From Cladopsammia gracilis (taxonomy: Eukaryota; Cnidaria; Anthozoa; Scleractinia; Dendrophylliidae), in contig JAJGOT010000049.1 of NCBI GenBank assembly GCA_022457155.1, positions 2,077,501 to 2,141,500 on the forward strand: DNA of 64,000 bases, read 5' to 3'. Of the stretch, positions 1 through 64,000 are shown one piece after another. The notes under the pieces were generated by a model that saw nothing but the letters and a program-made list of their open reading frames with translations, did not search any database and was not told the origin of the DNA. The translations under genes and the position numbers were made by a program. Every line of letters starts with the position of its first letter. Within the stretch, counting starts at the first letter, position 1.

Positions 1-22
1 TACTTGGTAGAAATTCATTTTT

Positions 23-508
23 AACTCGTGAATACGCGAAGTGTTGAACGACTTATTGCAGACGGGGACAAATATGCAAATTTTCACTCCTTCCTTCCAT
101 CACTCGGCTGTAAACATTTCTTGGTAATTCCGTTGACCAGTGCATAAGGCTTGCGCATATATTTTGCTCGTTCCAAATGCGACAGGTAATGGTTGCCTGC
201 CTTACCAATGGGGACGGCGTTGAAGGCAGGGGAAGGTGGGGAGTTGGACGCAAAGGAAGTTGGGGGGGGGAGGTTGTTGTTGGAGCAAAACGCACAGGAG
301 AGGGGAACTCGTGAATGCGAAACAACCTTCGGACCCTAGCTCCTTCGCTCGATCTGCTGTTATTATTGAGCCCGCGATATGTAATGGTCACCTGCCTTAC
401 CCCAAGGGACGGCGTTGAAGGGAGGGAAGAGTGGGGAGTTGGATGCAGTGGGGTGAGGGTCTAGGGGAGGGGAGGGGAGGGTCCGAACGTTTTCGTATTC
501 ACGAGTTG
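23..508. repeat. Short inverted-repeat-bounded repeat with internal duplication
   Basis: AACTCGTGAATACG at 23-36 recurs inverted (CGTATTCACGAGTT) at about 495-508. Inside, a block around 195-250 (gcctgccttacc...gggacggcgttgaag) is repeated in direct orientation around 385-445. No coding capacity is credible. It is probably a non-autonomous repeat; family unknown. Confidence 0.4.
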
Positions 509-2045
509 GCTCATAGGAGCCCTTGATTATTTGAGTCGGATTTTTTTGGCGGCTGATCGTTTGACTGCTTTTATGAATTTTTGGATGAAAACGAAATACT
601 TACCTTTTACCAACGTAATTATTTGTAGGTCGTTTAGTTCTTGAGTTTCAGGAAACTTTCACGCCGTTGGTTGTCCTTTCGTGTTTTTTTTTTTCTTTTA
701 ACCCAACCGACATTCATTTTCTTCATGGAATGAATTTCTCGAATGGGGTTTTTTATCTATCGTCTTAGCCTCCTACGCAGACGTCCTTAGGGCTCGTCAC
801 GTAATCCTTCCTCCCGCACGAACGTTTGCTGAAACGAGCGGTTAAAAAAATAGACCAATCACAGCGCACTTCCAAAGCAAGGAAGTGTGCACTTTGGACC
901 TTGGGAAATTTCACGCGAGACGCGTGGCCTTTCAACGAGTCAGTGTGAGACGTTTAAAACAACGAGAGGCTATAGACGGCTAAAATGTTGCTAGCAAGTT
1001 TTACTCGCTTTCTTACTAATTTTATCGGTTAAAAAAACAATCGAATTTACTTTAATAATCACATACTATAATTAGTTCAAACAACGCGAAGGATGACCAA
1101 AATTCACAGAAAATATCAACGAATTACACCGACAAAACCACTGCGAGTTCCTTTGATCGAGCCGCCGTCCAGCGCCATGGACGAATATATTAACTTTGAA
1201 CCGGTAAAACAAGTTTACAAACTTGTTTAGCCTCTCGCACATGCACTCATCCACGTAACTGCAGCGAGCCCGCTATGTAACAATCAAAATGGCGTCCAAG
1301 CCTGACGAAGACATTTTTGCCACGAAACAACGGTACATGCTACGCATGCTGCCTGCGGGGCGTCACGTGGCTGCGCATGCTCGATGGAAAAGCAAACGGA
1401 TGCTCGCAGTGGTTTCTTTCTCGTTCGGCGTAGCTCGGCGTAGCTCGGCGAGGCAAATCCACTGCTCGCGGGGTACTAGCACTACTATATTTGATTTATA
1501 TTTATTTACTATATTTGATTTTCGGCGAACTATTCTCTAAAAGCTTGACACAGGCCAGATAAATTTCTTTATTTTAGTATAAAAAGTATGGTATAAAAAT
1601 AATGTTAGATAAATAATTAAATTTGTTATTTATTTATTCGTTGTACGCAAGCAACAACTTCAAATGCCCTAAATATTAAAGTGAAGGCTTACCTGCTTTC
1701 CACGATATTATTTTAACCATATGCTTTTGACTTTTATTGGTGCAAGTGGATAATTTGTTCGAATTTTCAACTGAAGAAATTACCAGTGGTAATAAGCTCA
1801 GTGCTCTAATGTATGTATGAAAGGCAAGGAAGATATTTATTACACTCTGTCCTAAAGAATTTTAATTCTTTAAAAGTGCGATAAGACTTGCTGCAAAATG
1901 AAGGTTCTTGTATCGTGGCGCTGCTGAGTGGGTAAGTTGTAAAATTGTGCGAAAGATAAATACGCAGCATAAAAATGTAATAAGCTCGAGATTTTAATTT
2001 TTCCCAGCATGCATTGAGAAGCGTGTCCAACACCGTCTTGGTTAT

Positions 2046-2505
2046 GGTTAACACTCGTTAACATCTCTCAAACTGACTTTTCCTTTTCGTTTTAAGTTAC
2101 ATAAAGTAACACCTATTTCACACTTTGGAGTAAAATTAGAAAAAAAGATCAGAATAGTGTATGCCTCGAACCCGAGTCGTCTGCTTCATAACCATTATCC
2201 TTATCCACTAAACCAACGTGGACTAGCTGCCGGGAGATGTAATTTTTAACATATTTATAGAGTTACCCATAACAATAAATGAAAGTTAACCGTTTTCAAA
2301 TCAGTGCTTAACCCTAAACACTGTAGATCAATGCTAAACCCCAAAACGCTATTCTTTGCTTAACCGGAGCTCTGTTCTCTGCCCAATAAATGGGGTTCTG
2401 TTCTCATGACGTCAGTACTACGGTATAACGATAAAAAATAATACGTTGTGTAAAACCTCATAAGGTGTCCAAGGTCAGTTTGAGAGATGTTAACGAGTGT
2501 TAACC
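2046..2505. mobile_element. Non-autonomous element with 32-bp TIRs and an internal tRNA-like segment
   Basis: A 32-bp sequence at 2046-2077 (starting GGTTAACACTCGTTAAC) is repeated exactly in inverted orientation at 2474-2505. Read on the minus strand, 2158-2215 holds an A-box-like TGGTTTAGTGG and a B-box-like GGGTTCGAGGC, as in a tRNA-derived SINE head. There is no ORF of interest. It is a MITE-like element, perhaps one that captured a SINE. Confidence 0.55.
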
Positions 2506-2944
2506 CTGGGTTATTCCCCACTCTATAAACTATGAAAAATACCATAATACTCTTTAAAGTGCAGGTTTGGGTGGTGCTTGATGTAAGCCTGATTATTCCA
2601 ATTTCTTTTGTTTTCAGCACGAACTGCACGTGCTATGCTTCAACTTCTTGGCAATTTCCGTGCGGTGCACATTTGTATACAAACACACTGCTACATCCTA
2701 GCATTAAATTCCTACATGTACTCTGAATTCCATTGTGCCATTCTAACAAAGGAGACTCGAATAATAACACCTCGGTAAGGCTGAGCCTGCACATAAAAGA
2801 TTATTATGGTATTTTTCGAAGTGGCCTATTGTAAGACATTTATTCCCACTGAGCGCCGTCATCTGGCTTGTTTTCTTCCTTTTGCGAAAGGGGAAAATGC
2901 AGAAAGCCATCAGTTATTAATATTGTCCATCGTTTGGTTACCAG

Positions 2945-3128
2945 GCATTCAGACCATTCACAGAAACTTGCCTTCTGTGAAAGGAATAGCGGTTGACTGG
3001 CTTGGCAATAATATATATTGGATAGGTCAGCATAATATAATGGTTTCCAGAACAGACGGCCGTTTTCTTAAGACCTTGGTATCCGATTATCCAATTGATA
3101 GTAAACTTGCTTTGGATCCTGAAAACGG
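2945..3128 (+). CDS. Host exon: LDL-receptor class B (YWTD) repeat, LRP-like receptor
   Basis: Internal exon of a host low-density-lipoprotein receptor-related gene. It is preceded by a polypyrimidine tract and CAG acceptor (ends 2944) and followed by a GTAAGA donor at 3129. The reading frame encodes a beta-propeller class B repeat: a GIAVDWLGNNIYW core (YWTD-type IYWIG) followed by KLALDPENG, the usual repeat boundary. The exon ends in phase 2 (GG), which is completed by the first base of the next exon at 8905. The full gene would encode an extracellular receptor with YWTD propellers; only part is in this window, so the exact paralogue cannot be named. Confidence 0.8.
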
Positions 3129-3549
3129 GTAAGAATATGGTGAAATAGTATCATGATACAGCTGTAGTATTAGTAGTAGCAGCAGCAGTAGTCGCGCCTA
3201 TATTTTTTCTTAGTTTCTCCCTTCCAGATTCAACATACGTAATAACGTCTTCAGAAGACCAACATCAAATCTAAACCTACTACTGCTGCAGAACATTTTC
3301 TTTCTAATCCTAACCATTCTAACTCCGGCATGCAACTAATTCCTTTAGAAACTGTTCACACTTCCCGTGACTTGATACGTTAAGCCAGGGAATCTTATAT
3401 TATCTATAAAGGTAATACTTTAGAGCCACACGGCATGAACAAACGTGATGAAATGTAATAGCGGAGCACCATACTCATAGAACCTGCGTCCGTCATTTTT
3501 CATGGTCATGGCTAGCGGAATGTTTCGCGGGCACGCCTCCGTGACATGT

Positions 3550-3770
3550 GTCAGTCGGTCGCGCAAGGCAAATTCGCGGGCGCGTATGACGTCGCAAAAC
3601 ATGCGCGTATGACGCCACACGCGCGGCTACACAGTCGTCAGCTCTGTAAACACTTTTTAAAGTTTTAAAAAAAGTTGAATCTTTCGCAGTGTTTAGCGGA
3701 CCAGTAAAGTCGTTAATTTCCCTGCATTTTTTCGCGGTTTGCTACTCAAGACAGGGATACTAACTAGCTG
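3550..3770 (+). repeat. 5' fragment of dispersed repeat family (full copy 61140-62225)
   Basis: The stretch with gcgggcgcgtatgacgtcgc and, further on, tttcgcggtttgctactcaa matches the first part of the copy at 61140-61370. It lies in the host intron. No protein is recognisable. Confidence 0.5.
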
Positions 3771-5199
3771 TTTTTATCAAAAGAGAAGTGCTGCGAGTGT
3801 GTTGTGGTACGTTGGAATAGGTAACGCCATGAGTTGTCAAGTACCAAATTACAGGCTGAAATATGGTATATGTTGGCTTTGTTTATCCCAGATTATTTCT
3901 TAAATTTATTTATTCCAGAGCGTTGATTTTAGAAAAGTTGATGTCAACGGTGTTTTTAATTGGTCCTTATAAATATAGGAATAAATACCGTCAGATATTT
4001 GATCCCATATACCATGTTATGAGCTTGAAATTCAGTATACGTACCAATATATTAAAAGATCAACAACAAAAATGCTACAACAAAGTGGATGTGTTTTTAA
4101 TTTATTCCTCGCGAACGAGCGTAGCGAGGTTAATACATTTGTCGTGCCTCGGGAGCTAAGCCGCGCGAATTCGAGCGAAAAATATATTTATATTCATATT
4201 TATAATTCAACACATTGATACACTGCCCAAATATGGTCAAAAAGTTATCGATATATGTTATGTCTACATGACGTATAACCAGTGATGGCGGTAAATTTCG
4301 CATTTTGAAGGAAAGTGAAAATGACTGCTGCCTGCAACTTCGTGTTTTTGGGCGAAAAAGTGCGTGAACTATTAGTTAAAAAAGGGAAAAGAAAGAAAAA
4401 GGAGAAGAAAAGAAAAGAAAAGAGAAAAAATATTGTTCACATAATTGGACAAAAAACGTGCGAAATTTTCGCGTTGTCGCGGTCGCAGTGTTTCTTGGCG
4501 TAGCTGAATGAAAACTGGTTCAAAGTTTAACCGCTCGACAAGGAGTGAACGAAGGAGCACAATTTTCGTAAAATTCCTTTGGTAATCACCTTTGGAATAT
4601 GATATAGACTTGATGTTTCCTCAGATAAGTTTCTAATCTCGTCATTACGGCTGTAGGAGCTAAAAAAACGAGCATTCCAAGTTTGTAAACAACATTGATC
4701 GACTCAGCTCGTACTTCGATGTTTGAAAATTTGGTGCTGATGGAAGGGACTAAAAAGCCAAATCAACTACAGGTACGATGTTTTAACCGTTTCTTGTATC
4801 CTTTAGCTGTGAATGTTTGTAAGACATACTGTCCACGCTGCAGTTCTTTCCGACTTTTCGCCGCTATGTTTAGGTTCGTAGTCGTGTGTTTGTTCAATTT
4901 GTTTTGATTGTGAATGAACTTTTTAAGATACGAAACACTTGTAACTAAGACATTCTATGCCATTTTACTGTGTTTTAATTCTTGTAGTCACTACTCTGTC
5001 CCGTTCTTTGAGTAGACGAAAGCTCTTCGTAGAAACTTTGAACTGATTGTGTACGCTAAATTAATTTTAGCTTGGCAAAAGTTTCGGAGTTCGCTGCTTG
5101 TTGTTTAAGAAATTGTATGAGGTTAAATATTGTTGTTAGCCTTTTTACTTAATGAAAGGTTGTATATCTCAATGAATTTTTTCTCGAAACTGTGATTTG

Positions 5200-5514
5200 T
5201 TATCAATGTGTTGAATTATAAAACAGTTATAGTGTTCAAACTTGCGCAATATTGACAAAGGTGCCACTTTCATTCATGAATTGTGTGATGTTGCAAGTTT
5301 CGCGCGGTAAAACATATGAAGCTTTTTTAAAAATAAAAGGCTTGTCGTCGGCGATGTTTTTTCTTCAAACTGTACTTTGTTATCAATGTGTTGAATTATA
5401 AAACTATTATAGCGCTCAAGCTTGCGTGATATCGCCTAATTTTAGCCGACTCGGCCTACGGCCTCGTCGGCTAAGTATCAGGCGATATCACGCGCGCTTT
5501 CGCGCTATAATAGT

Positions 5515-5572
<58 letters not shown>
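5200..5572. repeat. Direct repeat, 114-bp imperfect palindrome and (TA)n microsatellite
   Basis: Two direct copies (tatcaatgtgttgaattataaa) lie near 5201 and 5381. The second leads into a large hairpin: AACTATTATAGCG at 5402-5414 pairs with CGCTATAATAGTT at 5503-5515, with further pairing inward (GTGATATCGCC / GGCGATATCAC) around a GC-rich tip. A (TA)n run of about 55 bp follows at 5517-5572. This is typical of a palindromic MITE with a TA microsatellite at its end. Confidence 0.6.
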
Positions 5573-5575
<3 letters not shown>

Positions 5576-7294
5576 GAAGATGTCCTGCAGTTGCCTAGCA
5601 ACAGCGCAACGTGAGACAGCGGTACTTCTTCATGTAAGCCTATAGAGGAGCATGGTAAACAAAGATGGCGGACGATAAACGGTACGCGAACCATCGAAAG
5701 GACCTTTTACCAACCTATTTGATTTAAAAGAAGACGAAGTGAAATGGCGAAAAGCCTCATACGCAAATCGAGACGCCACCAAAGTTTCGACCCGCGGTGT
5801 AACCTTCCCCGAGCTTCGAGAGGTTCTGCGAGACAATGATTTCTAGTTATAAAAATATATACACCCTTCAAGAAACGTTGTCCAACAAAAAGAAACTCAA
5901 TAAAACTTGTATGTGGCACTGTAAGGCCATGATTAATTTGACTATTCTTGGTTTTCACATGACGTCATAAAAATTAAAAAATCTAAAGTGTACGTCCTAC
6001 AAAACTGTTTCTAATATGTTATGTGGATACGATTGTTATGATCTTTCACAAAAGGTTTCAGGTTTTAACGATGTTTTGCTTCCGATTTACAAAGGTTTTA
6101 AATGTGTCGCGCAATGTGTCACGCTATTTCAGGTAAGCTGCGAAAATAAACAAAATTGAATCAGCTGAAAGTTATTGTTTGCATTATAAGTGCTAATAAG
6201 CCGAGCTAATGGGGCTTATATCAAATACAATGTTTTTAAATGTGATTTTGGTATAATTAAGACTTTGAATTTTTGGCCGCCATCTTTGTGCCCCTCAGTG
6301 GGGCACAAAGATGGCCGCTCCATACATTTCTTACTAAAAATATCTAATACTCGTTCGCCTATAACTCTTGAACGAAATGCTTTTGCGCTTCAAAATTTGG
6401 CCAAGATGTGTAGTTTTAAACTCTCTACAATTCCATAAACATTTTGGATTCGAAATCTATTTTTTAAAGCTTCTGAATTTTGATATGACGTAAGTGAAAG
6501 TCAAGAATAAATCATTCAATATGCTTGCTGTTCAATGTGAAAATAGATATAACTTCTAGAGTTCTCATCCTTTTAGAACTGAAACATAAATGTATAAAAT
6601 ATCCAACAATGTTACAATGTTCAATGCTAAGTAGCTGTTTGGAATGTGGCATTATAAAGCCTTGTTAAGTTTTCATTATTCTTTACAACAATCAATAAAA
6701 TATGTACATGTATACGGAACTGAAGGCCTTGATAAATTCGACTATAAATCATTCAATATGCTTTCTTTTCAATGTAAAAATAACGTTTGTGTTTTATTTA
6801 GACAAAAGTCAGTAGCTTGAGTATAAATTGGAAAGAGGACTTGATCAGGCAAGTAGTTCAAGGAAATCGTCTCTGCATCGGGTATAGAGCGGTCTTCAAA
6901 AGCTTCTAGATACATAGCGTCGCCTTCGATTATAATTCGGTCGATAGTATGAGAGTTCCACGTAGAAATATCGCACGAATTAGCCCATAACAAAGCTGAA
7001 AGACTCATAAAAGCACACTGTCTTCCTCTAGAAATATCATTGAAACGATAATTACCTTGATGAATACTTCCACGGTCGGAAAAACAGAATTAAGCATGAT
7101 AAACTTTCAAACCTACCTTCTCGCGACGTGTGAAGACGTCATGCTCGAATTGGCGCATAATGATTTGTTGGATTCCGCTGACCAGAAGGTATGCTGTCTC
7201 GTAAAATTCGTCCATCGCGTCAAAGTCACTCAAAAAGATCGACTTTTCAATCAACTATCATCGCGAAAGTGGCGGGAATAGTGTGCTGCTCGCT

Positions 7295-8180
7295 CGCTCA
7301 CAGCAATTAAGGGATACTCAGAAGCCACTCTAGTGGAAAAAGAAGAGCTTTCGGGGATAAAATCTTGCTTCGAGGAACCCTCATACGTTTTTATCAATGC
7401 AGGAGCAATGCGGGGGATGCCTTGTTTTTGTTACGGATTTCAGAACCGAAGAAGCGGAGTTTTAATGAATTTCCAAGCAGTCCAGTGACTTAAAGGTAAA
7501 ATAAATCACACTTTTCGATGGGAATTTATGTTGATATCAATTTTTGATTGACTTTTCCTTTGTGTTTTGGAGACATGTTTATGAAACGTGCTCAAATTAA
7601 GTCGTGCTGTTATCTTGAATTTCATCGAGGACAGCTTTGCCTTGATGCGCTGTAAATCGTACGTGTTTTACTTTTATATATAAACTAATGAAGATTTGAA
7701 TAAACTTTTTCGAAAGAAGATTGTGTTGTCCATTTTTATGTGTTTGTTCATTCATTAGATAGATTGAAAAGCGATTTTATAAACAAAACAAGACTTTGTT
7801 TTTATAGTACAGTTCTAACTTCACTCGCATCGCCCTATGCAAATGTGTTTGTGTATTTTTGCAATTTTGATTTCCAAATCAGTTTCTCGGGCAATTTTTG
7901 GCAAACAAAAACTGTATTTTATTCGGAAAGTAGTCGTACCTGTAATTCTAGACGGAGAAAAGTTGTTTTTGTGAAGTTTTCTACAGTCTAAATGTACTGT
8001 GCAGACGGTCGGCTAATAAGCTTACTGTTTTTTGAGAATTGCTAAAATTGAAAAATAGCCCGGTCGTCAATCTCAATTCTTGTGCTTCCGACCTTTCACC
8101 TTAGTTACGTTTCACCTTAGTTAAGCTTGATCATAGTGCTTCGCTGTTAGGCTCTGCCTATCTATATATATTACTTTTTC
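7295..8180 (+). repeat. 3' portion of dispersed repeat family (second copy 61370-62225)
   Basis: Sequence starting at gggatactcagaa and running to the tatctatatatatta tract aligns along most of its length with 61370-62225 with scattered substitutions and small indels. Both copies share a degraded short ORF (…SGIKSCFEE…), too decayed to identify. Together with 3550-3770 this defines one dispersed family of about 1.1 kb. Confidence 0.7.
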
Positions 8181-8280
8181 GTTTTTATTTCCGATGTCGT
8201 CACATCCTGTATTACTTAATTCTTCTGTATTGCGAAATTCTCCTTGTATATAACATCGTATAACATATTGTTTATTTAGT

Positions 8281-8345
8281 AACATCTTGTACCTGAAGAA
8301 GGCTGGTCTGGTCAGCAGCTGAAATATTGTACTCAACAAAATATA
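8281..8345 (+). repeat. Penelope-like element terminal fragment (tentative)
   Basis: The string cctgaagaaggctgg, a complementary arm and gctgaaatattgtac resemble the pseudo-LTR ends of Penelope-like elements, which carry degenerate hammerhead-ribozyme cores. The core here (CTGAAGA instead of CTGATGA) is mutated. This is a pattern-based inference only. Confidence 0.35.
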
Positions 8346-8726
8346 CGCTGTTTTCAGCTTTGCTTTAAAGTTTTTTATCTTCAGAAGTGTCGGCTCACGC
8401 TATTTTTAAATCGCAAATCTTACTGGTTCGTAGATACTCGTGAAAAACTATCAAAGTAGAGGCTTATCCCTGTTATAGATTTCTCTGGTGTGTCCAGTAC
8501 AAAATGTTTTGGGAGATTTCTATTCTTCTTTTTCCTCGCGTGTTCTATAGCTCGGAAATAGCCACCACATACAATACTGTTACCTCTCATCGCTTACAGT
8601 GGTGTAGACCGTTTCTCAAAGTCCGTTTTGTTTGAGTTTTTGTCGTTCTCATAGGTCGTCTTTTGGGCACTGAGTCTAAGAGTCTCTGGTGGCGCGTAAC
8701 GGATAAGGCGGCTTATTATTATACGC

Positions 8727-8880
8727 CTTATTCATAAATGGCGGCCGATTTACTATTCGTTTATATTTATGTTAATTAACCTCACTGGTTGCATTTTAGA
8801 GTAGAAATTCTTTTGAATTTTGCACACGTTAACGAGGCCAGTGAAACTAATTAATAAATCGGCCGCCATTTATAAATAAG
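8727..8880. mobile_element. Short palindromic MITE
   Basis: CTTATTCATAAATGGCGGCC at 8727 onward is repeated inverted (ending ATTTATAAATAAG at 8880), and the inner arms (TTAATTAACCTCACTGG / CCAGTGAAACTAATTAA) also pair. It is about 154 bp long and non-coding, immediately upstream of a host exon. Confidence 0.6.
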
Positions 8881-8904
8881 TTGTATGCTTTGATTTCTAT
8901 TCAG

Positions 8905-9145
8905 GTATATGTATTGGCTTTCTCCAACTTCTTACGAGCATGATGATGAAAACAGCCGGATAATGAGAGCTGAGATGTACACAGGAAACAATGGGGTTGA
9001 TGATGATATCGCTGATCGATTATCTGCTCACACTCAATTTGCCATTGATTATTACTCAGGCCGAAAACTGTACTATTGGACAACAAAACATCCTTCGTTA
9101 ATAAAATGCCTCAAGTTGTATTCAGGCAAAAAAAAAGGTTGCGAG
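8905..9145 (+). CDS. Host exon: LDL-receptor class B (YWTD) repeats, LRP-like receptor
   Basis: The acceptor TTCTATTCAG ends at 8904 and the donor GTAACT begins at 9146. The first base completes the glycine codon split at 3128, so this exon continues the protein directly. It is 241 nt: one base plus 80 codons, ending in phase 0. The protein carries MYWLS and LYYWTT YWTD-type strands with intervening propeller loops. It joins in phase to the exon at 56322, so nearly all mobile DNA in the window lies in the intron after this exon. Confidence 0.8.
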
Positions 9146-9331
9146 GTAACTTAATTTATCTTTAGAAGCCAAGTCAATAGGCCTTTATCACGCGGCGGCC
9201 ATGTTGACTCCCCGGAGAATAAAATGCTTTGTTTTTTCGCCCAGCCTCGCAGTGAAAAAGTTGAAAACGAGGTTGGGCGGGCAAAAATCTTTTGTTTTTA
9301 TACAAAATGGTGGGACGTGATAAAGGCCTAT

Positions 9332-9539
9332 AGTAGTTATGTAAGGCACTATACGGCACTTTTCCATTTTCAGTGTGTTTTTGTCGTTAATTTGATGTAA
9401 CTCGTATAATTATAGACGAATCGCCTATAATTATTCACTCTAAGGTACTTTTCCAGATCTAGTGTGTTTTGTCGTTAATTTTTTTAATTTATGAAACCCA
9501 TCATTATAATTTAGTGACGGTATATATTTTAATCGATAC
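9332..9539 (+). repeat. Element 1 left terminal inverted repeat
   Basis: 208 bp, matching the reverse complement of 26987-27194 at every base I compared. Inside are a hairpin (ATAATTATAG / CTATAATTAT) and a direct duplication: cacttttcca...gtgtg...gtcgttaattt near 9356-9394 and again near 9449-9483. The TIR overlaps the last codons of the minus-strand gene ending at 9529. The GCCTAT target duplication lies just outside at 9326-9331. Confidence 0.95.
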
Positions 9540-10236
9540 ACATTGTTAACACAGCACAGTTTGAAGAAAAAACTTCATCTTCTTCGCTTTCTTCAGGTAT
9601 TGTAAGTGGTGAATTTTGTGGGTTAACATATATATCATGTACCGTAACTTGAAATGAAACTTCTTCTTTGCTGATATAAATACTATCGATAATCAGAGCC
9701 ATTTTGACTTTTTCTAGCTTTCTCTTTGCGATTCTTGTTAAAATTTTATCCCTTTGTTTTGAATGTTTTGGTAGTTTAACATTAAACATTGTTGGATATA
9801 TTAACCCACAAACTCTTGTACCCATACCTTCAAAATGAAAACCATAAAAAATACCTTTTATTTTATTAGCTATTTTTTCACCATAAACACCCTTTAAATG
9901 TCGCCTACAAATGTCTCTAATAAAAACCATACAATCAAAAAACTTTTCTTCTTCTTCCGTTGGCATTCGACCACCGTATAATTCAACAGGAATGGTGTAA
10001 CCAAGTAGTTTACTACTTTCGTTTTGACTATATGTCTCTTTTACACCTAAAATTGTAAGAAATGGTGAATCGATTACTAGCAGACCTTTATAGGTGTCAA
10101 TTTTGATTATTTCAAAATCGGTTTTACTGTTTTTCACCGGTTTATGGAAAATAATATTTGATGAAACTTTTGAAGGACTTAACAGATTCATATTTGTTAT
10201 ATTACCATATTTATTTTTTAAGACGATTTTTTTCAT
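9529..10236 (-). CDS. SSB-like/DUF-type viral protein, copy 1 (235 aa)
   Basis: Leftmost gene of element 1, ending inside the TIR. It is clearly paralogous to the next gene: both have a N-terminal I.F.KP.KN segment, PLVI.(S/T)PFL..FGV near residues 50-65, a GY.IPV stretch and an LLIDSIYISK block near the C terminus followed by V.V...V, then an acidic PEESE(ED)E tail. This pattern resembles a protein family found in large DNA viruses and Polintons that I suspect binds single-stranded DNA; the acidic C-terminal tail is typical of viral SSBs. The SSB role is inference. Confidence 0.6.
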   Translation of the reverse strand: MKKIVLKNKYGNITNMNLLSPSKVSSNIIFHKPVKNSKTDFEIIKIDTYKGLLVIDSPFLTILGVKETYSQNESSKLLGYTIPVELYGGRMPTEEEEKFFDCMVFIRDICRRHLKGVYGEKIANKIKGIFYGFHFEGMGTRVCGLIYPTMFNVKLPKHSKQRDKILTRIAKRKLEKVKMALIIDSIYISKEEVSFQVTVHDIYVNPQNSPLTIPEESEEDEVFSSNCAVLTMCID

Positions 10237-10269
10237 TTCTAGAAAAAGAAATGAAAAATAAACAGATAT

Positions 10270-10971
10270 TCAATCTTCTTCTTCATCTTCGCTTTCTTCA
10301 GGTATCGATAATAGCGATTCTCGTTGTGGCAACGGTCTGAAATATACCTCATGAACCTTTATCTGAATCGAAACTACAGCTTTTTTACTGATGTAGATAC
10401 TATCAATCAACAAAGCTAATTTTGCATAACAATATGTATTTAAATAGCTGAGCGGATCAACTTTTTTGTTTCCTTTCGCTTTGAATAGCGATAAAAATTT
10501 ATTCGACTTTTCTGAATAATTGAGTTTAGCATATAATATTGGTGGATATTTTTCTAATTCCCAATCCTTGTAATATAAAATACTATTTAATTCGCCAGCA
10601 GTTTCTCTTCCAAAAGTGTCTTGTAAGTGCTTGCGACAAAGTGCTTCAAAATTTTCCAATGAAATATGAAACTCATCTTCTTCCTGTGTCGGTTTGCCAT
10701 CTTTAGACCATAAACAGACCGGAATAGAATAACCAATGAAATTTGAATTACTTTCGTCTTCTTTACTTCTTCTTTCGGTTACACCAAAACTGAAAAGAAA
10801 CGGTGTTTCAATGACTAGCGGGCCTTTCTTATTATCACCGTAATTGGTTGTAATTTTAATCCTTTGAAATTTGAAAAGGTCATTTTTTATCGGTTTGCTG
10901 AAAATAATATCATCTGAGAGACTTGACAGTTGCATGTTGTTATTATTACAAATTAATTTCCTTAAGACCAT
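10270..10971 (-). CDS. SSB-like/DUF-type viral protein, copy 2 (233 aa)
   Basis: Tandem paralogue of the preceding gene, 33 bp away. I chose the ATG at 10971 because it aligns with the start of copy 1 (MVLRKLI against MKKIVLK); the frame stays open further upstream into the neighbouring gene. It has PLVIETPFLFSFGV, IGYSIPVCLW, ALLIDSIYISKK and a strongly acidic tail (PEESEDEEED). It overlaps the 3' end of the upstream zinc-repeat gene by 26 bp. Likely role: replication-associated single-strand binding protein (inferred). Confidence 0.6.
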   Translation of the reverse strand: MVLRKLICNNNNMQLSSLSDDIIFSKPIKNDLFKFQRIKITTNYGDNKKGPLVIETPFLFSFGVTERRSKEDESNSNFIGYSIPVCLWSKDGKPTQEEDEFHISLENFEALCRKHLQDTFGRETAGELNSILYYKDWELEKYPPILYAKLNYSEKSNKFLSLFKAKGNKKVDPLSYLNTYCYAKLALLIDSIYISKKAVVSIQIKVHEVYFRPLPQRESLLSIPEESEDEEED

Positions 10972-11491
10972 TTTCACAATACTTACAACAGCGTTTATCT
11001 TTCTTGTGAATACAGATACCGTTTCCACCGCATTCTTTGCAATAATATTTCACTCGATTGTGTTCACAAAACTGATTTCCACCGCACTCCTTGCAATAGT
11101 ACTTGTTATTTCCATGAATGCAGATTCCACTTCCACCACAATCTTTACAAAAATACCGTCGTCTACCGTGTTCACAAATCCTTGATCCCGAACACTCCTT
11201 ACAATTGTATTTATTTTTCCCGTGTGGGCAAAGTTTTTCTTTACGTTCTGGTGATTTCACAGGTTCTTTCAATTCTACAGCTTGTAAAGCATCGATGAGT
11301 TCGGCTTTCCGCATTAGATACCATCCTTTAATTTTCTGCTCTTTTGCTTCAGCTTTCAACTCTTTCACAGACTTTTCCATTTGTTTTATAAGATACTTTA
11401 TATTTTTAATACCATTTTTTGATAAACAAGCGCTTTCGAGTCGTTTGTTTATCGCGATGTTTTTCCGAGAAATCGGTCTTAATTTATTCAT
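10946..11491 (-). CDS. SAP-like domain plus CxHG-CxxC zinc-repeat protein (181 aa)
   Basis: Residues about 40-75 form a SAP/Rho-N-like helix-extended-helix motif (VKELKAEAKEQKIKGWYLMR then KAELIDAL), a putative DNA-binding module. Residues about 88-175 contain five repeats of C-x-H-x6-C-x2-C, usually ending GG (for example CEHGRRRYFCKDCGG). These look like tandem small zinc-binding units. I know of similar repeats in large DNA viruses and protists but cannot assign a function. The SAP segment is almost identical to that in the 66-aa protein at 11975, suggesting duplication or domain shuffling. Confidence 0.6.
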   Translation of the reverse strand: MNKLRPISRKNIAINKRLESACLSKNGIKNIKYLIKQMEKSVKELKAEAKEQKIKGWYLMRKAELIDALQAVELKEPVKSPERKEKLCPHGKNKYNCKECSGSRICEHGRRRYFCKDCGGSGICIHGNNKYYCKECGGNQFCEHNRVKYYCKECGGNGICIHKKDKRCCKYCENGLKEINL

Positions 11492-11625
11492 CTTTTCCGA
11501 GAATTCAGCTCATTTGCATACGTGTTCATTGAGGCGAAACGAGTGTAAGGCGTATGCGTATGAATCGCTTTGCGGTGCGTGACACTTGACACGTACCACA
11601 TGTGTGAGCGTGATAACTTCTTCCT

Positions 11626-11655
11626 ATATATATAGTTCGATCGAACTATATATAT
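11626..11655. other. 30-bp perfect palindrome
   Basis: ATATATATAGTTCGA is followed immediately by its reverse complement TCGAACTATATATAT. It lies upstream of the minus-strand zinc-repeat gene. It could be a protein-binding site, cruciform or terminator; nothing decides between them. Confidence 0.6.
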
Positions 11656-11689
11656 TAATAAGTCTGTAATTCGATAGAACTCAGGGGGG

Positions 11690-11955
11690 AGACGGTTGGC
11701 CACTGTCAGAACCCTGCTTACGGTTCATACGATGTCAGACCTACGGGGTAGCAGTGTAGTTGAGTCAGTTGACTACGCTCTGGTGAACCAGCCCCGGGCC
11801 CAACTGATAACAGGGGGGTGCTCAAAGATCTCTTCGGAGAACTTAACCTCACCCAGAGGTATAAAATGGGTGACACCCGCTTTGTCAGCGGGAAAAGTCC
11901 TCACTTCGGTGAGGCAAAAGTCCTCACTTCGGTGAGGCACAGAAACAGCCAACCG
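11690..11955 (+). ncRNA. Candidate structured RNA, GC-rich island in element 1
   Basis: This non-coding stretch, GC-rich against its AT-rich surroundings, is closed by CGGTTGGC (about 11693-11700) pairing with GCCAACCG (about 11949-11956). It contains many hairpins: CTGG-TGAA-CCAG; CAGTTG/CAACTG; TCTC-TTCG-GAGA; ACCTC/GAGGT; CCCGCT/AGCGGG; and two tandem copies of CCTCAC-TTCG-GTGAGG. Three of the tips are UUCG tetraloops. No ORF is credible and no counterpart was seen in element 2. Both strands could fold; + is chosen because UUCG loops read on it. It could be a ribozyme, a structured leader or a captured SINE. I do not recognise it. Confidence 0.5.
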
Positions 11956-11974
11956 ACCAGGGTTTTGCACTTTT

Positions 11975-12175
11975 TTATGAAGTGTCACGCTTTGTAGTGA
12001 TGTTGTGAACTTTTACTAGAGGTTCATATATATCTAATTCAGCTAAAGCATCGATGAGTTCAGCTTTCCGCATTAGATACCAACCTTTAATTTTCTTCTC
12101 TTTTGCTAAATATCGCAATTCTTTGAAGGTATATTTTGTTCGATTAATCAATGGCCTTTCCCATTCATCTTCCAT
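11975..12175 (-). CDS. SAP-like mini-protein (66 aa)
   Basis: A small gene whose core (LAKEKKIKGWYLMRKAEL) is the same SAP/Rho-N-like motif as in the 181-aa zinc-repeat protein, including an identical KIKGWYLMRKAELIDAL run. The start at 12175 is the only ATG ahead of the motif. It ends close to the structured island at 11690-11955. Probably a DNA-binding accessory protein; function unknown. Confidence 0.5.
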   Translation of the reverse strand: MEDEWERPLINRTKYTFKELRYLAKEKKIKGWYLMRKAELIDALAELDIYEPLVKVHNITTKRDTS

Positions 12176-12208
12176 TGTTTTTATTTATTTAATACCAAAT
12201 CTTTATGT

Positions 12209-12739
12209 TCATTTGAACTTTTTATCGTATCGATCTTCGATTCGACTATTTATTGCTGGACATAAATCGATGATTATTTCATCGATCAACCTCATATCGT
12301 TAACAAACGATTCGTGATCGAACTGTTTTCCTCGCAGACAAGACCGCAAATCGACCAAAACTTTCTGGTATGTCGTAAATGCAAATTTACTCATCTCAAT
12401 CCGTCGGTTATAATTTTTATAATCGGTAAATGTTTTGACCAACAAGCCTGCACCGGAAATGACACCTAAAATTATTGCGTTCAACGTAATTCCGCCGGCA
12501 ATCGTACCGCCTGCGATAAGAGACGACGAACTCAATTTACACAAGAGATTCATCCGTTTGAGATGTCTAAAAGTCTTTTTATAACACCACCATTTCTTGT
12601 GATAAAAACTGTAAAGGGACTTGATCACCATTAATTTTGTCTCGTCGATCGATGTATCGATGTGGTTAAATGCAAAAAGATCGTATTTCATTTTATAAAG
12701 ATGACATACTGATTTTAAAATGATCGCATTCATTTTCAT
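12209..12739 (-). CDS. Membrane-associated virion protein candidate (176 aa)
   Basis: Homologous to the element 2 protein at 40783-41328: shared FNHI.....(E)....K.LY.FYHK..WC.K......KRMNLL, then a glycine-rich hydrophobic stretch of about 35 residues (IAGGTIAGG...NAIILGVISGAGLLVK), then KFAFTTY.K.L.DLR..LRG. The central segment can form one or two membrane helices. Its position next to the fibre and ATPase genes and its conservation between elements with different polymerases suggest a structural or entry role. That role is inferred; no named family was recognised. Confidence 0.6.
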   Translation of the reverse strand: MKMNAIILKSVCHLYKMKYDLFAFNHIDTSIDETKLMVIKSLYSFYHKKWWCYKKTFRHLKRMNLLCKLSSSSLIAGGTIAGGITLNAIILGVISGAGLLVKTFTDYKNYNRRIEMSKFAFTTYQKVLVDLRSCLRGKQFDHESFVNDMRLIDEIIIDLCPAINSRIEDRYDKKFK

Positions 12740-12860
12740 TCTTGTCTCTTTTATAAATGAGCATGTTCTTAGACCTCAATGGTTAAGAGAAACTCGAGAA
12801 ATCGCAAGAGAGGTCGTAGAAGCGCTTGAACACGCTACACACTAGTGTGAAAGATCATCT

Positions 12861-12889
12861 AATTTATTATACGTGGCGTATAATAAATT
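12861..12889. terminator. 13-bp perfect hairpin between minus-strand genes
   Basis: AATTTATTATACG, loop TGG, then CGTATAATAAATT. It lies just downstream of the minus-strand gene ending at 12905, so it could mark a transcript end or precede the next gene. It resembles the hairpins near 17006 and 20853. Confidence 0.5.
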
Positions 12890-12904
12890 TAAATTTGACT
12901 GTAT

Positions 12905-13207
12905 TTACGCTTCATCTGAAGATTCTTCATCTGAAGATTCTTCATCTGAAGATTCTTCATAATCAGAGTTCCACTCACCAGGTTCAACAGGTTTAATAGG
13001 TAGCTTGTGAGCGCAGCGGTAAATTTTAATGTAATCGACCAAGATCTTTTTCCGCATGTCTTTGTAGAGATTCGGGTTCTCACCATATTCCCGTAACATT
13101 ATCAATAGATCGTTAAATGTTAATGACTTAAGATGTTTGCTTGGAACCTGGAGTATCCGTTTTATCTTTTCTGGATATTCTGTTTGCGATTCACCACTTG
13201 TGTCCAT
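12905..13207 (-). CDS. Small protein with acidic repeat tail (100 aa)
   Basis: The N-terminal region (residues about 20-60) has a helix-turn-helix-like pattern (LTFNDLLIMLREYGENPNLY) loosely like a SAP motif. The C terminus is a threefold ESSDE repeat encoded by three 15-bp direct repeats at about 12909-12956. There is no counterpart at the same place in element 2. Function unknown; possibly a nucleic-acid or chromatin-binding accessory. Confidence 0.5.
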   Translation of the reverse strand: MDTSGESQTEYPEKIKRILQVPSKHLKSLTFNDLLIMLREYGENPNLYKDMRKKILVDYIKIYRCAHKLPIKPVEPGEWNSDYEESSDEESSDEESSDEA

Positions 13208-13257
13208 TGTCTTTTTTTATATAAGAAAATATTTCTTTAATTCCATTTTTTATATTT

Positions 13258-15066
13258 TTACATCGTCTCAAGCCACAGACTTACCAAACATTTATTGATG
13301 GTAGTTCCTTGTAAACTTTGTATTCTCACACGAAATTTATCACATTCTTCCAGAGCGATATCGTTAGTTAAGTGACAGACCTGTTTCTTACCACCCCCTC
13401 CTCTTCCTATTACATTATTTATCAACACGGCGATATGAGGGTATGTTTCGAGCGTATCGAGAATGTTAACGCAACATTTTACAATTTTACACTTAACCGG
13501 AACCATAACATATTCATCTCCTGAAAATAGAGTAAACATCTGGTTCACAGTTCTCTCGTAAAGACCGTGAATTACAAACGCACCACCGCTGGGACTTGGT
13601 GAATTGAGAATTGAGTAATTGTTCATATCCAGATCGGTCTGCATAACCATTTTCCTACTCTCCAAAATATAAGGAGAATCGTAAACACTGGCCGGTACAT
13701 CTGAGTGGTTTCCTTTTATTCCGTATATCGTTAGGTAAGCTTGAGCTTGCGAAGCTGATGTTGGCGAGCCACTACATTTTAAATCGACCCTAATATATTC
13801 CGGCGGTGTGATATCCCACTTATGCAGATTGATAATACTTCTACTGTAATCCGTAAATTTTTTTGTCGATTGTTTATTTATGTTTATAGAAGTCGATTGA
13901 ACATCGACGCTGACACCGCTCATTGTAGGCGGAATAAATTCGATACAAACGGTATATTCTCCCTTTGGTAATTTATACATATTAAAACCGATTCTTGATG
14001 CGTAGCTATTTAACGGATGCTTGTGTAATAAAAGACTGTAAACTTTTTTGTTTAACGTATGCGGTGACTCCACCAAATCGACTATACCGGTGACGGTTAT
14101 ATCATGCTCGGATGAGCTTTCGTCAACATTTTCCATTATGTACCTAAAATCATCTTTCAGCGCTGACGAGGTGGTGATGTGCGATTCATCGATATATTTT
14201 TTAAGCCTCTCTTCTATTTCTATCGTATGAACTACCACATCCCCTATCTTGAGATCAAGATTTTTATCAGCGCCGTCAACATAAGATTTATTACATGCGT
14301 CGGAACTATTTTGCGAAAATTCTAAATTTATAATCTTATGGTTTGACATATCGAAATCTTCACCGGACGGATTACTCAATTTACCCGAAATTATATGATC
14401 CACGTATCTTTTATTTGCTCCTTGGTCGGCGACCGTCGGGTCCTTTACATTATAAACCGTATTGTTTCCCATATCCAGCCCGCTTTCCATCGGAAACGTC
14501 TCTTTGCGGGATAAAAAAATATTCCTAACATCGTTGTAAGAGACAAGATTGTTATAATTTGCTCCTAAATCGTGATAAGTCTGTTGTTTCGATTGAACAA
14601 CATTGAAACGTTCTTTCAGATCGATATTTTTCACGACCTCATGTGTAGGTTCAGGAGCGTTGGGATGAAATTTTTTCAGAGTCACCATATTGACAGCGCA
14701 TAAATCGTTATCTTCGTCCGTATCCATATTGGTGATTAGTTTTCTGTTCATATCGATCTCTCCGGGAAGAATCAACCTGTTTCCTCGAAGATCTAAATCA
14801 CCGGTCATATGAGTGGACCCATCAACAAGAATAACATCTGTCGGATTTGGTTTTGTTGATAGCGCATTTTCCATCTGATGTTTTGTTATCGCATCATCGC
14901 TATCGACTCCTTCACCAACATTTACAAGACGTTTTTGTTGAATGTCGTAATTGTTATTGACATCTAATTTCAAACCGGCATTCGCTTGTACTTGTTGATT
15001 AAAATTTTTTATATATTCAGATATAGTAACATTACTGTATCTTCCGATATTATTGAAAATACCCAT
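13258..15066 (-). CDS. Fibre / tail-fibre-like attachment protein (602 aa)
   Basis: Long protein with repeated phage-tail-fibre-like beta units. Each has a stretch like GDLDLRGNRLI or LDMGNNTVYNV followed by a DAITKHQ, QGANKRYVD or CNKSYVD motif (three to four units in residues 35-270). A conserved globular region follows (about 290-470), then a C-terminal domain of about 115 residues. It aligns along its length with the element 2 protein at 41333-43123 except for that last domain. The start MGIFNN(I/V)GRY is shared. It stands immediately 3' of the packaging ATPase on the same strand. Probable trimeric receptor-binding fibre of the virion (inference from repeat type). Confidence 0.7.
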   Translation of the reverse strand: MGIFNNIGRYSNVTISEYIKNFNQQVQANAGLKLDVNNNYDIQQKRLVNVGEGVDSDDAITKHQMENALSTKPNPTDVILVDGSTHMTGDLDLRGNRLILPGEIDMNRKLITNMDTDEDNDLCAVNMVTLKKFHPNAPEPTHEVVKNIDLKERFNVVQSKQQTYHDLGANYNNLVSYNDVRNIFLSRKETFPMESGLDMGNNTVYNVKDPTVADQGANKRYVDHIISGKLSNPSGEDFDMSNHKIINLEFSQNSSDACNKSYVDGADKNLDLKIGDVVVHTIEIEERLKKYIDESHITTSSALKDDFRYIMENVDESSSEHDITVTGIVDLVESPHTLNKKVYSLLLHKHPLNSYASRIGFNMYKLPKGEYTVCIEFIPPTMSGVSVDVQSTSININKQSTKKFTDYSRSIINLHKWDITPPEYIRVDLKCSGSPTSASQAQAYLTIYGIKGNHSDVPASVYDSPYILESRKMVMQTDLDMNNYSILNSPSPSGGAFVIHGLYERTVNQMFTLFSGDEYVMVPVKCKIVKCCVNILDTLETYPHIAVLINNVIGRGGGGKKQVCHLTNDIALEECDKFRVRIQSLQGTTINKCLVSLWLETM

Positions 15067-15091
15067 ACTCTATTCTTATTTCATATAATTT

Positions 15092-15727
15092 TTAAAAAGT
15101 CTCATCAAAGTTCTTGGTAACACTTTTCTTTTCTTTGTCTAAAAATAAGAATTCATATGGACCGAGTTTATCAAAAAGAACCGGATCTATTAGATTTTCT
15201 TGCGCAATCAGATTTAAATGTTTTTTAGTCGTTGGTGGATACAAAATCATGTGGGAACAGTTCTGCCGTAGTTTCTGAGGAACATCGTAGTAAGACTGGG
15301 ATAGATAGATCGGGGAAATTTTATGATGTCGACCATCTGTATAATGATTGGCGATTTTGTTTTGAACTGCTTGGGGAGCGTTAATAAGATCATCAAAAAC
15401 CACCACTTTTCTATTATCGTTCGGATAGTCTGTTGTATCCATAATATCATCTTCTCCAAGAAGTTCTAAAATATCATATCCAACTCTTTGACTGGCGTTT
15501 TCCATTAATTTTTGCAAGTCTTGAATTTTATCCTGATGTTGATTTGGTGAGTATAGATAAATCTTATCATAATAAATGAGCGGTTTTCTAAGAATATGCA
15601 TTAAGGTGTTTGTTTTTCCACATCGAGTTTGACCAGTTATCAACATACGGAAATCTTCACTAAGAAAATCATTCAGCGAACGATTATTATCGTTACTTTT
15701 TATTACATCATAATTCGGTATTTTCAT
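15092..15727 (-). CDS. Genome-packaging ATPase (FtsK/HerA, A32-like), 211 aa
   Basis: The P-loop GQTRCGKTNT (about residues 32-41) and a Walker B stretch VVVFDDLIN (near 108-116) mark the A32-type packaging ATPase shared by Polintons, virophages, adenovirus-like and giant viruses. It pumps DNA into the capsid. Length fits the family. It is transcribed divergently from the gene at 15824, across an AT-rich 96-bp region with repeated motifs. The element 2 orthologue at 43125 aligns throughout. Intact. Confidence 0.92.
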   Translation of the reverse strand: MKIPNYDVIKSNDNNRSLNDFLSEDFRMLITGQTRCGKTNTLMHILRKPLIYYDKIYLYSPNQHQDKIQDLQKLMENASQRVGYDILELLGEDDIMDTTDYPNDNRKVVVFDDLINAPQAVQNKIANHYTDGRHHKISPIYLSQSYYDVPQKLRQNCSHMILYPPTTKKHLNLIAQENLIDPVLFDKLGPYEFLFLDKEKKSVTKNFDETF

Positions 15728-15823
15728 TTTATTTAATAAGGTAGATAAACTTAAAGTGTTTATTTTACAGATATTTAAAAATAACTTAAATGTTTATTTT
15801 ACAGATAAATTAAATAATAAATT
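15728..15823. promoter_or_regulatory. Divergent (bidirectional) promoter region
   Basis: The only spacer between the divergent ATPase and 403-aa genes. It contains a direct duplication, TGTTTATTTTACAGATA at about 15757-15773 and again at about 15791-15807, in an AT-rich setting. This is the likely late promoter for both arms of the morphogenesis block; element 2 has a palindrome at the same place. Confidence 0.5.
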
Positions 15824-17035
15824 ATGGATCTTGATAAGATCAAAAAATATGCAGATTCAGAATTTGAAGGGTTTAAAATTGCTAAAGCAGTTACCGAAGT
15901 AAAGAATGAGGTAAAAAATAAAGAACAAGTTCGCGATGTTGCGATGAGTGATTATTTTAAAACTCTGAGAGAACCGCTAATTGAACAGCAGAAAAAAACA
16001 GATGAAAAACAGGACAAAGTAATTCAACAATTAAAAGAAAATCAATTGGCTTTGACCAGCGGTTTCAAAGATTTGGTTGAAACTAACAAAGATATTTTAA
16101 CATTGAATAAAGAGCTACCATTTCCTGGCGGTGACCAACCACCTATACCTGCAATACCTGCGCCACCATCGGCTAAAATAATAACTGCTGAACCGAATAA
16201 GATGTTCACAGAAAACGAATTAGAATTTTTAAAAGAAACTTTTCATGAACCTAATGAGCTACTTAAAATGAATGAAGAACAGTTAATTGCAACTTATAAT
16301 GAAGCTAAAGATGAAAACAGAAGTGTTGGAATAAAGATAGGTGGTTTGAAAAGGAGAAAACCAAAGACAGAAGAAGAAAAACAAAAACTCGATTATGATC
16401 TGAAAATATATGAAAGAACAAGAGATATATTAGAGAGATATTTAACAACGATTAAGAATGTAAAAATTTTACCGCAATATACAAAACAAAAACAAGGTGA
16501 AGGGGTACGTAAGTACAAACAACCAAGACGAAACGCTTATAAAATTCAAAAAAATAATCAATATGGAGGACTATTGATCGACATGCCTAAATTAATGAAA
16601 GATCTGAAATTAAACGCTTATCGTGGTGGAAAATTAATTTATCAAGCCGATGCTGATAAATCTCTGATTAATTTACTAACGAAAAGATACAATCCTAAAA
16701 CAAAATATAGTATGAACGCTGTAAAAGTTTTTAATGATTTAAATATGTTGAGTAATTTACCTCCTCATAAATCATCTGGTAAATCGAAAATAGTCGGTTC
16801 AAGTATAGTTTATTATAATGATCCGAATCAATTGGCAGACAGAATGAAGATAATAATAGGTTCGATGGCCGCGGGTAATAATTCTCCTGTTTTGAGAAAT
16901 GATTTATCGCAAATAAATGATGAATTGTTAAGAATAGGAGCAATCGATAAAACAATTCATGAGAAATTATATAAAAAAATATTTAGCGTAATTAAAATTA
17001 AAAAGTTTTATTATACAGATCGTATAATAAAATGA
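15824..17035 (+). CDS. Conserved Polinton virion-associated protein (403 aa)
   Basis: First gene of the rightward capsid operon. Residues 1-90 are helical and charged, with an MSDYFKTLREPL motif and a Q/K-rich coiled-coil-like stretch. The C-terminal half carries a GEG(V/I)RKYKQPRRNA motif, GGLLID, and LIYQADADKSL, ending with IGSMAAGNNSPVLRNDLSQI. All are conserved in the element 2 protein at 43820. The middle (residues 110-210) is variable. It overlaps the penton gene by ATGA. I do not know a named domain; conservation and position argue for a capsid scaffold, tegument or internal protein. Confidence 0.7.
   Translation: MDLDKIKKYADSEFEGFKIAKAVTEVKNEVKNKEQVRDVAMSDYFKTLREPLIEQQKKTDEKQDKVIQQLKENQLALTSGFKDLVETNKDILTLNKELPFPGGDQPPIPAIPAPPSAKIITAEPNKMFTENELEFLKETFHEPNELLKMNEEQLIATYNEAKDENRSVGIKIGGLKRRKPKTEEEKQKLDYDLKIYERTRDILERYLTTIKNVKILPQYTKQKQGEGVRKYKQPRRNAYKIQKNNQYGGLLIDMPKLMKDLKLNAYRGGKLIYQADADKSLINLLTKRYNPKTKYSMNAVKVFNDLNMLSNLPPHKSSGKSKIVGSSIVYYNDPNQLADRMKIIIGSMAAGNNSPVLRNDLSQINDELLRIGAIDKTIHEKLYKKIFSVIKIKKFYYTDRIIK
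16988..17034 (+). promoter_or_regulatory. 47-bp leader repeat with hairpin before penton gene
   Basis: TTTTATTATAC (17006-17016), loop AGATC, GTATAATAAAA (17022-17032) forms an 11-bp stem that runs into the penton ATG at 17032. The same 47 bp recurs exactly at 20835-20881 before the zinc mini-gene. It is also read as the C-terminal codons of the 403-aa protein, which lack a counterpart in element 2. Confidence 0.65.
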
Positions 17036-17793
17036 ATGTTAACAGAACGCTAGTTTTCAAATCTATAGATGCAAGAAAACAAAATCCTAATAATAAACCG
17101 GGAAATTTTACTGTAAGGTTTACTCCTGAGTTGAGATTGGACGATAATAAAGAATGTTTTTTGGCATTGGATCATCTTAGTATGACTGCGAGTTGGCATA
17201 ACATTCGTCCCGAATATGATAACGACAAACTAAAAATATCAAAAGATAAAGGTAAAACATATGAAACGATTACTTTTCCATCAGGGGTTTATGATTACGA
17301 AGATATAAATGATTTTATCCACAAAACGATTGGAAAAATACCCAACACGGAGGAATATGGAATTAGCGTATTGTTTGATCTTACAACTTACAAGGTATTT
17401 ATTCAATTATCTACCGATTTCCGCATCGATTTTAGTTCGAGTGGAAATTTTAATATTTTACTCGGATTCGAATCGAAAGTTTTAACGAGCAGCGGTTATG
17501 GGAAAAATTTCCCTAATATCAGTAACAGCATCGATAATCTTTACGTAAAATGTAGTTTGTTGAGCGATTCGATCGTTTCAGGAAAGCGAAGCAATACCTT
17601 ATTCACGTTCTCAACAAATACAAAAACAAGGTCTTTACCTTTTGAAATCTACCCAAGAGTGAATTATTTATGGCAAAAGATAAATAGAAAAGATATATCT
17701 GAAGTAACATTTTACTTAACCGATGATGAAGATAGAATTGTTGATCTGAACGATATCGATATTTCCATAACTGTAGTGTTAAAAGAAGTATAA
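17032..17793 (+). CDS. Penton / minor capsid protein (single jelly roll), 253 aa
   Basis: Matches the Polinton minor capsid (penton) family. Motifs include LVFKSIDARKQNP at the N terminus, LALDHLSMTASWHNI (about residues 44-58), TFPSGVYDYEDINDFIHK, SLLSDSIVSGKRSN (about 182-195) and STNTKTRSLPFEI. Length and beta-rich character fit a single jelly roll that forms the fivefold vertices. The element 2 orthologue (44959) aligns end to end. It lies just before the small amphipathic protein and the major capsid protein. Confidence 0.85.
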   Translation: MNVNRTLVFKSIDARKQNPNNKPGNFTVRFTPELRLDDNKECFLALDHLSMTASWHNIRPEYDNDKLKISKDKGKTYETITFPSGVYDYEDINDFIHKTIGKIPNTEEYGISVLFDLTTYKVFIQLSTDFRIDFSSSGNFNILLGFESKVLTSSGYGKNFPNISNSIDNLYVKCSLLSDSIVSGKRSNTLFTFSTNTKTRSLPFEIYPRVNYLWQKINRKDISEVTFYLTDDEDRIVDLNDIDISITVVLKEV

Positions 17794-17826
17794 TTTTATT
17801 TATAATTTATAAAATTAGGCTTACGT

Positions 17827-18234
17827 ATGGAAGAACAAAGAAGAATAAGAAATTTTGATACAGGAGAAATTTCTTATATCAACTCTGCAGATCACTCTGT
17901 AGAGTATGGTTCTGGTTTCTTTGACACACTTGCTGCAATCGGTTCCAAATTAACAGGAAAAACAGCGAGTAAATTGGCTAGTAAAGCAGCAGAAAAACTT
18001 ATTGAAAAAGGTGCTGAAAAGGTTGGAGAAAAAACTGGTGAAGTTCTTGGTGAAAAAATTTATGACAAGTTTTCATCCAAAGGTAAAAAAGAACCTATGG
18101 CAGCAGCACCGCAAATTTCAGGCGAAACAAAAGGAGTTGAAATTATTAAATTTTTAAACGAAGAAAACTCTAAAAAAGAGAAGAAAGAAGACAAATATCA
18201 ATATATTAGAAATATCGTAAATGATCTGATTTAA
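17827..18234 (+). CDS. Small amphipathic virion protein (135 aa)
   Basis: A short N-terminal tail with (D)TGEI is followed by a glycine motif (YGSGFF here, YGGGFS in element 2). An Ala/Lys amphipathic region (KLTGKTASKLASKAAEKL) and GEKIYDKF come next, then a Lys/Glu-rich C terminus. It resembles processed adenoviral-type internal proteins that disrupt membranes or bind DNA; the glycine motif is a plausible protease site. The gene sits between the penton and major capsid genes in both elements. Function inferred. Confidence 0.6.
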   Translation: MEEQRRIRNFDTGEISYINSADHSVEYGSGFFDTLAAIGSKLTGKTASKLASKAAEKLIEKGAEKVGEKTGEVLGEKIYDKFSSKGKKEPMAAAPQISGETKGVEIIKFLNEENSKKEKKEDKYQYIRNIVNDLI

Positions 18235-18247
18235 TTTTAAAAATAAT

Positions 18248-18274
18248 TTCTTATTATAATTCATAATAAGAATG
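18248..18274 (+). promoter_or_regulatory. Hairpin abutting the major capsid start codon
   Basis: TTCTTATTAT (18248-18257), loop, ATAATAAGAA (18263-18272) is a perfect 10-bp stem whose last base is the A of the MCP ATG. It has the same layout as the hairpins before the penton and zinc genes but a different sequence. Confidence 0.5.
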
Positions 18275-19570
18275 AGTTTCAGAAATCCAGAATTGGTCAA
18301 ACGATATGAATACGTGTCCTACGATTTGGCAACACCGCTAATCGATAATGTCGCAAATAATAATAGACAGGTTAAGGATAATTATCGATTCACAGTTGAT
18401 AACTCTTCAGAAGCAAATCCGATCGATTGGTATAACGCATATTTGGAAGTAGATTTCAAACTTGTTACACTTGCTGATAGTACAACCGGTATAACAGCAG
18501 GACCAAATAACGGTAATCAAGATTGTACTACAACTAATGGCCATACATTTATAAAACAGATACAGGTTGTGTGCAACGGGATAACAGTTTATAATAACTC
18601 AAGAGCTAATGAAACATCGAACGTACTTTCCCTCTTAAAATATACAAAAAGTTATGCAGATACGATCGGTAAAGATCAATTTTTATATTTAGATTCATCC
18701 ACGGGAACAACAGAAGCACGACCGGCTCAAGCGTTATATAACGAAGGTTTTGCTAGAAGAAAAATTTTGACAGATGCTGCAGCTGTTAATAAAATATCGA
18801 TTCCGCTAAATCTATACAGCTATTTTGCAGCTTTCAAAAATAATCTTCACCCAAATATCAAGACAAATCTTCTTATAGAACTTGAAAGCGATAACAATAT
18901 AATTTTCAGAAAAGGAGCTGCTCCAGATAGTAAAGTGATTTTAACAAAATTAAGATTGTGGTGTCCAAAAATTATTTTCAACGGCTTAGGAATGAAACAG
19001 TATCTTGAAGATTATTTGAAACCCAAAAAATGGACTTATTTGAGAGAACATACCGAAATATTACAAACATCATCTGTAAATAGCTCCTTTCGAATAAGTA
19101 CAGGAATTAGGAGACCGAGGCATGTTTTCATCTGGGTTGTCCCCGAAGCAAGTTATAGTAATCAGGAGCAAAATATATTTACTTTCAAAACATTTAGAAT
19201 TGGAGCAAATAATCGATATTTTTCTAGAGCACACTTGCAAATAAATAATAGCATCCAATATCCTCAATTAGAAATGACATCAGATGAGGAGTCAAGACTT
19301 TACAGAGCTTTGTTATCCTACAGTTCCGCTTACAACGACTTTTTAAGCGGAACAATAATTGACCGAGCAAATTTCAGAAATCTTTTTGGAATTCTATACT
19401 TTAATCTTAGAAACCAAGAAGAAGATGTAAAAGATGGTGTAGTTGCACTTACTTTTAATTATGAATTAAACGGAGCAAATCCAACAAATTATAGATTAAA
19501 TGCTTTAGTTTTACATGAAAAAGAGATAGAGTTATACACGTCATCCGGAAAAATATTAATAAAAGCGTAA
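18272..19570 (+). CDS. Major capsid protein (double jelly roll), 432 aa
   Basis: Homologue of the Polinton major capsid protein, which builds pseudo-hexameric capsomers. It has RNPELVKRYEYVSYDLATP at the N terminus and SSEANPIDWYNAYLEVDFKL (about residues 48-67). A repeated N-terminal-jelly-roll region with GFARRKIL, NLYSYFAAFKNNLHPNIKTN and LRLWCPKIIFNG follows, then a second jelly roll containing RISTGIRRPRHVFIWVVP and a C-terminal NALVLHE. It aligns throughout with element 2 (46131-47435). Intact, with no frameshift. Confidence 0.92.
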   Translation: MSFRNPELVKRYEYVSYDLATPLIDNVANNNRQVKDNYRFTVDNSSEANPIDWYNAYLEVDFKLVTLADSTTGITAGPNNGNQDCTTTNGHTFIKQIQVVCNGITVYNNSRANETSNVLSLLKYTKSYADTIGKDQFLYLDSSTGTTEARPAQALYNEGFARRKILTDAAAVNKISIPLNLYSYFAAFKNNLHPNIKTNLLIELESDNNIIFRKGAAPDSKVILTKLRLWCPKIIFNGLGMKQYLEDYLKPKKWTYLREHTEILQTSSVNSSFRISTGIRRPRHVFIWVVPEASYSNQEQNIFTFKTFRIGANNRYFSRAHLQINNSIQYPQLEMTSDEESRLYRALLSYSSAYNDFLSGTIIDRANFRNLFGILYFNLRNQEEDVKDGVVALTFNYELNGANPTNYRLNALVLHEKEIELYTSSGKILIKA

Positions 19571-19603
19571 ATCTAATTAAAATTATATTTTGTAAAAATA
19601 AAA

Positions 19604-20407
19604 ATGGCTACAGCGTATTTTGCATATGGAGTAAATTTGTCTCAAGGACAGCTACAAAGGTTGAAAAAAGCATATGACGATAATTCAGAAATTACGATAA
19701 GGTTAAGTAAAAATAATTTGAAAGGGTCGCATGAGTTGATGTTGACAAAAACCCAGATTAATAAGATTAATAAAGCGGTAAAAAACGGTACCGGTACCGA
19801 TATCAAAATATCTAAAACACAGATTCGTAAAGCGATCATAAAAGGTGGAAGTTTGTGGACCTCTTTGTTGTCACTCGGTGCAAAGTTGTTACCTTTTGCT
19901 ACAAAAGCGGCTACAAAGGTAGTACCTTTAGCTACAAAAGCAGCTACAAAAGTACTACCTCATTTAGCTACAGGAGCGCTAGGCGCTTTGGGAAGTCTCG
20001 GTATCGATAAGATTTTTGGTAGCGGTATTACGATACCGTTTGATTTTCTTCCTCAACTTGCACAATTAAAAGGATTAACACAAGGGCAAGCGGTAGCGGT
20101 GCAAAAAGGTATGCAAACCGGTAGCGGTATAACATTTAAACCTACACAAAGGCAGATAAATGGAGGATTTTTAGGAACACTTGCTGCAATCGGAATTCCT
20201 ATGGCTATCGAATTAGCTTCAAAACTTTTTGGAAAAGGATTACAGATATCGCCAAGTCCACCAACGGACGTTGGTGGTAGAGGATTACAGGTACCAAAAC
20301 TGCCGAGAGGTAGAGGATTACAGATTTCTCCAAAATATCCATACCATCCTCTACCTTTTTATGGATCGTGGGGTGAAAAAAACCCAAATTTAGGGATGTA
20401 CCGCTAA
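19604..20407 (+). CDS. pVI-like internal capsid protein, 0-frame product (267 aa)
   Basis: The N-terminal domain (1-80) is Lys-rich with a repeated LSKNNLKG / TKTQI pattern. It is followed by GGSLWTSLLSLGAKLLPFAT, Ala/Thr amphipathic repeats, a second glycine site (INGGFLGTLAAIG at about 188-200) and a Gly/Pro-rich tail. IKGG-S and INGG-F fit the adenain cleavage rule ((M/I/L)xGG-x), as would be expected of a pVI-like protein cleaved during maturation. Seven A residues near its 3' end form an A_AAA_AAC slippery site that leads into the protease frame. Its own TAA (20405-20407) follows 22 nt after the heptamer. Confidence 0.65.
   Translation: MATAYFAYGVNLSQGQLQRLKKAYDDNSEITIRLSKNNLKGSHELMLTKTQINKINKAVKNGTGTDIKISKTQIRKAIIKGGSLWTSLLSLGAKLLPFATKAATKVVPLATKAATKVLPHLATGALGALGSLGIDKIFGSGITIPFDFLPQLAQLKGLTQGQAVAVQKGMQTGSGITFKPTQRQINGGFLGTLAAIGIPMAIELASKLFGKGLQISPSPPTDVGGRGLQVPKLPRGRGLQISPKYPYHPLPFYGSWGEKNPNLGMYR
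20377..20407 (+). promoter_or_regulatory. Candidate -1 ribosomal frameshift site (pVI-like to protease)
   Basis: The heptamer A_AAA_AAC at 20377-20383 is in the correct 0-frame register (GAA AAA AAC). Six nt further on a modest stem can form: TTAGGG (20390-20395) with CC-g-CTAA (20401-20407, one bulge). An in-frame stop in the -1 frame (TGA, 20374-20376) sits just upstream, so the -1 frame opens exactly at the heptamer. Confidence 0.7.
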
Positions 20408-20838
20408 GTAATTTTGACCTCCTTGAATGGATAAAATATTTAAAAATACCTGATTTCAAAGGTATTTTTTCGAGAGATCAAACGGTAAGTCAACCGACAG
20501 GCAAAACAGGATGTTGTATAATTAATCTTGATGATAAGATAGGGAACGGTACACACTGGGTAGCAACATTTGTAAAAAATAAAAATCTCATATATTATTT
20601 TGATTCGTTTTGTTTACCGCCACCACAAGATTTCATTGATTATGCTAATAAATCAGGTATGGAATACCAATACAATATCGGTTACCCGTTTCAAGCTATA
20701 AAATCAGTAAGATGCGGTTATTATTGTTTATATTTTCTTGATAATATTTACAAAAAATCATTTTATGATTGCTTAAGTAGATTCAAAATCGATAATCAAA
20801 ACTACAATGAAAAGTTTATTAAAAAATATTTCATGTAA
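20377..20838 (+). CDS. Adenain-like cysteine protease, -1 frame, no ATG (PRO)
   Basis: Adenovirus-type maturation protease. In this frame I read a FDLLEW start region, a GNGTHWVA catalytic-His block, YYFDSF with the Asp, and SVRCGYYCLYF with the nucleophile Cys; the element 2 protein has the same blocks. There is no ATG before the conserved region; the first in-frame ATG lies after the catalytic His. The frame opens at the A7 slippery run within the preceding gene, so it is most simply made as a -1 frameshift fusion to the pVI-like protein. Non-AUG initiation is the alternative. Role: processing capsid and core precursors. It ends at TAA 20836-20838. Confidence 0.85.
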   Translation, partial: KKPKFRDVPLSNFDLLEWIKYLKIPDFKGIFSRDQTVSQPTGKTGCCIINLDDKIGNGTHWVATFVKNKNLIYYFDSFCLPPPQDFIDYANKSGMEYQYNIGYPFQAIKSVRCGYYCLYFLDNIYKKSFYDCLSRFKIDNQNYNEKFIKKYFM

Positions 20839-20881
20839 TTAAAATTAAAAAGTTTTATTATACAGATCGTATAATAAAATG
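20835..20881 (+). promoter_or_regulatory. 47-bp leader repeat with hairpin before zinc mini-gene
   Basis: Exact second copy of 16988-17034. The 11-bp stem at 20853-20863 / 20869-20879 again ends at the ATG (20879). It separates the protease stop from the zinc-PLA2-integrase cluster and may be a promoter or a post-transcriptional start signal. Confidence 0.65.
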
Positions 20882-21046
20882 GAGTCGCTAACACAGAACA
20901 CGTTCTGTGTTAAGGAAAAAATAAAAACCGGTTGTACTGAACCGTCCGGTTATGAGATAGCCTCAAACGGCAGGCCTTATTTTTGGTGCACTTGCGCTAA
21001 TTGCGGAATCAAGAAAACCCGTTTCGTTAAGAGTTCGGAAAACTAG
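20879..21046 (+). CDS. Zinc-binding mini-protein (55 aa), 0-frame upstream of PLA2
   Basis: Starts MESL and reads FCVKEK...TGCTEPSGY, then NGRPYFWCTCANCGIKKTR. Four to six Cys (C-x8-C and C-x-C-x2-C) suggest one small zinc site. Element 2 has a clear homologue (48789-48941) with the same EPSGY, NGR and CGIKKTRFVK. It ends with a TAG directly after a GGAAAAC heptamer, and the PLA2 frame (-1) opens at 21031 across that point. It may exist alone and as the N terminus of a PLA2 fusion. Confidence 0.7.
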   Translation: MESLTQNTFCVKEKIKTGCTEPSGYEIASNGRPYFWCTCANCGIKKTRFVKSSEN

Positions 21047-21681
21047 TTGGGCCCCCACAAGGTGGGGGCTTTGGTGAGATGGCTATGGAAGGATTAACGA
21101 TGCATGCGTTACCTTGGTTAGGAAAGAAAGCTGTTGAAATGGGTCGTTATGGAGCAAGTGAGCTGTTGAGAAATAAAAATATGCAAACCAAGGCGTTGGA
21201 TTTCGCTCTTGACAAAGCAAAACCGTTTCTTGAAAATACTGCCTCTCAAATGCTGAACGAATTGTCAACTAAGATCAGGCCTGACAAAAAATATAAAACG
21301 GATCGAGCTGATTTAGATGGTGGTAAATTAGATGTTCATTCATTAATAGGAAAGCTGCCAAGACCAAAGAAAGGATTCACTCCTGGGAAATATAAGTATA
21401 TGGGGCCTTATAATCCCCTGGATAAACAGTTAAAATACGATGATGAAACGGGAGAAATTCAAGAATGGTATGAGCAACCGTATAACAAAGTGGATGAAAT
21501 ATCAGCTCGACATGACGTTTGTTATGATCGCGTTAAAACAGGCAAAACCAACAAGGGAGATTGTGACCGGCAGATGGTTTCTGAACTTGATCAGATTCCG
21601 TACGGAGAGATGCCAAAATGGGGACAAGCGGCGAGATTTATTATCAACACGAAGCAAAAACTTGGGTTGGGAAACGGATAA
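21031..21681 (+). CDS. Parvovirus-type phospholipase A2 virion protein
   Basis: Open in the -1 frame of the zinc gene from 21031; the first ATG is at 21079 (about 200 aa). The N-terminal part has HALPWLGKK(A/T)VEMGRYGASELL and a helical segment. The C-terminal domain is a secreted/parvovirus-VP1-like PLA2: the Ca-binding loop YMGPYNPLD (about residue 110 from the ATG) and the catalytic His-Asp pair in DEISARHDVCYD, then DRQMV. Such domains break endosomal membranes during entry. It ends LGLGNG at 21681, with a canonical GGGAAAC heptamer just upstream that opens into the integrase. May be made as a zinc-PLA2 fusion or from its own ATG. Confidence 0.85.
   Translation, partial: EFGKLVGPPQGGGFGEMAMEGLTMHALPWLGKKAVEMGRYGASELLRNKNMQTKALDFALDKAKPFLENTASQMLNELSTKIRPDKKYKTDRADLDGGKLDVHSLIGKLPRPKKGFTPGKYKYMGPYNPLDKQLKYDDETGEIQEWYEQPYNKVDEISARHDVCYDRVKTGKTNKGDCDRQMVSELDQIPYGEMPKWGQAARFIINTKQKLGLGNG
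21037..21069 (+). promoter_or_regulatory. Candidate -1 ribosomal frameshift site (zinc to PLA2)
   Basis: GGAAAAC (21037-21043) sits in 0-frame register as G_GAA_AAC next to the TAG. A 7-nt spacer follows, then a perfect 8-bp stem GCCCCCAC (21051-21058) / GTGGGGGC (21062-21069) with an AAG loop. Element 2 has the same arrangement with a fully canonical heptamer. The heptamer here is one base from canonical (G-U at one P-site position), so efficiency is uncertain. Confidence 0.7.
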
Positions 21682-22643
21682 GGCCGCCGAGTAAAAACGT
21701 AGAGACGTGGCAAGAAAAGCTAGCAGACGAACTGCATAAACCTATAAGGCGAAAGTTTACTCGGCGGCGTGTTATTGTAAACGGAATCGATGAGATATGG
21801 TGTTCTGACCTTGTCGAGATGCAGAAATTAAGTAAGTGGAATAAGGGATATCGATATCTTCTCATGGTGTTAGATGTTTTCAGTAAATACGGTTGGATTG
21901 TACCGTTGAAGAATAAAAAGGGAGAGAGTGTCGCAGAAGCGTTCAATTCGTTATTCAAGAAAGGAAGAAAACCGAAAATGCTGTGGGTGGATAAGGGAAA
22001 AGAGTATTACAACAAGAATATGAAAGAACTGTTGGATAAAAATAAGATAGTGATGTATTCGACAGAGAATGAAGAAAAATCTAGTGTTTGTGAAAGATGG
22101 AACCGTACGATAAAAGAGAAGATGTATAAACAGTTTACCGTTCAAAACAATACAAAATATCTTGATGCGTTACCGAGGATATTGAAAGAATACAATAATT
22201 CAAAACACCGAAGCATCGGTATGACACCTGTGGAAGCGTCGAAGAAAAAGAACGAAAGTGCTGTTTATTTAAATTTGTACGGTAAGATGAAACGGATATA
22301 TACTAAACCGAAATTTAAAGTTGGTGATAAAGTTCGAATATCGAAATATAAACGTCCTGTTTTCGATAAAGGTTACACACCGAATTGGACTGAAGAGATT
22401 TTTACTGTCGATAAGATTCGATACACTAACCCTATAACTTATAAACTGAAAGATGAGTTGGGTGAGGAGATAACAGGTTCTTTTTATAAGGAAGAGCTGC
22501 AGAAGGCTAAACAGACCATCTTTCGTATTGAGAAAGTGATTCGACGAGATGCTCGAAAAGGTAAAGCGTTAGTGAAGTGGAGCGGGTATAGCGATAAATT
22601 CAACTCTTGGGTAGATTTGAAAGAACTGAAAGATCTGCGGTGA
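21618..22643 (+). CDS. Polinton integrase (RVE DDE with chromodomain)
   Basis: Retroviral-type integrase in the -1 frame of PLA2, overlapping it by 64 nt. The catalytic core has IWCSDLVEMQ (first Asp), MLWVDKGKEYY (second Asp) and a Glu in the STENEEKSSVCERWNRT block. KFKVGDKVRISKYK is an SH3-like region. The C terminus (about residues 300-341) is a chromodomain: RIEKVIRRD, LVKWSGYSDKFNSWV. It inserts the element, generating 6-bp duplications. The internal ATG at 21618 could start it independently. Homology to element 2 begins only after the slippery site (QEKLADELHKPIRR), supporting a fused origin. Confidence 0.92.
   Translation: MGTSGEIYYQHEAKTWVGKRIRPPSKNVETWQEKLADELHKPIRRKFTRRRVIVNGIDEIWCSDLVEMQKLSKWNKGYRYLLMVLDVFSKYGWIVPLKNKKGESVAEAFNSLFKKGRKPKMLWVDKGKEYYNKNMKELLDKNKIVMYSTENEEKSSVCERWNRTIKEKMYKQFTVQNNTKYLDALPRILKEYNNSKHRSIGMTPVEASKKKNESAVYLNLYGKMKRIYTKPKFKVGDKVRISKYKRPVFDKGYTPNWTEEIFTVDKIRYTNPITYKLKDELGEEITGSFYKEELQKAKQTIFRIEKVIRRDARKGKALVKWSGYSDKFNSWVDLKELKDLR
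21669..21768 (+). promoter_or_regulatory. Candidate -1 ribosomal frameshift site (PLA2 to integrase)
   Basis: The canonical heptamer G_GGA_AAC at 21669-21675 is in 0-frame register, 3 nt before the PLA2 stop TAA (21679-21681). After a 7-nt spacer a perfect 13-bp stem forms between GCCGCCGAGTAAA (21683-21695) and TTTACTCGGCGGC (21756-21768), enclosing 60 nt. Confidence 0.85.
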
Positions 22644-22654
22644 AGATCTCTTCT

Positions 22655-22682
22655 TTTCATTTCACGTTCGTGAAATGAAAAT
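22655..22682 (+). terminator. 13-bp hairpin after integrase
   Basis: TTTTCATTTCACG, loop TT, CGTGAAATGAAAA, 12 bp after the integrase stop and ahead of the polymerase gene. It is the likely 3' end of the capsid-integrase transcript. Confidence 0.55.
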
Positions 22683-22729
22683 TTAAAATGGTATTAAAAA
22701 ATAAAATATATTGATAATAATACTTACGT

Positions 22730-24265
22730 ATGGAGTCAAAAACTGTTCAACAGCTTAGGGCAATTGCACGTGAAAACGGATTGAAAGGTCATTCACGTTA
22801 TAGGAGGAAAGCGGACCTGATCAAATTCATTGAAAGTAGTAGAGCACCTGAACCTCTCCCACCACGCGGTATCGTAAATTTTATAGATGAACCTTCACCA
22901 CGCGGTATCGTTAATTTTTTAGATAAACCCTCTCCACCCCGAAGAAGAAGAAAAAGACAACCTTCACCATCTCCGCCCCGAAGAAGGAAAAATAGACAGC
23001 CCTCTCCACAACCCCTAGACCATCATCAATCAGAGATACCGTTAGAATCTGAAGATTCTAACCGTAAACGAAATAAGAAGAGACAAAAGACCCGTAAAAC
23101 AAAGAAGGAGAAGAAATTGGAAGAGGTCGAAAATAGATCTGAAAGATCTGAAGATACTCTTCAATCGACAAATAATAAGAAGAGACAAAAGAAACTAAAG
23201 AGGGAGGCTGCCCGTCTAACAAAGAAAATCAACCGTGCAAAAAACAAACGTGGCACACTGTTCTTACAAGAAAAACTAAACCAAGTTTTGAAAAAGATCG
23301 ATAGCCGAAGATTACCCTATGAGATAATCAAGATAGGTGAGAATACAAGTAACAAGTTCAAATCGTTTTTCGACATATTCAAAGTTAAAATAGTAAACCC
23401 TCGTGAAATATTCGATATTGATAAATTACTGTTAGAAATAGGGCTCAGAGTAATAAAAGAGAGAGGGTTACAAAACGGTGACAAGATTCGATGGATACTT
23501 AGTCATACGAGTTGGCATAAACCAGTTAGTACAAAACGAATCACGATCACAGATCACCTTGGGACGGATCTCGTCGAAGAGATAGCTAGATTCATTGAAT
23601 ACAAGGATGTACCGCTCCCCGAGGTCAAAATAGAGATTCAGTCGGTAAAGGTTCCCCGGGGAATGGGTCGATTACGTGTAACAAAATTAAATGCCAGCGA
23701 TAAAAAGAGTATAATCACAATCAAAAATAATGACTCAATCTGTCTTGCGCGAGCAATAGTGACGGCTCGTGCAAACATAAATAAATGTAGATGGACAAAA
23801 ACTCAGCTACAGGATGGGTTCAATAGGTCGAGAAAACTGCAGAAAGACGAAGCTATCAAACTTCATAAAGAAGCTGGAGTCGAAATTAACGAGGAAACCG
23901 GTTCAACCCTCGAAGATGTAAAGAGATTCGCGGAACATCTTAAGATTCAGATAAACATTGCAGACGGTGATCGATTCAATGATCTGATTTTCACTACTGA
24001 AAATGAGCACGATGGACAGATGATATACCTTTACAAAAACAAAAACCACTTCGACGTTATCACAAGTATGCCAGCGTTCTTGAGTAAAGATTATTATTGT
24101 CACACCTGCAAAAAGCCGTACACAAAACGCGATTGTCATAGATGTCCCGCAAAATGTACAGCATGCTTCAAGTACTTTCCACACGGAGTGAAAAAGTGCT
24201 CTTATCCACCAATTCCATGCGATAAGTGTAATAGGTCTTTCTTCGGAGTAGATTGTTTTATGTAG
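22730..24265 (+). CDS. Protein-primed DNA polymerase B, N-terminal part up to UAG
   Basis: The first 511 codons of the element 1 polymerase gene. Residues 1-40 are a SAP-like motif (VQQLRAIARENGLKGHSRYR then KADLIKFIE). A Pro/Arg/Lys-rich linker follows with duplicated PRGIVNF and RRRK(R/N)RQPSP(S/Q)P segments, and then a conserved pre-exonuclease region ending in Cys pairs (CHTCKKPY, CPAKCTACFKYF, CDKCNRSFFG). A UAG at 24263-24265 stops it. The frame stays open beyond the UAG into the polymerase core, so this is one gene with a single nonsense codon or a readthrough site. Confidence 0.75.
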   Translation: MESKTVQQLRAIARENGLKGHSRYRRKADLIKFIESSRAPEPLPPRGIVNFIDEPSPRGIVNFLDKPSPPRRRRKRQPSPSPPRRRKNRQPSPQPLDHHQSEIPLESEDSNRKRNKKRQKTRKTKKEKKLEEVENRSERSEDTLQSTNNKKRQKKLKREAARLTKKINRAKNKRGTLFLQEKLNQVLKKIDSRRLPYEIIKIGENTSNKFKSFFDIFKVKIVNPREIFDIDKLLLEIGLRVIKERGLQNGDKIRWILSHTSWHKPVSTKRITITDHLGTDLVEEIARFIEYKDVPLPEVKIEIQSVKVPRGMGRLRVTKLNASDKKSIITIKNNDSICLARAIVTARANINKCRWTKTQLQDGFNRSRKLQKDEAIKLHKEAGVEINEETGSTLEDVKRFAEHLKIQINIADGDRFNDLIFTTENEHDGQMIYLYKNKNHFDVITSMPAFLSKDYYCHTCKKPYTKRDCHRCPAKCTACFKYFPHGVKKCSYPPIPCDKCNRSFFGVDCFM

Positions 24266-26983
24266 CATCTACGTGACAGATCCAAATGGGGTAGTAAAGA
24301 CACTGTGTGTAAAAAAGTAGGTAAATGTTTGAAATGTGAGCGTACAATTACATCTTCTAAAAATGATGGCCTAAAGAATCACATCTGCGGATATTCAAAG
24401 TGTAGTAATTGTGGGAAGTACTGTGATATGAATGAACATCTTTGTTTCATGTCTCAAACGAATTGTAAGGGTGGAAAATGTCAAGGTTACGGATGTAGTC
24501 CTGGAAGTTTGTGTTATCCTTGTCAGACAAGAACCGATAAATACATGTTCTATGATTTTGAAGCAACTCAGGAGACCGGTGTTCATGAGGTCAATTTAGT
24601 CGTCTGTCACGATTTTTATGGAAATAAAAATACATTTGAAACGCTCGACGAATTTTGTAAATTTATTTTTAACAAGGATGATCATGTCGGGTATACCTTC
24701 ATAGCTCACAATGCAAAAAGTTACGATGCTCAGTTTATTCGAAATTGGTGTATAGAGAACAGAGTGAAACCCGATATTATTTACAACGGAACAAAGATTA
24801 TGTCTATGAAGGCTGAGGGTGTTAGATTTATTGATTCTATAAACTTTATCGCTGCGGCGTTATCATCGTTCCCAAAGACATTTGGTTTGAAAGAGTTGAA
24901 AAAAGGGTATTTTCCACATTATTTCAACACAAAGTGTAACCAAAACTATGTAGGGCCGATTCCTGATAAGAAACACTATGGTTATGATGAGATGAAACCT
25001 TCAGCGAGAAAGGAATTCTTAAAATGGTACCAACAACGTATTGATGAAAACTATGTGTTTGACATGAAGAAGGAGCTGAGAGATTACTGTGATAGTGATG
25101 TAGACATCCTCAGAAGAGGTATGTTGATTTTTCGAGAACAGTATATCGAGTTAGGTAACATCGACCCTCTTCAATATATAACCATCGCTTCTGTATGCAT
25201 GACGACCATGTACAGAAGTAACCACATGCGTTGTGAAAAGATCGCTGTTGTAAAGGAAATTACACGTGGAGAGAACTACAGTAAAAGTAGCATCGCATGG
25301 TTAGATTGGATTTCTCAGAGAGATGGTGTTAAAATAAAACATGCTCTGAACGGTGGTGAAGAGACTTTACCAGATATCGGAAAGGTTGACGGGTTTTGTG
25401 GGAATACGGTCTACGAATTTCAAGGATGTTTTTGGCACGGTTGTGAGAAGTGTTATACATGCGACACAATCAACACAAAAAATCAGATGGATATGTTAAC
25501 TCTAAGAAAGAGGACGGTAGCGAAAAACGATAAAATTAGAGCTGCCGGGTATGAACTGGTTGAGGTTTACGAATGTGAACTGAAAAAGGAGAAAGATTTT
25601 GGTAAATTTCTAAAAACGTGGAATCGGGAATTTGTAGGGCCTCTTAATCCTAGGGACGCATTTTTTGGTGGACGAACAAATGTAACAAAACCGACCTACA
25701 CATTCAAAAAAGGTGAGAAAGGTAGATATGTCGACTTTGTTAGTTTATATTCAACGGTACAATTCTTCAAGGATTATCCGGTAGGTCATCCTACAAAGAT
25801 ATCTGTTCCTCCTCAAGAGTACGATGAGAATTGGTTTGGTTTTGTGAAATGTAAAGTTTTACCTCCAAGAGGTCTTTATCATCCTGTGTTACCGGTAAAA
25901 ATAAAATGCGATAAGGCTGAAAAGCTGCTATTTCCGCTCTGTAGAGTGTGCGCTGAAAATAAGATTCAGGAATGTACACATACAGATAATGAACGATCAT
26001 TCATCGGAACATGGTGCACGAATGAATTGAATGTGGCGATTTGTAAAGGGTACAAGGTACTAAACATATACGAGGTGTGGCATTTCGAGGCTAAATCCGC
26101 TAACCTTTTCAAGACTTATGTAAGAAAATTCATGAAAATCAAGATGGAATCGAGTGAACTGAAGACCGGTCAAGGTTGTACATATAAGAGTGTTGATGAG
26201 TACCGGTCAGTTGTTGAATCAAAGTTAGGAATCGAGCTTGATGAGATTGAGTACAATCCTGGTAGGAGGGCAATCTCAAAGTTGTCTCTGTGTAGTTTAT
26301 GGGGAAAATTTGGTCAGCGTAATAACATGAATCAGACTGTGTACGTCACTGAACCAAAAGAATTTTACAAGATCTTGTTAGATGAAAGCATAGACGATCT
26401 GAACATTCAATTCTTAAACGAAGATATGGTTGAAATGACTTACAACTTGAAAGACCAGTTCGTTGACAATAGTAATAACACAAACATATTTATTGCTGCC
26501 TTCACAACCAGCCACGCTAGAATGATGCTGTATGAAGTGTTGGATAAACTCGGTGATCAGGTTCTCGGTTTTGACACCGACAGCTGTTGGTATATCGAAC
26601 GTGAAGGGGGACAGCGAATCGAAACAGGTGACAGCCTCGGTGATCTAACCGATGAGTTAAACGGACATTATATTACGAATTGGTGCGGTTCTGGTCCAAA
26701 ATCATACAGTTATAGTACAAGTGATGGGAAGATGGAATGTAAGGTCAAAGGTTTCACTCTGAATCACAAAAATAGTCAAAAAATAAATCAAAAAACGATG
26801 AAGCAGATCATCGAAGGTCAAAAGGAACGAATAACAACCGTAAACGAACGAGCGATAACTCGAGATCCTTTAACAAAACAGGTTGTAAATAAATACCAGA
26901 AAAAAGACTTTCGGATGTGTTACGATAAACGGTGTATGGTGAAGACTGAATCAGGTATCGAGACGTTTCCATATGGATATTAA
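24266..26983 (+). CDS. Protein-primed DNA polymerase B, exonuclease and polymerase core
   Basis: In frame with the upstream part, directly after the UAG. An upstream cysteine cluster is followed by exonuclease motifs: DFEA (Exo I), FIAHNAKSYDAQFI (Exo II), YCDSDVDIL (Exo III). Polymerase motif A appears as DFVSLYSTVQ at about 25732 (the usual P of SLYP is S), motif B as KLSLCSLWGKFGQ at about 26278 (the usual N is C), and motif C as FDTDSCW at about 26570. FWHGC lies between. Its stop at 26981-26983 lies 4 bp from the right TIR. The two motif changes plus the UAG suggest it may be compromised. This polymerase belongs to a different lineage from that of element 2. Role: protein-primed replication of linear DNA. 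Confidence 0.85.
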   Translation, partial: HLRDRSKWGSKDTVCKKVGKCLKCERTITSSKNDGLKNHICGYSKCSNCGKYCDMNEHLCFMSQTNCKGGKCQGYGCSPGSLCYPCQTRTDKYMFYDFEATQETGVHEVNLVVCHDFYGNKNTFETLDEFCKFIFNKDDHVGYTFIAHNAKSYDAQFIRNWCIENRVKPDIIYNGTKIMSMKAEGVRFIDSINFIAAALSSFPKTFGLKELKKGYFPHYFNTKCNQNYVGPIPDKKHYGYDEMKPSARKEFLKWYQQRIDENYVFDMKKELRDYCDSDVDILRRGMLIFREQYIELGNIDPLQYITIASVCMTTMYRSNHMRCEKIAVVKEITRGENYSKSSIAWLDWISQRDGVKIKHALNGGEETLPDIGKVDGFCGNTVYEFQGCFWHGCEKCYTCDTINTKNQMDMLTLRKRTVAKNDKIRAAGYELVEVYECELKKEKDFGKFLKTWNREFVGPLNPRDAFFGGRTNVTKPTYTFKKGEKGRYVDFVSLYSTVQFFKDYPVGHPTKISVPPQEYDENWFGFVKCKVLPPRGLYHPVLPVKIKCDKAEKLLFPLCRVCAENKIQECTHTDNERSFIGTWCTNELNVAICKGYKVLNIYEVWHFEAKSANLFKTYVRKFMKIKMESSELKTGQGCTYKSVDEYRSVVESKLGIELDEIEYNPGRRAISKLSLCSLWGKFGQRNNMNQTVYVTEPKEFYKILLDESIDDLNIQFLNEDMVEMTYNLKDQFVDNSNNTNIFIAAFTTSHARMMLYEVLDKLGDQVLGFDTDSCWYIEREGGQRIETGDSLGDLTDELNGHYITNWCGSGPKSYSYSTSDGKMECKVKGFTLNHKNSQKINQKTMKQIIEGQKERITTVNERAITRDPLTKQVVNKYQKKDFRMCYDKRCMVKTESGIETFPYGY

Positions 26984-26986
26984 TGA

Positions 26987-27194
26987 GTATCGATTAAAAT
27001 ATATACCGTCACTAAATTATAATGATGGGTTTCATAAATTAAAAAAATTAACGACAAAACACACTAGATCTGGAAAAGTACCTTAGAGTGAATAATTATA
27101 GGCGATTCGTCTATAATTATACGAGTTACATCAAATTAACGACAAAAACACACTGAAAATGGAAAAGTGCCGTATAGTGCCTTACATAACTACT
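26987..27194 (-). repeat. Element 1 right terminal inverted repeat
   Basis: Reverse complement of 9332-9539, ending CATAACTACT; the GCCTAT duplication follows at 27195-27200. Confidence 0.95.
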
Positions 27195-27520
27195 GCCTAT
27201 GGTTAGAACATCTTAGAAAGAACATTACAAAACACCACGTTTTTAGATATCTTAAGGCAGCTAAAGTTTTTTATCCAAAGAAAAACTCCTGTAAGAAAAG
27301 CCATTGTGTCGAAAATCTCTTATTCAAACAATAAAGTTCTTCCATAACTTTGGGGGCTATCATTGGGCCCCCGTTTCAGGCAGGGCGGCGTAGGATGAGT
27401 TTGGCACGTGGGGAAGACATAATAAGATTTTGCACGCCCTAAACTGGCGCCCAATTTGAGCTCTAACGCTTATAGTCAATTTTGTAATCATTATATGTAT
27501 AAATGGATGAATGAATGAAA

Positions 27521-27528
<8 letters not shown>

Positions 27529-27591
<63 letters not shown>

Positions 27592-28007
27592 GGAGCGGGA
27601 AGGGAGGGAGGAAGGGAGGAAGGAAGGAAGGAAGGAAGGGGGAGAGGGAGGGAGGAAGGAAGGAAGGAAGGAAGGAAGGAAGGAAGGAAGGAAGGAAGGA
27701 AGGGAGGAAGGAAGGAAAGGAGGAAGGGAGGGAGGGAGGGAGGGAGGGAGGGAGGGAGGTAGGAAGGAAGGAAGGAAGGAAGGAAGGAAGGAAGGAAGGA
27801 AGGAAGGAAGGAAGGAAGGAAGGAAGGGAGGGAGGGAGGAAGGGTGGGAGGGAGGGAGGTAGGAAGGAAGGAAGGAAGGAAGGAAGGAAGGAAGGAAGGA
27901 AGGAAGGAAGGAAAGAAGGAAGGAAGGAAGGAAGGAAGGAAGGAAGGAAGGAAGGAAGGAAGGAAGGAAGGAAGGAAGGAAGAAAGGAAGGAAGGAAGGA
28001 AGGAAGT
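27529..28007 (+). repeat. Polypurine microsatellite (GAAA/GGAA/GGGA)n
   Basis: About 480 bp of nearly pure purine on the + strand: GAAA units first, then GGAA and GGGA units in blocks. Long ORFs here on both strands are artefacts of the repeat. It may form triplex/H-DNA. Confidence 0.9.
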
Positions 28008-28276
28008 ATTTCATTTCTTATGAGGCAAATGGTCGTTCTCTAAAATTTTTGTTCCCTCGCATGTTTTGAACTTTATCTCTCCAAATAGCTATTTGATTCC
28101 GCCTTTAGCCATCGATTCTAGCAAGGCCAATGGCAAACATGCAATTTTAAGTGTATTTAATTCAACTTGACAGTGGACGACATTTTAGGGAGAATTGTTT
28201 GGTCAGTATGTCTTGTAAAAAAGCGAACATAAAAACAGGCCCAAGACATTCATCTGCCGATAAGAAAATGATTATG

Positions 28277-28736
28277 TATTCATGTTCCCGTTAATTCCGT
28301 GAGATCCGTGTCTTCCGTCCTTTTAGTAGAAGTTTTGCTGGGTTGGAACTTGCAGTGTCAGTTGGCTGATTTGGTGTAATATATTACCACAACACAAACT
28401 TCTACTAAAAGGACGGAACATATGGATCTCACGGATTTAACGGGGATATGAATATATGATGAATTACTTCTCTCTATTTCTGTAAGTATATGTATTAATA
28501 GTATATTAGATAATATACTTTTAAGATACTTACAGAAATAGAGAGAAGTAATTGATCACATATTCATATCCCCGTTAAATCCGTGAGATCCATATGTTCC
28601 GTCCTTTTAGTAGAAGTTTTGCTTGGTTGAAACTTGCAGTGTCAGTTGGCTGATTTAGTGTAATATATTACCACAACACAAACTTCTACTAAAAGGACGG
28701 AACATATGGATCTCACGGATTAAGCGGCATTATGAA
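28277..28736. mobile_element. Two MITE copies flanking a third palindrome
   Basis: Copy A (about 28277-28455) and copy B (about 28561-28736) each have TTTTAGTAGAAGTTTTG and AAACTTCTACTAAAA arms around the same core (ttgcagtgtcagttggctga). Between them is a separate hairpin (gaattacttctctctatttc paired with gaaatagagagaagtaattg). One MITE probably inserted into, or was duplicated around, another. Confidence 0.65.
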
Positions 28737-28898
28737 TATATCAATGAATGGCCTTGTGTTTTTCTTTAAAGATTTTTCTACTTTCTTGTCAGTCCCACTT
28801 ATTTTTATTGATAACTTGATGCATTAAACTCTTTCAAGATTATACTCTGCTGGTTCAGCTTTAAGTCCTATGATGCAAACAATTAAAGTTTTCAGCAA

Positions 28899-29885
28899 CA
28901 TGCGAAATAAAGCTATGACAAAGTGCAAACAATCGCCTTCAGAACATGTCAAGCACATATTCTACCCGTTTATTTCCCACTGAAAACTGTACAATAGGTT
29001 TCGCATCTTAATGCGAAATAAAGCTGCAACAACCTTCTTCAGGCCAAATCAACACCACATTCTGCTGTTTGTTTTTCGCTGTTAGTTTACAGTGATATGC
29101 GAAATAAAGCTGCCAAACGTTAGTAGCAATCGCCTTGAAATCAAAACAAAACACCACCTCCTGTATACGTTTCTTCCATCTTTTCATTACTATTGCTCAA
29201 TGGATGTTACCGCAACATGTGAAATAAAGCTGCCGAAAGTTAGCAATAATCACCTTGAAAGCAAATCAACGCCACGCCCTGTCTATTTTGCTTCATCTTT
29301 CATTACTATTAATTAAATGGATGTTACCGCTACATGTGAAATAAAGCTGCCAAAAGTTAGCAACAATCGCCTTGAAACCAAATCAACGCCACGCCTGTCT
29401 ATTTTTCTTCATCTTTTCATTACTTTGCATCTGAGCAACATAATTACGCCACTTGAAGTACAGCCTTACAACACATAAATCCCAGTTCATTCAGAATAAA
29501 CATAAGAACATTTTGTCCAACAATTATCGGATGCTATTACTGGAATGATATTCCTATATCCATACGCAAAAAGCAAACTAGACAACAATATAAAAGAGCA
29601 CTTTATTTTGCTCAGTATTAATCATTGTCTCGCAAATATTACTTCTATGTTTCAATTCTTTTTTTTTTTGGTGTGTTTTCTCTTTTTTCTTAAAAAAATG
29701 TATTCTAGCCATAGAGCATATAATTAGTTTACCTTATCCTGTAAGTTTCAAAAACGTTTGTAAAAATAAAAAATGGAGGAAACAAATAAATACAAACTAC
29801 AATACAAAATAAATGGATGTTACCGCTACATGTGAAATAAAGCTGCCAAAAGTTAGCAAAAGCCAAATCAACACCACTTTCTATT
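28899..29885 (+). repeat. Degenerate tandem repeat, unit about 100-120 bp
   Basis: The phrase gaaataaagctgcc...gttagcaa...aatcgccttga...aaatcaacgccac recurs at about 28905, 29010, 29100, 29220, 29335 and, after a gap, 29830. Spacing near 117 bp in the later copies. It precedes the SF3 helicase gene. No ORF. Confidence 0.6.
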
Positions 29886-30136
29886 CAATTGAAAAATGAA
29901 CAACAGTCATTTCTGACTTAGTTGTAAATTAGTTCAACATTGTCTTTGAAAAAGTAGGCTTAGTGAAGCTTAAAAATATCATCCACAGAAAGTGTTGAAC
30001 GGAACAAAAGTGCAGTCTTCTCTAGGCAAATTTAGGTGGTAGTTCTTCAGATTTATTTCTATTAATTTCACAAGTACAGGATGGTTATTTAAGCAGCAGT
30101 TTTTGGTGTCTTTTTTGTCTGCACATTTTGGCGAAG

Positions 30137-33100
30137 ATGCGTCGTGCCAAGCAGCCGAGTAAGCAGTTAAACAGCGAAGCAATAACAGGAACTGTCTTAT
30201 GTTACATGAGTCCCGTAGTTTGTGGCCAGTGTCGTATCATTAGTGCCAAATGTGTGTGGAACGTGAAAGAAAAAGACCTGCCAAAATCATGGAACGCCAT
30301 CTGCAAGAAGCGAGATTCTTGTGACAAAGCCATTTCAGGTTAGTTTAGTTTTTAAAAGTTTGCTTGAAATTGGCCTTATAAAATTTGACTACCGCTTAAC
30401 ATGTATTTCTCTCTTTTTCAAGGTATACCGAATGCAACTTTCTTCTTCAGTGCCATATCAACGCAAGAAAAGAAGAAGGGGAGTATAAACGAAAGCGATG
30501 ACAGCGAAGAAGATCAAGATCCAAGTCCCACGCCCGCTACTTCATCTCAACAAGTACTTGATGGAAATCCAACAACCATCAACAAGTCACTTTGGCCTTC
30601 AATTACCTATTGGCTGGCACTGACGACACCTAATGGAGCTCCTGCGAATCCACTCGTGGTCCATCGAGCACTGCTGGAGTGTGGAGTGGGGGTCACGGCA
30701 AATCAGGTATTACGAACTATAGAAATTTATGACAATCCGTTTTTGCTTGCGATTTAATGACATTCTCTCTTACAAATTAGTGTCTTACAGGCTGGTTAAG
30801 TATGAACAAAGGGGCTTGAAACGTAAACGTATTTTAGTTTCCCGTGCACTGAATGAAAGTTTTCTATTTTGTTTCAGGTACAGTTTCAAGATGGAAAAGA
30901 ATGCATCGCCATCAAGGAACCCTATAAAGTCTTGAAAGACCACAGAAACCCTTGCATGCAGTAACTTGTGGCGTCATCGTACCAAAACAACTACGAAGAT
31001 GAATTTAGCCATCTGGTTGGAATGTCACCTCTCTCTTCCCAAGAACTTGAAGATTGCGGAACGGAAAATGTCGTGCGCGTCACTTTGATCAACAATAGTT
31101 TTCACCAGTCATTAACGAGAGCGCTAGAGAAGATGATCGAGGCTAAACTGCAACTAGACATGTTTGGCTTCAACATTCTCAACGCGGCTACTCTGTCTTT
31201 TGGACAGGAAGAAATACGGCTTTCTGACAAATTGAGAATTCTCGTCAATGACATAACCATTGCAATGCAGAAGCTCAAATATGCCAGCTACAGAGGCAAA
31301 GTGTACAAAAAGAACCCGAGATCAAGGTACACGTACTCCTTTAAATGCGAGGCAAGAGCATTCATCAACACTCTCGCTACGAACGAGCAGTTTAAATCGA
31401 GACTCATCCGAGAAATGAGAAAAATCATCGAACTGTTAGCAGATCCACACTGCGAACTCTTCCAGCCACTGACCATTGACTACAATCTGATAGAAGTCAA
31501 CGACGGTGTCTGTTGGTCGCTGAAAAACCGTGCCTTCTTAGAAAATACCATTGAAGAGCATCAAATAGGCAGGGTATCACCCAGGGCGTTTTGTGCCTAT
31601 GACTCCACCAAAGAAGCCAACCCTAAGTATTTTCAGGAGATCTTGGAGAACAGCCTCTCCCAAAGCGATGTGTCAACCTTCTGTGAAGATTTTCTCAAAC
31701 TGCTGAATTACAATAAGAAAGAGCACAAAGACAAAGTTCCTTGCCTTGTTGGAGATGCCAACAGTGGTAAGACAAGTTTGTTCTTTCCAATACAGGGACT
31801 AATACACCATGGAAATATTGCAACAGTGACAAAGCAACGCGCTTTTAGTAAAGCAATGATCAGCCCATTTACAGAAGTAATCTTCATTGATGAAGCAGAC
31901 GTGAATACCTTGGACATTGCTGACTGGAAAGTGCTCACACAGGGTGGATACGCCGCTCATGACGTCAAGTATCAGACTGCCAGGACATTTATCAATAAAT
32001 GCCCAATGCTGATTACAGCACAGCGTAAACTGGATTTTGGTCTCGTGCACCAACCTGCCATGGATAAACGTCTTCGCACTTACCATTTTAAGAGTCTCCA
32101 AAATCCCAAGAAGAAAGCGGCAGCATGGTTGAAAAAGCACGCCATGGAATGCGTCGTGTGGGCTGCAGAGCAAGCCAAATCCTGTGCAAGTGACACCGAG
32201 AGCGATGACGATGACGATGACGACACCGACACTGACGACGAGAGGTCACAAAACGAAGAAGGAATTTTGCAAGAACAAGAAAAGAAAGATCTGCGATCTC
32301 TGTCACTCACTAATCCACTTGTCGAAGAGACCCAATTTGGTGAAGCGGAAGCAAGTGACGAAGAAGGTCCTGTCGATGCTATGGAACAGTCTGACGCCGT
32401 CGATGTTGCCGCGGATTCCACGTCAAGCGATGTTCTTGACGATTTGAGAGCAACGTTGAGCAGATTCGATCCAGACAGTCTGCGATACAGGCAGGTGAAG
32501 CACATGCTCCAAGAACAAGAACGAAAAAGAACAGCGCAAAAGAACCTCACTGAAAAGCAACACCAGTTGAGAAAAGCCGCCTTGAGAGAGATGGGAGTAA
32601 GCAACCAGAGCGCAGACTTGCTGCCACCAGAACCAGACGCATTGACGCCCACTCCGATTCGAAGGGAGCTGCAGAGGCATAGTGACCAACAAAGAGCGCA
32701 TGAAGAACAACGTCGACGCGAGAAAGCCCGTCAAGCATTCCAAGGCACCTGGTTGAAAAAGACCGAAAGGGAGTTGCATGACTGCGTCAAACAACTGCAC
32801 ACCAGCCTAGATAAAAACTTCAAAGCATCCATGGGTGCCCTGCTGGAAGTCCCACAAGACAAGTTGAAAAATCATCACAAGAACATTGGAACACTCGGAA
32901 CCAAGGAGGCCTTAGATGAACGAAGGCGAACCTGCGTTGAAATGGGTCTGCTTCAGCAGCGACACAGCCACCTGGTCAAGTGCGTCTTCGAGGCCCTGCC
33001 AACAACCGAAGAGCTTGGAGAGAGCGCAGAATCACTGCAACAAGAACAAGAACACGAACCAAGCAACAACGAGGATGACGAAGATATGTTCCTGACACAG

Positions 33101-33271
33101 GTGGCAAGCTGGGAAGTCGACCACATACAATTCGAGAGAACACGCCGCGTCCGGGGAGAATCGCAAAAGGGAAAAAAGCGAACCCGCCTAGACAGATCTC
33201 AGGCTAGAAGCGGCAAGAAGAAGAAAACCTGCTCCAATACAATATTGAACTATTTCTCCAGCCAACCATAA
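30137..33271 (+). pseudogene. Spliced SF3 helicase gene (parvovirus NS/Rep-like) of a Crypton-like element
   Basis: Three exons in consistent phase: 30137-30338, 30423-30706 and 30878-33271, with GT-AG introns. The third exon is interrupted by an in-frame TAA at 30962-30964, after which the frame stays open for about 767 codons. The core helicase domain has Walker A GDANSGKTS (31750-31780), Walker B EVIFIDEAD (about 31877) and motif C CPMLITAQ (ITtN in most SF3 proteins). An acidic Asp/Asp-Glu tract and Lys/Gln-rich coiled coils follow, and a basic C terminus. It is convergent with a Crypton-type recombinase gene. Likely the replication helicase of the same element; the stop codon suggests decay. 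Confidence 0.7.
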
Positions 33272-33546
33272 ACATTGTTGTTTTGATGTTCATTTATTTC
33301 CGGTTTTGATCTCCAAGTGCAACAATGACTTATAAACGGAACATATTTATCAGTCACAATTAAAACGAATGGTTCTGTTGCGTATACAGTTTGATCTGCG
33401 TTTTTTCTAGTCTTGTTAAGCTAGGGGCATTTTGAGTCCAGCCCTTTTCTTTAGAGAGTCCGCGGTTCTTCCTTCTTGAAATTGGAAATCGTCATCTCTC
33501 AAAATAGCAGTCCACTGTCCAAACCCGTGCTTATTTATTCCCTGCT

Positions 33547-34634
33547 TTAGAAACTCGTCCTCCGCTGTCGTGAATTTGCACACCCGCGAAGTTTTCTCTG
33601 AATGCGCAAGTTTCCCGTGGGATAATCATCCCTGTTAGGGGGGAGTGAGCTTGTCTTTTCTTCGTCAGCTTCAACTGACGTTGCCGAGCTCGAAGTTGAA
33701 ATGCCAAATCTTGCGTGGAAGTCCTTATCCACCTCTGTTCCTTTGGTACCTTGGAGTTTTTGTAGACACTCGTGTCCCTTCATAGCCACTTCTCGGGATC
33801 GTTGTTTTTGATAGTGAACTTTAGCAACTGCAGAGCTGTGTTTTTTGCTCTCTTCGCTAGTGAGCTGATTGAGGCTTTGCGTTTCAACAATTTGACGGTA
33901 ACGTGTAAGATGGATGTATTTTCCAATTGCATCAAAAACCAGTTTGCTCATAGTCTCGCCCAATTTGCTATGTTGGCCTCCATTTCTGGTGACCAGAACA
34001 AAGTCGCACTGGAGTTTTAGCAATGGCCTAACGAAAGAGATGTAGCCATCAAGCACTTGCATGTTTGTATCGGTCAGAATCAAAGAATCAAATCCATACT
34101 TTCCAGCAGTCTTGAACGTTTTCTGATCAATAAATCCACCGTTTTCCTTAGCTGTACTGATCATTTCTACCGTCAAATACTGATAAGGCATAGGCCGCGA
34201 CCCCTTGACTTTGATGAACAAATACATCGCTACAAATTTCGTGGCAAATGTTAAGTCTGAGGGATTAACTTGTCCTGGACTGCTTTTGCACATCTTCACG
34301 GTGTTTTCGTAGCGCGGCAAGTGAAATGTCACCACCTCCAACAATTCCTCCATTGTCGCCCAGTTCCCTCTTGCTTCCAAAGTGTCAATGTCTAGATCCT
34401 GTGTCCACTGCAATCTCATCATCTTTGCAACTGTCTTTCGGGCCCTTTTAAGGTACAACTCCGTCGTGGATAACTTTTGAAGAACTGCGTCTGATGCACC
34501 ATGAAGTTTTCTGAAGTCGATTAAATCAGAAATAGCATCTATGTATCCCAAACGTCCACCATGTCCGAGCTTGCATTCGTCTTGCAAGTAGTCGATAAAC
34601 TTGAACAACAGATTTGGAGAACACAGACTAAAGT
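33547..34634 (-). pseudogene. Crypton-like tyrosine recombinase, C-terminal part, cut by element 2
   Basis: Contains the tyrosine-recombinase catalytic residues: Arg in KGSRPMPYQYLT, the His-x-x-Arg box in IHLTRYRQIVET, and the Tyr nucleophile in KVHYQKQRSREVA. These resemble Crypton (DUF3504-like) recombinases. The open frame runs into element 2 at 34635, so its first codons there are TIR sequence, not gene. Frame and codon phase continue in the fragment at 53464-53973 once the 6-bp target duplication is allowed for. The gene was therefore intact across this point before insertion. Role: strand exchange for the element's integration. Confidence 0.75.
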
Positions 34635-35078
34635 AGTAGATAGGAAATGCGGGTTTCAGCTCACAGCAGAAATACGCCCAAAAATTTACCCACCAATTCA
34701 ACACATTCTCGGTTTCAGCTCACAGCAGAAATACGCCCAAAAATTTACCCACCAATTCAACACATTCTCGGTTTCAGCTCACGTAACATCAATCACCCCA
34801 AAAAACCCCACACGTTTCACTTCTAATTTTTTCCCATGATTTCTCACACAACTTCACTTCTTCTTCTTTCCACACAACTTCCATTCCCTCAATTGTTCAC
34901 AAACATTTCAAAGTTCCACTTCCACTGTTCTCCTACAATTCCCCACAATTCTACCAATTGCAACATGTTTCACCCATTGCAACATGTTTTTAATCAATTC
35001 AAACACGTTTGAATTAGGAGGCCTCGGATCCCACCAGAACCAGCGATTATTATCTACTATTAAGGTGAAAAATCTATT
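34635..35078 (+). repeat. Element 2 left terminal inverted repeat (444 bp)
   Basis: Matches the reverse complement of 52960-53463 with scattered substitutions. It begins with two tandem copies of a unit of about 59 bp (cggtttcagctcacagcaga...), then AT-rich sequence. The first 69 bp are read through by the chimeric minus-strand ORF of the disrupted recombinase. Confidence 0.92.
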
Positions 35079-35152
35079 CCGGAAAATCCACTCCGGGAAA
35101 ATAATTTTAAATCCACTCCGGAAAATAATTTTGAAAATCTATTCCGGAAAAT

Positions 35153-38100
35153 CTATTCCTCTTCCTGCACCACATATCTTGGCCATCCTTTCAAAATTTT
35201 CATTCCCATTCCCAACAGAACATCTTCTTTCACATGAAATTTATTCTCCAGAATGAACAACTCAACACGTTCTCCGAATTTCTCCTTCTTTTTCAGAAAG
35301 CGAACAATTTGTTTTCGTTTCTTCTCCAGCCGCTCTGCTTTAAGATCTTCTTCCGTTCTTCCCATTTTCAATTCAATCTTTTCTTTTTCAACTTCCACTT
35401 CCACTTCCACTTCCACTTCCTCCACTTCGTTCGCTTCTTCCCCAAGTCTCCAATGCCCCCAAGCAAATGTGCTAATTCCATCTTCTCTCACATATCGTTT
35501 GTCGTCACCAGCACTCAAAGCTGTCTTGTTAATTCTCTGGGTGAAGATCTCATGTTTTGAACTTCTTATGCAATTCATAATCCTCATCTGTGGGTTCTTC
35601 GTTTCCAAGCAGTCAACATAGTCTTCATGAGTGATTCGCTTTTTCACAACTCGTTTCTTCACACCCTTACATTTCTTTGTCCCACCCCCACCATGCACTT
35701 TGAAGGAATAGCACTTTGCTCTCAATCCCACAAACTCTTCAATCACTCCCCCACAAGCTTCATCTTTCATCAAACCCAATACTTTCTTGTTCATTCGCTT
35801 TATCGTTCCATCAACAACTCTGGGATGTGTTTCAGCAAACTCTGACGTGTCAAAGTGCTTTGGCACATCCTTTGCTATATCCACAAACAAGTCATCTGTT
35901 TCAATTTCATATAGCAACGAATCCGTATCTGTGAAACACAGTTGAGCTTTCTCCCATTTCTTCTTAACGTAACTGTAATGGAAGTCATACATTAAACTCT
36001 TTGAAACATCCAATATCGCTTGTCCCACATAAACTGGCTTATCAAATGTCATCTTAGTCCGTTTCATATGAACTCCCACAAGATTTTCATCAAAGATGGT
36101 GAAATGCTCAAAGTTTGGTTTAGCCACCAACTTGCAGAATTTATGTCCCTGGCACACCAGTCGCACATCTTTTCTTTTCCTGATGTTCTCCATAGTTTTC
36201 CCAAAGACTGCATTGTTCATCAACTTGAAGAAATCTTTCTCAAATGCATTTTTGGACTGTTGCCGTAGTATGACATTCTTGTCAATGAATGACTTCAACC
36301 AGCACTCTTCCCGGAACTTAACTCCTCTTCTTACTTTCTTCAACACACATCCCAACTCCAAAGCTTGTTTCAGAAGTCTTTGATGCACAACCATTTTCCG
36401 CTTATTCCTCAAGTTGGGAATTAGTTTCTCCACCTTTCCCATCATCAGTCGTTCTGGAAGCGGTGGGAAATCATTGAAATGGTCATGCAACTCTTTGGGG
36501 ATATCCACATCCACTTCCAGTACGCAACTTTCATCGCTCCATCTTTCCAATTCATCTTCAGTCATCCACTGGAAGCTCCCAACTGGCAATGGATTTGACA
36601 TGGCCCATGCATATAGTCCATTCGCGTCCCAATAAGCTAGATACTTTGATGGCTGATTTTCATCGAAGTCATCTCCCATGAACTTGTTGTTGGCCTTTGC
36701 CTTTCGATGGAAGATCGTTGAAACTCCTCCTCGAATTCCTCGTTCGAAGAAAAGCAGCATTTCTGGGTCGGTCAACAGTTCCAATTCCACTCCACTTTCT
36801 TTCAATGCTGCATCCCATGCCAAACCAGGGGAAGTGAAAAACCAAGCTGGATCCAAGTTATAATGAGTCCGGCACACCTTTCTGAATTCCTGAAACACAT
36901 CCGCTAACAGAGTGACATCCGCCTTCAGATAGGCATCATGGAAGTCACCCATGTTATCCATTCCCATCTCGTCCCAAACCCGTTTTGCATGTTGCCAGTC
37001 GTCATCACTAACTCCTTCATTATTCAACGCCGAATAGAAGGCCTCTTTTTCAGGGAGTTCTTTCTCCTTAAATTTCTCCACTGAATTCAGCCACTCATAT
37101 GGGAAGATTCCTTTCTGTTTGAACAACTTCCACTTCTCTCCAAACACTCTTCGCGTTTCAATGAAGTCATCATCCCTCAAGTTTCTCACCAAGTTTCCCA
37201 AGGGTGCTGCCATGAATGCAGCTGAATCCAAGAACCGAATTTCATGCCAAATTATTTTAGGTGGTTTAAGCATCCCTTGTTCTATTTCCCCAATTTTTAT
37301 CTTCTTGGAGAAGGAAATATATTTTTCCTCATTGTTTGGGAGGCAAGTGATATCTCCTGGCGTCAACCCCAAGCTTTTCACAATGAAGTGCGCGTCATAT
37401 CCCTTCAAGTTGTGGAACACGACTGGGGTGAATTTAGGTTTTCTGAAATTCAGGTTGCAAGATTCATGGGCTGCTCCTCTGAATTTCCCAGTGAAATGGC
37501 AGTGGTCTCGAACTCGCTTATCATCCACTGTAAATTCTTTTTCGCATATCCAGCAACACGTTGCTTCCTCAAACTGTTTTCGTTCTTTTCTCCCAAATTC
37601 CATCCTCTTAGGGAATTTCACCTCCTCTTGGATATCAAACACAAACTGAGTTAATTCTTCAACAAACTTCTTCCCAACATCCTCTTCATCACTTTCTGCT
37701 CTAAACAAGACAGGTTTTCTTTTCACAAAGTCCGTCACCAAATGAAACGCAAAGGAACAAGCCACATGTTTCTGAAACTTTTCAGTGAAAGAGTTCTCAC
37801 CTGGTGGCTGCACTGATGAGATTGGCAGCTGCTTTGCTTCAAAGTCAGCAAAGATCACAAATGGAAATTCCATCTTCCTGTTGTAGTTTTTGAACTTCAC
37901 CACACTCCCTTCATTTGGCATAACAATTTTCACAGCTTCAAACTGGGAGCAAGACTCTTCATGCCGCTTCAACTTCTCATCATCGGGAAAGTGGTTCAAG
38001 CATCTCCGGCAAAACACAACTGCGCCCTTGTGTTGCGACACTTGCTTTCCTAAAAGCCGGCTGAGGCTGGTGATCAAGCAATAATGAGTTTTCTCCAGTT

Positions 38101-39208
38101 CATCCTCATGCTTTTTCAACCATAACAGGTCAATCTTTTGTCCATCTTTCCGGGAGATTCTTAAAGGAAAGACAGTTCCACCTTCATACCCAAAGACATT
38201 CACAGCCAATCCAGGGTTCCTTCGTTCAAACTTCCCAATGTCACTCAGGGGTGTTGGGAAAGACAACCCATTCCAATCTAACTCCCTGCTTTGTTCTCTC
38301 AATTCGATTGAGATTCTTTCAGCATTCTTTTCAACTGGGTTGAGAGCTCGTGTCACACACCACTTGAAACAACCCACATCTTCATTCTTCATGTTCACCA
38401 CCGCTCTCTTATTCTTCAACCCCGCTGGAAGCTTCATCCAGGAACTTCCTTGCAGAGGCTGAAATTTAGCGAATGGAATGACCAACTGCATCACTCTCAC
38501 AAATCTCCAATTCGATCCTCGCATTTGAAAAGTCGCCATGTTCTCCATCACTCTTTCAATCATCTCATCAATAGCTTCCCACCTGTCAGTGCCTTCAAGG
38601 TTTGTCAACACCCGTGAGTGAAAGTTTGCTTCTTCTTCAATCTCATCACCAGTTGCTAATTCAGTCCGAGCCATCAGGCAAGTTAAAATTAATTTGACTC
38701 TGGTCAATCGATTTTGTTCAAACAAGGTCCCAATTTGTGGCCGCACACGATTGAAAAACTCTCTGGGAAGTTCTCCTGCTCTTCCTGGAATGACCATTTC
38801 TCTCGCAAATCCATTGAATGCTGAAGCTCGTTCCACAGTTCGCAACTGAGCAATCTGTCTTCTCAAGGCTTCAACTCGTGGATCAGGCTGCCTCTCAATC
38901 TCAGCAGTTTCCAACCAATTCAACCAATCAGAAACTGTTTCAACATTTTGTTGAACGACTGAAGGAACTTCTTGAGCAGAAATCGGTCTTCTTTCCGGAA
39001 CTAAAATAGGAACAGGAATTTTTTTATTTCTCGAATCTAGGAGGGTTTTCGGGGCTTTGAAAATAAATGGGGCGCCGACATTTCCTTTCTTTCTCGGTCC
39101 CTCGGGTTGAGATTCTTCCCAAAGTTCCATCAATTCGGCTTTGGACATTCGAGAGAATCCAACAATTCCTTCTTCACGGGCCCAGTTTTTCAAATCTCGC
39201 AGATTCAT
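35153..39208 (-). CDS. Protein-primed DNA polymerase B, intact (1351 aa)
   Basis: N-terminal SAP-like motif (LKNWAREEGIVGFSRMSKAEL), then a long terminal-protein-like region and a zinc-finger FCRRCLNHFPDDEKLKRHEE. An Exo I DFEA motif (FADFEA) comes next, then an endonuclease-VII-type zinc domain (CCWICEKEF, VRDHCHFTGKFRGAAH, CNLNFR), Exo II HNLKGYDAHFI and Exo III YLKADVTLLADV. Polymerase motif A is WDANGLYAWAM, motif B KLMNNAVFGKTMEN and motif C FTDTDSLLYEI. A charged Val-Glu repeat and basic C-terminal tail follow. All catalytic motifs are intact. The gene runs toward the left TIR. It is a different polymerase lineage from that of element 1. Confidence 0.93.
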   Translation of the reverse strand: MNLRDLKNWAREEGIVGFSRMSKAELMELWEESQPEGPRKKGNVGAPFIFKAPKTLLDSRNKKIPVPILVPERRPISAQEVPSVVQQNVETVSDWLNWLETAEIERQPDPRVEALRRQIAQLRTVERASAFNGFAREMVIPGRAGELPREFFNRVRPQIGTLFEQNRLTRVKLILTCLMARTELATGDEIEEEANFHSRVLTNLEGTDRWEAIDEMIERVMENMATFQMRGSNWRFVRVMQLVIPFAKFQPLQGSSWMKLPAGLKNKRAVVNMKNEDVGCFKWCVTRALNPVEKNAERISIELREQSRELDWNGLSFPTPLSDIGKFERRNPGLAVNVFGYEGGTVFPLRISRKDGQKIDLLWLKKHEDELEKTHYCLITSLSRLLGKQVSQHKGAVVFCRRCLNHFPDDEKLKRHEESCSQFEAVKIVMPNEGSVVKFKNYNRKMEFPFVIFADFEAKQLPISSVQPPGENSFTEKFQKHVACSFAFHLVTDFVKRKPVLFRAESDEEDVGKKFVEELTQFVFDIQEEVKFPKRMEFGRKERKQFEEATCCWICEKEFTVDDKRVRDHCHFTGKFRGAAHESCNLNFRKPKFTPVVFHNLKGYDAHFIVKSLGLTPGDITCLPNNEEKYISFSKKIKIGEIEQGMLKPPKIIWHEIRFLDSAAFMAAPLGNLVRNLRDDDFIETRRVFGEKWKLFKQKGIFPYEWLNSVEKFKEKELPEKEAFYSALNNEGVSDDDWQHAKRVWDEMGMDNMGDFHDAYLKADVTLLADVFQEFRKVCRTHYNLDPAWFFTSPGLAWDAALKESGVELELLTDPEMLLFFERGIRGGVSTIFHRKAKANNKFMGDDFDENQPSKYLAYWDANGLYAWAMSNPLPVGSFQWMTEDELERWSDESCVLEVDVDIPKELHDHFNDFPPLPERLMMGKVEKLIPNLRNKRKMVVHQRLLKQALELGCVLKKVRRGVKFREECWLKSFIDKNVILRQQSKNAFEKDFFKLMNNAVFGKTMENIRKRKDVRLVCQGHKFCKLVAKPNFEHFTIFDENLVGVHMKRTKMTFDKPVYVGQAILDVSKSLMYDFHYSYVKKKWEKAQLCFTDTDSLLYEIETDDLFVDIAKDVPKHFDTSEFAETHPRVVDGTIKRMNKKVLGLMKDEACGGVIEEFVGLRAKCYSFKVHGGGGTKKCKGVKKRVVKKRITHEDYVDCLETKNPQMRIMNCIRSSKHEIFTQRINKTALSAGDDKRYVREDGISTFAWGHWRLGEEANEVEEVEVEVEVEVEKEKIELKMGRTEEDLKAERLEKKRKQIVRFLKKKEKFGERVELFILENKFHVKEDVLLGMGMKILKGWPRYVVQEEE

Positions 39209-39248
39209 TTTATTTGATAAAATTAAAAAAAATATTTCCTCAAATAAA

Positions 39249-39653
39249 ATGAAGTTTTCGATTCAGGAAGAAGGAAAAGAAAAAAATATTTTTTATACAT
39301 TTAAGGAAGCCAGCCAGCAAACAGGAATTCCAATTGCCAACATTTGGAGAGTTCTCAAAAGAGCAAACAAAAAATTTAAAAGGAAAGATGGAAAAGTTTT
39401 TTTCATTCAGGATGAAATAACAGATAAACCTTTTTTCCAAGTTGATGGAGAAGATATTTTTGATTTTGATGAACTAGAAAAGTTTAAAATTTCAAGCCAA
39501 GTTTTTATCAATCAAATCCTCAAGAAGAAAACTCATTTCCTTGATTCTGAGGAAATCACTCACTTTATCACATGGAAATCTCCTGAATTTGTTTTCTTCA
39601 TTGAAAAATTGAGTGAAAATCAGAGGGGAAAAAAAATCAAGGTAAAAAATTAA
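39249..39653 (+). CDS. Small protein with HTH-like N terminus (134 aa)
   Basis: The ATG at 39249 is chosen; upstream codons belong to the divergent polymerase promoter. Residues 12-50 (FYTFKEASQQTGIPIANIWR) resemble a helix-turn-helix of the NUMOD/MerR type, followed by a KVFFIQDE beta strand. The rest is acidic then basic at the end. Transcribed divergently from the polymerase and convergent with the SSB-like gene. Possible regulator; unrecognised family. Confidence 0.55.
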   Translation: MKFSIQEEGKEKNIFYTFKEASQQTGIPIANIWRVLKRANKKFKRKDGKVFFIQDEITDKPFFQVDGEDIFDFDELEKFKISSQVFINQILKKKTHFLDSEEITHFITWKSPEFVFFIEKLSENQRGKKIKVKN

Positions 39654-39672
39654 CCTCATTGAAAACGTTTTT

Positions 39673-39699
39673 TTTTTTCATTTCAAAGAAATGAAAAAA
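39673..39699. terminator. 12-bp hairpin in T/A tracts between convergent genes
   Basis: TTTTTTCATTTC, loop AAA, GAAATGAAAAAA. It lies between the 134-aa gene (+) and SSB-like gene (-), so it probably serves both as a transcript end. Confidence 0.6.
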
Positions 39700-39723
39700 C
39701 TTACAAGTCTTCATTCACTTCAT

Positions 39724-40353
39724 TTACCAGTCTACCTCCTCAGTATCTTCAAAGTTATCAAACGCTGAAACGTTTCCATTGAATTTTGTTACAAAAACTG
39801 AATTGATTGAACATGAAATGGATTGACAGTTTCCACAAAAGATGCGAGAAATTCGAAAGATCACATGCCCTGTTAGTTTTTCTCCAATGTGATCATGCGG
39901 GTCAAACCGAATGGATTTTCTTTGCCCAACTTCTCCTTCACCAAATTTCGAGAATGGAACGCTGATGTTTCCTTTTTGAGTCAACCACAACTTTCCCCAA
40001 ACTTTTTCCATCTCGCTTCGATCCGTTTTAATCAGGTTGAAATCTGTTTCTGAAAAATTTCCGAATCTCCAATTTTGTCTAACAACTTTTGACTTATTCT
40101 CCATTGCAAGCTTTCTGATCTGCCCCTCTATCTCTTTCATCTTTTCTTTGATTTCAGGGGGTGATTGATCTAGATTGATTCCCAATGAAAATCCGTTTTC
40201 ATTCTTATGAATTTTAAAGACGCATTTCTCAAGTTTGAGAGTGATTGGTCTTTCTTTGAACCGGAGAGGGATTTCAACAAATGGTTGTATTGTTTTTTTC
40301 ATTTGCGGTTCTTCGGTTGTGATTTGGTTCGTTTTCAATTCCTTCAACTCCAT
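39724..40353 (-). CDS. SSB-like protein (209 aa)
   Basis: Beta-rich protein with LWLTQKGNISVPFSKFG and RFDPHDHIGEKLTGHVIFRI, then a SISCSINSVFV strand and an acidic C-terminal tail (FEDTEEVDW). The acidic aromatic-ended tail and position near the polymerase suit a viral single-strand DNA-binding protein, perhaps the counterpart of the two paralogues in element 1. Sequence similarity to those is too weak to be sure. Confidence 0.5.
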   Translation of the reverse strand: MELKELKTNQITTEEPQMKKTIQPFVEIPLRFKERPITLKLEKCVFKIHKNENGFSLGINLDQSPPEIKEKMKEIEGQIRKLAMENKSKVVRQNWRFGNFSETDFNLIKTDRSEMEKVWGKLWLTQKGNISVPFSKFGEGEVGQRKSIRFDPHDHIGEKLTGHVIFRISRIFCGNCQSISCSINSVFVTKFNGNVSAFDNFEDTEEVDW

Positions 40354-40399
40354 TTTATATGGAGTAAAAAAAAAAAATAATTTTTTTTCTTATTTAAAA

Positions 40400-40564
40400 A
40401 TGGAAGCAGAAGATTTCGAAAGAATGATGGAAGACAGTGATTATATTATAGAATTGATGAATCTCAATTTTAATGACGATTTTGCAATAAAAATTTTACT
40501 TGAACTCGAAAAATCAGGTCATCACCCAGAAGATTTTCTTGGGGAACTTTTAGATTTTTTTTGA
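40400..40564 (+). CDS. Small acidic ORF (55 aa) with +1 continuation after a T8 tract
   Basis: MEAEDFERMMEDSDY... ends at TGA after the T8 run 40555-40562. In the +1 frame after the run an acidic ORF of similar composition continues to a stop at about 40660 (FDGNDFEEDFSA...). Either a frameshift mutation or a T-tract slip joins them. Function unknown. Confidence 0.45.
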   Translation: MEAEDFERMMEDSDYIIELMNLNFNDDFAIKILLELEKSGHHPEDFLGELLDFF

Positions 40565-40679
40565 TTTTGATGGAAATGATTTTGAAGAAGATTTCTCAGC
40601 AGCAGAAGTTGTTGAAATGATTATGGAACCAGATTTTGGTCCGCTTGGGAATGTGTGATTTCACTCCATTTGGAGTTGA

Positions 40680-40795
40680 ATCACTCCCGGCTCGCAACGG
40701 CTCCCTTCGGTCGCTTCGCTCACTCCCGGCTCGCAACGGCTCCCTTCGGTCGCTTCGCTCACTCCCGGCTCGCTTCGCTCACTCAACCCTCAAAT
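40680..40795 (+). repeat. GC-rich short tandem repeats (ggctcgc / cttcgctcac)
   Basis: A unit of about 50 bp, actcccggctcgcaacggct plus cccttcggtcgcttcgctc, occurs twice, followed by a truncated third copy. This is one of several sites in element 2 with (G)CTTCGCTCGC-type repeats. Confidence 0.75.
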
Positions 40796-41328
40796 TTTTT
40801 CTCCCATTCAGCTTCAAACTTTTCCAAATCCAACCCCAAATCAATCACAATCCCATCAATCGCTTCCATTGAAAACAAAAATTCATCCCTGTCGAATTTT
40901 CCTCCCCGCAAAGCGAAGCGCAAATCACTCAATGTTTTTTCATAGGTGGTGAAAGCGAATTTCGCCATCTTAATTTTGCTTTTCAGATTCTTCATTTCAT
41001 TCGCGGTTTTCAAGATCAGTCCTGCTCCTGAAATCACTCCCAAAACGATTGGATTCATTGTTGTTGCCCCAGCAATCGTCCCGATTGCAACCAGACCGGA
41101 AGAGGTCAAATTCATGAGCAGATTCATTTTCTTGAATCGACCATGCGCTCGTTTCAAACACCAAAATCTTTTGTGATAAAATCGATAAAGTTTTTTGATC
41201 TCTTCCAGTTCTTCTTCCCGAATTGCGGGGTTGATGTGATTGAAAGTAAAAATGTTTTGTTTTCGCGCTCGCTTCACTCGGCTCGGCTCGCTTCGCTCGC
41301 TCCCTTCGATCGCTTCTCTCGCTCTCAT
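40783..41328 (-). CDS. Membrane-associated virion protein candidate (181 aa)
   Basis: Homologue of element 1's 12209-12739: FNHINPAIREEELEEIKKLY, FYHKRFWCLK, KKMNLLMNLTSSGL, a hydrophobic glycine-rich segment (VAIGTIAGATTMNPIVLGVI), then KFAFTTYEKTLSDLRFALRG. The ATG at 41328 starts just after the fibre stop. The N terminus (residues 1-25, rich in R, E, S) is encoded by GC-rich short repeats and has no match in element 1, so a repeat appears to have invaded the coding sequence. Confidence 0.6.
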   Translation of the reverse strand: MRAREAIEGSERSEPSRVKRARKQNIFTFNHINPAIREEELEEIKKLYRFYHKRFWCLKRAHGRFKKMNLLMNLTSSGLVAIGTIAGATTMNPIVLGVISGAGLILKTANEMKNLKSKIKMAKFAFTTYEKTLSDLRFALRGGKFDRDEFLFSMEAIDGIVIDLGLDLEKFEAEWEKKFEG

Positions 41329-41332
41329 TTTT

Positions 41333-43123
41333 CTAGATAATTTCAAAAAGAAATGTGATTTGGGCCTGGCCAATATTTAATGTTCGATCATCTATTCTTG
41401 CTGTAAATAATTCTCCTTCCTTATAAACAACATTTGAAAAAGAAAATAATTGAATTCTATTATCTCTGCTAACCCTCGTTCCACTTTGTGATTCTTTATC
41501 TGGGAGATATAAACTTAGTTGTGGAAAAGAAGATGTTTTCGATAAAATTTGAGAAAACGCTTTAATTAATTTGCATCGAATGGGGATGACTATATCATTG
41601 AAAAAATTATCAAAAAGTATATTTATGGCGTCTCCAGATGATTTTCTAAATCTTCCAATCAGCATGAAATTATTCTTCAAATTTGAATTGAGCAATTTGT
41701 GGCCATTCAAATCCAAGTCAGTCTCCATAACCATCTTCCCTGCTTCGAAAACAAAAGGGGAATCGAAGACGCTGCTTGCAACATCAGGTTGAGAACCAGC
41801 AATGCCATATATGATCAGATTTGCATTTCCTTTTTCAGCTGATTCGGCAGTTCCTCTCCATTTCAAATCCAGGAAAATAAATTCAGGTGGAGTGATCTTC
41901 CATTTATGCATATGGATAATGGATCTGGAATACCCCGAAAACTTCTTAGTTGATTGTTGATTGATATTCAGACTGGCGCTCACAACGTTGACGCTCACAC
42001 CATCCATTGACGCGGGGAAGAATTCCACGCACACGGTAAACTCTCCCTCTGGGAGTTTGAACATATTGAATCCAAGTCTCCCATCGTATTCATTGAAATG
42101 ATCTTTTGTTATTTTCAAGTCATAAGCCTTCTTGTTGAAATGATGCGGTGAATTTGAAAAATCAGTTATGCCAGTTACTTCCATATCATGTTCAGAGCTG
42201 GATTCATCCACATTTTCCATCAGATAGCGGAATGCGTCCTTTGGGTGAGAGGTTGACGTGATATGCGATTCATTGACATATTCTTTAAGTTTCTCTTCTA
42301 ATTCTATCGTGTGGACTACCACACCTCCTATCGCATTATCCACATAAGATTTTGACGTGGGTTGATGCTTCAGAGTTGGCGCTGCGATATTGTTTATTTG
42401 TTGCGAATTCATATCCAAGTTTCCGGTCATTGTCCCACCTTCCAACGAAAGCTTTTTCGCGGATTGGGCATCCACATATCGCATATTTGCGCCCTGATCG
42501 GCAACTTCGGGATCTTTCACGTTAAAAATGGTGTGATTTCCCATATCCAAAGCCGTCTCCATTGGAAACGTCTCTTTGCGGCTGAGAAAGATATTTTTGG
42601 TGTCATTATAAGAAACCAGGTTGTTATAATGCGCTCCCAAATCATGCCATGTTTGTTGTTTTGAGTTTTTCACGTTGAAAAGCCCTTTCAAATCCAGGTC
42701 CTTCGTGACTTCATGAGTTGATACATCAGGGTGGAATTTTTTCAGAGTGACCATATTCACCGCTGACAAATCCTGGTTTTCATCAGTGTCCAGATTGACG
42801 ATCAATTTGCGATTCATTTCTATTTCCCCGGGGTTGATGAGTTTTTGTCCCCTGAGATCAAGATCCCCAGTCATATGGGAAGACCCATCCACCTGGAGAG
42901 AATCTGCTCGCAATTGCGTTGCAAGCGTGTCAACTTGGTGCTTTGTGATTGCGTCATCATTGTCAACTCCTTCGGCAACATTAACCAGTCGTTTTTGTTG
43001 GATATCATAATTATTGTTGGTGTCTAATTTCAAACCACCTTGTTGAACTTGTTTGTTGAAATTTTTCATGTATTCCCTCATGTCAACACCGGTGTATCGT
43101 CCTACATTGTTGAATATGCCCAT
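41333..43123 (-). CDS. Fibre / tail-fibre-like attachment protein
   Basis: Start at 43123 (MGIFNNVGRY) by homology to element 1; upstream codons overlap the ATPase. Tail-fibre-like repeats: TGDLDLRGQKLINPGEIEMN, ALDMGNHTIFNVKDPEVADQ and GNLDMNSQQINNI with YVD/ITKHQ joints. The middle region is conserved with element 1 (SSEHDMEVTGI, KKFSGYSRSIIHMHKW). The C-terminal domain (about 115 aa) is unlike that of element 1. It overlaps nothing downstream and lies 1 bp from the ATPase stop. Probable receptor-binding fibre. Confidence 0.7.
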   Translation of the reverse strand: MGIFNNVGRYTGVDMREYMKNFNKQVQQGGLKLDTNNNYDIQQKRLVNVAEGVDNDDAITKHQVDTLATQLRADSLQVDGSSHMTGDLDLRGQKLINPGEIEMNRKLIVNLDTDENQDLSAVNMVTLKKFHPDVSTHEVTKDLDLKGLFNVKNSKQQTWHDLGAHYNNLVSYNDTKNIFLSRKETFPMETALDMGNHTIFNVKDPEVADQGANMRYVDAQSAKKLSLEGGTMTGNLDMNSQQINNIAAPTLKHQPTSKSYVDNAIGGVVVHTIELEEKLKEYVNESHITSTSHPKDAFRYLMENVDESSSEHDMEVTGITDFSNSPHHFNKKAYDLKITKDHFNEYDGRLGFNMFKLPEGEFTVCVEFFPASMDGVSVNVVSASLNINQQSTKKFSGYSRSIIHMHKWKITPPEFIFLDLKWRGTAESAEKGNANLIIYGIAGSQPDVASSVFDSPFVFEAGKMVMETDLDLNGHKLLNSNLKNNFMLIGRFRKSSGDAINILFDNFFNDIVIPIRCKLIKAFSQILSKTSSFPQLSLYLPDKESQSGTRVSRDNRIQLFSFSNVVYKEGELFTARIDDRTLNIGQAQITFLFEII

Positions 43124-43124
43124 T

Positions 43125-43763
43125 TTAAAAGGTTTCATCAAAATTTTTGGCAACACTTTTCTTTTCTTTGTCAAGGAAAAGGAATTCGAAGGGTCCAAGT
43201 TTGTTGAAAAGATGGGGGTCAATCAAATTCTCTTTTGCAATGAGATCGAGGTGAGTTTTTGTTGCTGGTGGATAAAGCAGCATGTGTGAACAATTCAAAC
43301 GAATCTTTTGTGGAACATCATAATAGGACTGGGAAAGATAAATTGGACTGATTCCGTGATGCCTTCCATCTGTCCAATGATTTGCGATTTGTTTTTGAAT
43401 TCGATCGGATGAGTTCATGAGGTCATCAAACACGACGACTTTCCGATTGTTGCTTGGATAATCTGAGGTATTCATGATGTCATCTGGCCCCAGAATTTCG
43501 AGAACTGGATATCCGACTTTTTGGCTGACACCTTCCATCAACTTTTGTAGATCAACGATTTTGTCTTGATGTTGATTGGGAGAGTAGAAATAAATTTTAT
43601 CATAGAAGACGAGAGGTTTTCGCAACATGTGCATCAAAGTGTTTGTTTTTCCGCAACGGGTTTGACCCGCAATGAGCATTCGGAAATCTTCATCAAGGAA
43701 ATCACAATATTTTCGGTCTGGCTTCGCTCCGCTCGCGTTTCGATCATAATTTGGAATCTTCAT
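43125..43763 (-). CDS. Genome-packaging ATPase (FtsK/HerA, A32-like)
   Basis: Start at 43763 by alignment with element 1 (MKIPNYD). P-loop AGQTRCGKTNT and Walker B VVVFDDLMN. The sequence between MKIPNYD and the P-loop differs because of a short GC-rich repeat (gcttcgctccgctcgcg). Divergent from the gene at 43820 across a palindromic spacer. Intact. Confidence 0.92.
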   Translation of the reverse strand: MKIPNYDRNASGAKPDRKYCDFLDEDFRMLIAGQTRCGKTNTLMHMLRKPLVFYDKIYFYSPNQHQDKIVDLQKLMEGVSQKVGYPVLEILGPDDIMNTSDYPSNNRKVVVFDDLMNSSDRIQKQIANHWTDGRHHGISPIYLSQSYYDVPQKIRLNCSHMLLYPPATKTHLDLIAKENLIDPHLFNKLGPFEFLFLDKEKKSVAKNFDETF

Positions 43764-43819
43764 TTTAAGTGTTGAGATAACATTTATCTCCAAAGATAAA
43801 TGTTGTTTTGTCACTTAAA
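43764..43819. promoter_or_regulatory. Palindromic divergent promoter region
   Basis: ATTTTAAGTG...CACTTAAAAT form the outer arms, touching both start codons, and AACATTTATC...GATAAATGTT a 10-bp inner stem. Symmetry would give the same signals to the ATPase and the 380-aa gene. Confidence 0.6.
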
Positions 43820-44959
43820 ATGGATCTTGAAAGAATAAAGAAGTTTGCCGAACGTGAACAGCAGGGATATCAAATCGCGAAAGCCGTCACAGAAGTGAAA
43901 AATGAAATGAAAGACCGAGAAAAAGGGCGGGATGTTGTCATGAGTGATTATTTCAAGACTCTCAGAGAACCCCTGCTGGAGCAACAAAAGAAGACAGATG
44001 CAAAACAAGATGCAGTGATTGAGCAACTCCGGCAAAATCAACTTGCTTTGACTGATGGCTTCAAAGACTTGGTAGAAACGAACAGAGATATTATTACGCT
44101 GTCTACCGAGCTTCCGCAACTTTCGGGCCCGCCGGATGAAAAAGACACTGGTATTTCCATTGCAGCTGTAGAAAATAGGTTTGATAAAGATGATAAAATT
44201 ATTTTAAATAATTATCATCTTCCCAAGCCTAATGACCTGATGGCTATGAAAACTCAAGAGCTAAACAAGCTCAAAGAGAGTGCTCAGGCAACTGTTAAAA
44301 TTATTTCGAATAAAATAAGTGGAGTAAAGAGGAGCAAACAAAAAGACACACCAAAAGGTTTATCTGACATTGAATCTTATAAAAGAGAGCAAAAGACATT
44401 ATCAAGTTATGCAAGCACAATTAATGACATCATATCTTTGCGAAAATACTACACACAACCAAAACATGGGGAAGGCATTCGAAAATACAAACAACCTCGC
44501 AGAAATGCCTTCAAGATTCAAAAAGACCACTATGGTGGGCTTCTCATCGATGTCCCCAAACTTTTTAATGAAATGAAACTGAATGCCTTCCGAGGTGGTA
44601 AATTGATCTATCAGGCTGATGCAGACAAATCACTCATCGATTTGTTGACAAAGAGATTCAACCCGAAAAAGAACTATTCCTTGAATGCCGTGAGGATTTT
44701 CAACGATTTGAACACACTGTCAAATATGCCACCTCACAAATCCTCAGGTAAATCAAGGATGGTGGGATCCAGCGTTGTCTTCTATCAAAAGCCAGAAGAG
44801 CTGGCAGATCGGATGAAGATCCTGGTTGGCTCAATGGCTGCTGGCAACAATTCGCATGTCTTGAGGAATGATCTTTCCCAAATAAATGATGAACTCTTGA
44901 GAATTGGAGCAATCGATAGAACAATGCATGAAAAACTTTATCAGAAGTATTTAAAATAA
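43820..44959 (+). CDS. Conserved Polinton virion-associated protein
   Basis: Homologue of element 1's 15824-17035; ATG at 43820 chosen by alignment (MDLERIKKFAE). Shares MSDYFKTLREPL, the glutamine/lysine-rich helical stretch, GEGIRKYKQPRRNA, GGLLIDVPKLF, LIYQADADKSLIDLL and IGSMAAGNNSHVLRNDLSQI-type blocks (VGSMAAGNN here). The middle segment is variable between the elements. It joins the penton gene at TAATG. Function unknown, presumably structural. Confidence 0.7.
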   Translation: MDLERIKKFAEREQQGYQIAKAVTEVKNEMKDREKGRDVVMSDYFKTLREPLLEQQKKTDAKQDAVIEQLRQNQLALTDGFKDLVETNRDIITLSTELPQLSGPPDEKDTGISIAAVENRFDKDDKIILNNYHLPKPNDLMAMKTQELNKLKESAQATVKIISNKISGVKRSKQKDTPKGLSDIESYKREQKTLSSYASTINDIISLRKYYTQPKHGEGIRKYKQPRRNAFKIQKDHYGGLLIDVPKLFNEMKLNAFRGGKLIYQADADKSLIDLLTKRFNPKKNYSLNAVRIFNDLNTLSNMPPHKSSGKSRMVGSSVVFYQKPEELADRMKILVGSMAAGNNSHVLRNDLSQINDELLRIGAIDRTMHEKLYQKYLK

Positions 44960-45729
44960 TGGATGCAAATCGAGTACTTGTCTTTAAATCAATTGATGCA
45001 AGAAAACAAAACCCACAAAATAAACCAGGGAATTTCACAACGAGGTTTTCTCCAGAGTTGCAGCTGGAAGAGAATAAACCGCACTGGCTGGCTTTGGATC
45101 ATCTTTCCATGACGGCAAGCTGGCATAATATCAAGCCTAAATACCGCAACAACAAGTTGGTGATTTCCAAAGACAAGGGCAAGACATGGGAAACAATCAC
45201 CTTTCCTGCGGGAATTTATGACTATGAAGACATCAACGAATTCATTCACAAAAGCATTGGGAAAAGGAGCGAAGCGACCTCCACAGGTGATAGTTATGGA
45301 ATCAATGTGTTGTTTGATTTGACCACTTTCAAAGTTTTCATTCAACTTCAAGAGAACTTTCAAATTGATTTTGTAAACAGTGGAAACTTTCACATCTTGG
45401 TGGGATTTGATGCGGCTAAACTGACAGCTAGTGCTTATGGAACGAATTTTCCAAATATATCAAACAGTGTTGACAATCTCTATCTCAGATGCAGTCTTTT
45501 GAGCGATTCAATTGTCTCCGGGAAAAGGTCAAATGCGCTTTACACGTTCTCAACCAACACTAAAACCAGATCATTGCCATTCGAAATTCAACCAATAAAT
45601 TACTTGTGGAATAAAATAAACTCCCCGCATATTTCTGAGGTCACCTTCTACATTACTGATGATGAAGACCGAGAAGTTGATTTGAATGATATTGATATTT
45701 CTTTGACTGTGGTAATTAAAAATGGATGA
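44959..45729 (+). CDS. Penton / minor capsid protein (256 aa)
   Basis: Same family as element 1's 17032-17793: LVFKSIDARKQNPQNKPGNF, LALDHLSMTASWHNI, TFPAGIYDYEDINEFIHK, SLLSDSIVSGKRSN and STNTKTRSLPFEI. An insertion after IHKSIGK (residues RSEATSTGDS) is encoded by a GC-rich short repeat (gaaaaggagcgaagcgacc) and is absent from element 1. Overlaps the next gene by 8 bp. Confidence 0.85.
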   Translation: MDANRVLVFKSIDARKQNPQNKPGNFTTRFSPELQLEENKPHWLALDHLSMTASWHNIKPKYRNNKLVISKDKGKTWETITFPAGIYDYEDINEFIHKSIGKRSEATSTGDSYGINVLFDLTTFKVFIQLQENFQIDFVNSGNFHILVGFDAAKLTASAYGTNFPNISNSVDNLYLRCSLLSDSIVSGKRSNALYTFSTNTKTRSLPFEIQPINYLWNKINSPHISEVTFYITDDEDREVDLNDIDISLTVVIKNG

Positions 45730-46108
45730 AAGAAGAGAAAGAGATCCTGATACAGGTGAAATAAGATATGGAGGTGGTTTTTCTGATGTTTTCTCAAAAC
45801 TCGCAGCTAAATTAACAGGAAAAACAGCTTCAAAATTAGCTTCAAAGGCAGCAGAAAAATTAGTTGAAAAAGGAGCAGAGAAAGTTGGAGAAAAGACTGG
45901 ACAACTCATTGGTGAAAAAATTTATGATAAATTTACAACAAAGAAAGCGAGTGAAGTGAGTGAAGCGAAGCGACCGGAGGGAGCCTCAGTGCCAGCGCCC
46001 CCGGAAACAAAAGGAAAAGAAATTGGGGAAATACTGAAGAAAGTCCGCTTCCAAGAAGACACTGACAAATTTCAATATGTGAAAGATGTTTATAAGGGCC
46101 TCCTCTGA
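45722..46108 (+). CDS. Small amphipathic virion protein (128 aa)
   Basis: Homologue of 17827-18234: DTGEIRYGGGF, KLTGKTASKLASKAAEKL, EKVGEKTGQLIGEKIYDKF. A stretch after TTKKAS (EVSEAKRPEGASVP) is encoded by GC-rich repeat sequence (gtgaagcgaagcgacc). It lies between penton and MCP, as in element 1. Its glycine-rich site could be cut by the protease. Confidence 0.6.
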   Translation: MDERRERDPDTGEIRYGGGFSDVFSKLAAKLTGKTASKLASKAAEKLVEKGAEKVGEKTGQLIGEKIYDKFTTKKASEVSEAKRPEGASVPAPPETKGKEIGEILKKVRFQEDTDKFQYVKDVYKGLL

Positions 46109-46130
46109 AAAGAAAAAACTATCTAATAAA

Positions 46131-47435
46131 ATGGCAGTGAATTTTAGAAACCCGGAATTCGTAAAAAGATACGAATATACATATTATGATCTAGCAACAC
46201 CACTCAATGACAACATTGCAAATGACAACAGGCAGGAAAAAACTAATTATCACTTCAACGTGGATAATTCCTCAGAAGCAAACCCAATTGATTGGTACAA
46301 TGCATATCTGGAGGTTGACTTTAAGCTTGTTACAACGGCGGACAGTGCAACTGGAATAACCGCGGGGCCAAATAATGGTAACCAAGATTGCACGACAACT
46401 AATGGTTTGACATTCATAAAATCAATCAAAGTAGAATGCAATGGGCAAACCATTTATAACAACTCAAGAGCAAATGAATCAGCGAATGCATTGACGCTCT
46501 TGAAATACACGAAAACCTATGCCGATTCGGTTGGGCAAGATCAGTTCTTCTATCCCGATACATCAACGGGAACAACAGAAGCACGGCCAGCAGAAGCACT
46601 TTATAATGAGGGTTTTGCCAGACGAAAGATCCTGACTGATGCGGCGAATATCAACAAAATATCAATTCCCCTGAATTTATACAGTTATTTCGCTGCTTTC
46701 AAAAATAACCTTCACCCAAATATAAAGACAACTCTTCTGTTGGAACTTGAAAATGACAACAATCTGATTTTCAAAAAAGGCGCTGCGCCAGATTCAAAAG
46801 TAATTCTCACTAAACTCAGATTGTGGTGCCCCAAAATCATTTTCAACGGAAAAGGCTTGAAACAATATCTTGAAGATTATCTGAAACCGAAAAAGTGGAC
46901 ATATTTGAAAGAACACCATGAAATAACACAAACAGCAGCTGTGAATAGCTACTTTCGCATTTCCACGGGGCTTCGAAGGCCGCGACATGTGTTGATTTGG
47001 GTTGTTCCAACAGCATCTTACAATAGCCAGACACATGATATCTTCAAATTCACGACATTCAGCATTGGAGCAAACAACCGACACTTCAGTCGAGCCCAAC
47101 TGGAGTTGAACAACTCAATTTATTACCCTCAATTGGAAATGACAACGGATGAGGAAACTAGGCTTTATCGAGCTTTGATGGCATTCAATTCCGCTTATAA
47201 TGACGTTTTAAGCGGGCCATTGATTACCCGAGCAAATTTCAAAAACCTCTTTGGCATGCTTTACTTCGATCTCCGAAACCAAGAAGATGATGTGAAAGAT
47301 GGAGTTGTGTCTCTGACTTTCCGATACGAATTGAGTGGCGCCAACCCAACACAGTACACATTGAACGCCTTGGTGTTGCATGAACAAGAAATTGAGCTGT
47401 ATACAGCATCAAACAAACTTCTGGTCAAGGCCTGA
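46131..47435 (+). CDS. Major capsid protein (double jelly roll), 434 aa
   Basis: ATG at 46131 aligns with element 1's start (MAVNFRNPEFVKRYEY). Same motifs: SSEANPIDWYNAYLEVDFKL, GPNNGNQDCTTTNG, NLYSYFAAFKNNLHPNIKT, LRLWCPKIIFNGKG and RISTGLRRPRHVLIWVVP. It is colinear with the element 1 protein throughout and the closest pair between the two elements together with penton and ATPase. Intact. Confidence 0.92.
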   Translation: MAVNFRNPEFVKRYEYTYYDLATPLNDNIANDNRQEKTNYHFNVDNSSEANPIDWYNAYLEVDFKLVTTADSATGITAGPNNGNQDCTTTNGLTFIKSIKVECNGQTIYNNSRANESANALTLLKYTKTYADSVGQDQFFYPDTSTGTTEARPAEALYNEGFARRKILTDAANINKISIPLNLYSYFAAFKNNLHPNIKTTLLLELENDNNLIFKKGAAPDSKVILTKLRLWCPKIIFNGKGLKQYLEDYLKPKKWTYLKEHHEITQTAAVNSYFRISTGLRRPRHVLIWVVPTASYNSQTHDIFKFTTFSIGANNRHFSRAQLELNNSIYYPQLEMTTDEETRLYRALMAFNSAYNDVLSGPLITRANFKNLFGMLYFDLRNQEDDVKDGVVSLTFRYELSGANPTQYTLNALVLHEQEIELYTASNKLLVKA

Positions 47436-47442
47436 AAACTTA

Positions 47443-47465
47443 TTTCGATATTGAAAATATCGAAA
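47443..47465 (+). promoter_or_regulatory. Hairpin abutting the pVI-like start codon
   Basis: TTTCGATATT (47443-47452), loop GAA, AATATCGAAA (47456-47465): the last A is the A of the ATG. Same architecture as the hairpins in element 1, different sequence. Confidence 0.5.
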
Positions 47466-48337
47466 TGACGTCGTATATTCCATATGGTGTGAAATTATCA
47501 GATGGGCAAAAAACAAAGCTTGCAAAAGCTGTGAAAAATAACTCTTCCATAACATTGAGACTTTCGCGAAATGAATTGAAAGGGCCAGATGAACTGTTGC
47601 TGACAAAGACTCAAATAAGCAAAGTTCAAAAAGCCATCAGTTTGGGGCGGGGAGTTGAATTGTCAATCTCTAAAACACAAATCAGAAAAGTTGTGGGTGG
47701 GAGTCTTTGGACTTCGTTGATTTCCCTGGGATCGAAGCTGCTTCCATTTGCAACAAAAGGGGTTTCAAAAGTTGCCCCGCATCTTGCGACTGGAGCGTTG
47801 AGTGCCTTGGGGAGCTTGGGGATTGATAAAATATTTGGAAAAGGAGCGCAGCGACCTCGACTGAAAGGAGAAGGAGTGCCAGGAGATCCGTTGTCCTTCA
47901 TTATGAAGTTGATTGAGAAAGGCATTGAAGTTCCCGCAGTATTCTTATCAAAACTCGCTTCCCTTGGAGACCTCTTGACAAAAGGCCAGAGAAACTTGGT
48001 GGGAAAAGGAATTCAAAGCGGAAGTGGAATTACGTTGAAACCAACGCAGAGACAGATTCAAGGTGGGTTATTGGGAACACTTGCCGCTATAGGAATCCCA
48101 ATGGCTATTGAGCTTGCTTCGAAATTATTCGGATCGGGGCTTCAAGTACCCAGAAAAGGCAAAGGCAAAGGCAAAGGATTGATGGTAAGTCCAAAACCGG
48201 GACTGTATCCTTATATGCCGCCGCCATTTTTTGGAACATGGGAAGGTCGTGGGCGAAAAAAAAAATCTGGATCGGGGCTTCTGCTGGGGCCAAACAGTCC
48301 CTTTCAAAACATACCGCTAGTAGGGGCCATCCTTTGA
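47465..48337 (+). CDS. pVI-like internal capsid protein, 0-frame product (290 aa)
   Basis: Homologue of 19604-20407: YGVKLSDGQ, LSRNELKGPDELLLTKTQI, GGSLWTSLISLGSKLLPFAT, ATGALSALGSLGIDKIFG and IQGGLLGTLAAIGIPMAIEL. VVGG-S and IQGG-L are possible protease sites. A stretch after FGKGAQRP contains GC-rich repeat-derived codons. An A10 run at 48256-48265 near the 3' end is in register for -1 slippage into the protease. In the 0 frame it continues 24 codons past the run. Confidence 0.65.
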   Translation: MTSYIPYGVKLSDGQKTKLAKAVKNNSSITLRLSRNELKGPDELLLTKTQISKVQKAISLGRGVELSISKTQIRKVVGGSLWTSLISLGSKLLPFATKGVSKVAPHLATGALSALGSLGIDKIFGKGAQRPRLKGEGVPGDPLSFIMKLIEKGIEVPAVFLSKLASLGDLLTKGQRNLVGKGIQSGSGITLKPTQRQIQGGLLGTLAAIGIPMAIELASKLFGSGLQVPRKGKGKGKGLMVSPKPGLYPYMPPPFFGTWEGRGRKKKSGSGLLLGPNSPFQNIPLVGAIL

Positions 48338-48786
48338 GGCCAGCTTGGAAAGATATTCCGATTTCAAACTTTGATATTCTTGAGTGGGTGAGGTTTCTTA
48401 AAATTCCCAATTTCAAAGGAATCTTTTCAAGAGATTCAAAAGATCATTTACATAAAACTGGTTCCTGCATAATTAATCTAGATGATTCTATTGGGAATGG
48501 AACGCACTGGGTTGCCACATTCATCAAGACACATATTGTCTATTACTTTGATTCATTCTCAATATCACCTCCAATTGAATTGGTAAAATATGCAGATAAA
48601 ATTGGGAAAGAAATAATTTACAATTATGGGCATCCAATTCAAGCTTTGGAATCTGTCCGATGTGGATATTATTGCTTATATTTCTTGAATGAGATTCGAC
48701 GAAAATCCTTCTATGACACGTTGAAGGTTTTTTCATTGAGTGACCCAGGAAAGAATGAGAAATTCATAAAAGAATATTTCGATTGA
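48238..48786 (+). CDS. Adenain-like cysteine protease, -1 frame (PRO)
   Basis: An ATG in this frame (48238) precedes the A10 run, but the conserved protein starts after it (DIPISNFDILEW). Catalytic blocks: GNGTHWVATF, VYYFDSFSI, ESVRCGYYCLYFL. It lies -1 to the pVI-like gene, as in element 1. It ends at 48786, 2 bp before the zinc mini-gene ATG. Matures virion precursors. Whether it is expressed by frameshift or from 48238 is open; element 1 has no such ATG. Confidence 0.85.
   Translation: MGRSWAKKKIWIGASAGAKQSLSKHTASRGHPLRPAWKDIPISNFDILEWVRFLKIPNFKGIFSRDSKDHLHKTGSCIINLDDSIGNGTHWVATFIKTHIVYYFDSFSISPPIELVKYADKIGKEIIYNYGHPIQALESVRCGYYCLYFLNEIRRKSFYDTLKVFSLSDPGKNEKFIKEYFD
48256..48301 (+). promoter_or_regulatory. 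Candidate -1 frameshift site (pVI-like to protease)
   Basis: The A10 run (48256-48265) gives A_AAA_AAA in frame. After 8 nt, GGGGCT (48274-48279) can pair with AGTCCC (48296-48301), six pairs with one G-U. The stem is modest and other structures are possible. Transcriptional slippage on A10 is an alternative way to the same product. Confidence 0.6.
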
Positions 48787-48788
48787 AA

Positions 48789-48941
48789 ATGGAATCATAT
48801 TGCGTGAAGGAGAAACGCAGGACGGGATGCGTGGAACCGTCTGGATACATGACTGCAAAAAATGGGAGGAAAATGTGGTTTTGCCATTGCGCTTCCTGCG
48901 GAATCAAAAAAACAAGATTTGTGAAAAATTCGGGAAACTGA
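48789..48941 (+). CDS. Zinc-binding mini-protein (50 aa), 0-frame upstream of PLA2
   Basis: MESYCVKEKRRTGCVEPSGY, then NGRKMWFCHCASCGIKKTRF. Homologue of element 1's 20879-21046, with the Cys pattern conserved. It ends in TGA directly after the canonical slippery heptamer GGGAAAC. Cys residues C5, C14, C33, C35 and C38 can make one zinc site. Confidence 0.7.
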   Translation: MESYCVKEKRRTGCVEPSGYMTAKNGRKMWFCHCASCGIKKTRFVKNSGN

Positions 48942-48964
48942 ATCTGCCCTCACAAGGTGGGGGC
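48932..48964 (+). promoter_or_regulatory. Candidate -1 ribosomal frameshift site (zinc to PLA2)
   Basis: G_GGA_AAC at 48932-48938 in 0-frame register, TGA next, 7-nt spacer, then GCCCTCAC (48946-48953) / GTGGGGGC (48957-48964) with an AAG loop, eight pairs including one G-U. Spacer length, loop and stem are the same as in element 1. Confidence 0.85.
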
Positions 48965-49633
48965 GAAGCGAAGCGAGCCGCGGAGCGAAGCGGAGCTGGC
49001 ATTGGTGAACTTGCGCTGACTGGCGTTGCGCATGCGCTGCCTTGGTTGGGAAAAAAGACAGTTGAAATGGGTCGTTATGGAGCCAGTGAATTATTGCGAA
49101 ATAAAAACACTCAAAAGAAAGCATTGGATTTTGCGTTGGACAAGATGAAACCATTTCTTGCCAAAACCTCTGCTGATATGATGAATGAGCTGTCCACGGC
49201 GATCCGACCAAACAGAAAATATAAAACAGATCGAGCAGATTTGGATGGGGGTCCTTTAGATGTTCATTCCCTGATTGGGAAGCTGCCAAGACCAAAGAAA
49301 GGTTTCACCCTCCCAGGCCATAACTTCACCGGGCCCTGGAACCCACTCGAAAAGCAAGTTAGATTTGATGAAAAGGGAAAGATTCTCGAAATCTGGCAGC
49401 AGCCCACAGGAAAAACAGATGCAGTTGCTATGCAACACGATGTTGATTATTCAGTCTGCGCGAAGAAAGCGGATCCGCGTAAATGCAAGAACGAAGCAGA
49501 CAGGAAAATGGTTGCCGCTTTGGATGCCATTCCCTGGAAAGAAAGACAGTGGGGTCATGCTTTGGCGCGAAACACAATTCAAGCAAAACAGAAACTTGGG
49601 CTCGGCGCTTCAAAAAACGGGAAAAGATTTTGA
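48935..49633 (+). CDS. Parvovirus-type phospholipase A2 virion protein
   Basis: In the -1 frame of the zinc gene. No ATG occurs in this frame before residue EMGRYG (about 49064), so translation by frameshift or from a non-AUG is needed for the conserved N-terminal part. Same LPWLGKKTVEMGRYGASELL region, Ca loop NFTGPWNPLE, catalytic HDVDYS and DRKMVAAL. A linker (GGGEAKRAAERSGAG) is encoded by GC-rich repeat. It ends LGLGASKNGKRF with a canonical AAAAAAC heptamer 12 nt before the stop. Predicted membrane-breaching enzyme for entry. Confidence 0.82.
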   Translation, partial: KLNLPSQGGGEAKRAAERSGAGIGELALTGVAHALPWLGKKTVEMGRYGASELLRNKNTQKKALDFALDKMKPFLAKTSADMMNELSTAIRPNRKYKTDRADLDGGPLDVHSLIGKLPRPKKGFTLPGHNFTGPWNPLEKQVRFDEKGKILEIWQQPTGKTDAVAMQHDVDYSVCAKKADPRKCKNEADRKMVAALDAIPWKERQWGHALARNTIQAKQKLGLGASKNGKRF

Positions 49634-50580
49634 GTGAAGGCCAGTGGGCTCAAAATCTGGCAAATGAACTTCACCGGCCAATCAGGCGGCGCTTTCCAAA
49701 GAGGCGAGTCATTGCGTATGGGGTTGACAACATCTGGGCGGCTGATCTGGTCGAGATGGGGAAATTTTCGAGGTGGAACAAGGGAATCAGATATCTCCTG
49801 ATGGTGATCGATGTTTTCTCAAAATTCGGTTGGATTCGTCCCCTGAAAGACAAGCGAGGTCAAACAGTGGCTGATGCTTTCCGAGATATATTCAAGGGGC
49901 GAAAACCGAAAATGCTCTGGACTGACAAGGGGAGTGAATTTTTCAACGCAACAATGAAAAATCTGCTTGATAAGAATGGGGTAAAATTGTATACAACGGA
50001 AAATGAAGAGAAATCGTCTGTTGTTGAACGCTGGAACAGGTCTTTTAAGGAGAAACTCTTTAAAATGTTTAGCGTGAACAACAATACAATATACTGGGAC
50101 AAACTTGGCAAATTACTGGATGAATATAATCATCGTTTTCATTCGAGCATTCGGATGAGTCCCGCAGAGGCGAGCAAACAGGAAAATGAGAAAAAGGTTT
50201 TCGCTAATCTTTTCGGAGATTTAATTTATGCTAAACATGCCCCAGCAAAATTCAAAGTCGGCGACAGGGTGAGAATTTCAAAGTTTAAACGAAAGATATT
50301 TGACAAAGGTTACACGTCGAATTGGACAGAGGAGATATTTGTGATTGACGAAATAAAGAACACAAACCCTGTAACGTATAAATTAGTTGATCTGTTGGGA
50401 GAAAACATCACTGGATCATTTTACGAGGCGGAACTTCAAAAGACAACGCAAGATGTGTTTCGAATTGAAAAAGTTATTCGCCGCGATAATAAGCGAAAAC
50501 TCGCGCTTGTAAAATGGAAAAGTTACCCTGACAAATTTAATTCTTGGGTTCCATTGAGCGATGTGGAAAAGCTTGGCTAA
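49483..50580 (+). CDS. Polinton integrase (RVE DDE with chromodomain)
   Basis: The frame is open from 49483, but homology to element 1 starts only at QWAQNLANELHRPIRRRF (about 49638), after the slippery site. Core: IWAADLVEMGKFSRWNKG (Asp), MLWTDKGSEFF (Asp), TENEEKSSVVERWNRSF (Glu). KFKVGDRVRISKFKRKIF follows, then a C-terminal chromodomain RIEKVIRRDNKRKLALVKWK ... FNSWVPL. Mobilises the element with 6-bp duplications. Intact. Confidence 0.92.
   Translation: MQERSRQENGCRFGCHSLERKTVGSCFGAKHNSSKTETWARRFKKREKILSEGQWAQNLANELHRPIRRRFPKRRVIAYGVDNIWAADLVEMGKFSRWNKGIRYLLMVIDVFSKFGWIRPLKDKRGQTVADAFRDIFKGRKPKMLWTDKGSEFFNATMKNLLDKNGVKLYTTENEEKSSVVERWNRSFKEKLFKMFSVNNNTIYWDKLGKLLDEYNHRFHSSIRMSPAEASKQENEKKVFANLFGDLIYAKHAPAKFKVGDRVRISKFKRKIFDKGYTSNWTEEIFVIDEIKNTNPVTYKLVDLLGENITGSFYEAELQKTTQDVFRIEKVIRRDNKRKLALVKWKSYPDKFNSWVPLSDVEKLG
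49612..49658 (+). promoter_or_regulatory. Candidate -1 ribosomal frameshift site (PLA2 to integrase)
   Basis: A_AAA_AAC at 49612-49618 in 0-frame register (TCA AAA AAC), 6-nt spacer, then a perfect 10-bp stem AGATTTTGAG (49625-49634) / CTCAAAATCT (49649-49658) with a 14-nt loop. The PLA2 stop TGA lies inside the stem. Confidence 0.85.
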
Positions 50581-50611
50581 AAAAGTCAATCATTGAAATT
50601 AAAATTATTTA

Positions 50612-50932
50612 ATGTTTTCTTCTAAAATAATGAATGTCGAACACCGATTTAATGGGATGGAAAACTATTTTCTAAGAAATATTGGTCTTAGCGAGCCTGA
50701 TGAGATTCAGCGCGGGGATGAAAACCAACTTTCTGAGAATTATGAAAAAACGAAAGAGATTGAAACAGCAACGATGAATTATTTCAACTCAATTCTCCAA
50801 AGGCAACCAGTGACATCTTATTTGGAAGAAATCAAAAGAACATGCGAGAATCTTCTCACAATCAAAAAATATAAACAAGCATGTGAAGATGTGGCGCATT
50901 TCAGAACTTATCTCAAAAAAATAAGTGGCTAA
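50612..50932 (+). CDS. Small helical protein of unknown function (106 aa)
   Basis: Predicted helical, charged, with a second ATG at 50630. It has an EIETATMNYFNSILQRQP stretch and a C-terminal Lys-rich helix. It lies 31 bp after the integrase stop. No counterpart in element 1 at this place; no family recognised. Confidence 0.45.
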   Translation: MFSSKIMNVEHRFNGMENYFLRNIGLSEPDEIQRGDENQLSENYEKTKEIETATMNYFNSILQRQPVTSYLEEIKRTCENLLTIKKYKQACEDVAHFRTYLKKISG

Positions 50933-50992
50933 GGTTCCATTGAGCGATGTTCAAAAATCTCTGAGACATTATGATCACATGTGAACACTGGA

Positions 50993-51105
50993 ACACAGGA
51001 AGTTTGAGTTAAAAAACACAGGAAGTTTGAGTTAAAAAAACACAGGAAGTTTGAGTTAAAAAACACAGGAAGTTTGAGTTAAAAAAACACAGGAAGTTTG
51101 AGTTA
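50993..51105 (+). repeat. Tandem 22-24 bp repeats before a TATA box
   Basis: About five copies of acaggaagtttgagttaaaa in tandem. They lie 40-150 bp upstream of a TATA box and of the gene at 51189, as expected for regulator-binding or enhancer repeats. Confidence 0.7.
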
Positions 51106-51143
51106 AAATAAAGATGATGTAATGAGATGATGCAATTCACACT

Positions 51144-51149
51144 ATATAA
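51144..51149 (+). promoter_or_regulatory. TATA box of the 51189 gene
   Basis: TATATAA-type sequence (actatataaacg) 40 bp before the ATG at 51189, following the tandem repeats. Confidence 0.55.
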
Positions 51150-51188
51150 ACGTAAACACTGCGCGAGCAACTTCAGTAGAAAACAAAC

Positions 51189-51407
51189 ATGAACAGTGAG
51201 CAGATGTTAAAAGACGTAAACCAATCTTTTCACCAACTTGGCACAAAACATCCAGATATTCAACCTTACTTACAAAAATGCTTTGACGAGATAAAGGAAA
51301 AGTTTACTGGTGAGACAGAAGGCAAGCCAACGGAAGACAAAAAAGAGAAGATAAAGACGCTATTGGTGACACGTTTTGTTAGTGCCACGCTGTGGCACTT
51401 TTTGTGA
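51189..51407 (+). CDS. Small acidic/Lys-rich protein (72 aa) running into the palindrome array
   Basis: MNSEQMLKDVNQSFHQLG... with a Glu/Lys-rich stretch. The last codons (TRFVSATLWHFL) are read from the first palindromic repeat unit, so the natural C terminus may have been replaced or the array starts inside the gene. Has a TATA box and tandem upstream repeats. Function unknown. Confidence 0.5.
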   Translation: MNSEQMLKDVNQSFHQLGTKHPDIQPYLQKCFDEIKEKFTGETEGKPTEDKKEKIKTLLVTRFVSATLWHFL

Positions 51408-51805
51408 ATATTTATTAGTGCCACGCTGTGGCACTTTTTGTGAATATTTATTAGTGCCACAGCGTGGCACTTTTTGTGAATTATTTATTAGTGCCACAGC
51501 GTGGCACTTTTTGTGAATATTTATTAGTGCCACGCTGTGGCACTTTTTGTGAATATTTATTAGTGCCACAGCGTGGCACTTTTTGTGAATTATTTATTAG
51601 TGCCACAGCGTGGCACTTTTTGTGAATATTTATTAGTGCCACAGTGTGGCACTTTTTGTGAATATTTATTAGTGCCACGCTGTGGCACTTTTTGTGAATA
51701 TTTATTAGTGCCACGCTGTGGCACTTTTTGTGAATTATTTATTAGTGCCACGCTGTGGCACTTTTTGTGAATTATTTATTAGTGCCACAGCGTGGCACTT
51801 TTTGT
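51381..51805. repeat. Array of 12 palindromic repeats with two core orientations
   Basis: Units of 36-38 bp consist of AGTGCCAC-core-GTGGCACT followed by tttttgtgaat(t)atttatt. The core occurs as GCT/GCTG-type (CACGCTGTG) or its reverse complement (CACAGCGTG); one unit reads CACAGTGTG. The order is A A B B A B B B' A A A B. Each unit is a perfect hairpin with a T5 tail. It could act as an origin, a binding platform or repeated terminators. Confidence 0.85.
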
Positions 51806-51933
51806 GTCGTCATTGTAAATAAAAAAATGAAGTTAAATAAAATGAATGACTTGTTGTGGGTGGTAATAAGCGGTTATTTGAATATGAATGTTTGACATTA
51901 ATATTCACAAAGTCTGTTATTTCAAAACACCGC

Positions 51934-52374
51934 TTAGCATCGCTTTCGTTTCGCTTCGCTTGACCCGTTTTGCTTCGCTTGGCTTTCGTTCATTTCCCGG
52001 TGGATTTCCCAGAGAAGACCGCTTTGCTTTTGGAGTTCCTTTTTGAGAATTTTCTGTTCCTCCTGGAGATTGACGAATGATTCAAAGAGAAGTTCAATTG
52101 AGTCTTCGATTTCGTCGCTTCGCTCAGCTTCCGCCATCTCCGAATCAGACACAATAAATTCATCATCCGATGTTGTCGGAGTCTCATTCACGCTTCTTGT
52201 TTCTTCCTCTGAGCATGTGAAACAATCGTCATGGTCACTCGCTTCGCTTTGCTCGTCTTCCTCTGAGCATGTGAAACAATCGTCATGGTCACTCGCTTCG
52301 CTCGCACTGAGGCTCGCTTCGCTCGCTTCGCTTTGCTCGTCTTCATTGTAAATTATTTTTTTAAATGGATCCAT
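51934..52374 (-). CDS. Acidic protein with duplicated Cys motif (146 aa)
   Basis: Residues 12-60 contain two copies of DEQSEAS...DHDDCFTCSEE encoded by a direct repeat with GC-rich tcgcttcgctcgc sequence at both copies. A coiled-coil-like C-terminal half follows (EEQKILKKELQKQSG...) and a basic end. Acidic activator-like composition. It stands 1 bp from the VLTF3-like gene, so both may form one transcript. Function unknown. Confidence 0.5.
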   Translation of the reverse strand: MDPFKKIIYNEDEQSEASEASLSASEASDHDDCFTCSEEDEQSEASDHDDCFTCSEEETRSVNETPTTSDDEFIVSDSEMAEAERSDEIEDSIELLFESFVNLQEEQKILKKELQKQSGLLWEIHREMNESQAKQNGSSEAKRKRC

Positions 52375-52375
52375 T

Positions 52376-52921
52376 TTAATTCCAATTACATTTTTTGAAA
52401 ATGGTTTGGATTATTTTTTCTTGTTCCGCCCGTCTGGATGAAAGTTTGAGCAGTTTGAAATCATCTTCATTGGGATTGAAACCGTTCTTCTGCAACAGGG
52501 CGAAAAGAACTTGGTGGCAATTGAGAAACTTTTTCCTGTTGAGATGAAGATCGTCATATGCTAGGGAAAAATATTTGAAATCGTCGATGAGATATTTCTC
52601 CAGATGTTCATAATCATTTCCGTCGTGACCTGTTATGTGGTTGAAGATTTCATGAGCGTGGTCATTTGCTTTCTTTCCCCATTTGGCAGCTTTGGCGAAA
52701 TCCCTGACTTTTTTTCTTGTGAGTTCGCCACGGGGAATCTGGGAGAGAATTTGTGCTTGATAAAACTCGAGATCTTTGAGTGGAATTTGATTTTTCCCCT
52801 GATTTTTTCGGATGATATCTTTGAAATGTTCCAGTCGGGGATTTTTGGGAGTATGGCATGTTGTGTGGGTTTCCTGAACGAGTTCAGGAATGAAATCGAT
52901 TTCTTCTTCGGAATCAGACAT
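52376..52921 (-). CDS. VLTF3-like late transcription factor (181 aa)
   Basis: The last 60 residues (LNRKKFLNCHQVLFALLQKNG, then FKLLKLSSRRAEQEKIIQTIFKKCNW) match the C-terminal pattern I know from poxvirus/giant-virus VLTF3-like proteins. The middle has LTRKKVRDFAKAAKWGKKAN, as in their helical insertion. The N terminus is acidic. The family activates late viral genes. It is the rightmost gene, pointing inward. I saw none in element 1. Confidence 0.65.
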   Translation of the reverse strand: MSDSEEEIDFIPELVQETHTTCHTPKNPRLEHFKDIIRKNQGKNQIPLKDLEFYQAQILSQIPRGELTRKKVRDFAKAAKWGKKANDHAHEIFNHITGHDGNDYEHLEKYLIDDFKYFSLAYDDLHLNRKKFLNCHQVLFALLQKNGFNPNEDDFKLLKLSSRRAEQEKIIQTIFKKCNWN

Positions 52922-52959
52922 TTTTCTTTCAGGAATAGATTTCTAGCTTCGCTTTCTGA

Positions 52960-53463
52960 AATAGATTTTTCACCTTAATAGTAGATAATAATCACCGATT
53001 CCGGTGGGATCCGAGGCCCCCTAATTCAAACGTGTTCGAATTGATTAAAAACATGTTGCAATGGGTGAAACATGTTGCAATTGGTAGAATTGTGGGGAAT
53101 TGTAGGAGAAGAGTGGAAGTGGAACTTTGAAATGTTTGTGAACAATTGAGGGAATGGAAGTTGTGTGGAAAGAAGAAGAAGTGAAGTTGTGTGAGAAATC
53201 ATGGGAAAAAATTAGAAGTGAAACGTGTGGGGTTTTTTGGGGTGATTGATGTTACGTGAGCTGAAACCGAGAATGTGTTGAATTGGTGGGTAAATTTTTG
53301 GGCGTATTTCTGCTGTGAGCTGAATGTGTTGAATGTGTTGAATTGGTGGGTAAATTTTTGGGCGTATTTCTGCTGTGAGCTGAAACCGAGAATGTGTTGA
53401 ATTGGTGGGTAAATTTTTGGGCGTATTTCTGCTGTGAGCTGAAACCCGCATTTCCTATCTACT
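52960..53463 (-). repeat. Element 2 right terminal inverted repeat (504 bp)
   Basis: Reverse complement of 34635-35078 apart from substitutions and an additional copy of the 59-bp subterminal unit (three in this end, about two in the other). The TAAAGT duplication follows at 53464-53469. Confidence 0.92.
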
Positions 53464-53973
53464 TAAAGTCCATCACGTCAAAAGTCAACTCTTCCTCATC
53501 TTCGCAACAAAATTTAAGAAACTTAAAGCATCTTGTCACTAACTGTTTAGCTGCACGATCTTTCTTGCAACCACCGCCACTTCCGGTCAACCATTTTGTG
53601 AATACTCCGCCAATTTTATCAGAGACTGAAAATGAAGGAAGTACTTTGACGGCATGTTTTGGGGTTTCACTTGTTTTAACACCAATTGTTGTTGTCACTG
53701 AAACGTCCCTTGCTACTTGTAACGAATCTGTGATTTCTTTCGGGTCGGGCTTTTCGTCAAATTAAAATAACCAACTGTGCTTGCTATTTACATGTTTCCT
53801 GCACCCCGAAATCCATCATGGTCACACACTTGTATTGGGCAATGATACAAAGTATCTGTTTCGTCCTTTTCCAAGTGAAGTCGTTTAGGTTTTGGTGATG
53901 CTCCATCAATGTTTGACCATTCGACTTTACACTTCTTGCTCATTTTTCCCTTTAAGGAACATTTGGCCAACAC
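53464..53973 (-). pseudogene. Crypton-like tyrosine recombinase, N-terminal part
   Basis: Reading leftward from 53973: MSKKCKVEWSNIDGASP-type start, a C2H2-like finger (YHCPIQVCDHDGF plus a downstream KH...KH region), then TFDVMDFK ending at element 2. A frameshift near 53805 separates the first open segment from a second frame that contains one in-frame TAA near 53763 before reading into the segment 53464-53698. The gene was therefore already decayed, or decayed after insertion. Confidence 0.65.
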
Positions 53974-56321
53974 ACTTGCCTTTTCACCTTAGCAAAAACC
54001 AACCAAACTGAGCAACCAATGACAAACAAAGGAACCTCTTGCATGTTTCAACTTGCCACAACATGGCCTTGCTTGCCCGCCCTTATTACTATTGTGCAAA
54101 ATTCATGACAGTGTGATACAGTGTGATACAGTGTGACTGTGCGTGCCTTAAAATATTGTTTATATTAAAGCACTTACAGTAAGAAAGAACAATTGTTCCT
54201 CTTAAGTATGAAAAGGAATAGGCTGTTAGGAACACATGTTCCAAAATCACCAATTTGGGAACGATGTGTTCCATTCACAGGTAGGAATTCGGAACAAAAC
54301 GCTCCTAAGTGTTCTTCAATTACCAATTTGGGAACAATGTGTTCCATTCACAGCTGGGAATTCGGAACAAAACGGTACCTAAATCGTTCCTTAATTACCA
54401 ATTCGGGAACACCGTGTTCCATTCGCAGATGGGCCTTCGGAACAAACTGATAGTCCTAAATTGGTCCTAAATTGCCAATTTGGGAACAATATGTTCCATT
54501 CACAGCTGGGACTTCGGAACAAAACGGTCCTAAATTGTTTTTTAAATAACCAATTTGGGAACAATGTGTTCTATTCACAGATGGAACCTCGGAACAAAAC
54601 AGTCCTAAATTGTTCCTGAATTACCAATTTGGGAACAATGTGTTCCATTAACACATGGAAACTCGGAACAAAACGTTCCTAAATTGTTCCTAAATTACCA
54701 ATTTGGGAACAATATGTTCTATTCACAGATGGGACTTCGGAACAGAACAGTCCTAAATTACCAATATGAGAACAATATGTTCCATTCACACATGGGAACT
54801 CGGAACAAAATAGTCCTAAATTGTTCCTGAATTACCAATTTGGGAACAATGTGTTCCATTCACACATAGGAACTCGGAACAAAACGGTCCTAAATTGTTC
54901 CTAAATTACCAATTTGGGAACAATATGTTCCATTCACAGATGGGACTTCGGAACAAAACGGTCTTGTTTTAGCTTAGAATGAACGTTTTGTTCCTACTTT
55001 ATAAAAACGTTGGTCCTCTTAACATCAAAAGGACCAAAATAATAAGGAACAATTGATCACAGGGGAATGTTCCTTAACAAATATCGGAACAGCTAACAAA
55101 ACGGAAAATAAGTTTAAAAATGGGGTAAAGTTTTGACAAAACAGCCAGGAAAGCGTATAAAAAACATTTAGTTGGGATGGAAGCACTCCCCAAAATCTGG
55201 TAAAATTTATCGCCCTCTCAAGTAGAAAAACTTGGCAACAGAAAATTTTGGGAAACGTATAAGGTAATGCGGTTTTGATAAATTGCTCTTAAAAGAGTTA
55301 TTTGACTATTTGTTATTTACCATGTATTCCTGTAGGAAAGCTATACGCAAATTGGCCTCTTACTTCTAGATATCATAGAATGGGAAGGTTGTAGTGTATT
55401 TAGGGTCTCCCTTTACTTTTCTCCTAAAATGTGTTCACAATAAGGGATTGCAATAAAAGAAAGCTAAACGAAACATTTTGCACACGTTAATAAACGATAA
55501 CATGCTAAACTGTGGCTGATCTATGATAGAATGCGACACTAACAACATAGAACACAAACAATCAATCCTGCAATGCCGTTACACAATACTTTGATTGGTC
55601 TAAAGACAATCACATGCCATGTAGTACACAAGAAAATTAAAGCGGACACAAACTTAGTAAATGGAATTAAGCAAGTAGAGAAGTTAAAATACTAGGAATT
55701 ACCCTTCAAGACAACAGTAGATTTAATTAACATGTTAAAGGGAAACTTAAAGAGACAAACAGGTGTTTATATGTACTTCGATCGTTACGCAAGGAAGGTT
55801 ATCTCCAACCAGATATTGATTTTATGTTTTTATCCATAGTTTTACCTTATGTTTTGTCTGTTTACGCCGCTTCCCCTCCTGAGTGCTAACTACTGTACAG
55901 AATTTCCTCACGCGATGCCACAGACGAAACTATATTTTTTATCCAATTTTTATAGAAGAACTACTAGAAAAGTCTGACCATTCTCTTTATGATAGAATTT
56001 TAAAAAATCAATCTCATCCTCTTTTTCCTTTATTACCTCGTGTAAAACAGAGCTCGCTTCATCTTAGGAATCCCGGAAGTATGCTTCCTCGAGTAAATAC
56101 GGGAAGATTTAAATCTAGTTTTTTCAATAGATTACATTTTAAATACCAATTAGCTCTGTAAGTACTTTTATATTTATTATTCTTATCATCTTTTTAATCT
56201 CTTAACCAATTTGTAAATAGTTATATACACGCATATTTTTTGCTATTGTATTAATAAAGACATTACATTACACTACTCTTAGGCGGAACATTGACATTGT
56301 TTGGTGTTTATTTTTCCACAG
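53974..56321 (+). other. Intron sequence, no gene seen
   Basis: Other than the tandem repeat I find no supported gene. The short reading frame at 55883-56161 (FYPIFIEELLEKSDHSLYDR) resembles the C-terminal end of a non-LTR reverse transcriptase ORF and is probably a fragment of such an element. Confidence 0.5.
54230..54970 (+). repeat. Tandem repeat of about 75-bp units (gggaacaatgtgttcc)
   Basis: About ten copies of taccaatttgggaacaatgt, then gttccattcacagatgggac, then ttcggaacaaaacggtccta. Each unit holds GGAACA...TGTTCC inverted arms. Copy number is approximate. Confidence 0.85.
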
Positions 56322-56514
56322 CCGACTTTGGGGCTGTCAAAACCAACTTCATTATCAGTGTCTGAGACGTACATCTACGGTTTCGAAGGAAACTCCATCC
56401 AAAGGATAAACAAAACCGGAGATCGGGATGGATCCTCTCGAAAACTTATAAAGGATAATATAAATGTTACCCAGTCAACAAGTCTAAAGGTCGTACACTG
56501 GGGAATACAGAAAG
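56322..56514 (+). CDS. Host exon: LDL-receptor class B-type repeat, LRP-like receptor
   Basis: The acceptor TTTTTCCACAG ends at 56321 and the donor GTGAAT begins at 56515. It begins in phase 0, matching the end of 8905-9145, and continues as a propeller segment (LSVSETYIYGFEGNSIQRIN). It ends in phase 1. This confirms that the region from 9146 to 56321 is one intron of about 47.2 kb. Confidence 0.75.
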
Positions 56515-58030
56515 GTGAATATCTTCTAACCCTTTTTATCTCGTTAAAGCGCATGCGCGCAAAACGAGATATAGGAGTCACAAGAATATAGGGACAAAAG
56601 TTGTTAACAAATTTTTGTGGACTTTTGTCCGGGGGGTTTGGTTGTTTCTTCCTTATAGAAGCTATATTAGGACATTGAGGATATGGTTGGTTAAACCGGT
56701 TAGGATTTCAAGAAGGGCGTCACATACTGCTACTAAAATTTTTGGGGAGCACCCCCGGACCTATTGTTAAATTCCCTTGGGTATCGGGATGTCAAAACTT
56801 GTCATGAACTTGTCATATCTCACATTACGTTACCGCAAAGGTATTAAGTTCTTCTTAAGTTTCGATATCTCACGTTACCTATCAGTTTCAATCATTTGTC
56901 GTAAAGCCATTAAAGCTGCTTTGGAAGGCTAAAAATAGGTCAAATGCGTTTTTTTCGGCAAACGCAGTTTGAGAATTTCACGGTGTATTTTTACGAATGG
57001 AGACGTTTTAAGAAAGTTAAATGGGACGGGAAAGTTTGTGTTTTAATATGAGCGATATGGTAGAGCAAAACTGCGTTTGTTCTATTTTGAATCATTGCTA
57101 TTACGGTTTGATTATGCAATAGTATGGGAAAGACGTCATAGTTTTGTTGATTTAGCTACCGTGCACAAGGATATTTTGCGGATTGTCCGACTGAATTTGT
57201 TTTGCGGGAGGATATTTTTGCGGGTCGCTGAGACAGCTAAAATTTGCTGGAAGGAAATGCTTGCGGATTTCTGGTCAAGTATAAATAAAATCCAAGGCAT
57301 CGGTATACAACTGCAATTTTACTTCCTGACCGGAGGTTTGTATAGTTCCCATAATTATGGTTGCTGTTCTGGCGCCAATATGAACATAAACAACGAGAAA
57401 ACTAGTGAGTGAATTATTGTACGTTGTTGTAAAAACGTATCAATATTATGATAACAGTCTCTGGTTCATTTGAGGACGTGTCTGGAGTTGAATCGGGAAT
57501 ACAAATGACTGTTGTGCCGGTCGTCTCGGAGTTCAAAGTTATGAGAGTTATGAGTTATGAGAGTTCACCGTTAAAAAGTTCCTGTTAAGCCTGAGAAAAT
57601 ATTATAAATGCATATTATACTCTGAGAAAATGGCACCATATACAAAACCAACCACTTTTACCGCAAATTTTTAAAGAACAGACTATGATATCTATTATAT
57701 TATATCTATTATATTATATTTTTAAAGGAAAATCTTTAAAAGATACACTCGTTAGAGCAAAAATGGAAAAGGTTCTCATATGTTTCACACTGGTAGAGAT
57801 TGTGCGGCCTGTCACCCTTGCTATTTCCTGCTATGATAAGAATAGGATAATCGAAGGAAAGCGAAAACTCGTGCAAACTGAGCGAACTGCTAAAGGGTGA
57901 AGGAACTAATGTATGAAAGAGACTGGGAACTAATAGTTGTCTCGCATGACTCGCGTCACTCACATGGCTCGCTGGCTCGCAATTTGTCAACACCCAAATC
58001 TCCGCGAGAATTAAACGTGACATCACCTAT
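56515..58030 (+). other. Intron or intergenic sequence, no gene seen
   Basis: AT-rich; no ORF with recognisable domains or splice context. I see no further YWTD exon here. Confidence 0.5.
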
Positions 58031-58059
58031 TTATACTTTACAATCTGTCGAATCTCCCA

Positions 58060-59430
58060 AAAGTGTTGAATAAATTGGATATTATATTTCGTTATTACAA
58101 AACAATTGACATTCGAAGAGTGTGAGGTCACCTTCGCATTTCTCCTGGTCTTCAGATGCCAGAGTTTTATGCAGTTGGTCGAAAAGCCAGCCTTGGCTAG
58201 ATTAACTTGTTCAGCCGAATGGAGGTTACGATAAAAATCGTGACATTCGCGAAGAATATTTTTATCGGAAGTCACGGTTGAATTGTTGGCACTTAACTCT
58301 GAAATTGAGTCGCGTGTTTGTCGCTGATTTTCAAGCTGGTAGAAATACTTGGTCGGTTTTTCCCCCAGCTCTACCCACTGTTTTTTACTGCAAATGATGG
58401 CGTTTTTAGGAGATCTTTGATCTCCGCCAAACGCGTGTGATCATCTGAGGTATTTAAATTTACCACGAGACAGGATGTTACCAAACTCGCTTTAAAGATT
58501 AAATTTCTCACGCTTACGCTCATGGCATCGGTAGTAGGGGGTGGCCGGCAGTTTCTGGAGAAGGGTCGCACGGAGGTTCATTTTTTTGTTTTGTAGTGCA
58601 AATTAGGGCCTTTGTTATTTAAACCTCACTAGGATTACAAAATTTAAATAAGAAAGGAAAAACGAAATGAGTTCTGGTAGTTGTAGTGAAATGACGCTAT
58701 CGTGCAAATGGCCTATTGTGGTTACAGGGGGAGTGTCGTTGCTGGTTGCTGTAGTGGGGGCCGGCGGGCCTCCGGTGCCCTCCCCCCCTCCGGGTGCTGG
58801 AGCCTCGCGGTTCGCCTCGCGGCGTTTCGCCTTCGGGGAGTCTTTAACAACGTGCTCGGAAGACTGGCACCGGTGGCATAGTATTGGCTGGCCCGTGTAC
58901 TTAAAAAATAACTCGAGCCCTTGAGTGACTAATTTGCGTGGCACTGCCTTTTGTAAACGTGTGAATTCGATGACACGGATGCTGTTCTCGATGTGCTTGT
59001 AGCCCGTGGCTTTGAAGCAAAGCCGGCGGACTGCTCGCGCTTTGAGGTCGCCGTATTGTTCCACAAGTTGTAGCAGGTTTTCATCGGAGAATTCAACGGG
59101 AACGAAGCATGACACGTGTAGTGCTTTTTGCCCTAAAAGGCGTAAAGGGATAACGCGGCTTTCGCAGTCAAAGCCCGATGCCGCCAACCGCGTGGCCGAT
59201 TCTGTAGATCGGAGGATGATGTTGAAGCACTTTCCTCCGTAGAGGGGTACAATCCCAACGATTTCTTCCTTAAAGTTCGGTAACGACTGCGCTATACTGA
59301 GCGAGTCAATATCCAAGTTTTCCTCCGCTATCAAGCGGACAGTAAGTTCTAGTGTGGGCGAACGGCTGGTGTGCGGGACGCGCGGCCATCTCCACGTAAC
59401 CAAAACCAAAACCACAAAATTGAAAAGCAC
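58060..59430 (-). mobile_element. Non-LTR retrotransposon fragment
   Basis: The minus strand holds a gag-like ORF1 (59430-58615) and, after a gap, ORF2 linker sequence around 58370-58060 (WVELGEKPTKYFYQLENQRQ; FYRNLHSAEQVNL) that precedes the reverse transcriptase in such elements. The endonuclease is missing and the reverse transcriptase is absent, so it is an internally deleted and 3'-truncated copy. Confidence 0.65.
58615..59430 (-). CDS. Non-LTR retrotransposon ORF1 (gag-like, zinc knuckle), 271 aa
   Basis: Beta-rich domain with PLYGGKCFNIILRSTESATR, then VEQYGDLKARAVRRL and a region before the knuckle CHRCQSSEHVVKDSP, where the last Cys of the usual CCHC is Ser. The C terminus is Pro/Gly-rich. 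An RNA-binding nucleocapsid-like role is known for such ORF1 proteins. The lost zinc ligand fits a dead copy. Confidence 0.6.
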   Translation of the reverse strand: MLFNFVVLVLVTWRWPRVPHTSRSPTLELTVRLIAEENLDIDSLSIAQSLPNFKEEIVGIVPLYGGKCFNIILRSTESATRLAASGFDCESRVIPLRLLGQKALHVSCFVPVEFSDENLLQLVEQYGDLKARAVRRLCFKATGYKHIENSIRVIEFTRLQKAVPRKLVTQGLELFFKYTGQPILCHRCQSSEHVVKDSPKAKRREANREAPAPGGGEGTGGPPAPTTATSNDTPPVTTIGHLHDSVISLQLPELISFFLSYLNFVILVRFK

Positions 59431-59769
59431 GCACTCACCAAAGCGAAGACAGATGGTTACCAGACGCTTTCTTGCTTGTGATGAAAAAACGGCACCAAAT
59501 CTTGTGAAAAAAAGCTCTCCTTAGTCGTCGAAGTTGAGGACTATTCTGGCTTTTGGTCTTGAAAAAGTGGAGCACTGATGAGAACAGATCACCCAATGCT
59601 GTACAGAGAAGTTGTTAGCAGAGGGGCACGGGTTCCCCTCCTTTTGCAAAAAAAATAATAATAATAATGATGATAAGGCCCAGCCTATAACATTTTCTAA
59701 ACACGTCTATTGTAAAACCAAATAATAGGACTTAAAACTAAATGCAAGGCTGATCGGACAGCTATAAAG

Positions 59770-60315
59770 GGTATTTTATTGCCCAATATTTCGGTTAGGC
59801 AAAACTATCCTTCATCAGGGGCTACAAAGAGCTAAGTAAAAATGGAATAAAACGGTTACAAGATAGAAAATGATTCAAATAAAAGATTAAATATGATTGG
59901 TTAACAAAAATAAACAGTAGAAACGTTTACAAAGGCTACTATAAAAATAGAAATATATTAAGTTTCATCGCGCCTGTTCATTCCATAGGGTTCATGTGTC
60001 TTGCCCTTGGAAATTAAAAATGATTCTCTGGCCTTACGAATGGCGTCTCTGTCAGAGTTAATGAGTTCAAGGGGAATGAGTTCTATGTCGTTGATTGAAT
60101 GGCCAGGAAGAGTAAAGTGATCTGAAACGGCGGTAGGCTGATGAATGTGATGTTGCTTAATGGCTTTTTCGATTGCGCGTCTGTGTTCGCCAAATCTGTC
60201 GCTGAGATGTCGTTTAGTCTCTCCTATGTATTGTACTTTGCATCTGCAGCACTGTATCATATATATGAGATTCGTAGATGAGCAAGAGATGTGATGTCGT
60301 ACCCCATTTTAGTCA
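59770..60315 (-). mobile_element. 5'-truncated Penelope-like retroelement
   Basis: The minus-strand frame encodes the GIY-YIG endonuclease end of a Penelope-like element. Its 3' flank contains gcccctgatgaagg...cgaaatattgggc at about 59787-59829, typical of Penelope pseudo-LTRs. The reverse-transcriptase domain is missing. Confidence 0.7.
59958..60311 (-). pseudogene. GIY-YIG endonuclease domain of a Penelope-like element
   Basis: Frame open from about 60311 (SCSSTNLIYMIQCCRCKVQY) through IGETKRHLSDRFGEHRRAIE, VSDHFTLPGH, LIPLELI and RKARESFLISKGKT. These are the GIY-YIG signature (VQYIG here), the Arg of the second motif, and the catalytic Glu-containing C-terminal motif of Penelope-like elements. 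Truncated at its 5' side. Confidence 0.75.
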
Positions 60316-60481
60316 CTAGCGTGAAAATGTAAATAACTTCTGTAAAGGACCACTAGAACAAACAGTAGCAAAATATAGCTGGACCGTTACTTGTTTATTA
60401 GCCTATCGTGTGCCAGCAATTTATCTTAGCCCATTTTAAATATTGTAACCGTTTGTTTCCATCTTCACTAAGCTTTCCTAG

Positions 60482-60535
60482 CCCCTGATGAAGGTTAGTT
60501 TTGTCTAACCGAAATATCGGGCATATCTTATTAAA
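60482..60535 (+). ncRNA. Hammerhead-ribozyme-like core in Penelope pseudo-LTR (degenerate)
   Basis: CTGATGA is followed by GGTTAG/CTAACC stem II and GAAA, then an ATAT...ATAT stem III and a C at the cleavage position. Stem I does not form with the visible flanks. Penelope-like elements are known to carry hammerhead motifs, so this is probably a relic or needs a partner copy. Confidence 0.45.
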
Positions 60536-60698
60536 AGAAATCGAACAAATTTGCTGTCTGATCAGCCTTGCATGTTAAAGTTGTTTTTTTTTTGAAAATG
60601 TAAACTACGCCCATTTCGTGAACATAAATTTATATTGGCTGATTTGCATCATGTGATGTTTTCATGTACGTATTTTAAGTAGGTAGAGTCTACTGTCT

Positions 60699-61004
60699 AT
60701 AGCTCAGAAGGAGGTCGGACACCTTATTGAGAATTATATAACGAAATGTCGACACTTAGAATTTTATTTTCACTAAATTTTTAAGTGTAAAAAAGAAAAT
60801 CTAAAATCCCCACTCAGGATTGAACCTGTGACCTTAGCTAGGCTTAGGCTTACATAGCCTACCGTACCACTGTACCACCTAGCTTCTCGGGTTGTTTAGT
60901 TCTAAACTTAACTATATAAACAGCTGACCCTAACCTTAACTGAAAGCTAACCAGTTACTCCGTTATATATTCTCATTAAGGTGTCCGACCTCCTTCTGAG
61001 CTAT
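60699..61004. mobile_element. MITE with about 45-bp TIRs and tRNA-like insert
   Basis: ATAGCTCAGAAGGAGGTCGG at 60699 and its reverse complement ending at 61004 share about 45 bp of arms (...GACACCTTA(T/A)TGAGAAT). The interior carries a minus-strand tRNA-like unit (separate entry). Confidence 0.65.
60807..60885 (-). repeat. tRNA-like (SINE head) sequence
   Basis: On the minus strand: A-box-like TGGTACAGTGG and B-box GGTTCAATCCT, with correct order and about 45 bp apart. The acceptor stem is not formed, so it is not a functional tRNA gene; a tRNA-derived repeat is the best reading. Confidence 0.5.
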
Positions 61005-61139
61005 GGCATTTAGACTTTACCTTTTAAGTAGACTTATTCTAAAGGTGCGCTACAACGGCATCTTTACCATATTCACTATCAATTCTTCTATTTTGTTTTT
61101 ATTAACCTCACGTTCTAACGCTTTAACGAGATGGCTTTA

Positions 61140-62225
61140 AGAGGACTAGCTCGCGGGCGCGTATGACGTCGCATAACATGCGCGTACGACGTCATGTTGA
61201 AACCAAAGCGAGGCTTTGTTTTTCGCGCGGTTACACGGCCGAATGTCACGTCAGCTAGAAAAACACTTTGATGTTTTGCTGTGAATTTACTAAGCGGAGA
61301 AAACCGTTTAAATTAAAGGCGTTATTTCTCTGAATATTTCGCGGTTTGCTACTCAAGACAAGGATACTAATTAAGGGATACTCAGAAACCGCTTTAGTGG
61401 AAAAAGACGAGCTTTCAGGGATAAAATCTTGCTTCGAGGAACTTCATGTATTACGTTTTTATCAAATGCGAGAGATGTTTGTTTTCTACGGATTACAGAA
61501 CCAGAAGCGGAGATTTGAATTTCCAAGCAAGCGAGGGACTTAAAGGTAAACAGATTACAGTTTTCGATGAGAATTTATGTTGATATCAATCTGTGAGTGA
61601 CTTTTTATTGGTGTTATTGTTAGTTTTGGAGAATTGATTTTAAAACGTGCTTAAATTCAGTTGTATCGATCTCTTGAATTTCATCGAAGAAAGCTTGAAC
61701 TCGATGAGCTATAATTAAATGGTACACGTTTTGCTTTTAAACGTAAACTAATGGAGATTTGAATAAATTTTTTCGAAAGAAGATTGTGTTGTCCATTTTT
61801 ATGTGTTTGTTCATTCATTAGATAGTTTAAAAAGCGATTTTATGTAAACAAAACAAGACTTTGATTTTATAGTACAGTTCTATCTTCACTCGCATCGCCT
61901 TATGCAAATATGTTTGTGTATTTTTGCAATTTTTGATTTTCAAATCAGTTTCTCGGGCAATTTTTGACAAAAACTGTATTTTATTCGGAAACTAGTAGTA
62001 CTAGTTATTCTAGACAGAGAAAAGTTCTTTTTGTGAACTTTTGTACGGTCTAAATGTACTGTGCAGACGGTCGGGTAATACTGTTTTTGAGAATTGCTAA
62101 AATTGAAAATAGCCCGTTCGTCAATCTTAATTCTTGTGCTTCCAACCTTTCACCTTAGTTAAGTTTCACCTTAGTTAAGCTTGTTCAAAGTGCGACGCTG
62201 TTAGGCTTGGGCTATCTATATATAT
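61140..62225 (+). repeat. Full copy of dispersed repeat family
   Basis: Starts at gcgggcgcgtatgacgtcgc and ends at tatctatatatattac. Its first quarter matches 3550-3770 and the rest 7295-8180. No intact ORF. Confidence 0.65.
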
Positions 62226-62305
62226 TACGCCACATGTCAGTGTGACTCTTCAAAAAATTTTACTGCGCCTTTTTCATGCGAACTCTGTAGTTCAAAGCCC
62301 TAACT

Positions 62306-62562
62306 AAGGAACAGACCATTTAATTTTTGTGGGGTGGGGGGGGGATTGGGCGATTTCTTCGGAGTATGAATTTTGTTTTTCAGCATCGCTATTTCGTGAA
62401 TTTTTTTACCAAAATAAGTCTCTTTTTACGTGCTTTCCGTGTGCACGATTTTTTTTCTCTTAAATTTTTTTCTGCAGAAATTCTTTTTGGTAATTGCCCA
62501 ACTCCTCCGCCCCCCCCCCCCCCCACCCCCACCCCACAAAAATCAAAAGGGTCAGTCCCTTA
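62306..62562. mobile_element. MITE with G/C-tract inner ends
   Basis: taaggaacagaccatttaat-type left end followed by ttgtggggtggggggggg, and the inverted right end ccccccccaccccc...caaaaatcaaaagggtcagtc at 62510-62562. A related C-run occurs near 62740. Non-coding. Confidence 0.5.
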
Positions 62563-62569
62563 GGTCCAC

Positions 62570-63717
62570 GGCTTACCTTGCCGTCAATCATAATTATGGA
62601 GACAAACGTTGGCCCCAAGAAAACAGAAAATGACAAAATTAAGGGTTGATACTGACATTATGCTCCTAAAATCGACTGTTATGCTTTTCGGCGTCGCCCT
62701 CCAAAACGGACTATTGTGCTCGTAATTCGTAATTCCCCCTCCCCCCCCCCCCCCCCCCCCGCAAAACAATTTTTCATAAAAAAATGCTATAGTATAAATA
62801 AAAACCCAAAGGTGAAAAAATAAAATAAAGTTGACACAAAAAATACCACCCTCCCGTGATTCTGTGACACAAATATATCTATTCATAAAAAGTATTCAGC
62901 CAAATAGCAATAGATTTAAGTTTTACAGTTTTTAATAAAAAATAACTGTTATTCTCGATGCTCCAACTATAGTATTATGCTCGAAATTACGCGGCATGAT
63001 GCATCAAACCCTAGACAAAATGGATTGAAATCCATCAATCATAATCCACAAACATGGGAGTTTTGACCTTTTTCCGTAAAGAAGCTTTGTTTCCTGAGAC
63101 GTCCGCTATGATATCTGCGGCAGTGAAAAACGAAACTGTTGGTTGAGTGTTGCGCGTGTTATTGACATGCGCAGTAAGTCAGAAAAAGGGCAAGGGGGGC
63201 CTTTGATCATTAATGAGTTATTTAGCTGGGTGAGCTTAATAATCAACCCATCGCAAGTTCAAAAACAAGGAGTTTAGTTGCTAGTTATATCAGTTATCGT
63301 AAAAACCAGCGTATAAGCCACACCTTTTTCCAATTTTTTTTTTTTATCAAAGTCGGGGCTGCGGCTTATTTGCGAGAACATTTGCAAAATAAAGGTTACC
63401 GAACTAAAATATCGGTGCAGGCGTGCATTTCTCGAAAGTCCCGAAAATTTTTCGGACCCGGAAAGCTGTGTTACGTGCAGAATGTTTACCAATAAAGGTT
63501 CGCTTTTTGTTGAATTTGAAAGCTAAGCAATAAAATCTTATGTTTACTATACAACTTTAGCTGATTTGTGGGCTAAAAAGTTCAACGCCTTTCGTAAGAA
63601 ACTTATTTTAAAAAGTTGCTTTCGGGCCCGAAAAAGTCTTCGGGAGCTTCGAAAAACGCACGCCAGGTCTTTAGGTGGGCAGTTTTAGGACGGTCGGGTG
63701 GTTCCGGCTTTAAGGCT
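62570..63717 (+). other. No gene seen
   Basis: Short ORFs only; includes a poly-C run at about 62735-62760. No domain, repeat or exon was supported. Confidence 0.5.
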
Positions 63718-63995
63718 GGTTCTCATATAGTCGTCCCGGTTGTCCGTGTCGTTTTGAAAAGTGCACGGACGACCGAGACGATTATATGAGAACACTTCTG
63801 AGACGACCCGGGACGATCGCAAACGACCCGGACGACTGGGACGATCGCCGTCCATTGGATAGAACCGGACGACTGGGACGATCGTGAAAAATCGGGGACG
63901 ATCACATGAGAACTACTCTCAGGCGACCGGGACGACTAAGGAGATCGAAGCGACCCAAATCTATCCCAGAATGCAGTATTATTTCACAGTAGTCA
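63718..63995. repeat. Inverted repeat and gacgactgggacgatcg direct repeats
   Basis: 63718-63796 is a palindrome (GTTCTCATATAGTCGTC / GACGATTATATGAGAAC arms). Downstream, GACGACTGGGACGATCG recurs twice (about 63830 and 63868), then catgagaactactctc repeats the end motif. Looks like a MITE with nested copies running off the window. Confidence 0.55.
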
Positions 63996-64000
63996 TAGCT

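Follow-up and report, generated by a model that had tools for sequence, protein, structure and literature searches.

The window, that is the whole 64,000-nt stretch of DNA analysed here, contains two elements, E1 and E2 (Table 1), in which frames for a zinc protein, a phospholipase A2 (PLA2) and an integrase (INT) follow one another in successive −1 steps, and this arrangement raises the question of how the integrase is translated. Both elements carry the features of Polintons and adintoviruses (Eupolintoviridae). TIRs and 6-bp TSDs are present, and Pfam matches were obtained in each for PolB (PF03175; E = 1.1e-42 and 1.6e-24), an rve integrase (PF00665) with chromodomain (PF00385) and an A32/FtsK-like ATPase (Pox_A32; 9e-12 and 4e-10). 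The adenain-like protease (PRO) scored under the Pfam cut-off for C5 (0.0047 and 0.03) and gave a PDB match to S273R (1.5e-6). The integrase is 73% identical over 91% to that of a Stylophora coral adintovirus. For the hexon-like major capsid protein, the Pfam search in E1 and the PDB sequence search gave no match, and an AlphaFold model (pLDDT 33) was unusable. The PolB reading frame of E1 is interrupted by a TAG at about 24263.

Table 1. Positions of the elements and of the features at their frame junctions, numbered from the first letter of the window
Feature	Position	Strand	Remarks
Element E1	9332..27194	.	Polinton/adintovirus-like; identical 213-nt terminal inverted repeats; 6-bp TSD GCCTAT
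E1 pVI-like ORF	19604..20407	+	Named in the preliminary description; no Pfam match
E1 pVI/PRO heptamer A_AAA_AAC	20377..20383	+	In pVI register; TGA directly upstream closes PRO frame
E1 PRO open frame (adenain/C5-like protease)	20377..20838	+	Post-slip; first AUG not before residue 94
AT-rich leader upstream of E1 zinc AUG	20835..20878	+	44 nt; same 44 nt precede AUG at 17032
E1 zinc ORF (DUF5679)	20879..21046	+	Head of zinc-PLA2-INT unit
E1 zinc/PLA2 putative slip site G_GAA_AAC	21037..21043	+	Non-canonical; canonical GGGAAAC in 9/36 family copies
E1 PLA2 open frame	21031..21681	+	Parvovirus VP1-type phospholipase A2, PF08398; −1 to zinc
E1 zinc/PLA2 hairpin	21051..21069	+	Core 8 bp, 7 nt past heptamer; covaries across copies and loci
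E1 INT open frame (rve + chromodomain)	21591..22643	+	−1 to PLA2
E1 PLA2/INT putative slip site G_GGA_AAC	21669..21675	+	Identical in 36/36 copies
E1 PLA2/INT stem, 5' arm (13 bp)	21683..21695	+	7 nt past heptamer
E1 PLA2/INT stem, 3' arm	21756..21768	+	Zero mismatches to E1 in 35 other copies
Element E2	34635..53463	.	Polinton/adintovirus-like; TIRs; 6-bp TSD TAAAGT
E2 pVI-like ORF	47465..48337	+	
E2 PRO open frame	48112..48786	+	In-frame ATG 48238, in 36/36 copies read there; no post-slip AUG
E2 pVI/PRO A10 run	48256..48265	+	AAAAAAA heptamers in register at 48256/48259
E2 zinc ORF (DUF5679)	48789..48941	+	
E2 zinc/PLA2 putative slip site G_GGA_AAC	48932..48938	+	40/40 copies
E2 PLA2 frame, counted from slip site	48932..49633	+	Open frame from 48770
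E2 zinc/PLA2 hairpin	48946..48964	+	Helix dG <= −9 in 40/40 copies
E2 PLA2/INT putative slip site A_AAA_AAC	49612..49618	+	40/40 copies
E2 INT frame, counted from slip site	49612..50580	+	rve + chromodomain; open frame from 49483
E2 PLA2/INT hairpin AGATTTTGAGT/GCTCAAAATCT	49625..49658	+	6 nt past heptamer; helix dG <= −9 in 40/40 copies

The preliminary description had reported three −1 junctions per element, and the codon phases bear this out. In E1, phase 2 of pVI is followed by 1 in PRO, and zinc, PLA2 and INT run 2, 1 and 0; the corresponding phases in E2 are 2 and 1, then 0, 2 and 1. Each of the six junctions has a slippery heptamer in the upstream register, canonical (X_XXY_YYZ) at five and near-canonical (GGAAAAC) at E1 zinc/PLA2. 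A heptamer by itself is weak evidence for frameshifting, because 11 of the 93 stop-to-stop ORFs of at least 100 codons carry one in register within their last 12 codons. The two strands of the window together contain 938 heptamers; only 19 of them have a helix of dG <= −9 at 4–9 nt downstream, and these include all four zinc/PLA2 and PLA2/INT sites, with thresholds that were chosen after the sites had first been seen. When the downstream 130 nt were shuffled, an equally good helix arose 1, 0, 27 and 31 times per 2000 at these four sites. The available portion of PMC7618472 places stimulatory RNA structures about 5–9 nt downstream of the slip site. At the pVI/PRO sites of both elements no comparable helix was found at a spacer of 4–9 in a search started at 20386 and 48259; close to the E2 site, a 12-bp helix begins about 10 nt downstream.

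These features suggest that zinc, PLA2 and integrase are read as one translation unit whose frame steps by −1 twice, each step being marked by a heptamer and a hairpin. Two serial −1 ribosomal slips would then yield zinc, zinc-PLA2 and zinc-PLA2-integrase products, with lengths predicted from the coordinates of 55, 267 and 588 residues in E1 and 50, 281 and 597 in E2. Integrase would be the scarcest product because each shift is expected to be inefficient, and the fusion would place it beside the virion phospholipase for packaging. In the E1 family, slippage at one more −1 site would join the protease to pVI.

Conservation was assessed in 36 E1-family copies, 40 E2-family copies and 20 further, more distant loci, all from one host genome; copy counts within a family are not independent events, because the copies are related. 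The local −1 phase was kept in 35/36 E1-family copies at zinc/PLA2 and in 35/36 at PLA2/INT, and in the E2 family both heptamer and phase were intact at both sites in all 40. The E1-family zinc/PLA2 heptamer is GGAAAAC in 26 copies, GGGAAAC in nine and AGAAAAC in one, and a helix of dG <= −9 is present in 36/36 copies at one of the two sites and 35/36 at the other. Among the further loci, the −1 relation with an in-register heptamer was found in 17/20 at zinc/PLA2 (GGGAAAC, GGAAAAC and, once, TTTAAAC) and in 18/20 at PLA2/INT (AAAAAAC or GGGAAAC). Random frames across relatives, the outcome that the preliminary description had named as fatal to its proposal, were thus not observed: the −1 relation holds in 75/76 copies at each site and in 17/20 and 18/20 loci.

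The same counts bear on the idea that the junctions are frameshift mutations in dead, decaying endogenous copies. Some decay is visible, namely the TAG in E1 PolB, shortened INT in 6/36 and PRO in 2/33 E1-family copies, a stop in the INT frame of locus C838 and another in the zinc frame of C1196. The E2-family INT stays open for 319–326 codons in 40/40 copies, and pN/pS is 0.18–0.24 within the E1 family, 0.10–0.28 within the E2 family and 0.16–0.36 between E1 and E2 (hexon, pVI, PRO, PLA2 and INT), showing that the frames of zinc, PLA2, INT and PRO evolve under purifying selection. Synonymous sites between E1 and E2 are saturated (pS 0.71–0.87) and the zinc proteins share 66% identity, with the junctions still intact. 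Against −1 relations kept in 75 of 76 copies and in most further loci, and pN/pS of 0.10–0.36, decay is scarcely credible as the source of the junctions.

The downstream structures were then compared. The stems lie a few nt past the heptamers, at 6–7 nt in E1 and E2, and the zinc/PLA2 hairpin, 6–7 nt past its heptamer, spans 19–20 nt. This hairpin covaries: over nine distinct hairpins, 35/36 inner pairs form, compared with a mean of 25.5 on re-dealing (0/5000 reach 35), and in copies L010, L021 and L034 the peptide is altered and the stem maintained. The PLA2/INT stems also change in step, though weaker in some loci: AGATTTTGAGT/GCTCAAAATCT (E2) and AGGTTTCGAGT/GCTCGAAACCT (locus C1130) are two double changes apart, and of the 17 further loci for which a perfect helix was computed, seven (C354, C1290, C320, C424, C1107, C296 and C261) fall short of −9 kcal/mol. 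By primary conservation in the E1 family, the heptamer and the 3' arm of PLA2/INT are the only parts to stand out; 58% of 7-nt windows are conserved as well as the zinc/PLA2 heptamer and 40% as well as that of pVI/PRO, and 54% of 13-nt windows match the PLA2/INT 5' arm. Polintons reside in a eukaryotic genome and one-frame relatives exist (see below), so that introns might be proposed to bridge the frame breaks, the spliced mRNAs encoding one-frame proteins. Splicing needs neither an in-register heptamer nor a hairpin 6–7 nt behind it, yet both recur locus after locus, and this explanation is highly improbable.

A different proposal is that PRO, PLA2 and INT are each made from their own mRNA or AUG, through separate promoters, leaky scanning or reinitiation, the −1 overlaps reflecting tight gene packing. 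E1 PLA2 could also start alone, because an AUG (21079) lies 14 codons behind the slip; E2 PRO has its conserved ATG at 48238, and the E2 zinc AUG falls 2 nt after the PRO stop. The INT frame, by contrast, has no AUG between the slip and the DLVEM codons in either element. These hold what we take, by motif, to be the first catalytic Asp, and the first post-slip AUG of E1 INT sits behind it. The upstream INT-frame AUGs (21618 and 49483) lack an AT-rich leader, with an A+T of 0.45–0.50 compared with 0.75–0.95 at the listed ORF starts, and E1 PRO has no AUG before residue 94. Separate starts also leave the heptamers and the covarying hairpin unexplained and are, on balance, very unlikely. With a conserved −1 relation, selection on both frames and a putative stimulatory structure in both elements, the zinc-PLA2-INT double junction has very strong support as a predicted frameshift signal, and it very probably represents two serial −1 programmed frameshifts of the retroviral gag-pro-pol kind in an integrase-bearing dsDNA virus lineage.

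The pVI/PRO junction behaves differently. In the E1 family the site is AAAAAAC in 28/33 copies and A7 in 5/33, and in E1 itself CCCAAAT and AAATTTA follow immediately behind. The length of the A-run differs among copies, and one extra A places pVI and PRO in a single frame in L025 and L029. These homopolymers (A10 in E2, A7 in E1) would suit RNA polymerase slippage, rather than ribosomal slippage, as the link between pVI and PRO. The E1 family nevertheless retains mostly AAAAAAC, and GGGAAAC, GGAAAAC and TTTAAAC sites hardly fit such a process, which we consider unlikely. An A-rich site (KKK or KKKN) occurs in only 5/120 pVI homologues among the matches listed. A pVI/PRO slip therefore has good support in the E1 family alone and is probably not general; for E2 PRO, initiation at its own AUG (48238) is possible. 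Of the serial frameshift cluster in the preliminary description, the zinc-PLA2-INT part is well supported, with its signals kept and its hairpin covarying, but the pVI/PRO part is clear in the E1 family only.

Database relatives extend the comparison. PLA2 tails carry KN or LN in 111/116 anchored cases, residues that AAAAAAC or TTTAAAC would encode. Among the matches listed, the PLA2 tail could share DNA with an INT N-terminus over at least 10 codons in the −1 relation in 63/120 and in the +1 relation in 0/120; the better fit is −1 in 88/120 and +1 in 23, with 9 ties, and every +1 fit is at most 7 codons. Two Stylophora extensions (P0093 and P0111), judged by eye, appear to stand in a +1 relation. 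The PLA2 Pfam domain is also found on 33/120 INT homologues among the matches listed, and P0018 and P0039 carry zinc, PLA2 and INT together. The graded scheme is not universal, since some relatives encode PLA2 and INT, or all three domains, in one frame, which indicates that equal amounts are tolerated somewhere. The broader proposal is that a retrovirus-style cascade of two steps, from zinc through PLA2 to integrase and in part of the lineage with protease fused to pVI, sets graded amounts of virion enzymes lineage-wide and carries integrase into the particle on the entry phospholipase; we give this an even chance. Were it true, the packaging of enzymes in Polintons and in retroviruses would be connected, whether through convergence or because it was inherited together with the integrase.

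The closest known arrangement is gag-pro-pol of the MMTV and HTLV-1 type, in which two −1 frameshifts occur at heptamers such as AAAAAAC and TTTAAAC. Shared with it are the two serial −1 shifts before the integrase as a sequence arrangement, the heptamer types, a structure a few nt downstream and integrase as the last domain. Here, however, the unit belongs to a dsDNA virus with PolB encoded elsewhere, and by Pfam it comprises DUF5679, PLA2, rve and chromo; no reverse transcriptase was found by Pfam in the 30 ORFs scanned. The head is a 50–60-residue zinc protein with a phospholipase instead of Gag with protease, and the Polinton protease is located in a separate unit. The zinc-PLA2-INT unit would thus resemble gag-pro-pol in its working without belonging to that class. 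HIV-1 gag-pol, a retroviral system with a single shift, slips at U6A. As described in the available portion of PMC7618472, which also names the HTLV-1 gag/pro and pro/pol signals, its heptamer is followed within a few nt by a simple and stable stem-loop, like the zinc/PLA2 hairpin. The PLA2 domain is that of parvovirus VP1 (PF08398; E = 1.9e-7 and 2.4e-8) and has the HD pair, presumably catalytic, but it occupies a separate frame, and its predicted fusion partners are a zinc protein and integrase instead of a capsid protein. We found no published account of serial zinc-PLA2-INT frameshifting in adintoviruses or Polintons. In the available text of PMC11071296, −1 slips are proposed close to the 3' ends of Penton genes, together with a Hexon-Adenain fusion as a possibility; these are predictions only and concern other genes.

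If the two-slip reading is correct, a group of eukaryotic dsDNA viruses would use a cascade of serial −1 frameshifts that ends with integrase, and the absence of a usable start codon from Polinton integrase and some protease genes would be explained. It would also suggest a route by which integrase enters the particle. One genome carries both two-frame and one-frame copies, a natural switch in which the value of the frameshift could be compared directly.

Pfam searches identified a PolB (PF03175), an A32-like ATPase, an rve integrase with chromodomain (INT), a DUF5679 zinc protein (zinc) and a parvovirus-type phospholipase A2 (PLA2) in both Polinton/adintovirus-like elements, E1 and E2. Their adenain-like proteases (PRO) matched adenovirus C5 in Pfam below the cut-off only, and a profile built from the two matched an S273R cysteine protease chain in the PDB (1.5e-6). 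Hexon received no support from Pfam, PDB sequences or an AlphaFold model of poor quality; this putative label rests on position and the scheme of the preliminary description. The window INT shares 73% identity with the integrase of a Stylophora coral adintovirus (P0093), and Stylophora and Oculina were the named coral relatives in the INT protein search. An in-frame TAG at 24263-24265 divides the PolB of E1 into 511 and 892 codons, while that of E2 is a single ORF of 1351 codons. A dense 8/12-nt tandem repeat occupies 27464-27958, just beyond the right end of E1.

Positions and termini of the two elements
Element	Positions	Termini	6-bp TSD	First bases	State
E1	9332-27194	TIRs	GCCTAT	AGTAG	complete-looking
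E2	34635-53463	TIRs	TAAAGT	AGTAG	complete-looking

Three -1 junctions per element had been proposed from the sequence, and this was borne out: pVI to PRO, zinc to PLA2 and PLA2 to INT are all -1 in E1 and E2, with a slippery heptamer in register at 6/6 junctions. A heptamer by itself is weak evidence, because 11 of the 93 stop-to-stop ORFs (at least 100 codons) of the window also have one in register within their last 12 codons. At zinc/PLA2 the stop of the upstream frame directly follows the heptamer, and an 8-bp hairpin is predicted from 7 nt behind it. The PLA2/INT site of E1 consists of GGGAAAC, a 7-nt spacer and a predicted 13-bp stem enclosing a 60-nt loop; that of E2 has AAAAAAC, a 6-nt spacer and an 11-bp stem unrelated in sequence. 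A comparably strong helix at a spacer of 4-9 was found behind 19 of 938 window heptamers, all four zinc/PLA2 and PLA2/INT sites among them, and the helices of these four were matched by 1, 0, 27 and 31 of 2000 shuffles. Rfam gave no match at gathering scores. In flanking DNA outside the elements, an AAAAAAC at 58386 (minus strand), where one ORF passes into another in -1, is accompanied by a 7-bp helix.

Searching the 877.8-Mb host genome with the E1 cluster gave 45 matches. The best 40 candidates were scored; with eight fragment matches on four contigs left out, the E1 family comprises 36 loci including E1. The E2 family comprises 40 loci from 44 matches (94-100% identity). In both families the copies are related to each other, and the counts are not independent events. 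At PLA2/INT, GGGAAAC and the helix were present in 36/36 E1-family copies and the local -1 phase in 35/36, and INT was open for more than 300 codons in 30/36. The zinc/PLA2 heptamer was GGAAAAC in 26 of the 36, GGGAAAC in 9 and AGAAAAC in 1, with local phase and helix each in 35/36. Heptamers, phases and helices at both sites were kept in 40/40 E2-family copies, and INT was open in all 40. One E1-family copy, L019, has a long G-run inserted within its zinc/PLA2 hairpin and no longer shows the -1 phase there.

No E1-family copy has a mismatch in the PLA2/INT heptamer or its 3' stem arm; 1.3% of 13-nt windows are equally conserved. By the same comparison, conservation of the other E1-family heptamers and of the PLA2/INT 5' arm was unexceptional. 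Within the zinc hairpin, the pair 21055-21065 is CG in 30 copies, GC in 3, UG in 2 and AC in 1, and the pair 21057-21063 is AU in 31, CG in 4 and UU in 1. Three copies (L010, L021 and L034) change the peptide PPQGGG to PASGAG, as read from the printed sequence. Because the stem holds in them despite the peptide change, the comparison suggests that the RNA, rather than the peptide, is what is conserved at this hairpin.

More distant loci were obtained by searching the host genome with a PLA2 protein; the best 150 of 2588 candidates were scored (63-78% identity to the query). The genome has a large Polinton load, and most of these 150 matches lack an internal stop. Twenty further loci were picked by eye for diversity, and short pieces around zinc/PLA2 and PLA2/INT were read; by sequence, C833, C1196, C977 and C1224 are near E1 and C1302 is near E2. 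A -1 step with in-register heptamer was found at zinc/PLA2 in 17/20 loci, the exceptions being C296 (deletion), C354 (A-run) and C320 (heptamer minus one base); a few of the 17 have the zinc ORF disrupted farther upstream. The helix reached a dG of -9 or lower in 16 of the 17, with a mismatch in C833. One locus, C424, has TTTAAAC instead of GGGAAAC and a differently paired hairpin. The corresponding count at PLA2/INT was 18/20, including C838 from a reading of the printed sequence, which has a stop downstream in the INT frame. The two exceptions are C260, with no INT within the piece read, and C784, in which PLA2 and INT share a frame owing to one additional A, with the stem retained. The perfect PLA2/INT helix was weaker than -9 in 7 of the 17 further loci with a computed helix.

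Covariation was assessed on E1, E2 and the 20 further loci, aligned by the heptamer and outer GCC/GGC only; C296, in which the hairpin end is missing, and C320, which lacks the heptamer-plus-stop, were left out. The resulting 20 of 22 sequences yielded 9 distinct zinc/PLA2 hairpins of 19-20 nt at a spacer of 6-7. Inner pairs were formed in 35 of 36 cases; when the 3' arms were re-dealt, the mean was 25.5 and the maximum 34, and 0/5000 deals reached 35. PLA2/INT stems likewise show matching changes in both arms, as AGATTTTGAGT/GCTCAAAATCT vs AGGTTTCGAGT/GCTCGAAACCT, and a second pair changes together (TGAGATTTCGAA/TTCGAAATCTCG vs TGAGATTTCGAG/CTCGAAATCTCG).

The junctions might instead have arisen by decay of dead copies. 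Between E1 and E2, pS is saturated (0.71-0.87) and pN/pS is 0.16-0.36 for hexon, pVI, PRO, PLA2 and INT; the zinc proteins are 66% identical. Comparing copies within families gives pN/pS values of 0.18-0.24 (E1) and 0.10-0.28 (E2). With synonymous saturation and low pN/pS, the two elements are therefore long separated yet have kept the same arrangement, and decay was dropped as an explanation.

Start codons also bear on how the frames would be reached. The first AUG of the INT frame after the slip lies, in both elements, behind the residue that we take from its motif to be the first catalytic Asp. Listed ORF starts are preceded by leaders of 75-95% A+T, compared with 40-50% at internal AUGs of PRO, PLA2 and INT. 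In E1, the zinc AUG and the start codon of the ORF at 17032 are preceded by identical stretches of 44 nt (20835-20878 and 16988-17031, respectively), apparently a duplicated leader or promoter. This common leader is consistent with a zinc-headed transcription unit in E1.

Protein searches returned at least 6206 INT and at least 2774 PLA2 homologues, nearly all ENA records, and the analysis covered 120 listed homologues per query. KN or LN, close to the C-terminal end, occurs in 111 of 116 anchored PLA2 tails (4 of the 120 had no anchor and were omitted). Among unique tails the count was 62/66 against a shuffled mean of 40.1 and maximum of 51 (1000 shuffles), a weak null, as the tails are short and K/N-rich. 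Sharing of at least 10 codons of DNA between PLA2 tail and INT N-terminus was possible in -1 for 63 and in +1 for 0 of the 120 listed; with short overlaps included, 88 favour -1, 23 favour +1 and 9 tie. The zinc slip trace [GKR]K[LRW] was found in the -1 reading of 33 of the 37 proteins with recognised sequence 5' of PLA2, a count that omits the 83 of the 120 listed in which the upstream part or the core motif was missing. As contrary evidence, the INT N-terminal extensions of P0093 and P0111 (Stylophora) resemble, by eye, the +1 rather than the -1 reading of PLA2.

Single predicted proteins comprise zinc-PLA2 in P0131, P0167 and P0198 and zinc-PLA2-INT in P0018 and P0039, and 33 of the 120 listed INT homologues contain the PLA2 Pfam domain. 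The one-frame state of these fused relatives is that of the database entry; in DNA it is seen for C784. A contrast of KN between fused and split proteins was set aside, since N is lost in any case when one and the same heptamer is read in -1. Searches of viral contigs, with three alignments of two sequences each and one INT alignment of 33 sequences as queries, and of genome contigs confirmed no relatives; no phage record had INT.

Counts at pVI/PRO omit copies ending short of that junction (3/36 in the E1 family, 4/40 in the E2 family). The E1-family heptamer is AAAAAAC in 28/33 and A7 in 5/33, and the phase is kept in 31/33. A TGA shuts the PRO frame immediately 5' of the heptamer in 31/33 copies, PRO is open for at least 149 codons in 31/33, and E1 PRO is AUG-free before residue 94 after the slip. 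Because there is no AUG, the PRO frame is stopped upstream and the heptamer is kept, a slip is likely here in the E1 family; nearby structure is lacking. An extra A in the slip run of L025 and L029 joins pVI and PRO in one frame, so that natural fusions stand beside -1 copies in one genome. Tandem heptamers behind E1 20377 (CCCAAAT, AAATTTA) were discounted, being altered in many E1-family copies; the mismatch fraction is 0.058 for AAATTTA vs 0.022 for AAAAAAC. In the E2 family the phase is kept in 34/36, and E2 PRO has zero AUG after the slip and one 18 nt upstream of the A-run. For E2 PRO, its own AUG or polymerase slippage would be an equally likely route. An A-rich trace was seen in only 5 of the 120 listed pVI homologues (P0241-P0360). 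The conserved tail G-L-L-L-G-x-N-S-P-F..IP..GAIL, present in 116 of these and absent from E1, may be a protease-cofactor-like segment, as in adenovirus pVI.

The most likely reading for the zinc cluster is a single start followed by two serial minority slips. Ribosomes would initiate at zinc; a minority would slip at the first site to give zinc-PLA2, and a minority of these would slip again at the second to give zinc-PLA2-INT. What may be said of slip efficiency, product stoichiometry and packaging is something we infer. For the Penton genes of adintoviruses, -1 slips are predicted in a 2024 preprint, which also notes that Hexon and Adenain could potentially be fused (PMC11071296). No account of zinc-PLA2-INT frameshifting was found in the literature searched, which left out most subscription papers and the adintovirus founding paper. 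Serial frameshifting is known from retroviruses; the Polinton arrangement resembles it in its two-step type and differs in belonging to a dsDNA virus lineage, where it is predicted from sequence. The zinc-PLA2-INT cluster is read as predicted serial frameshifting of the retroviral type in a dsDNA virus lineage.
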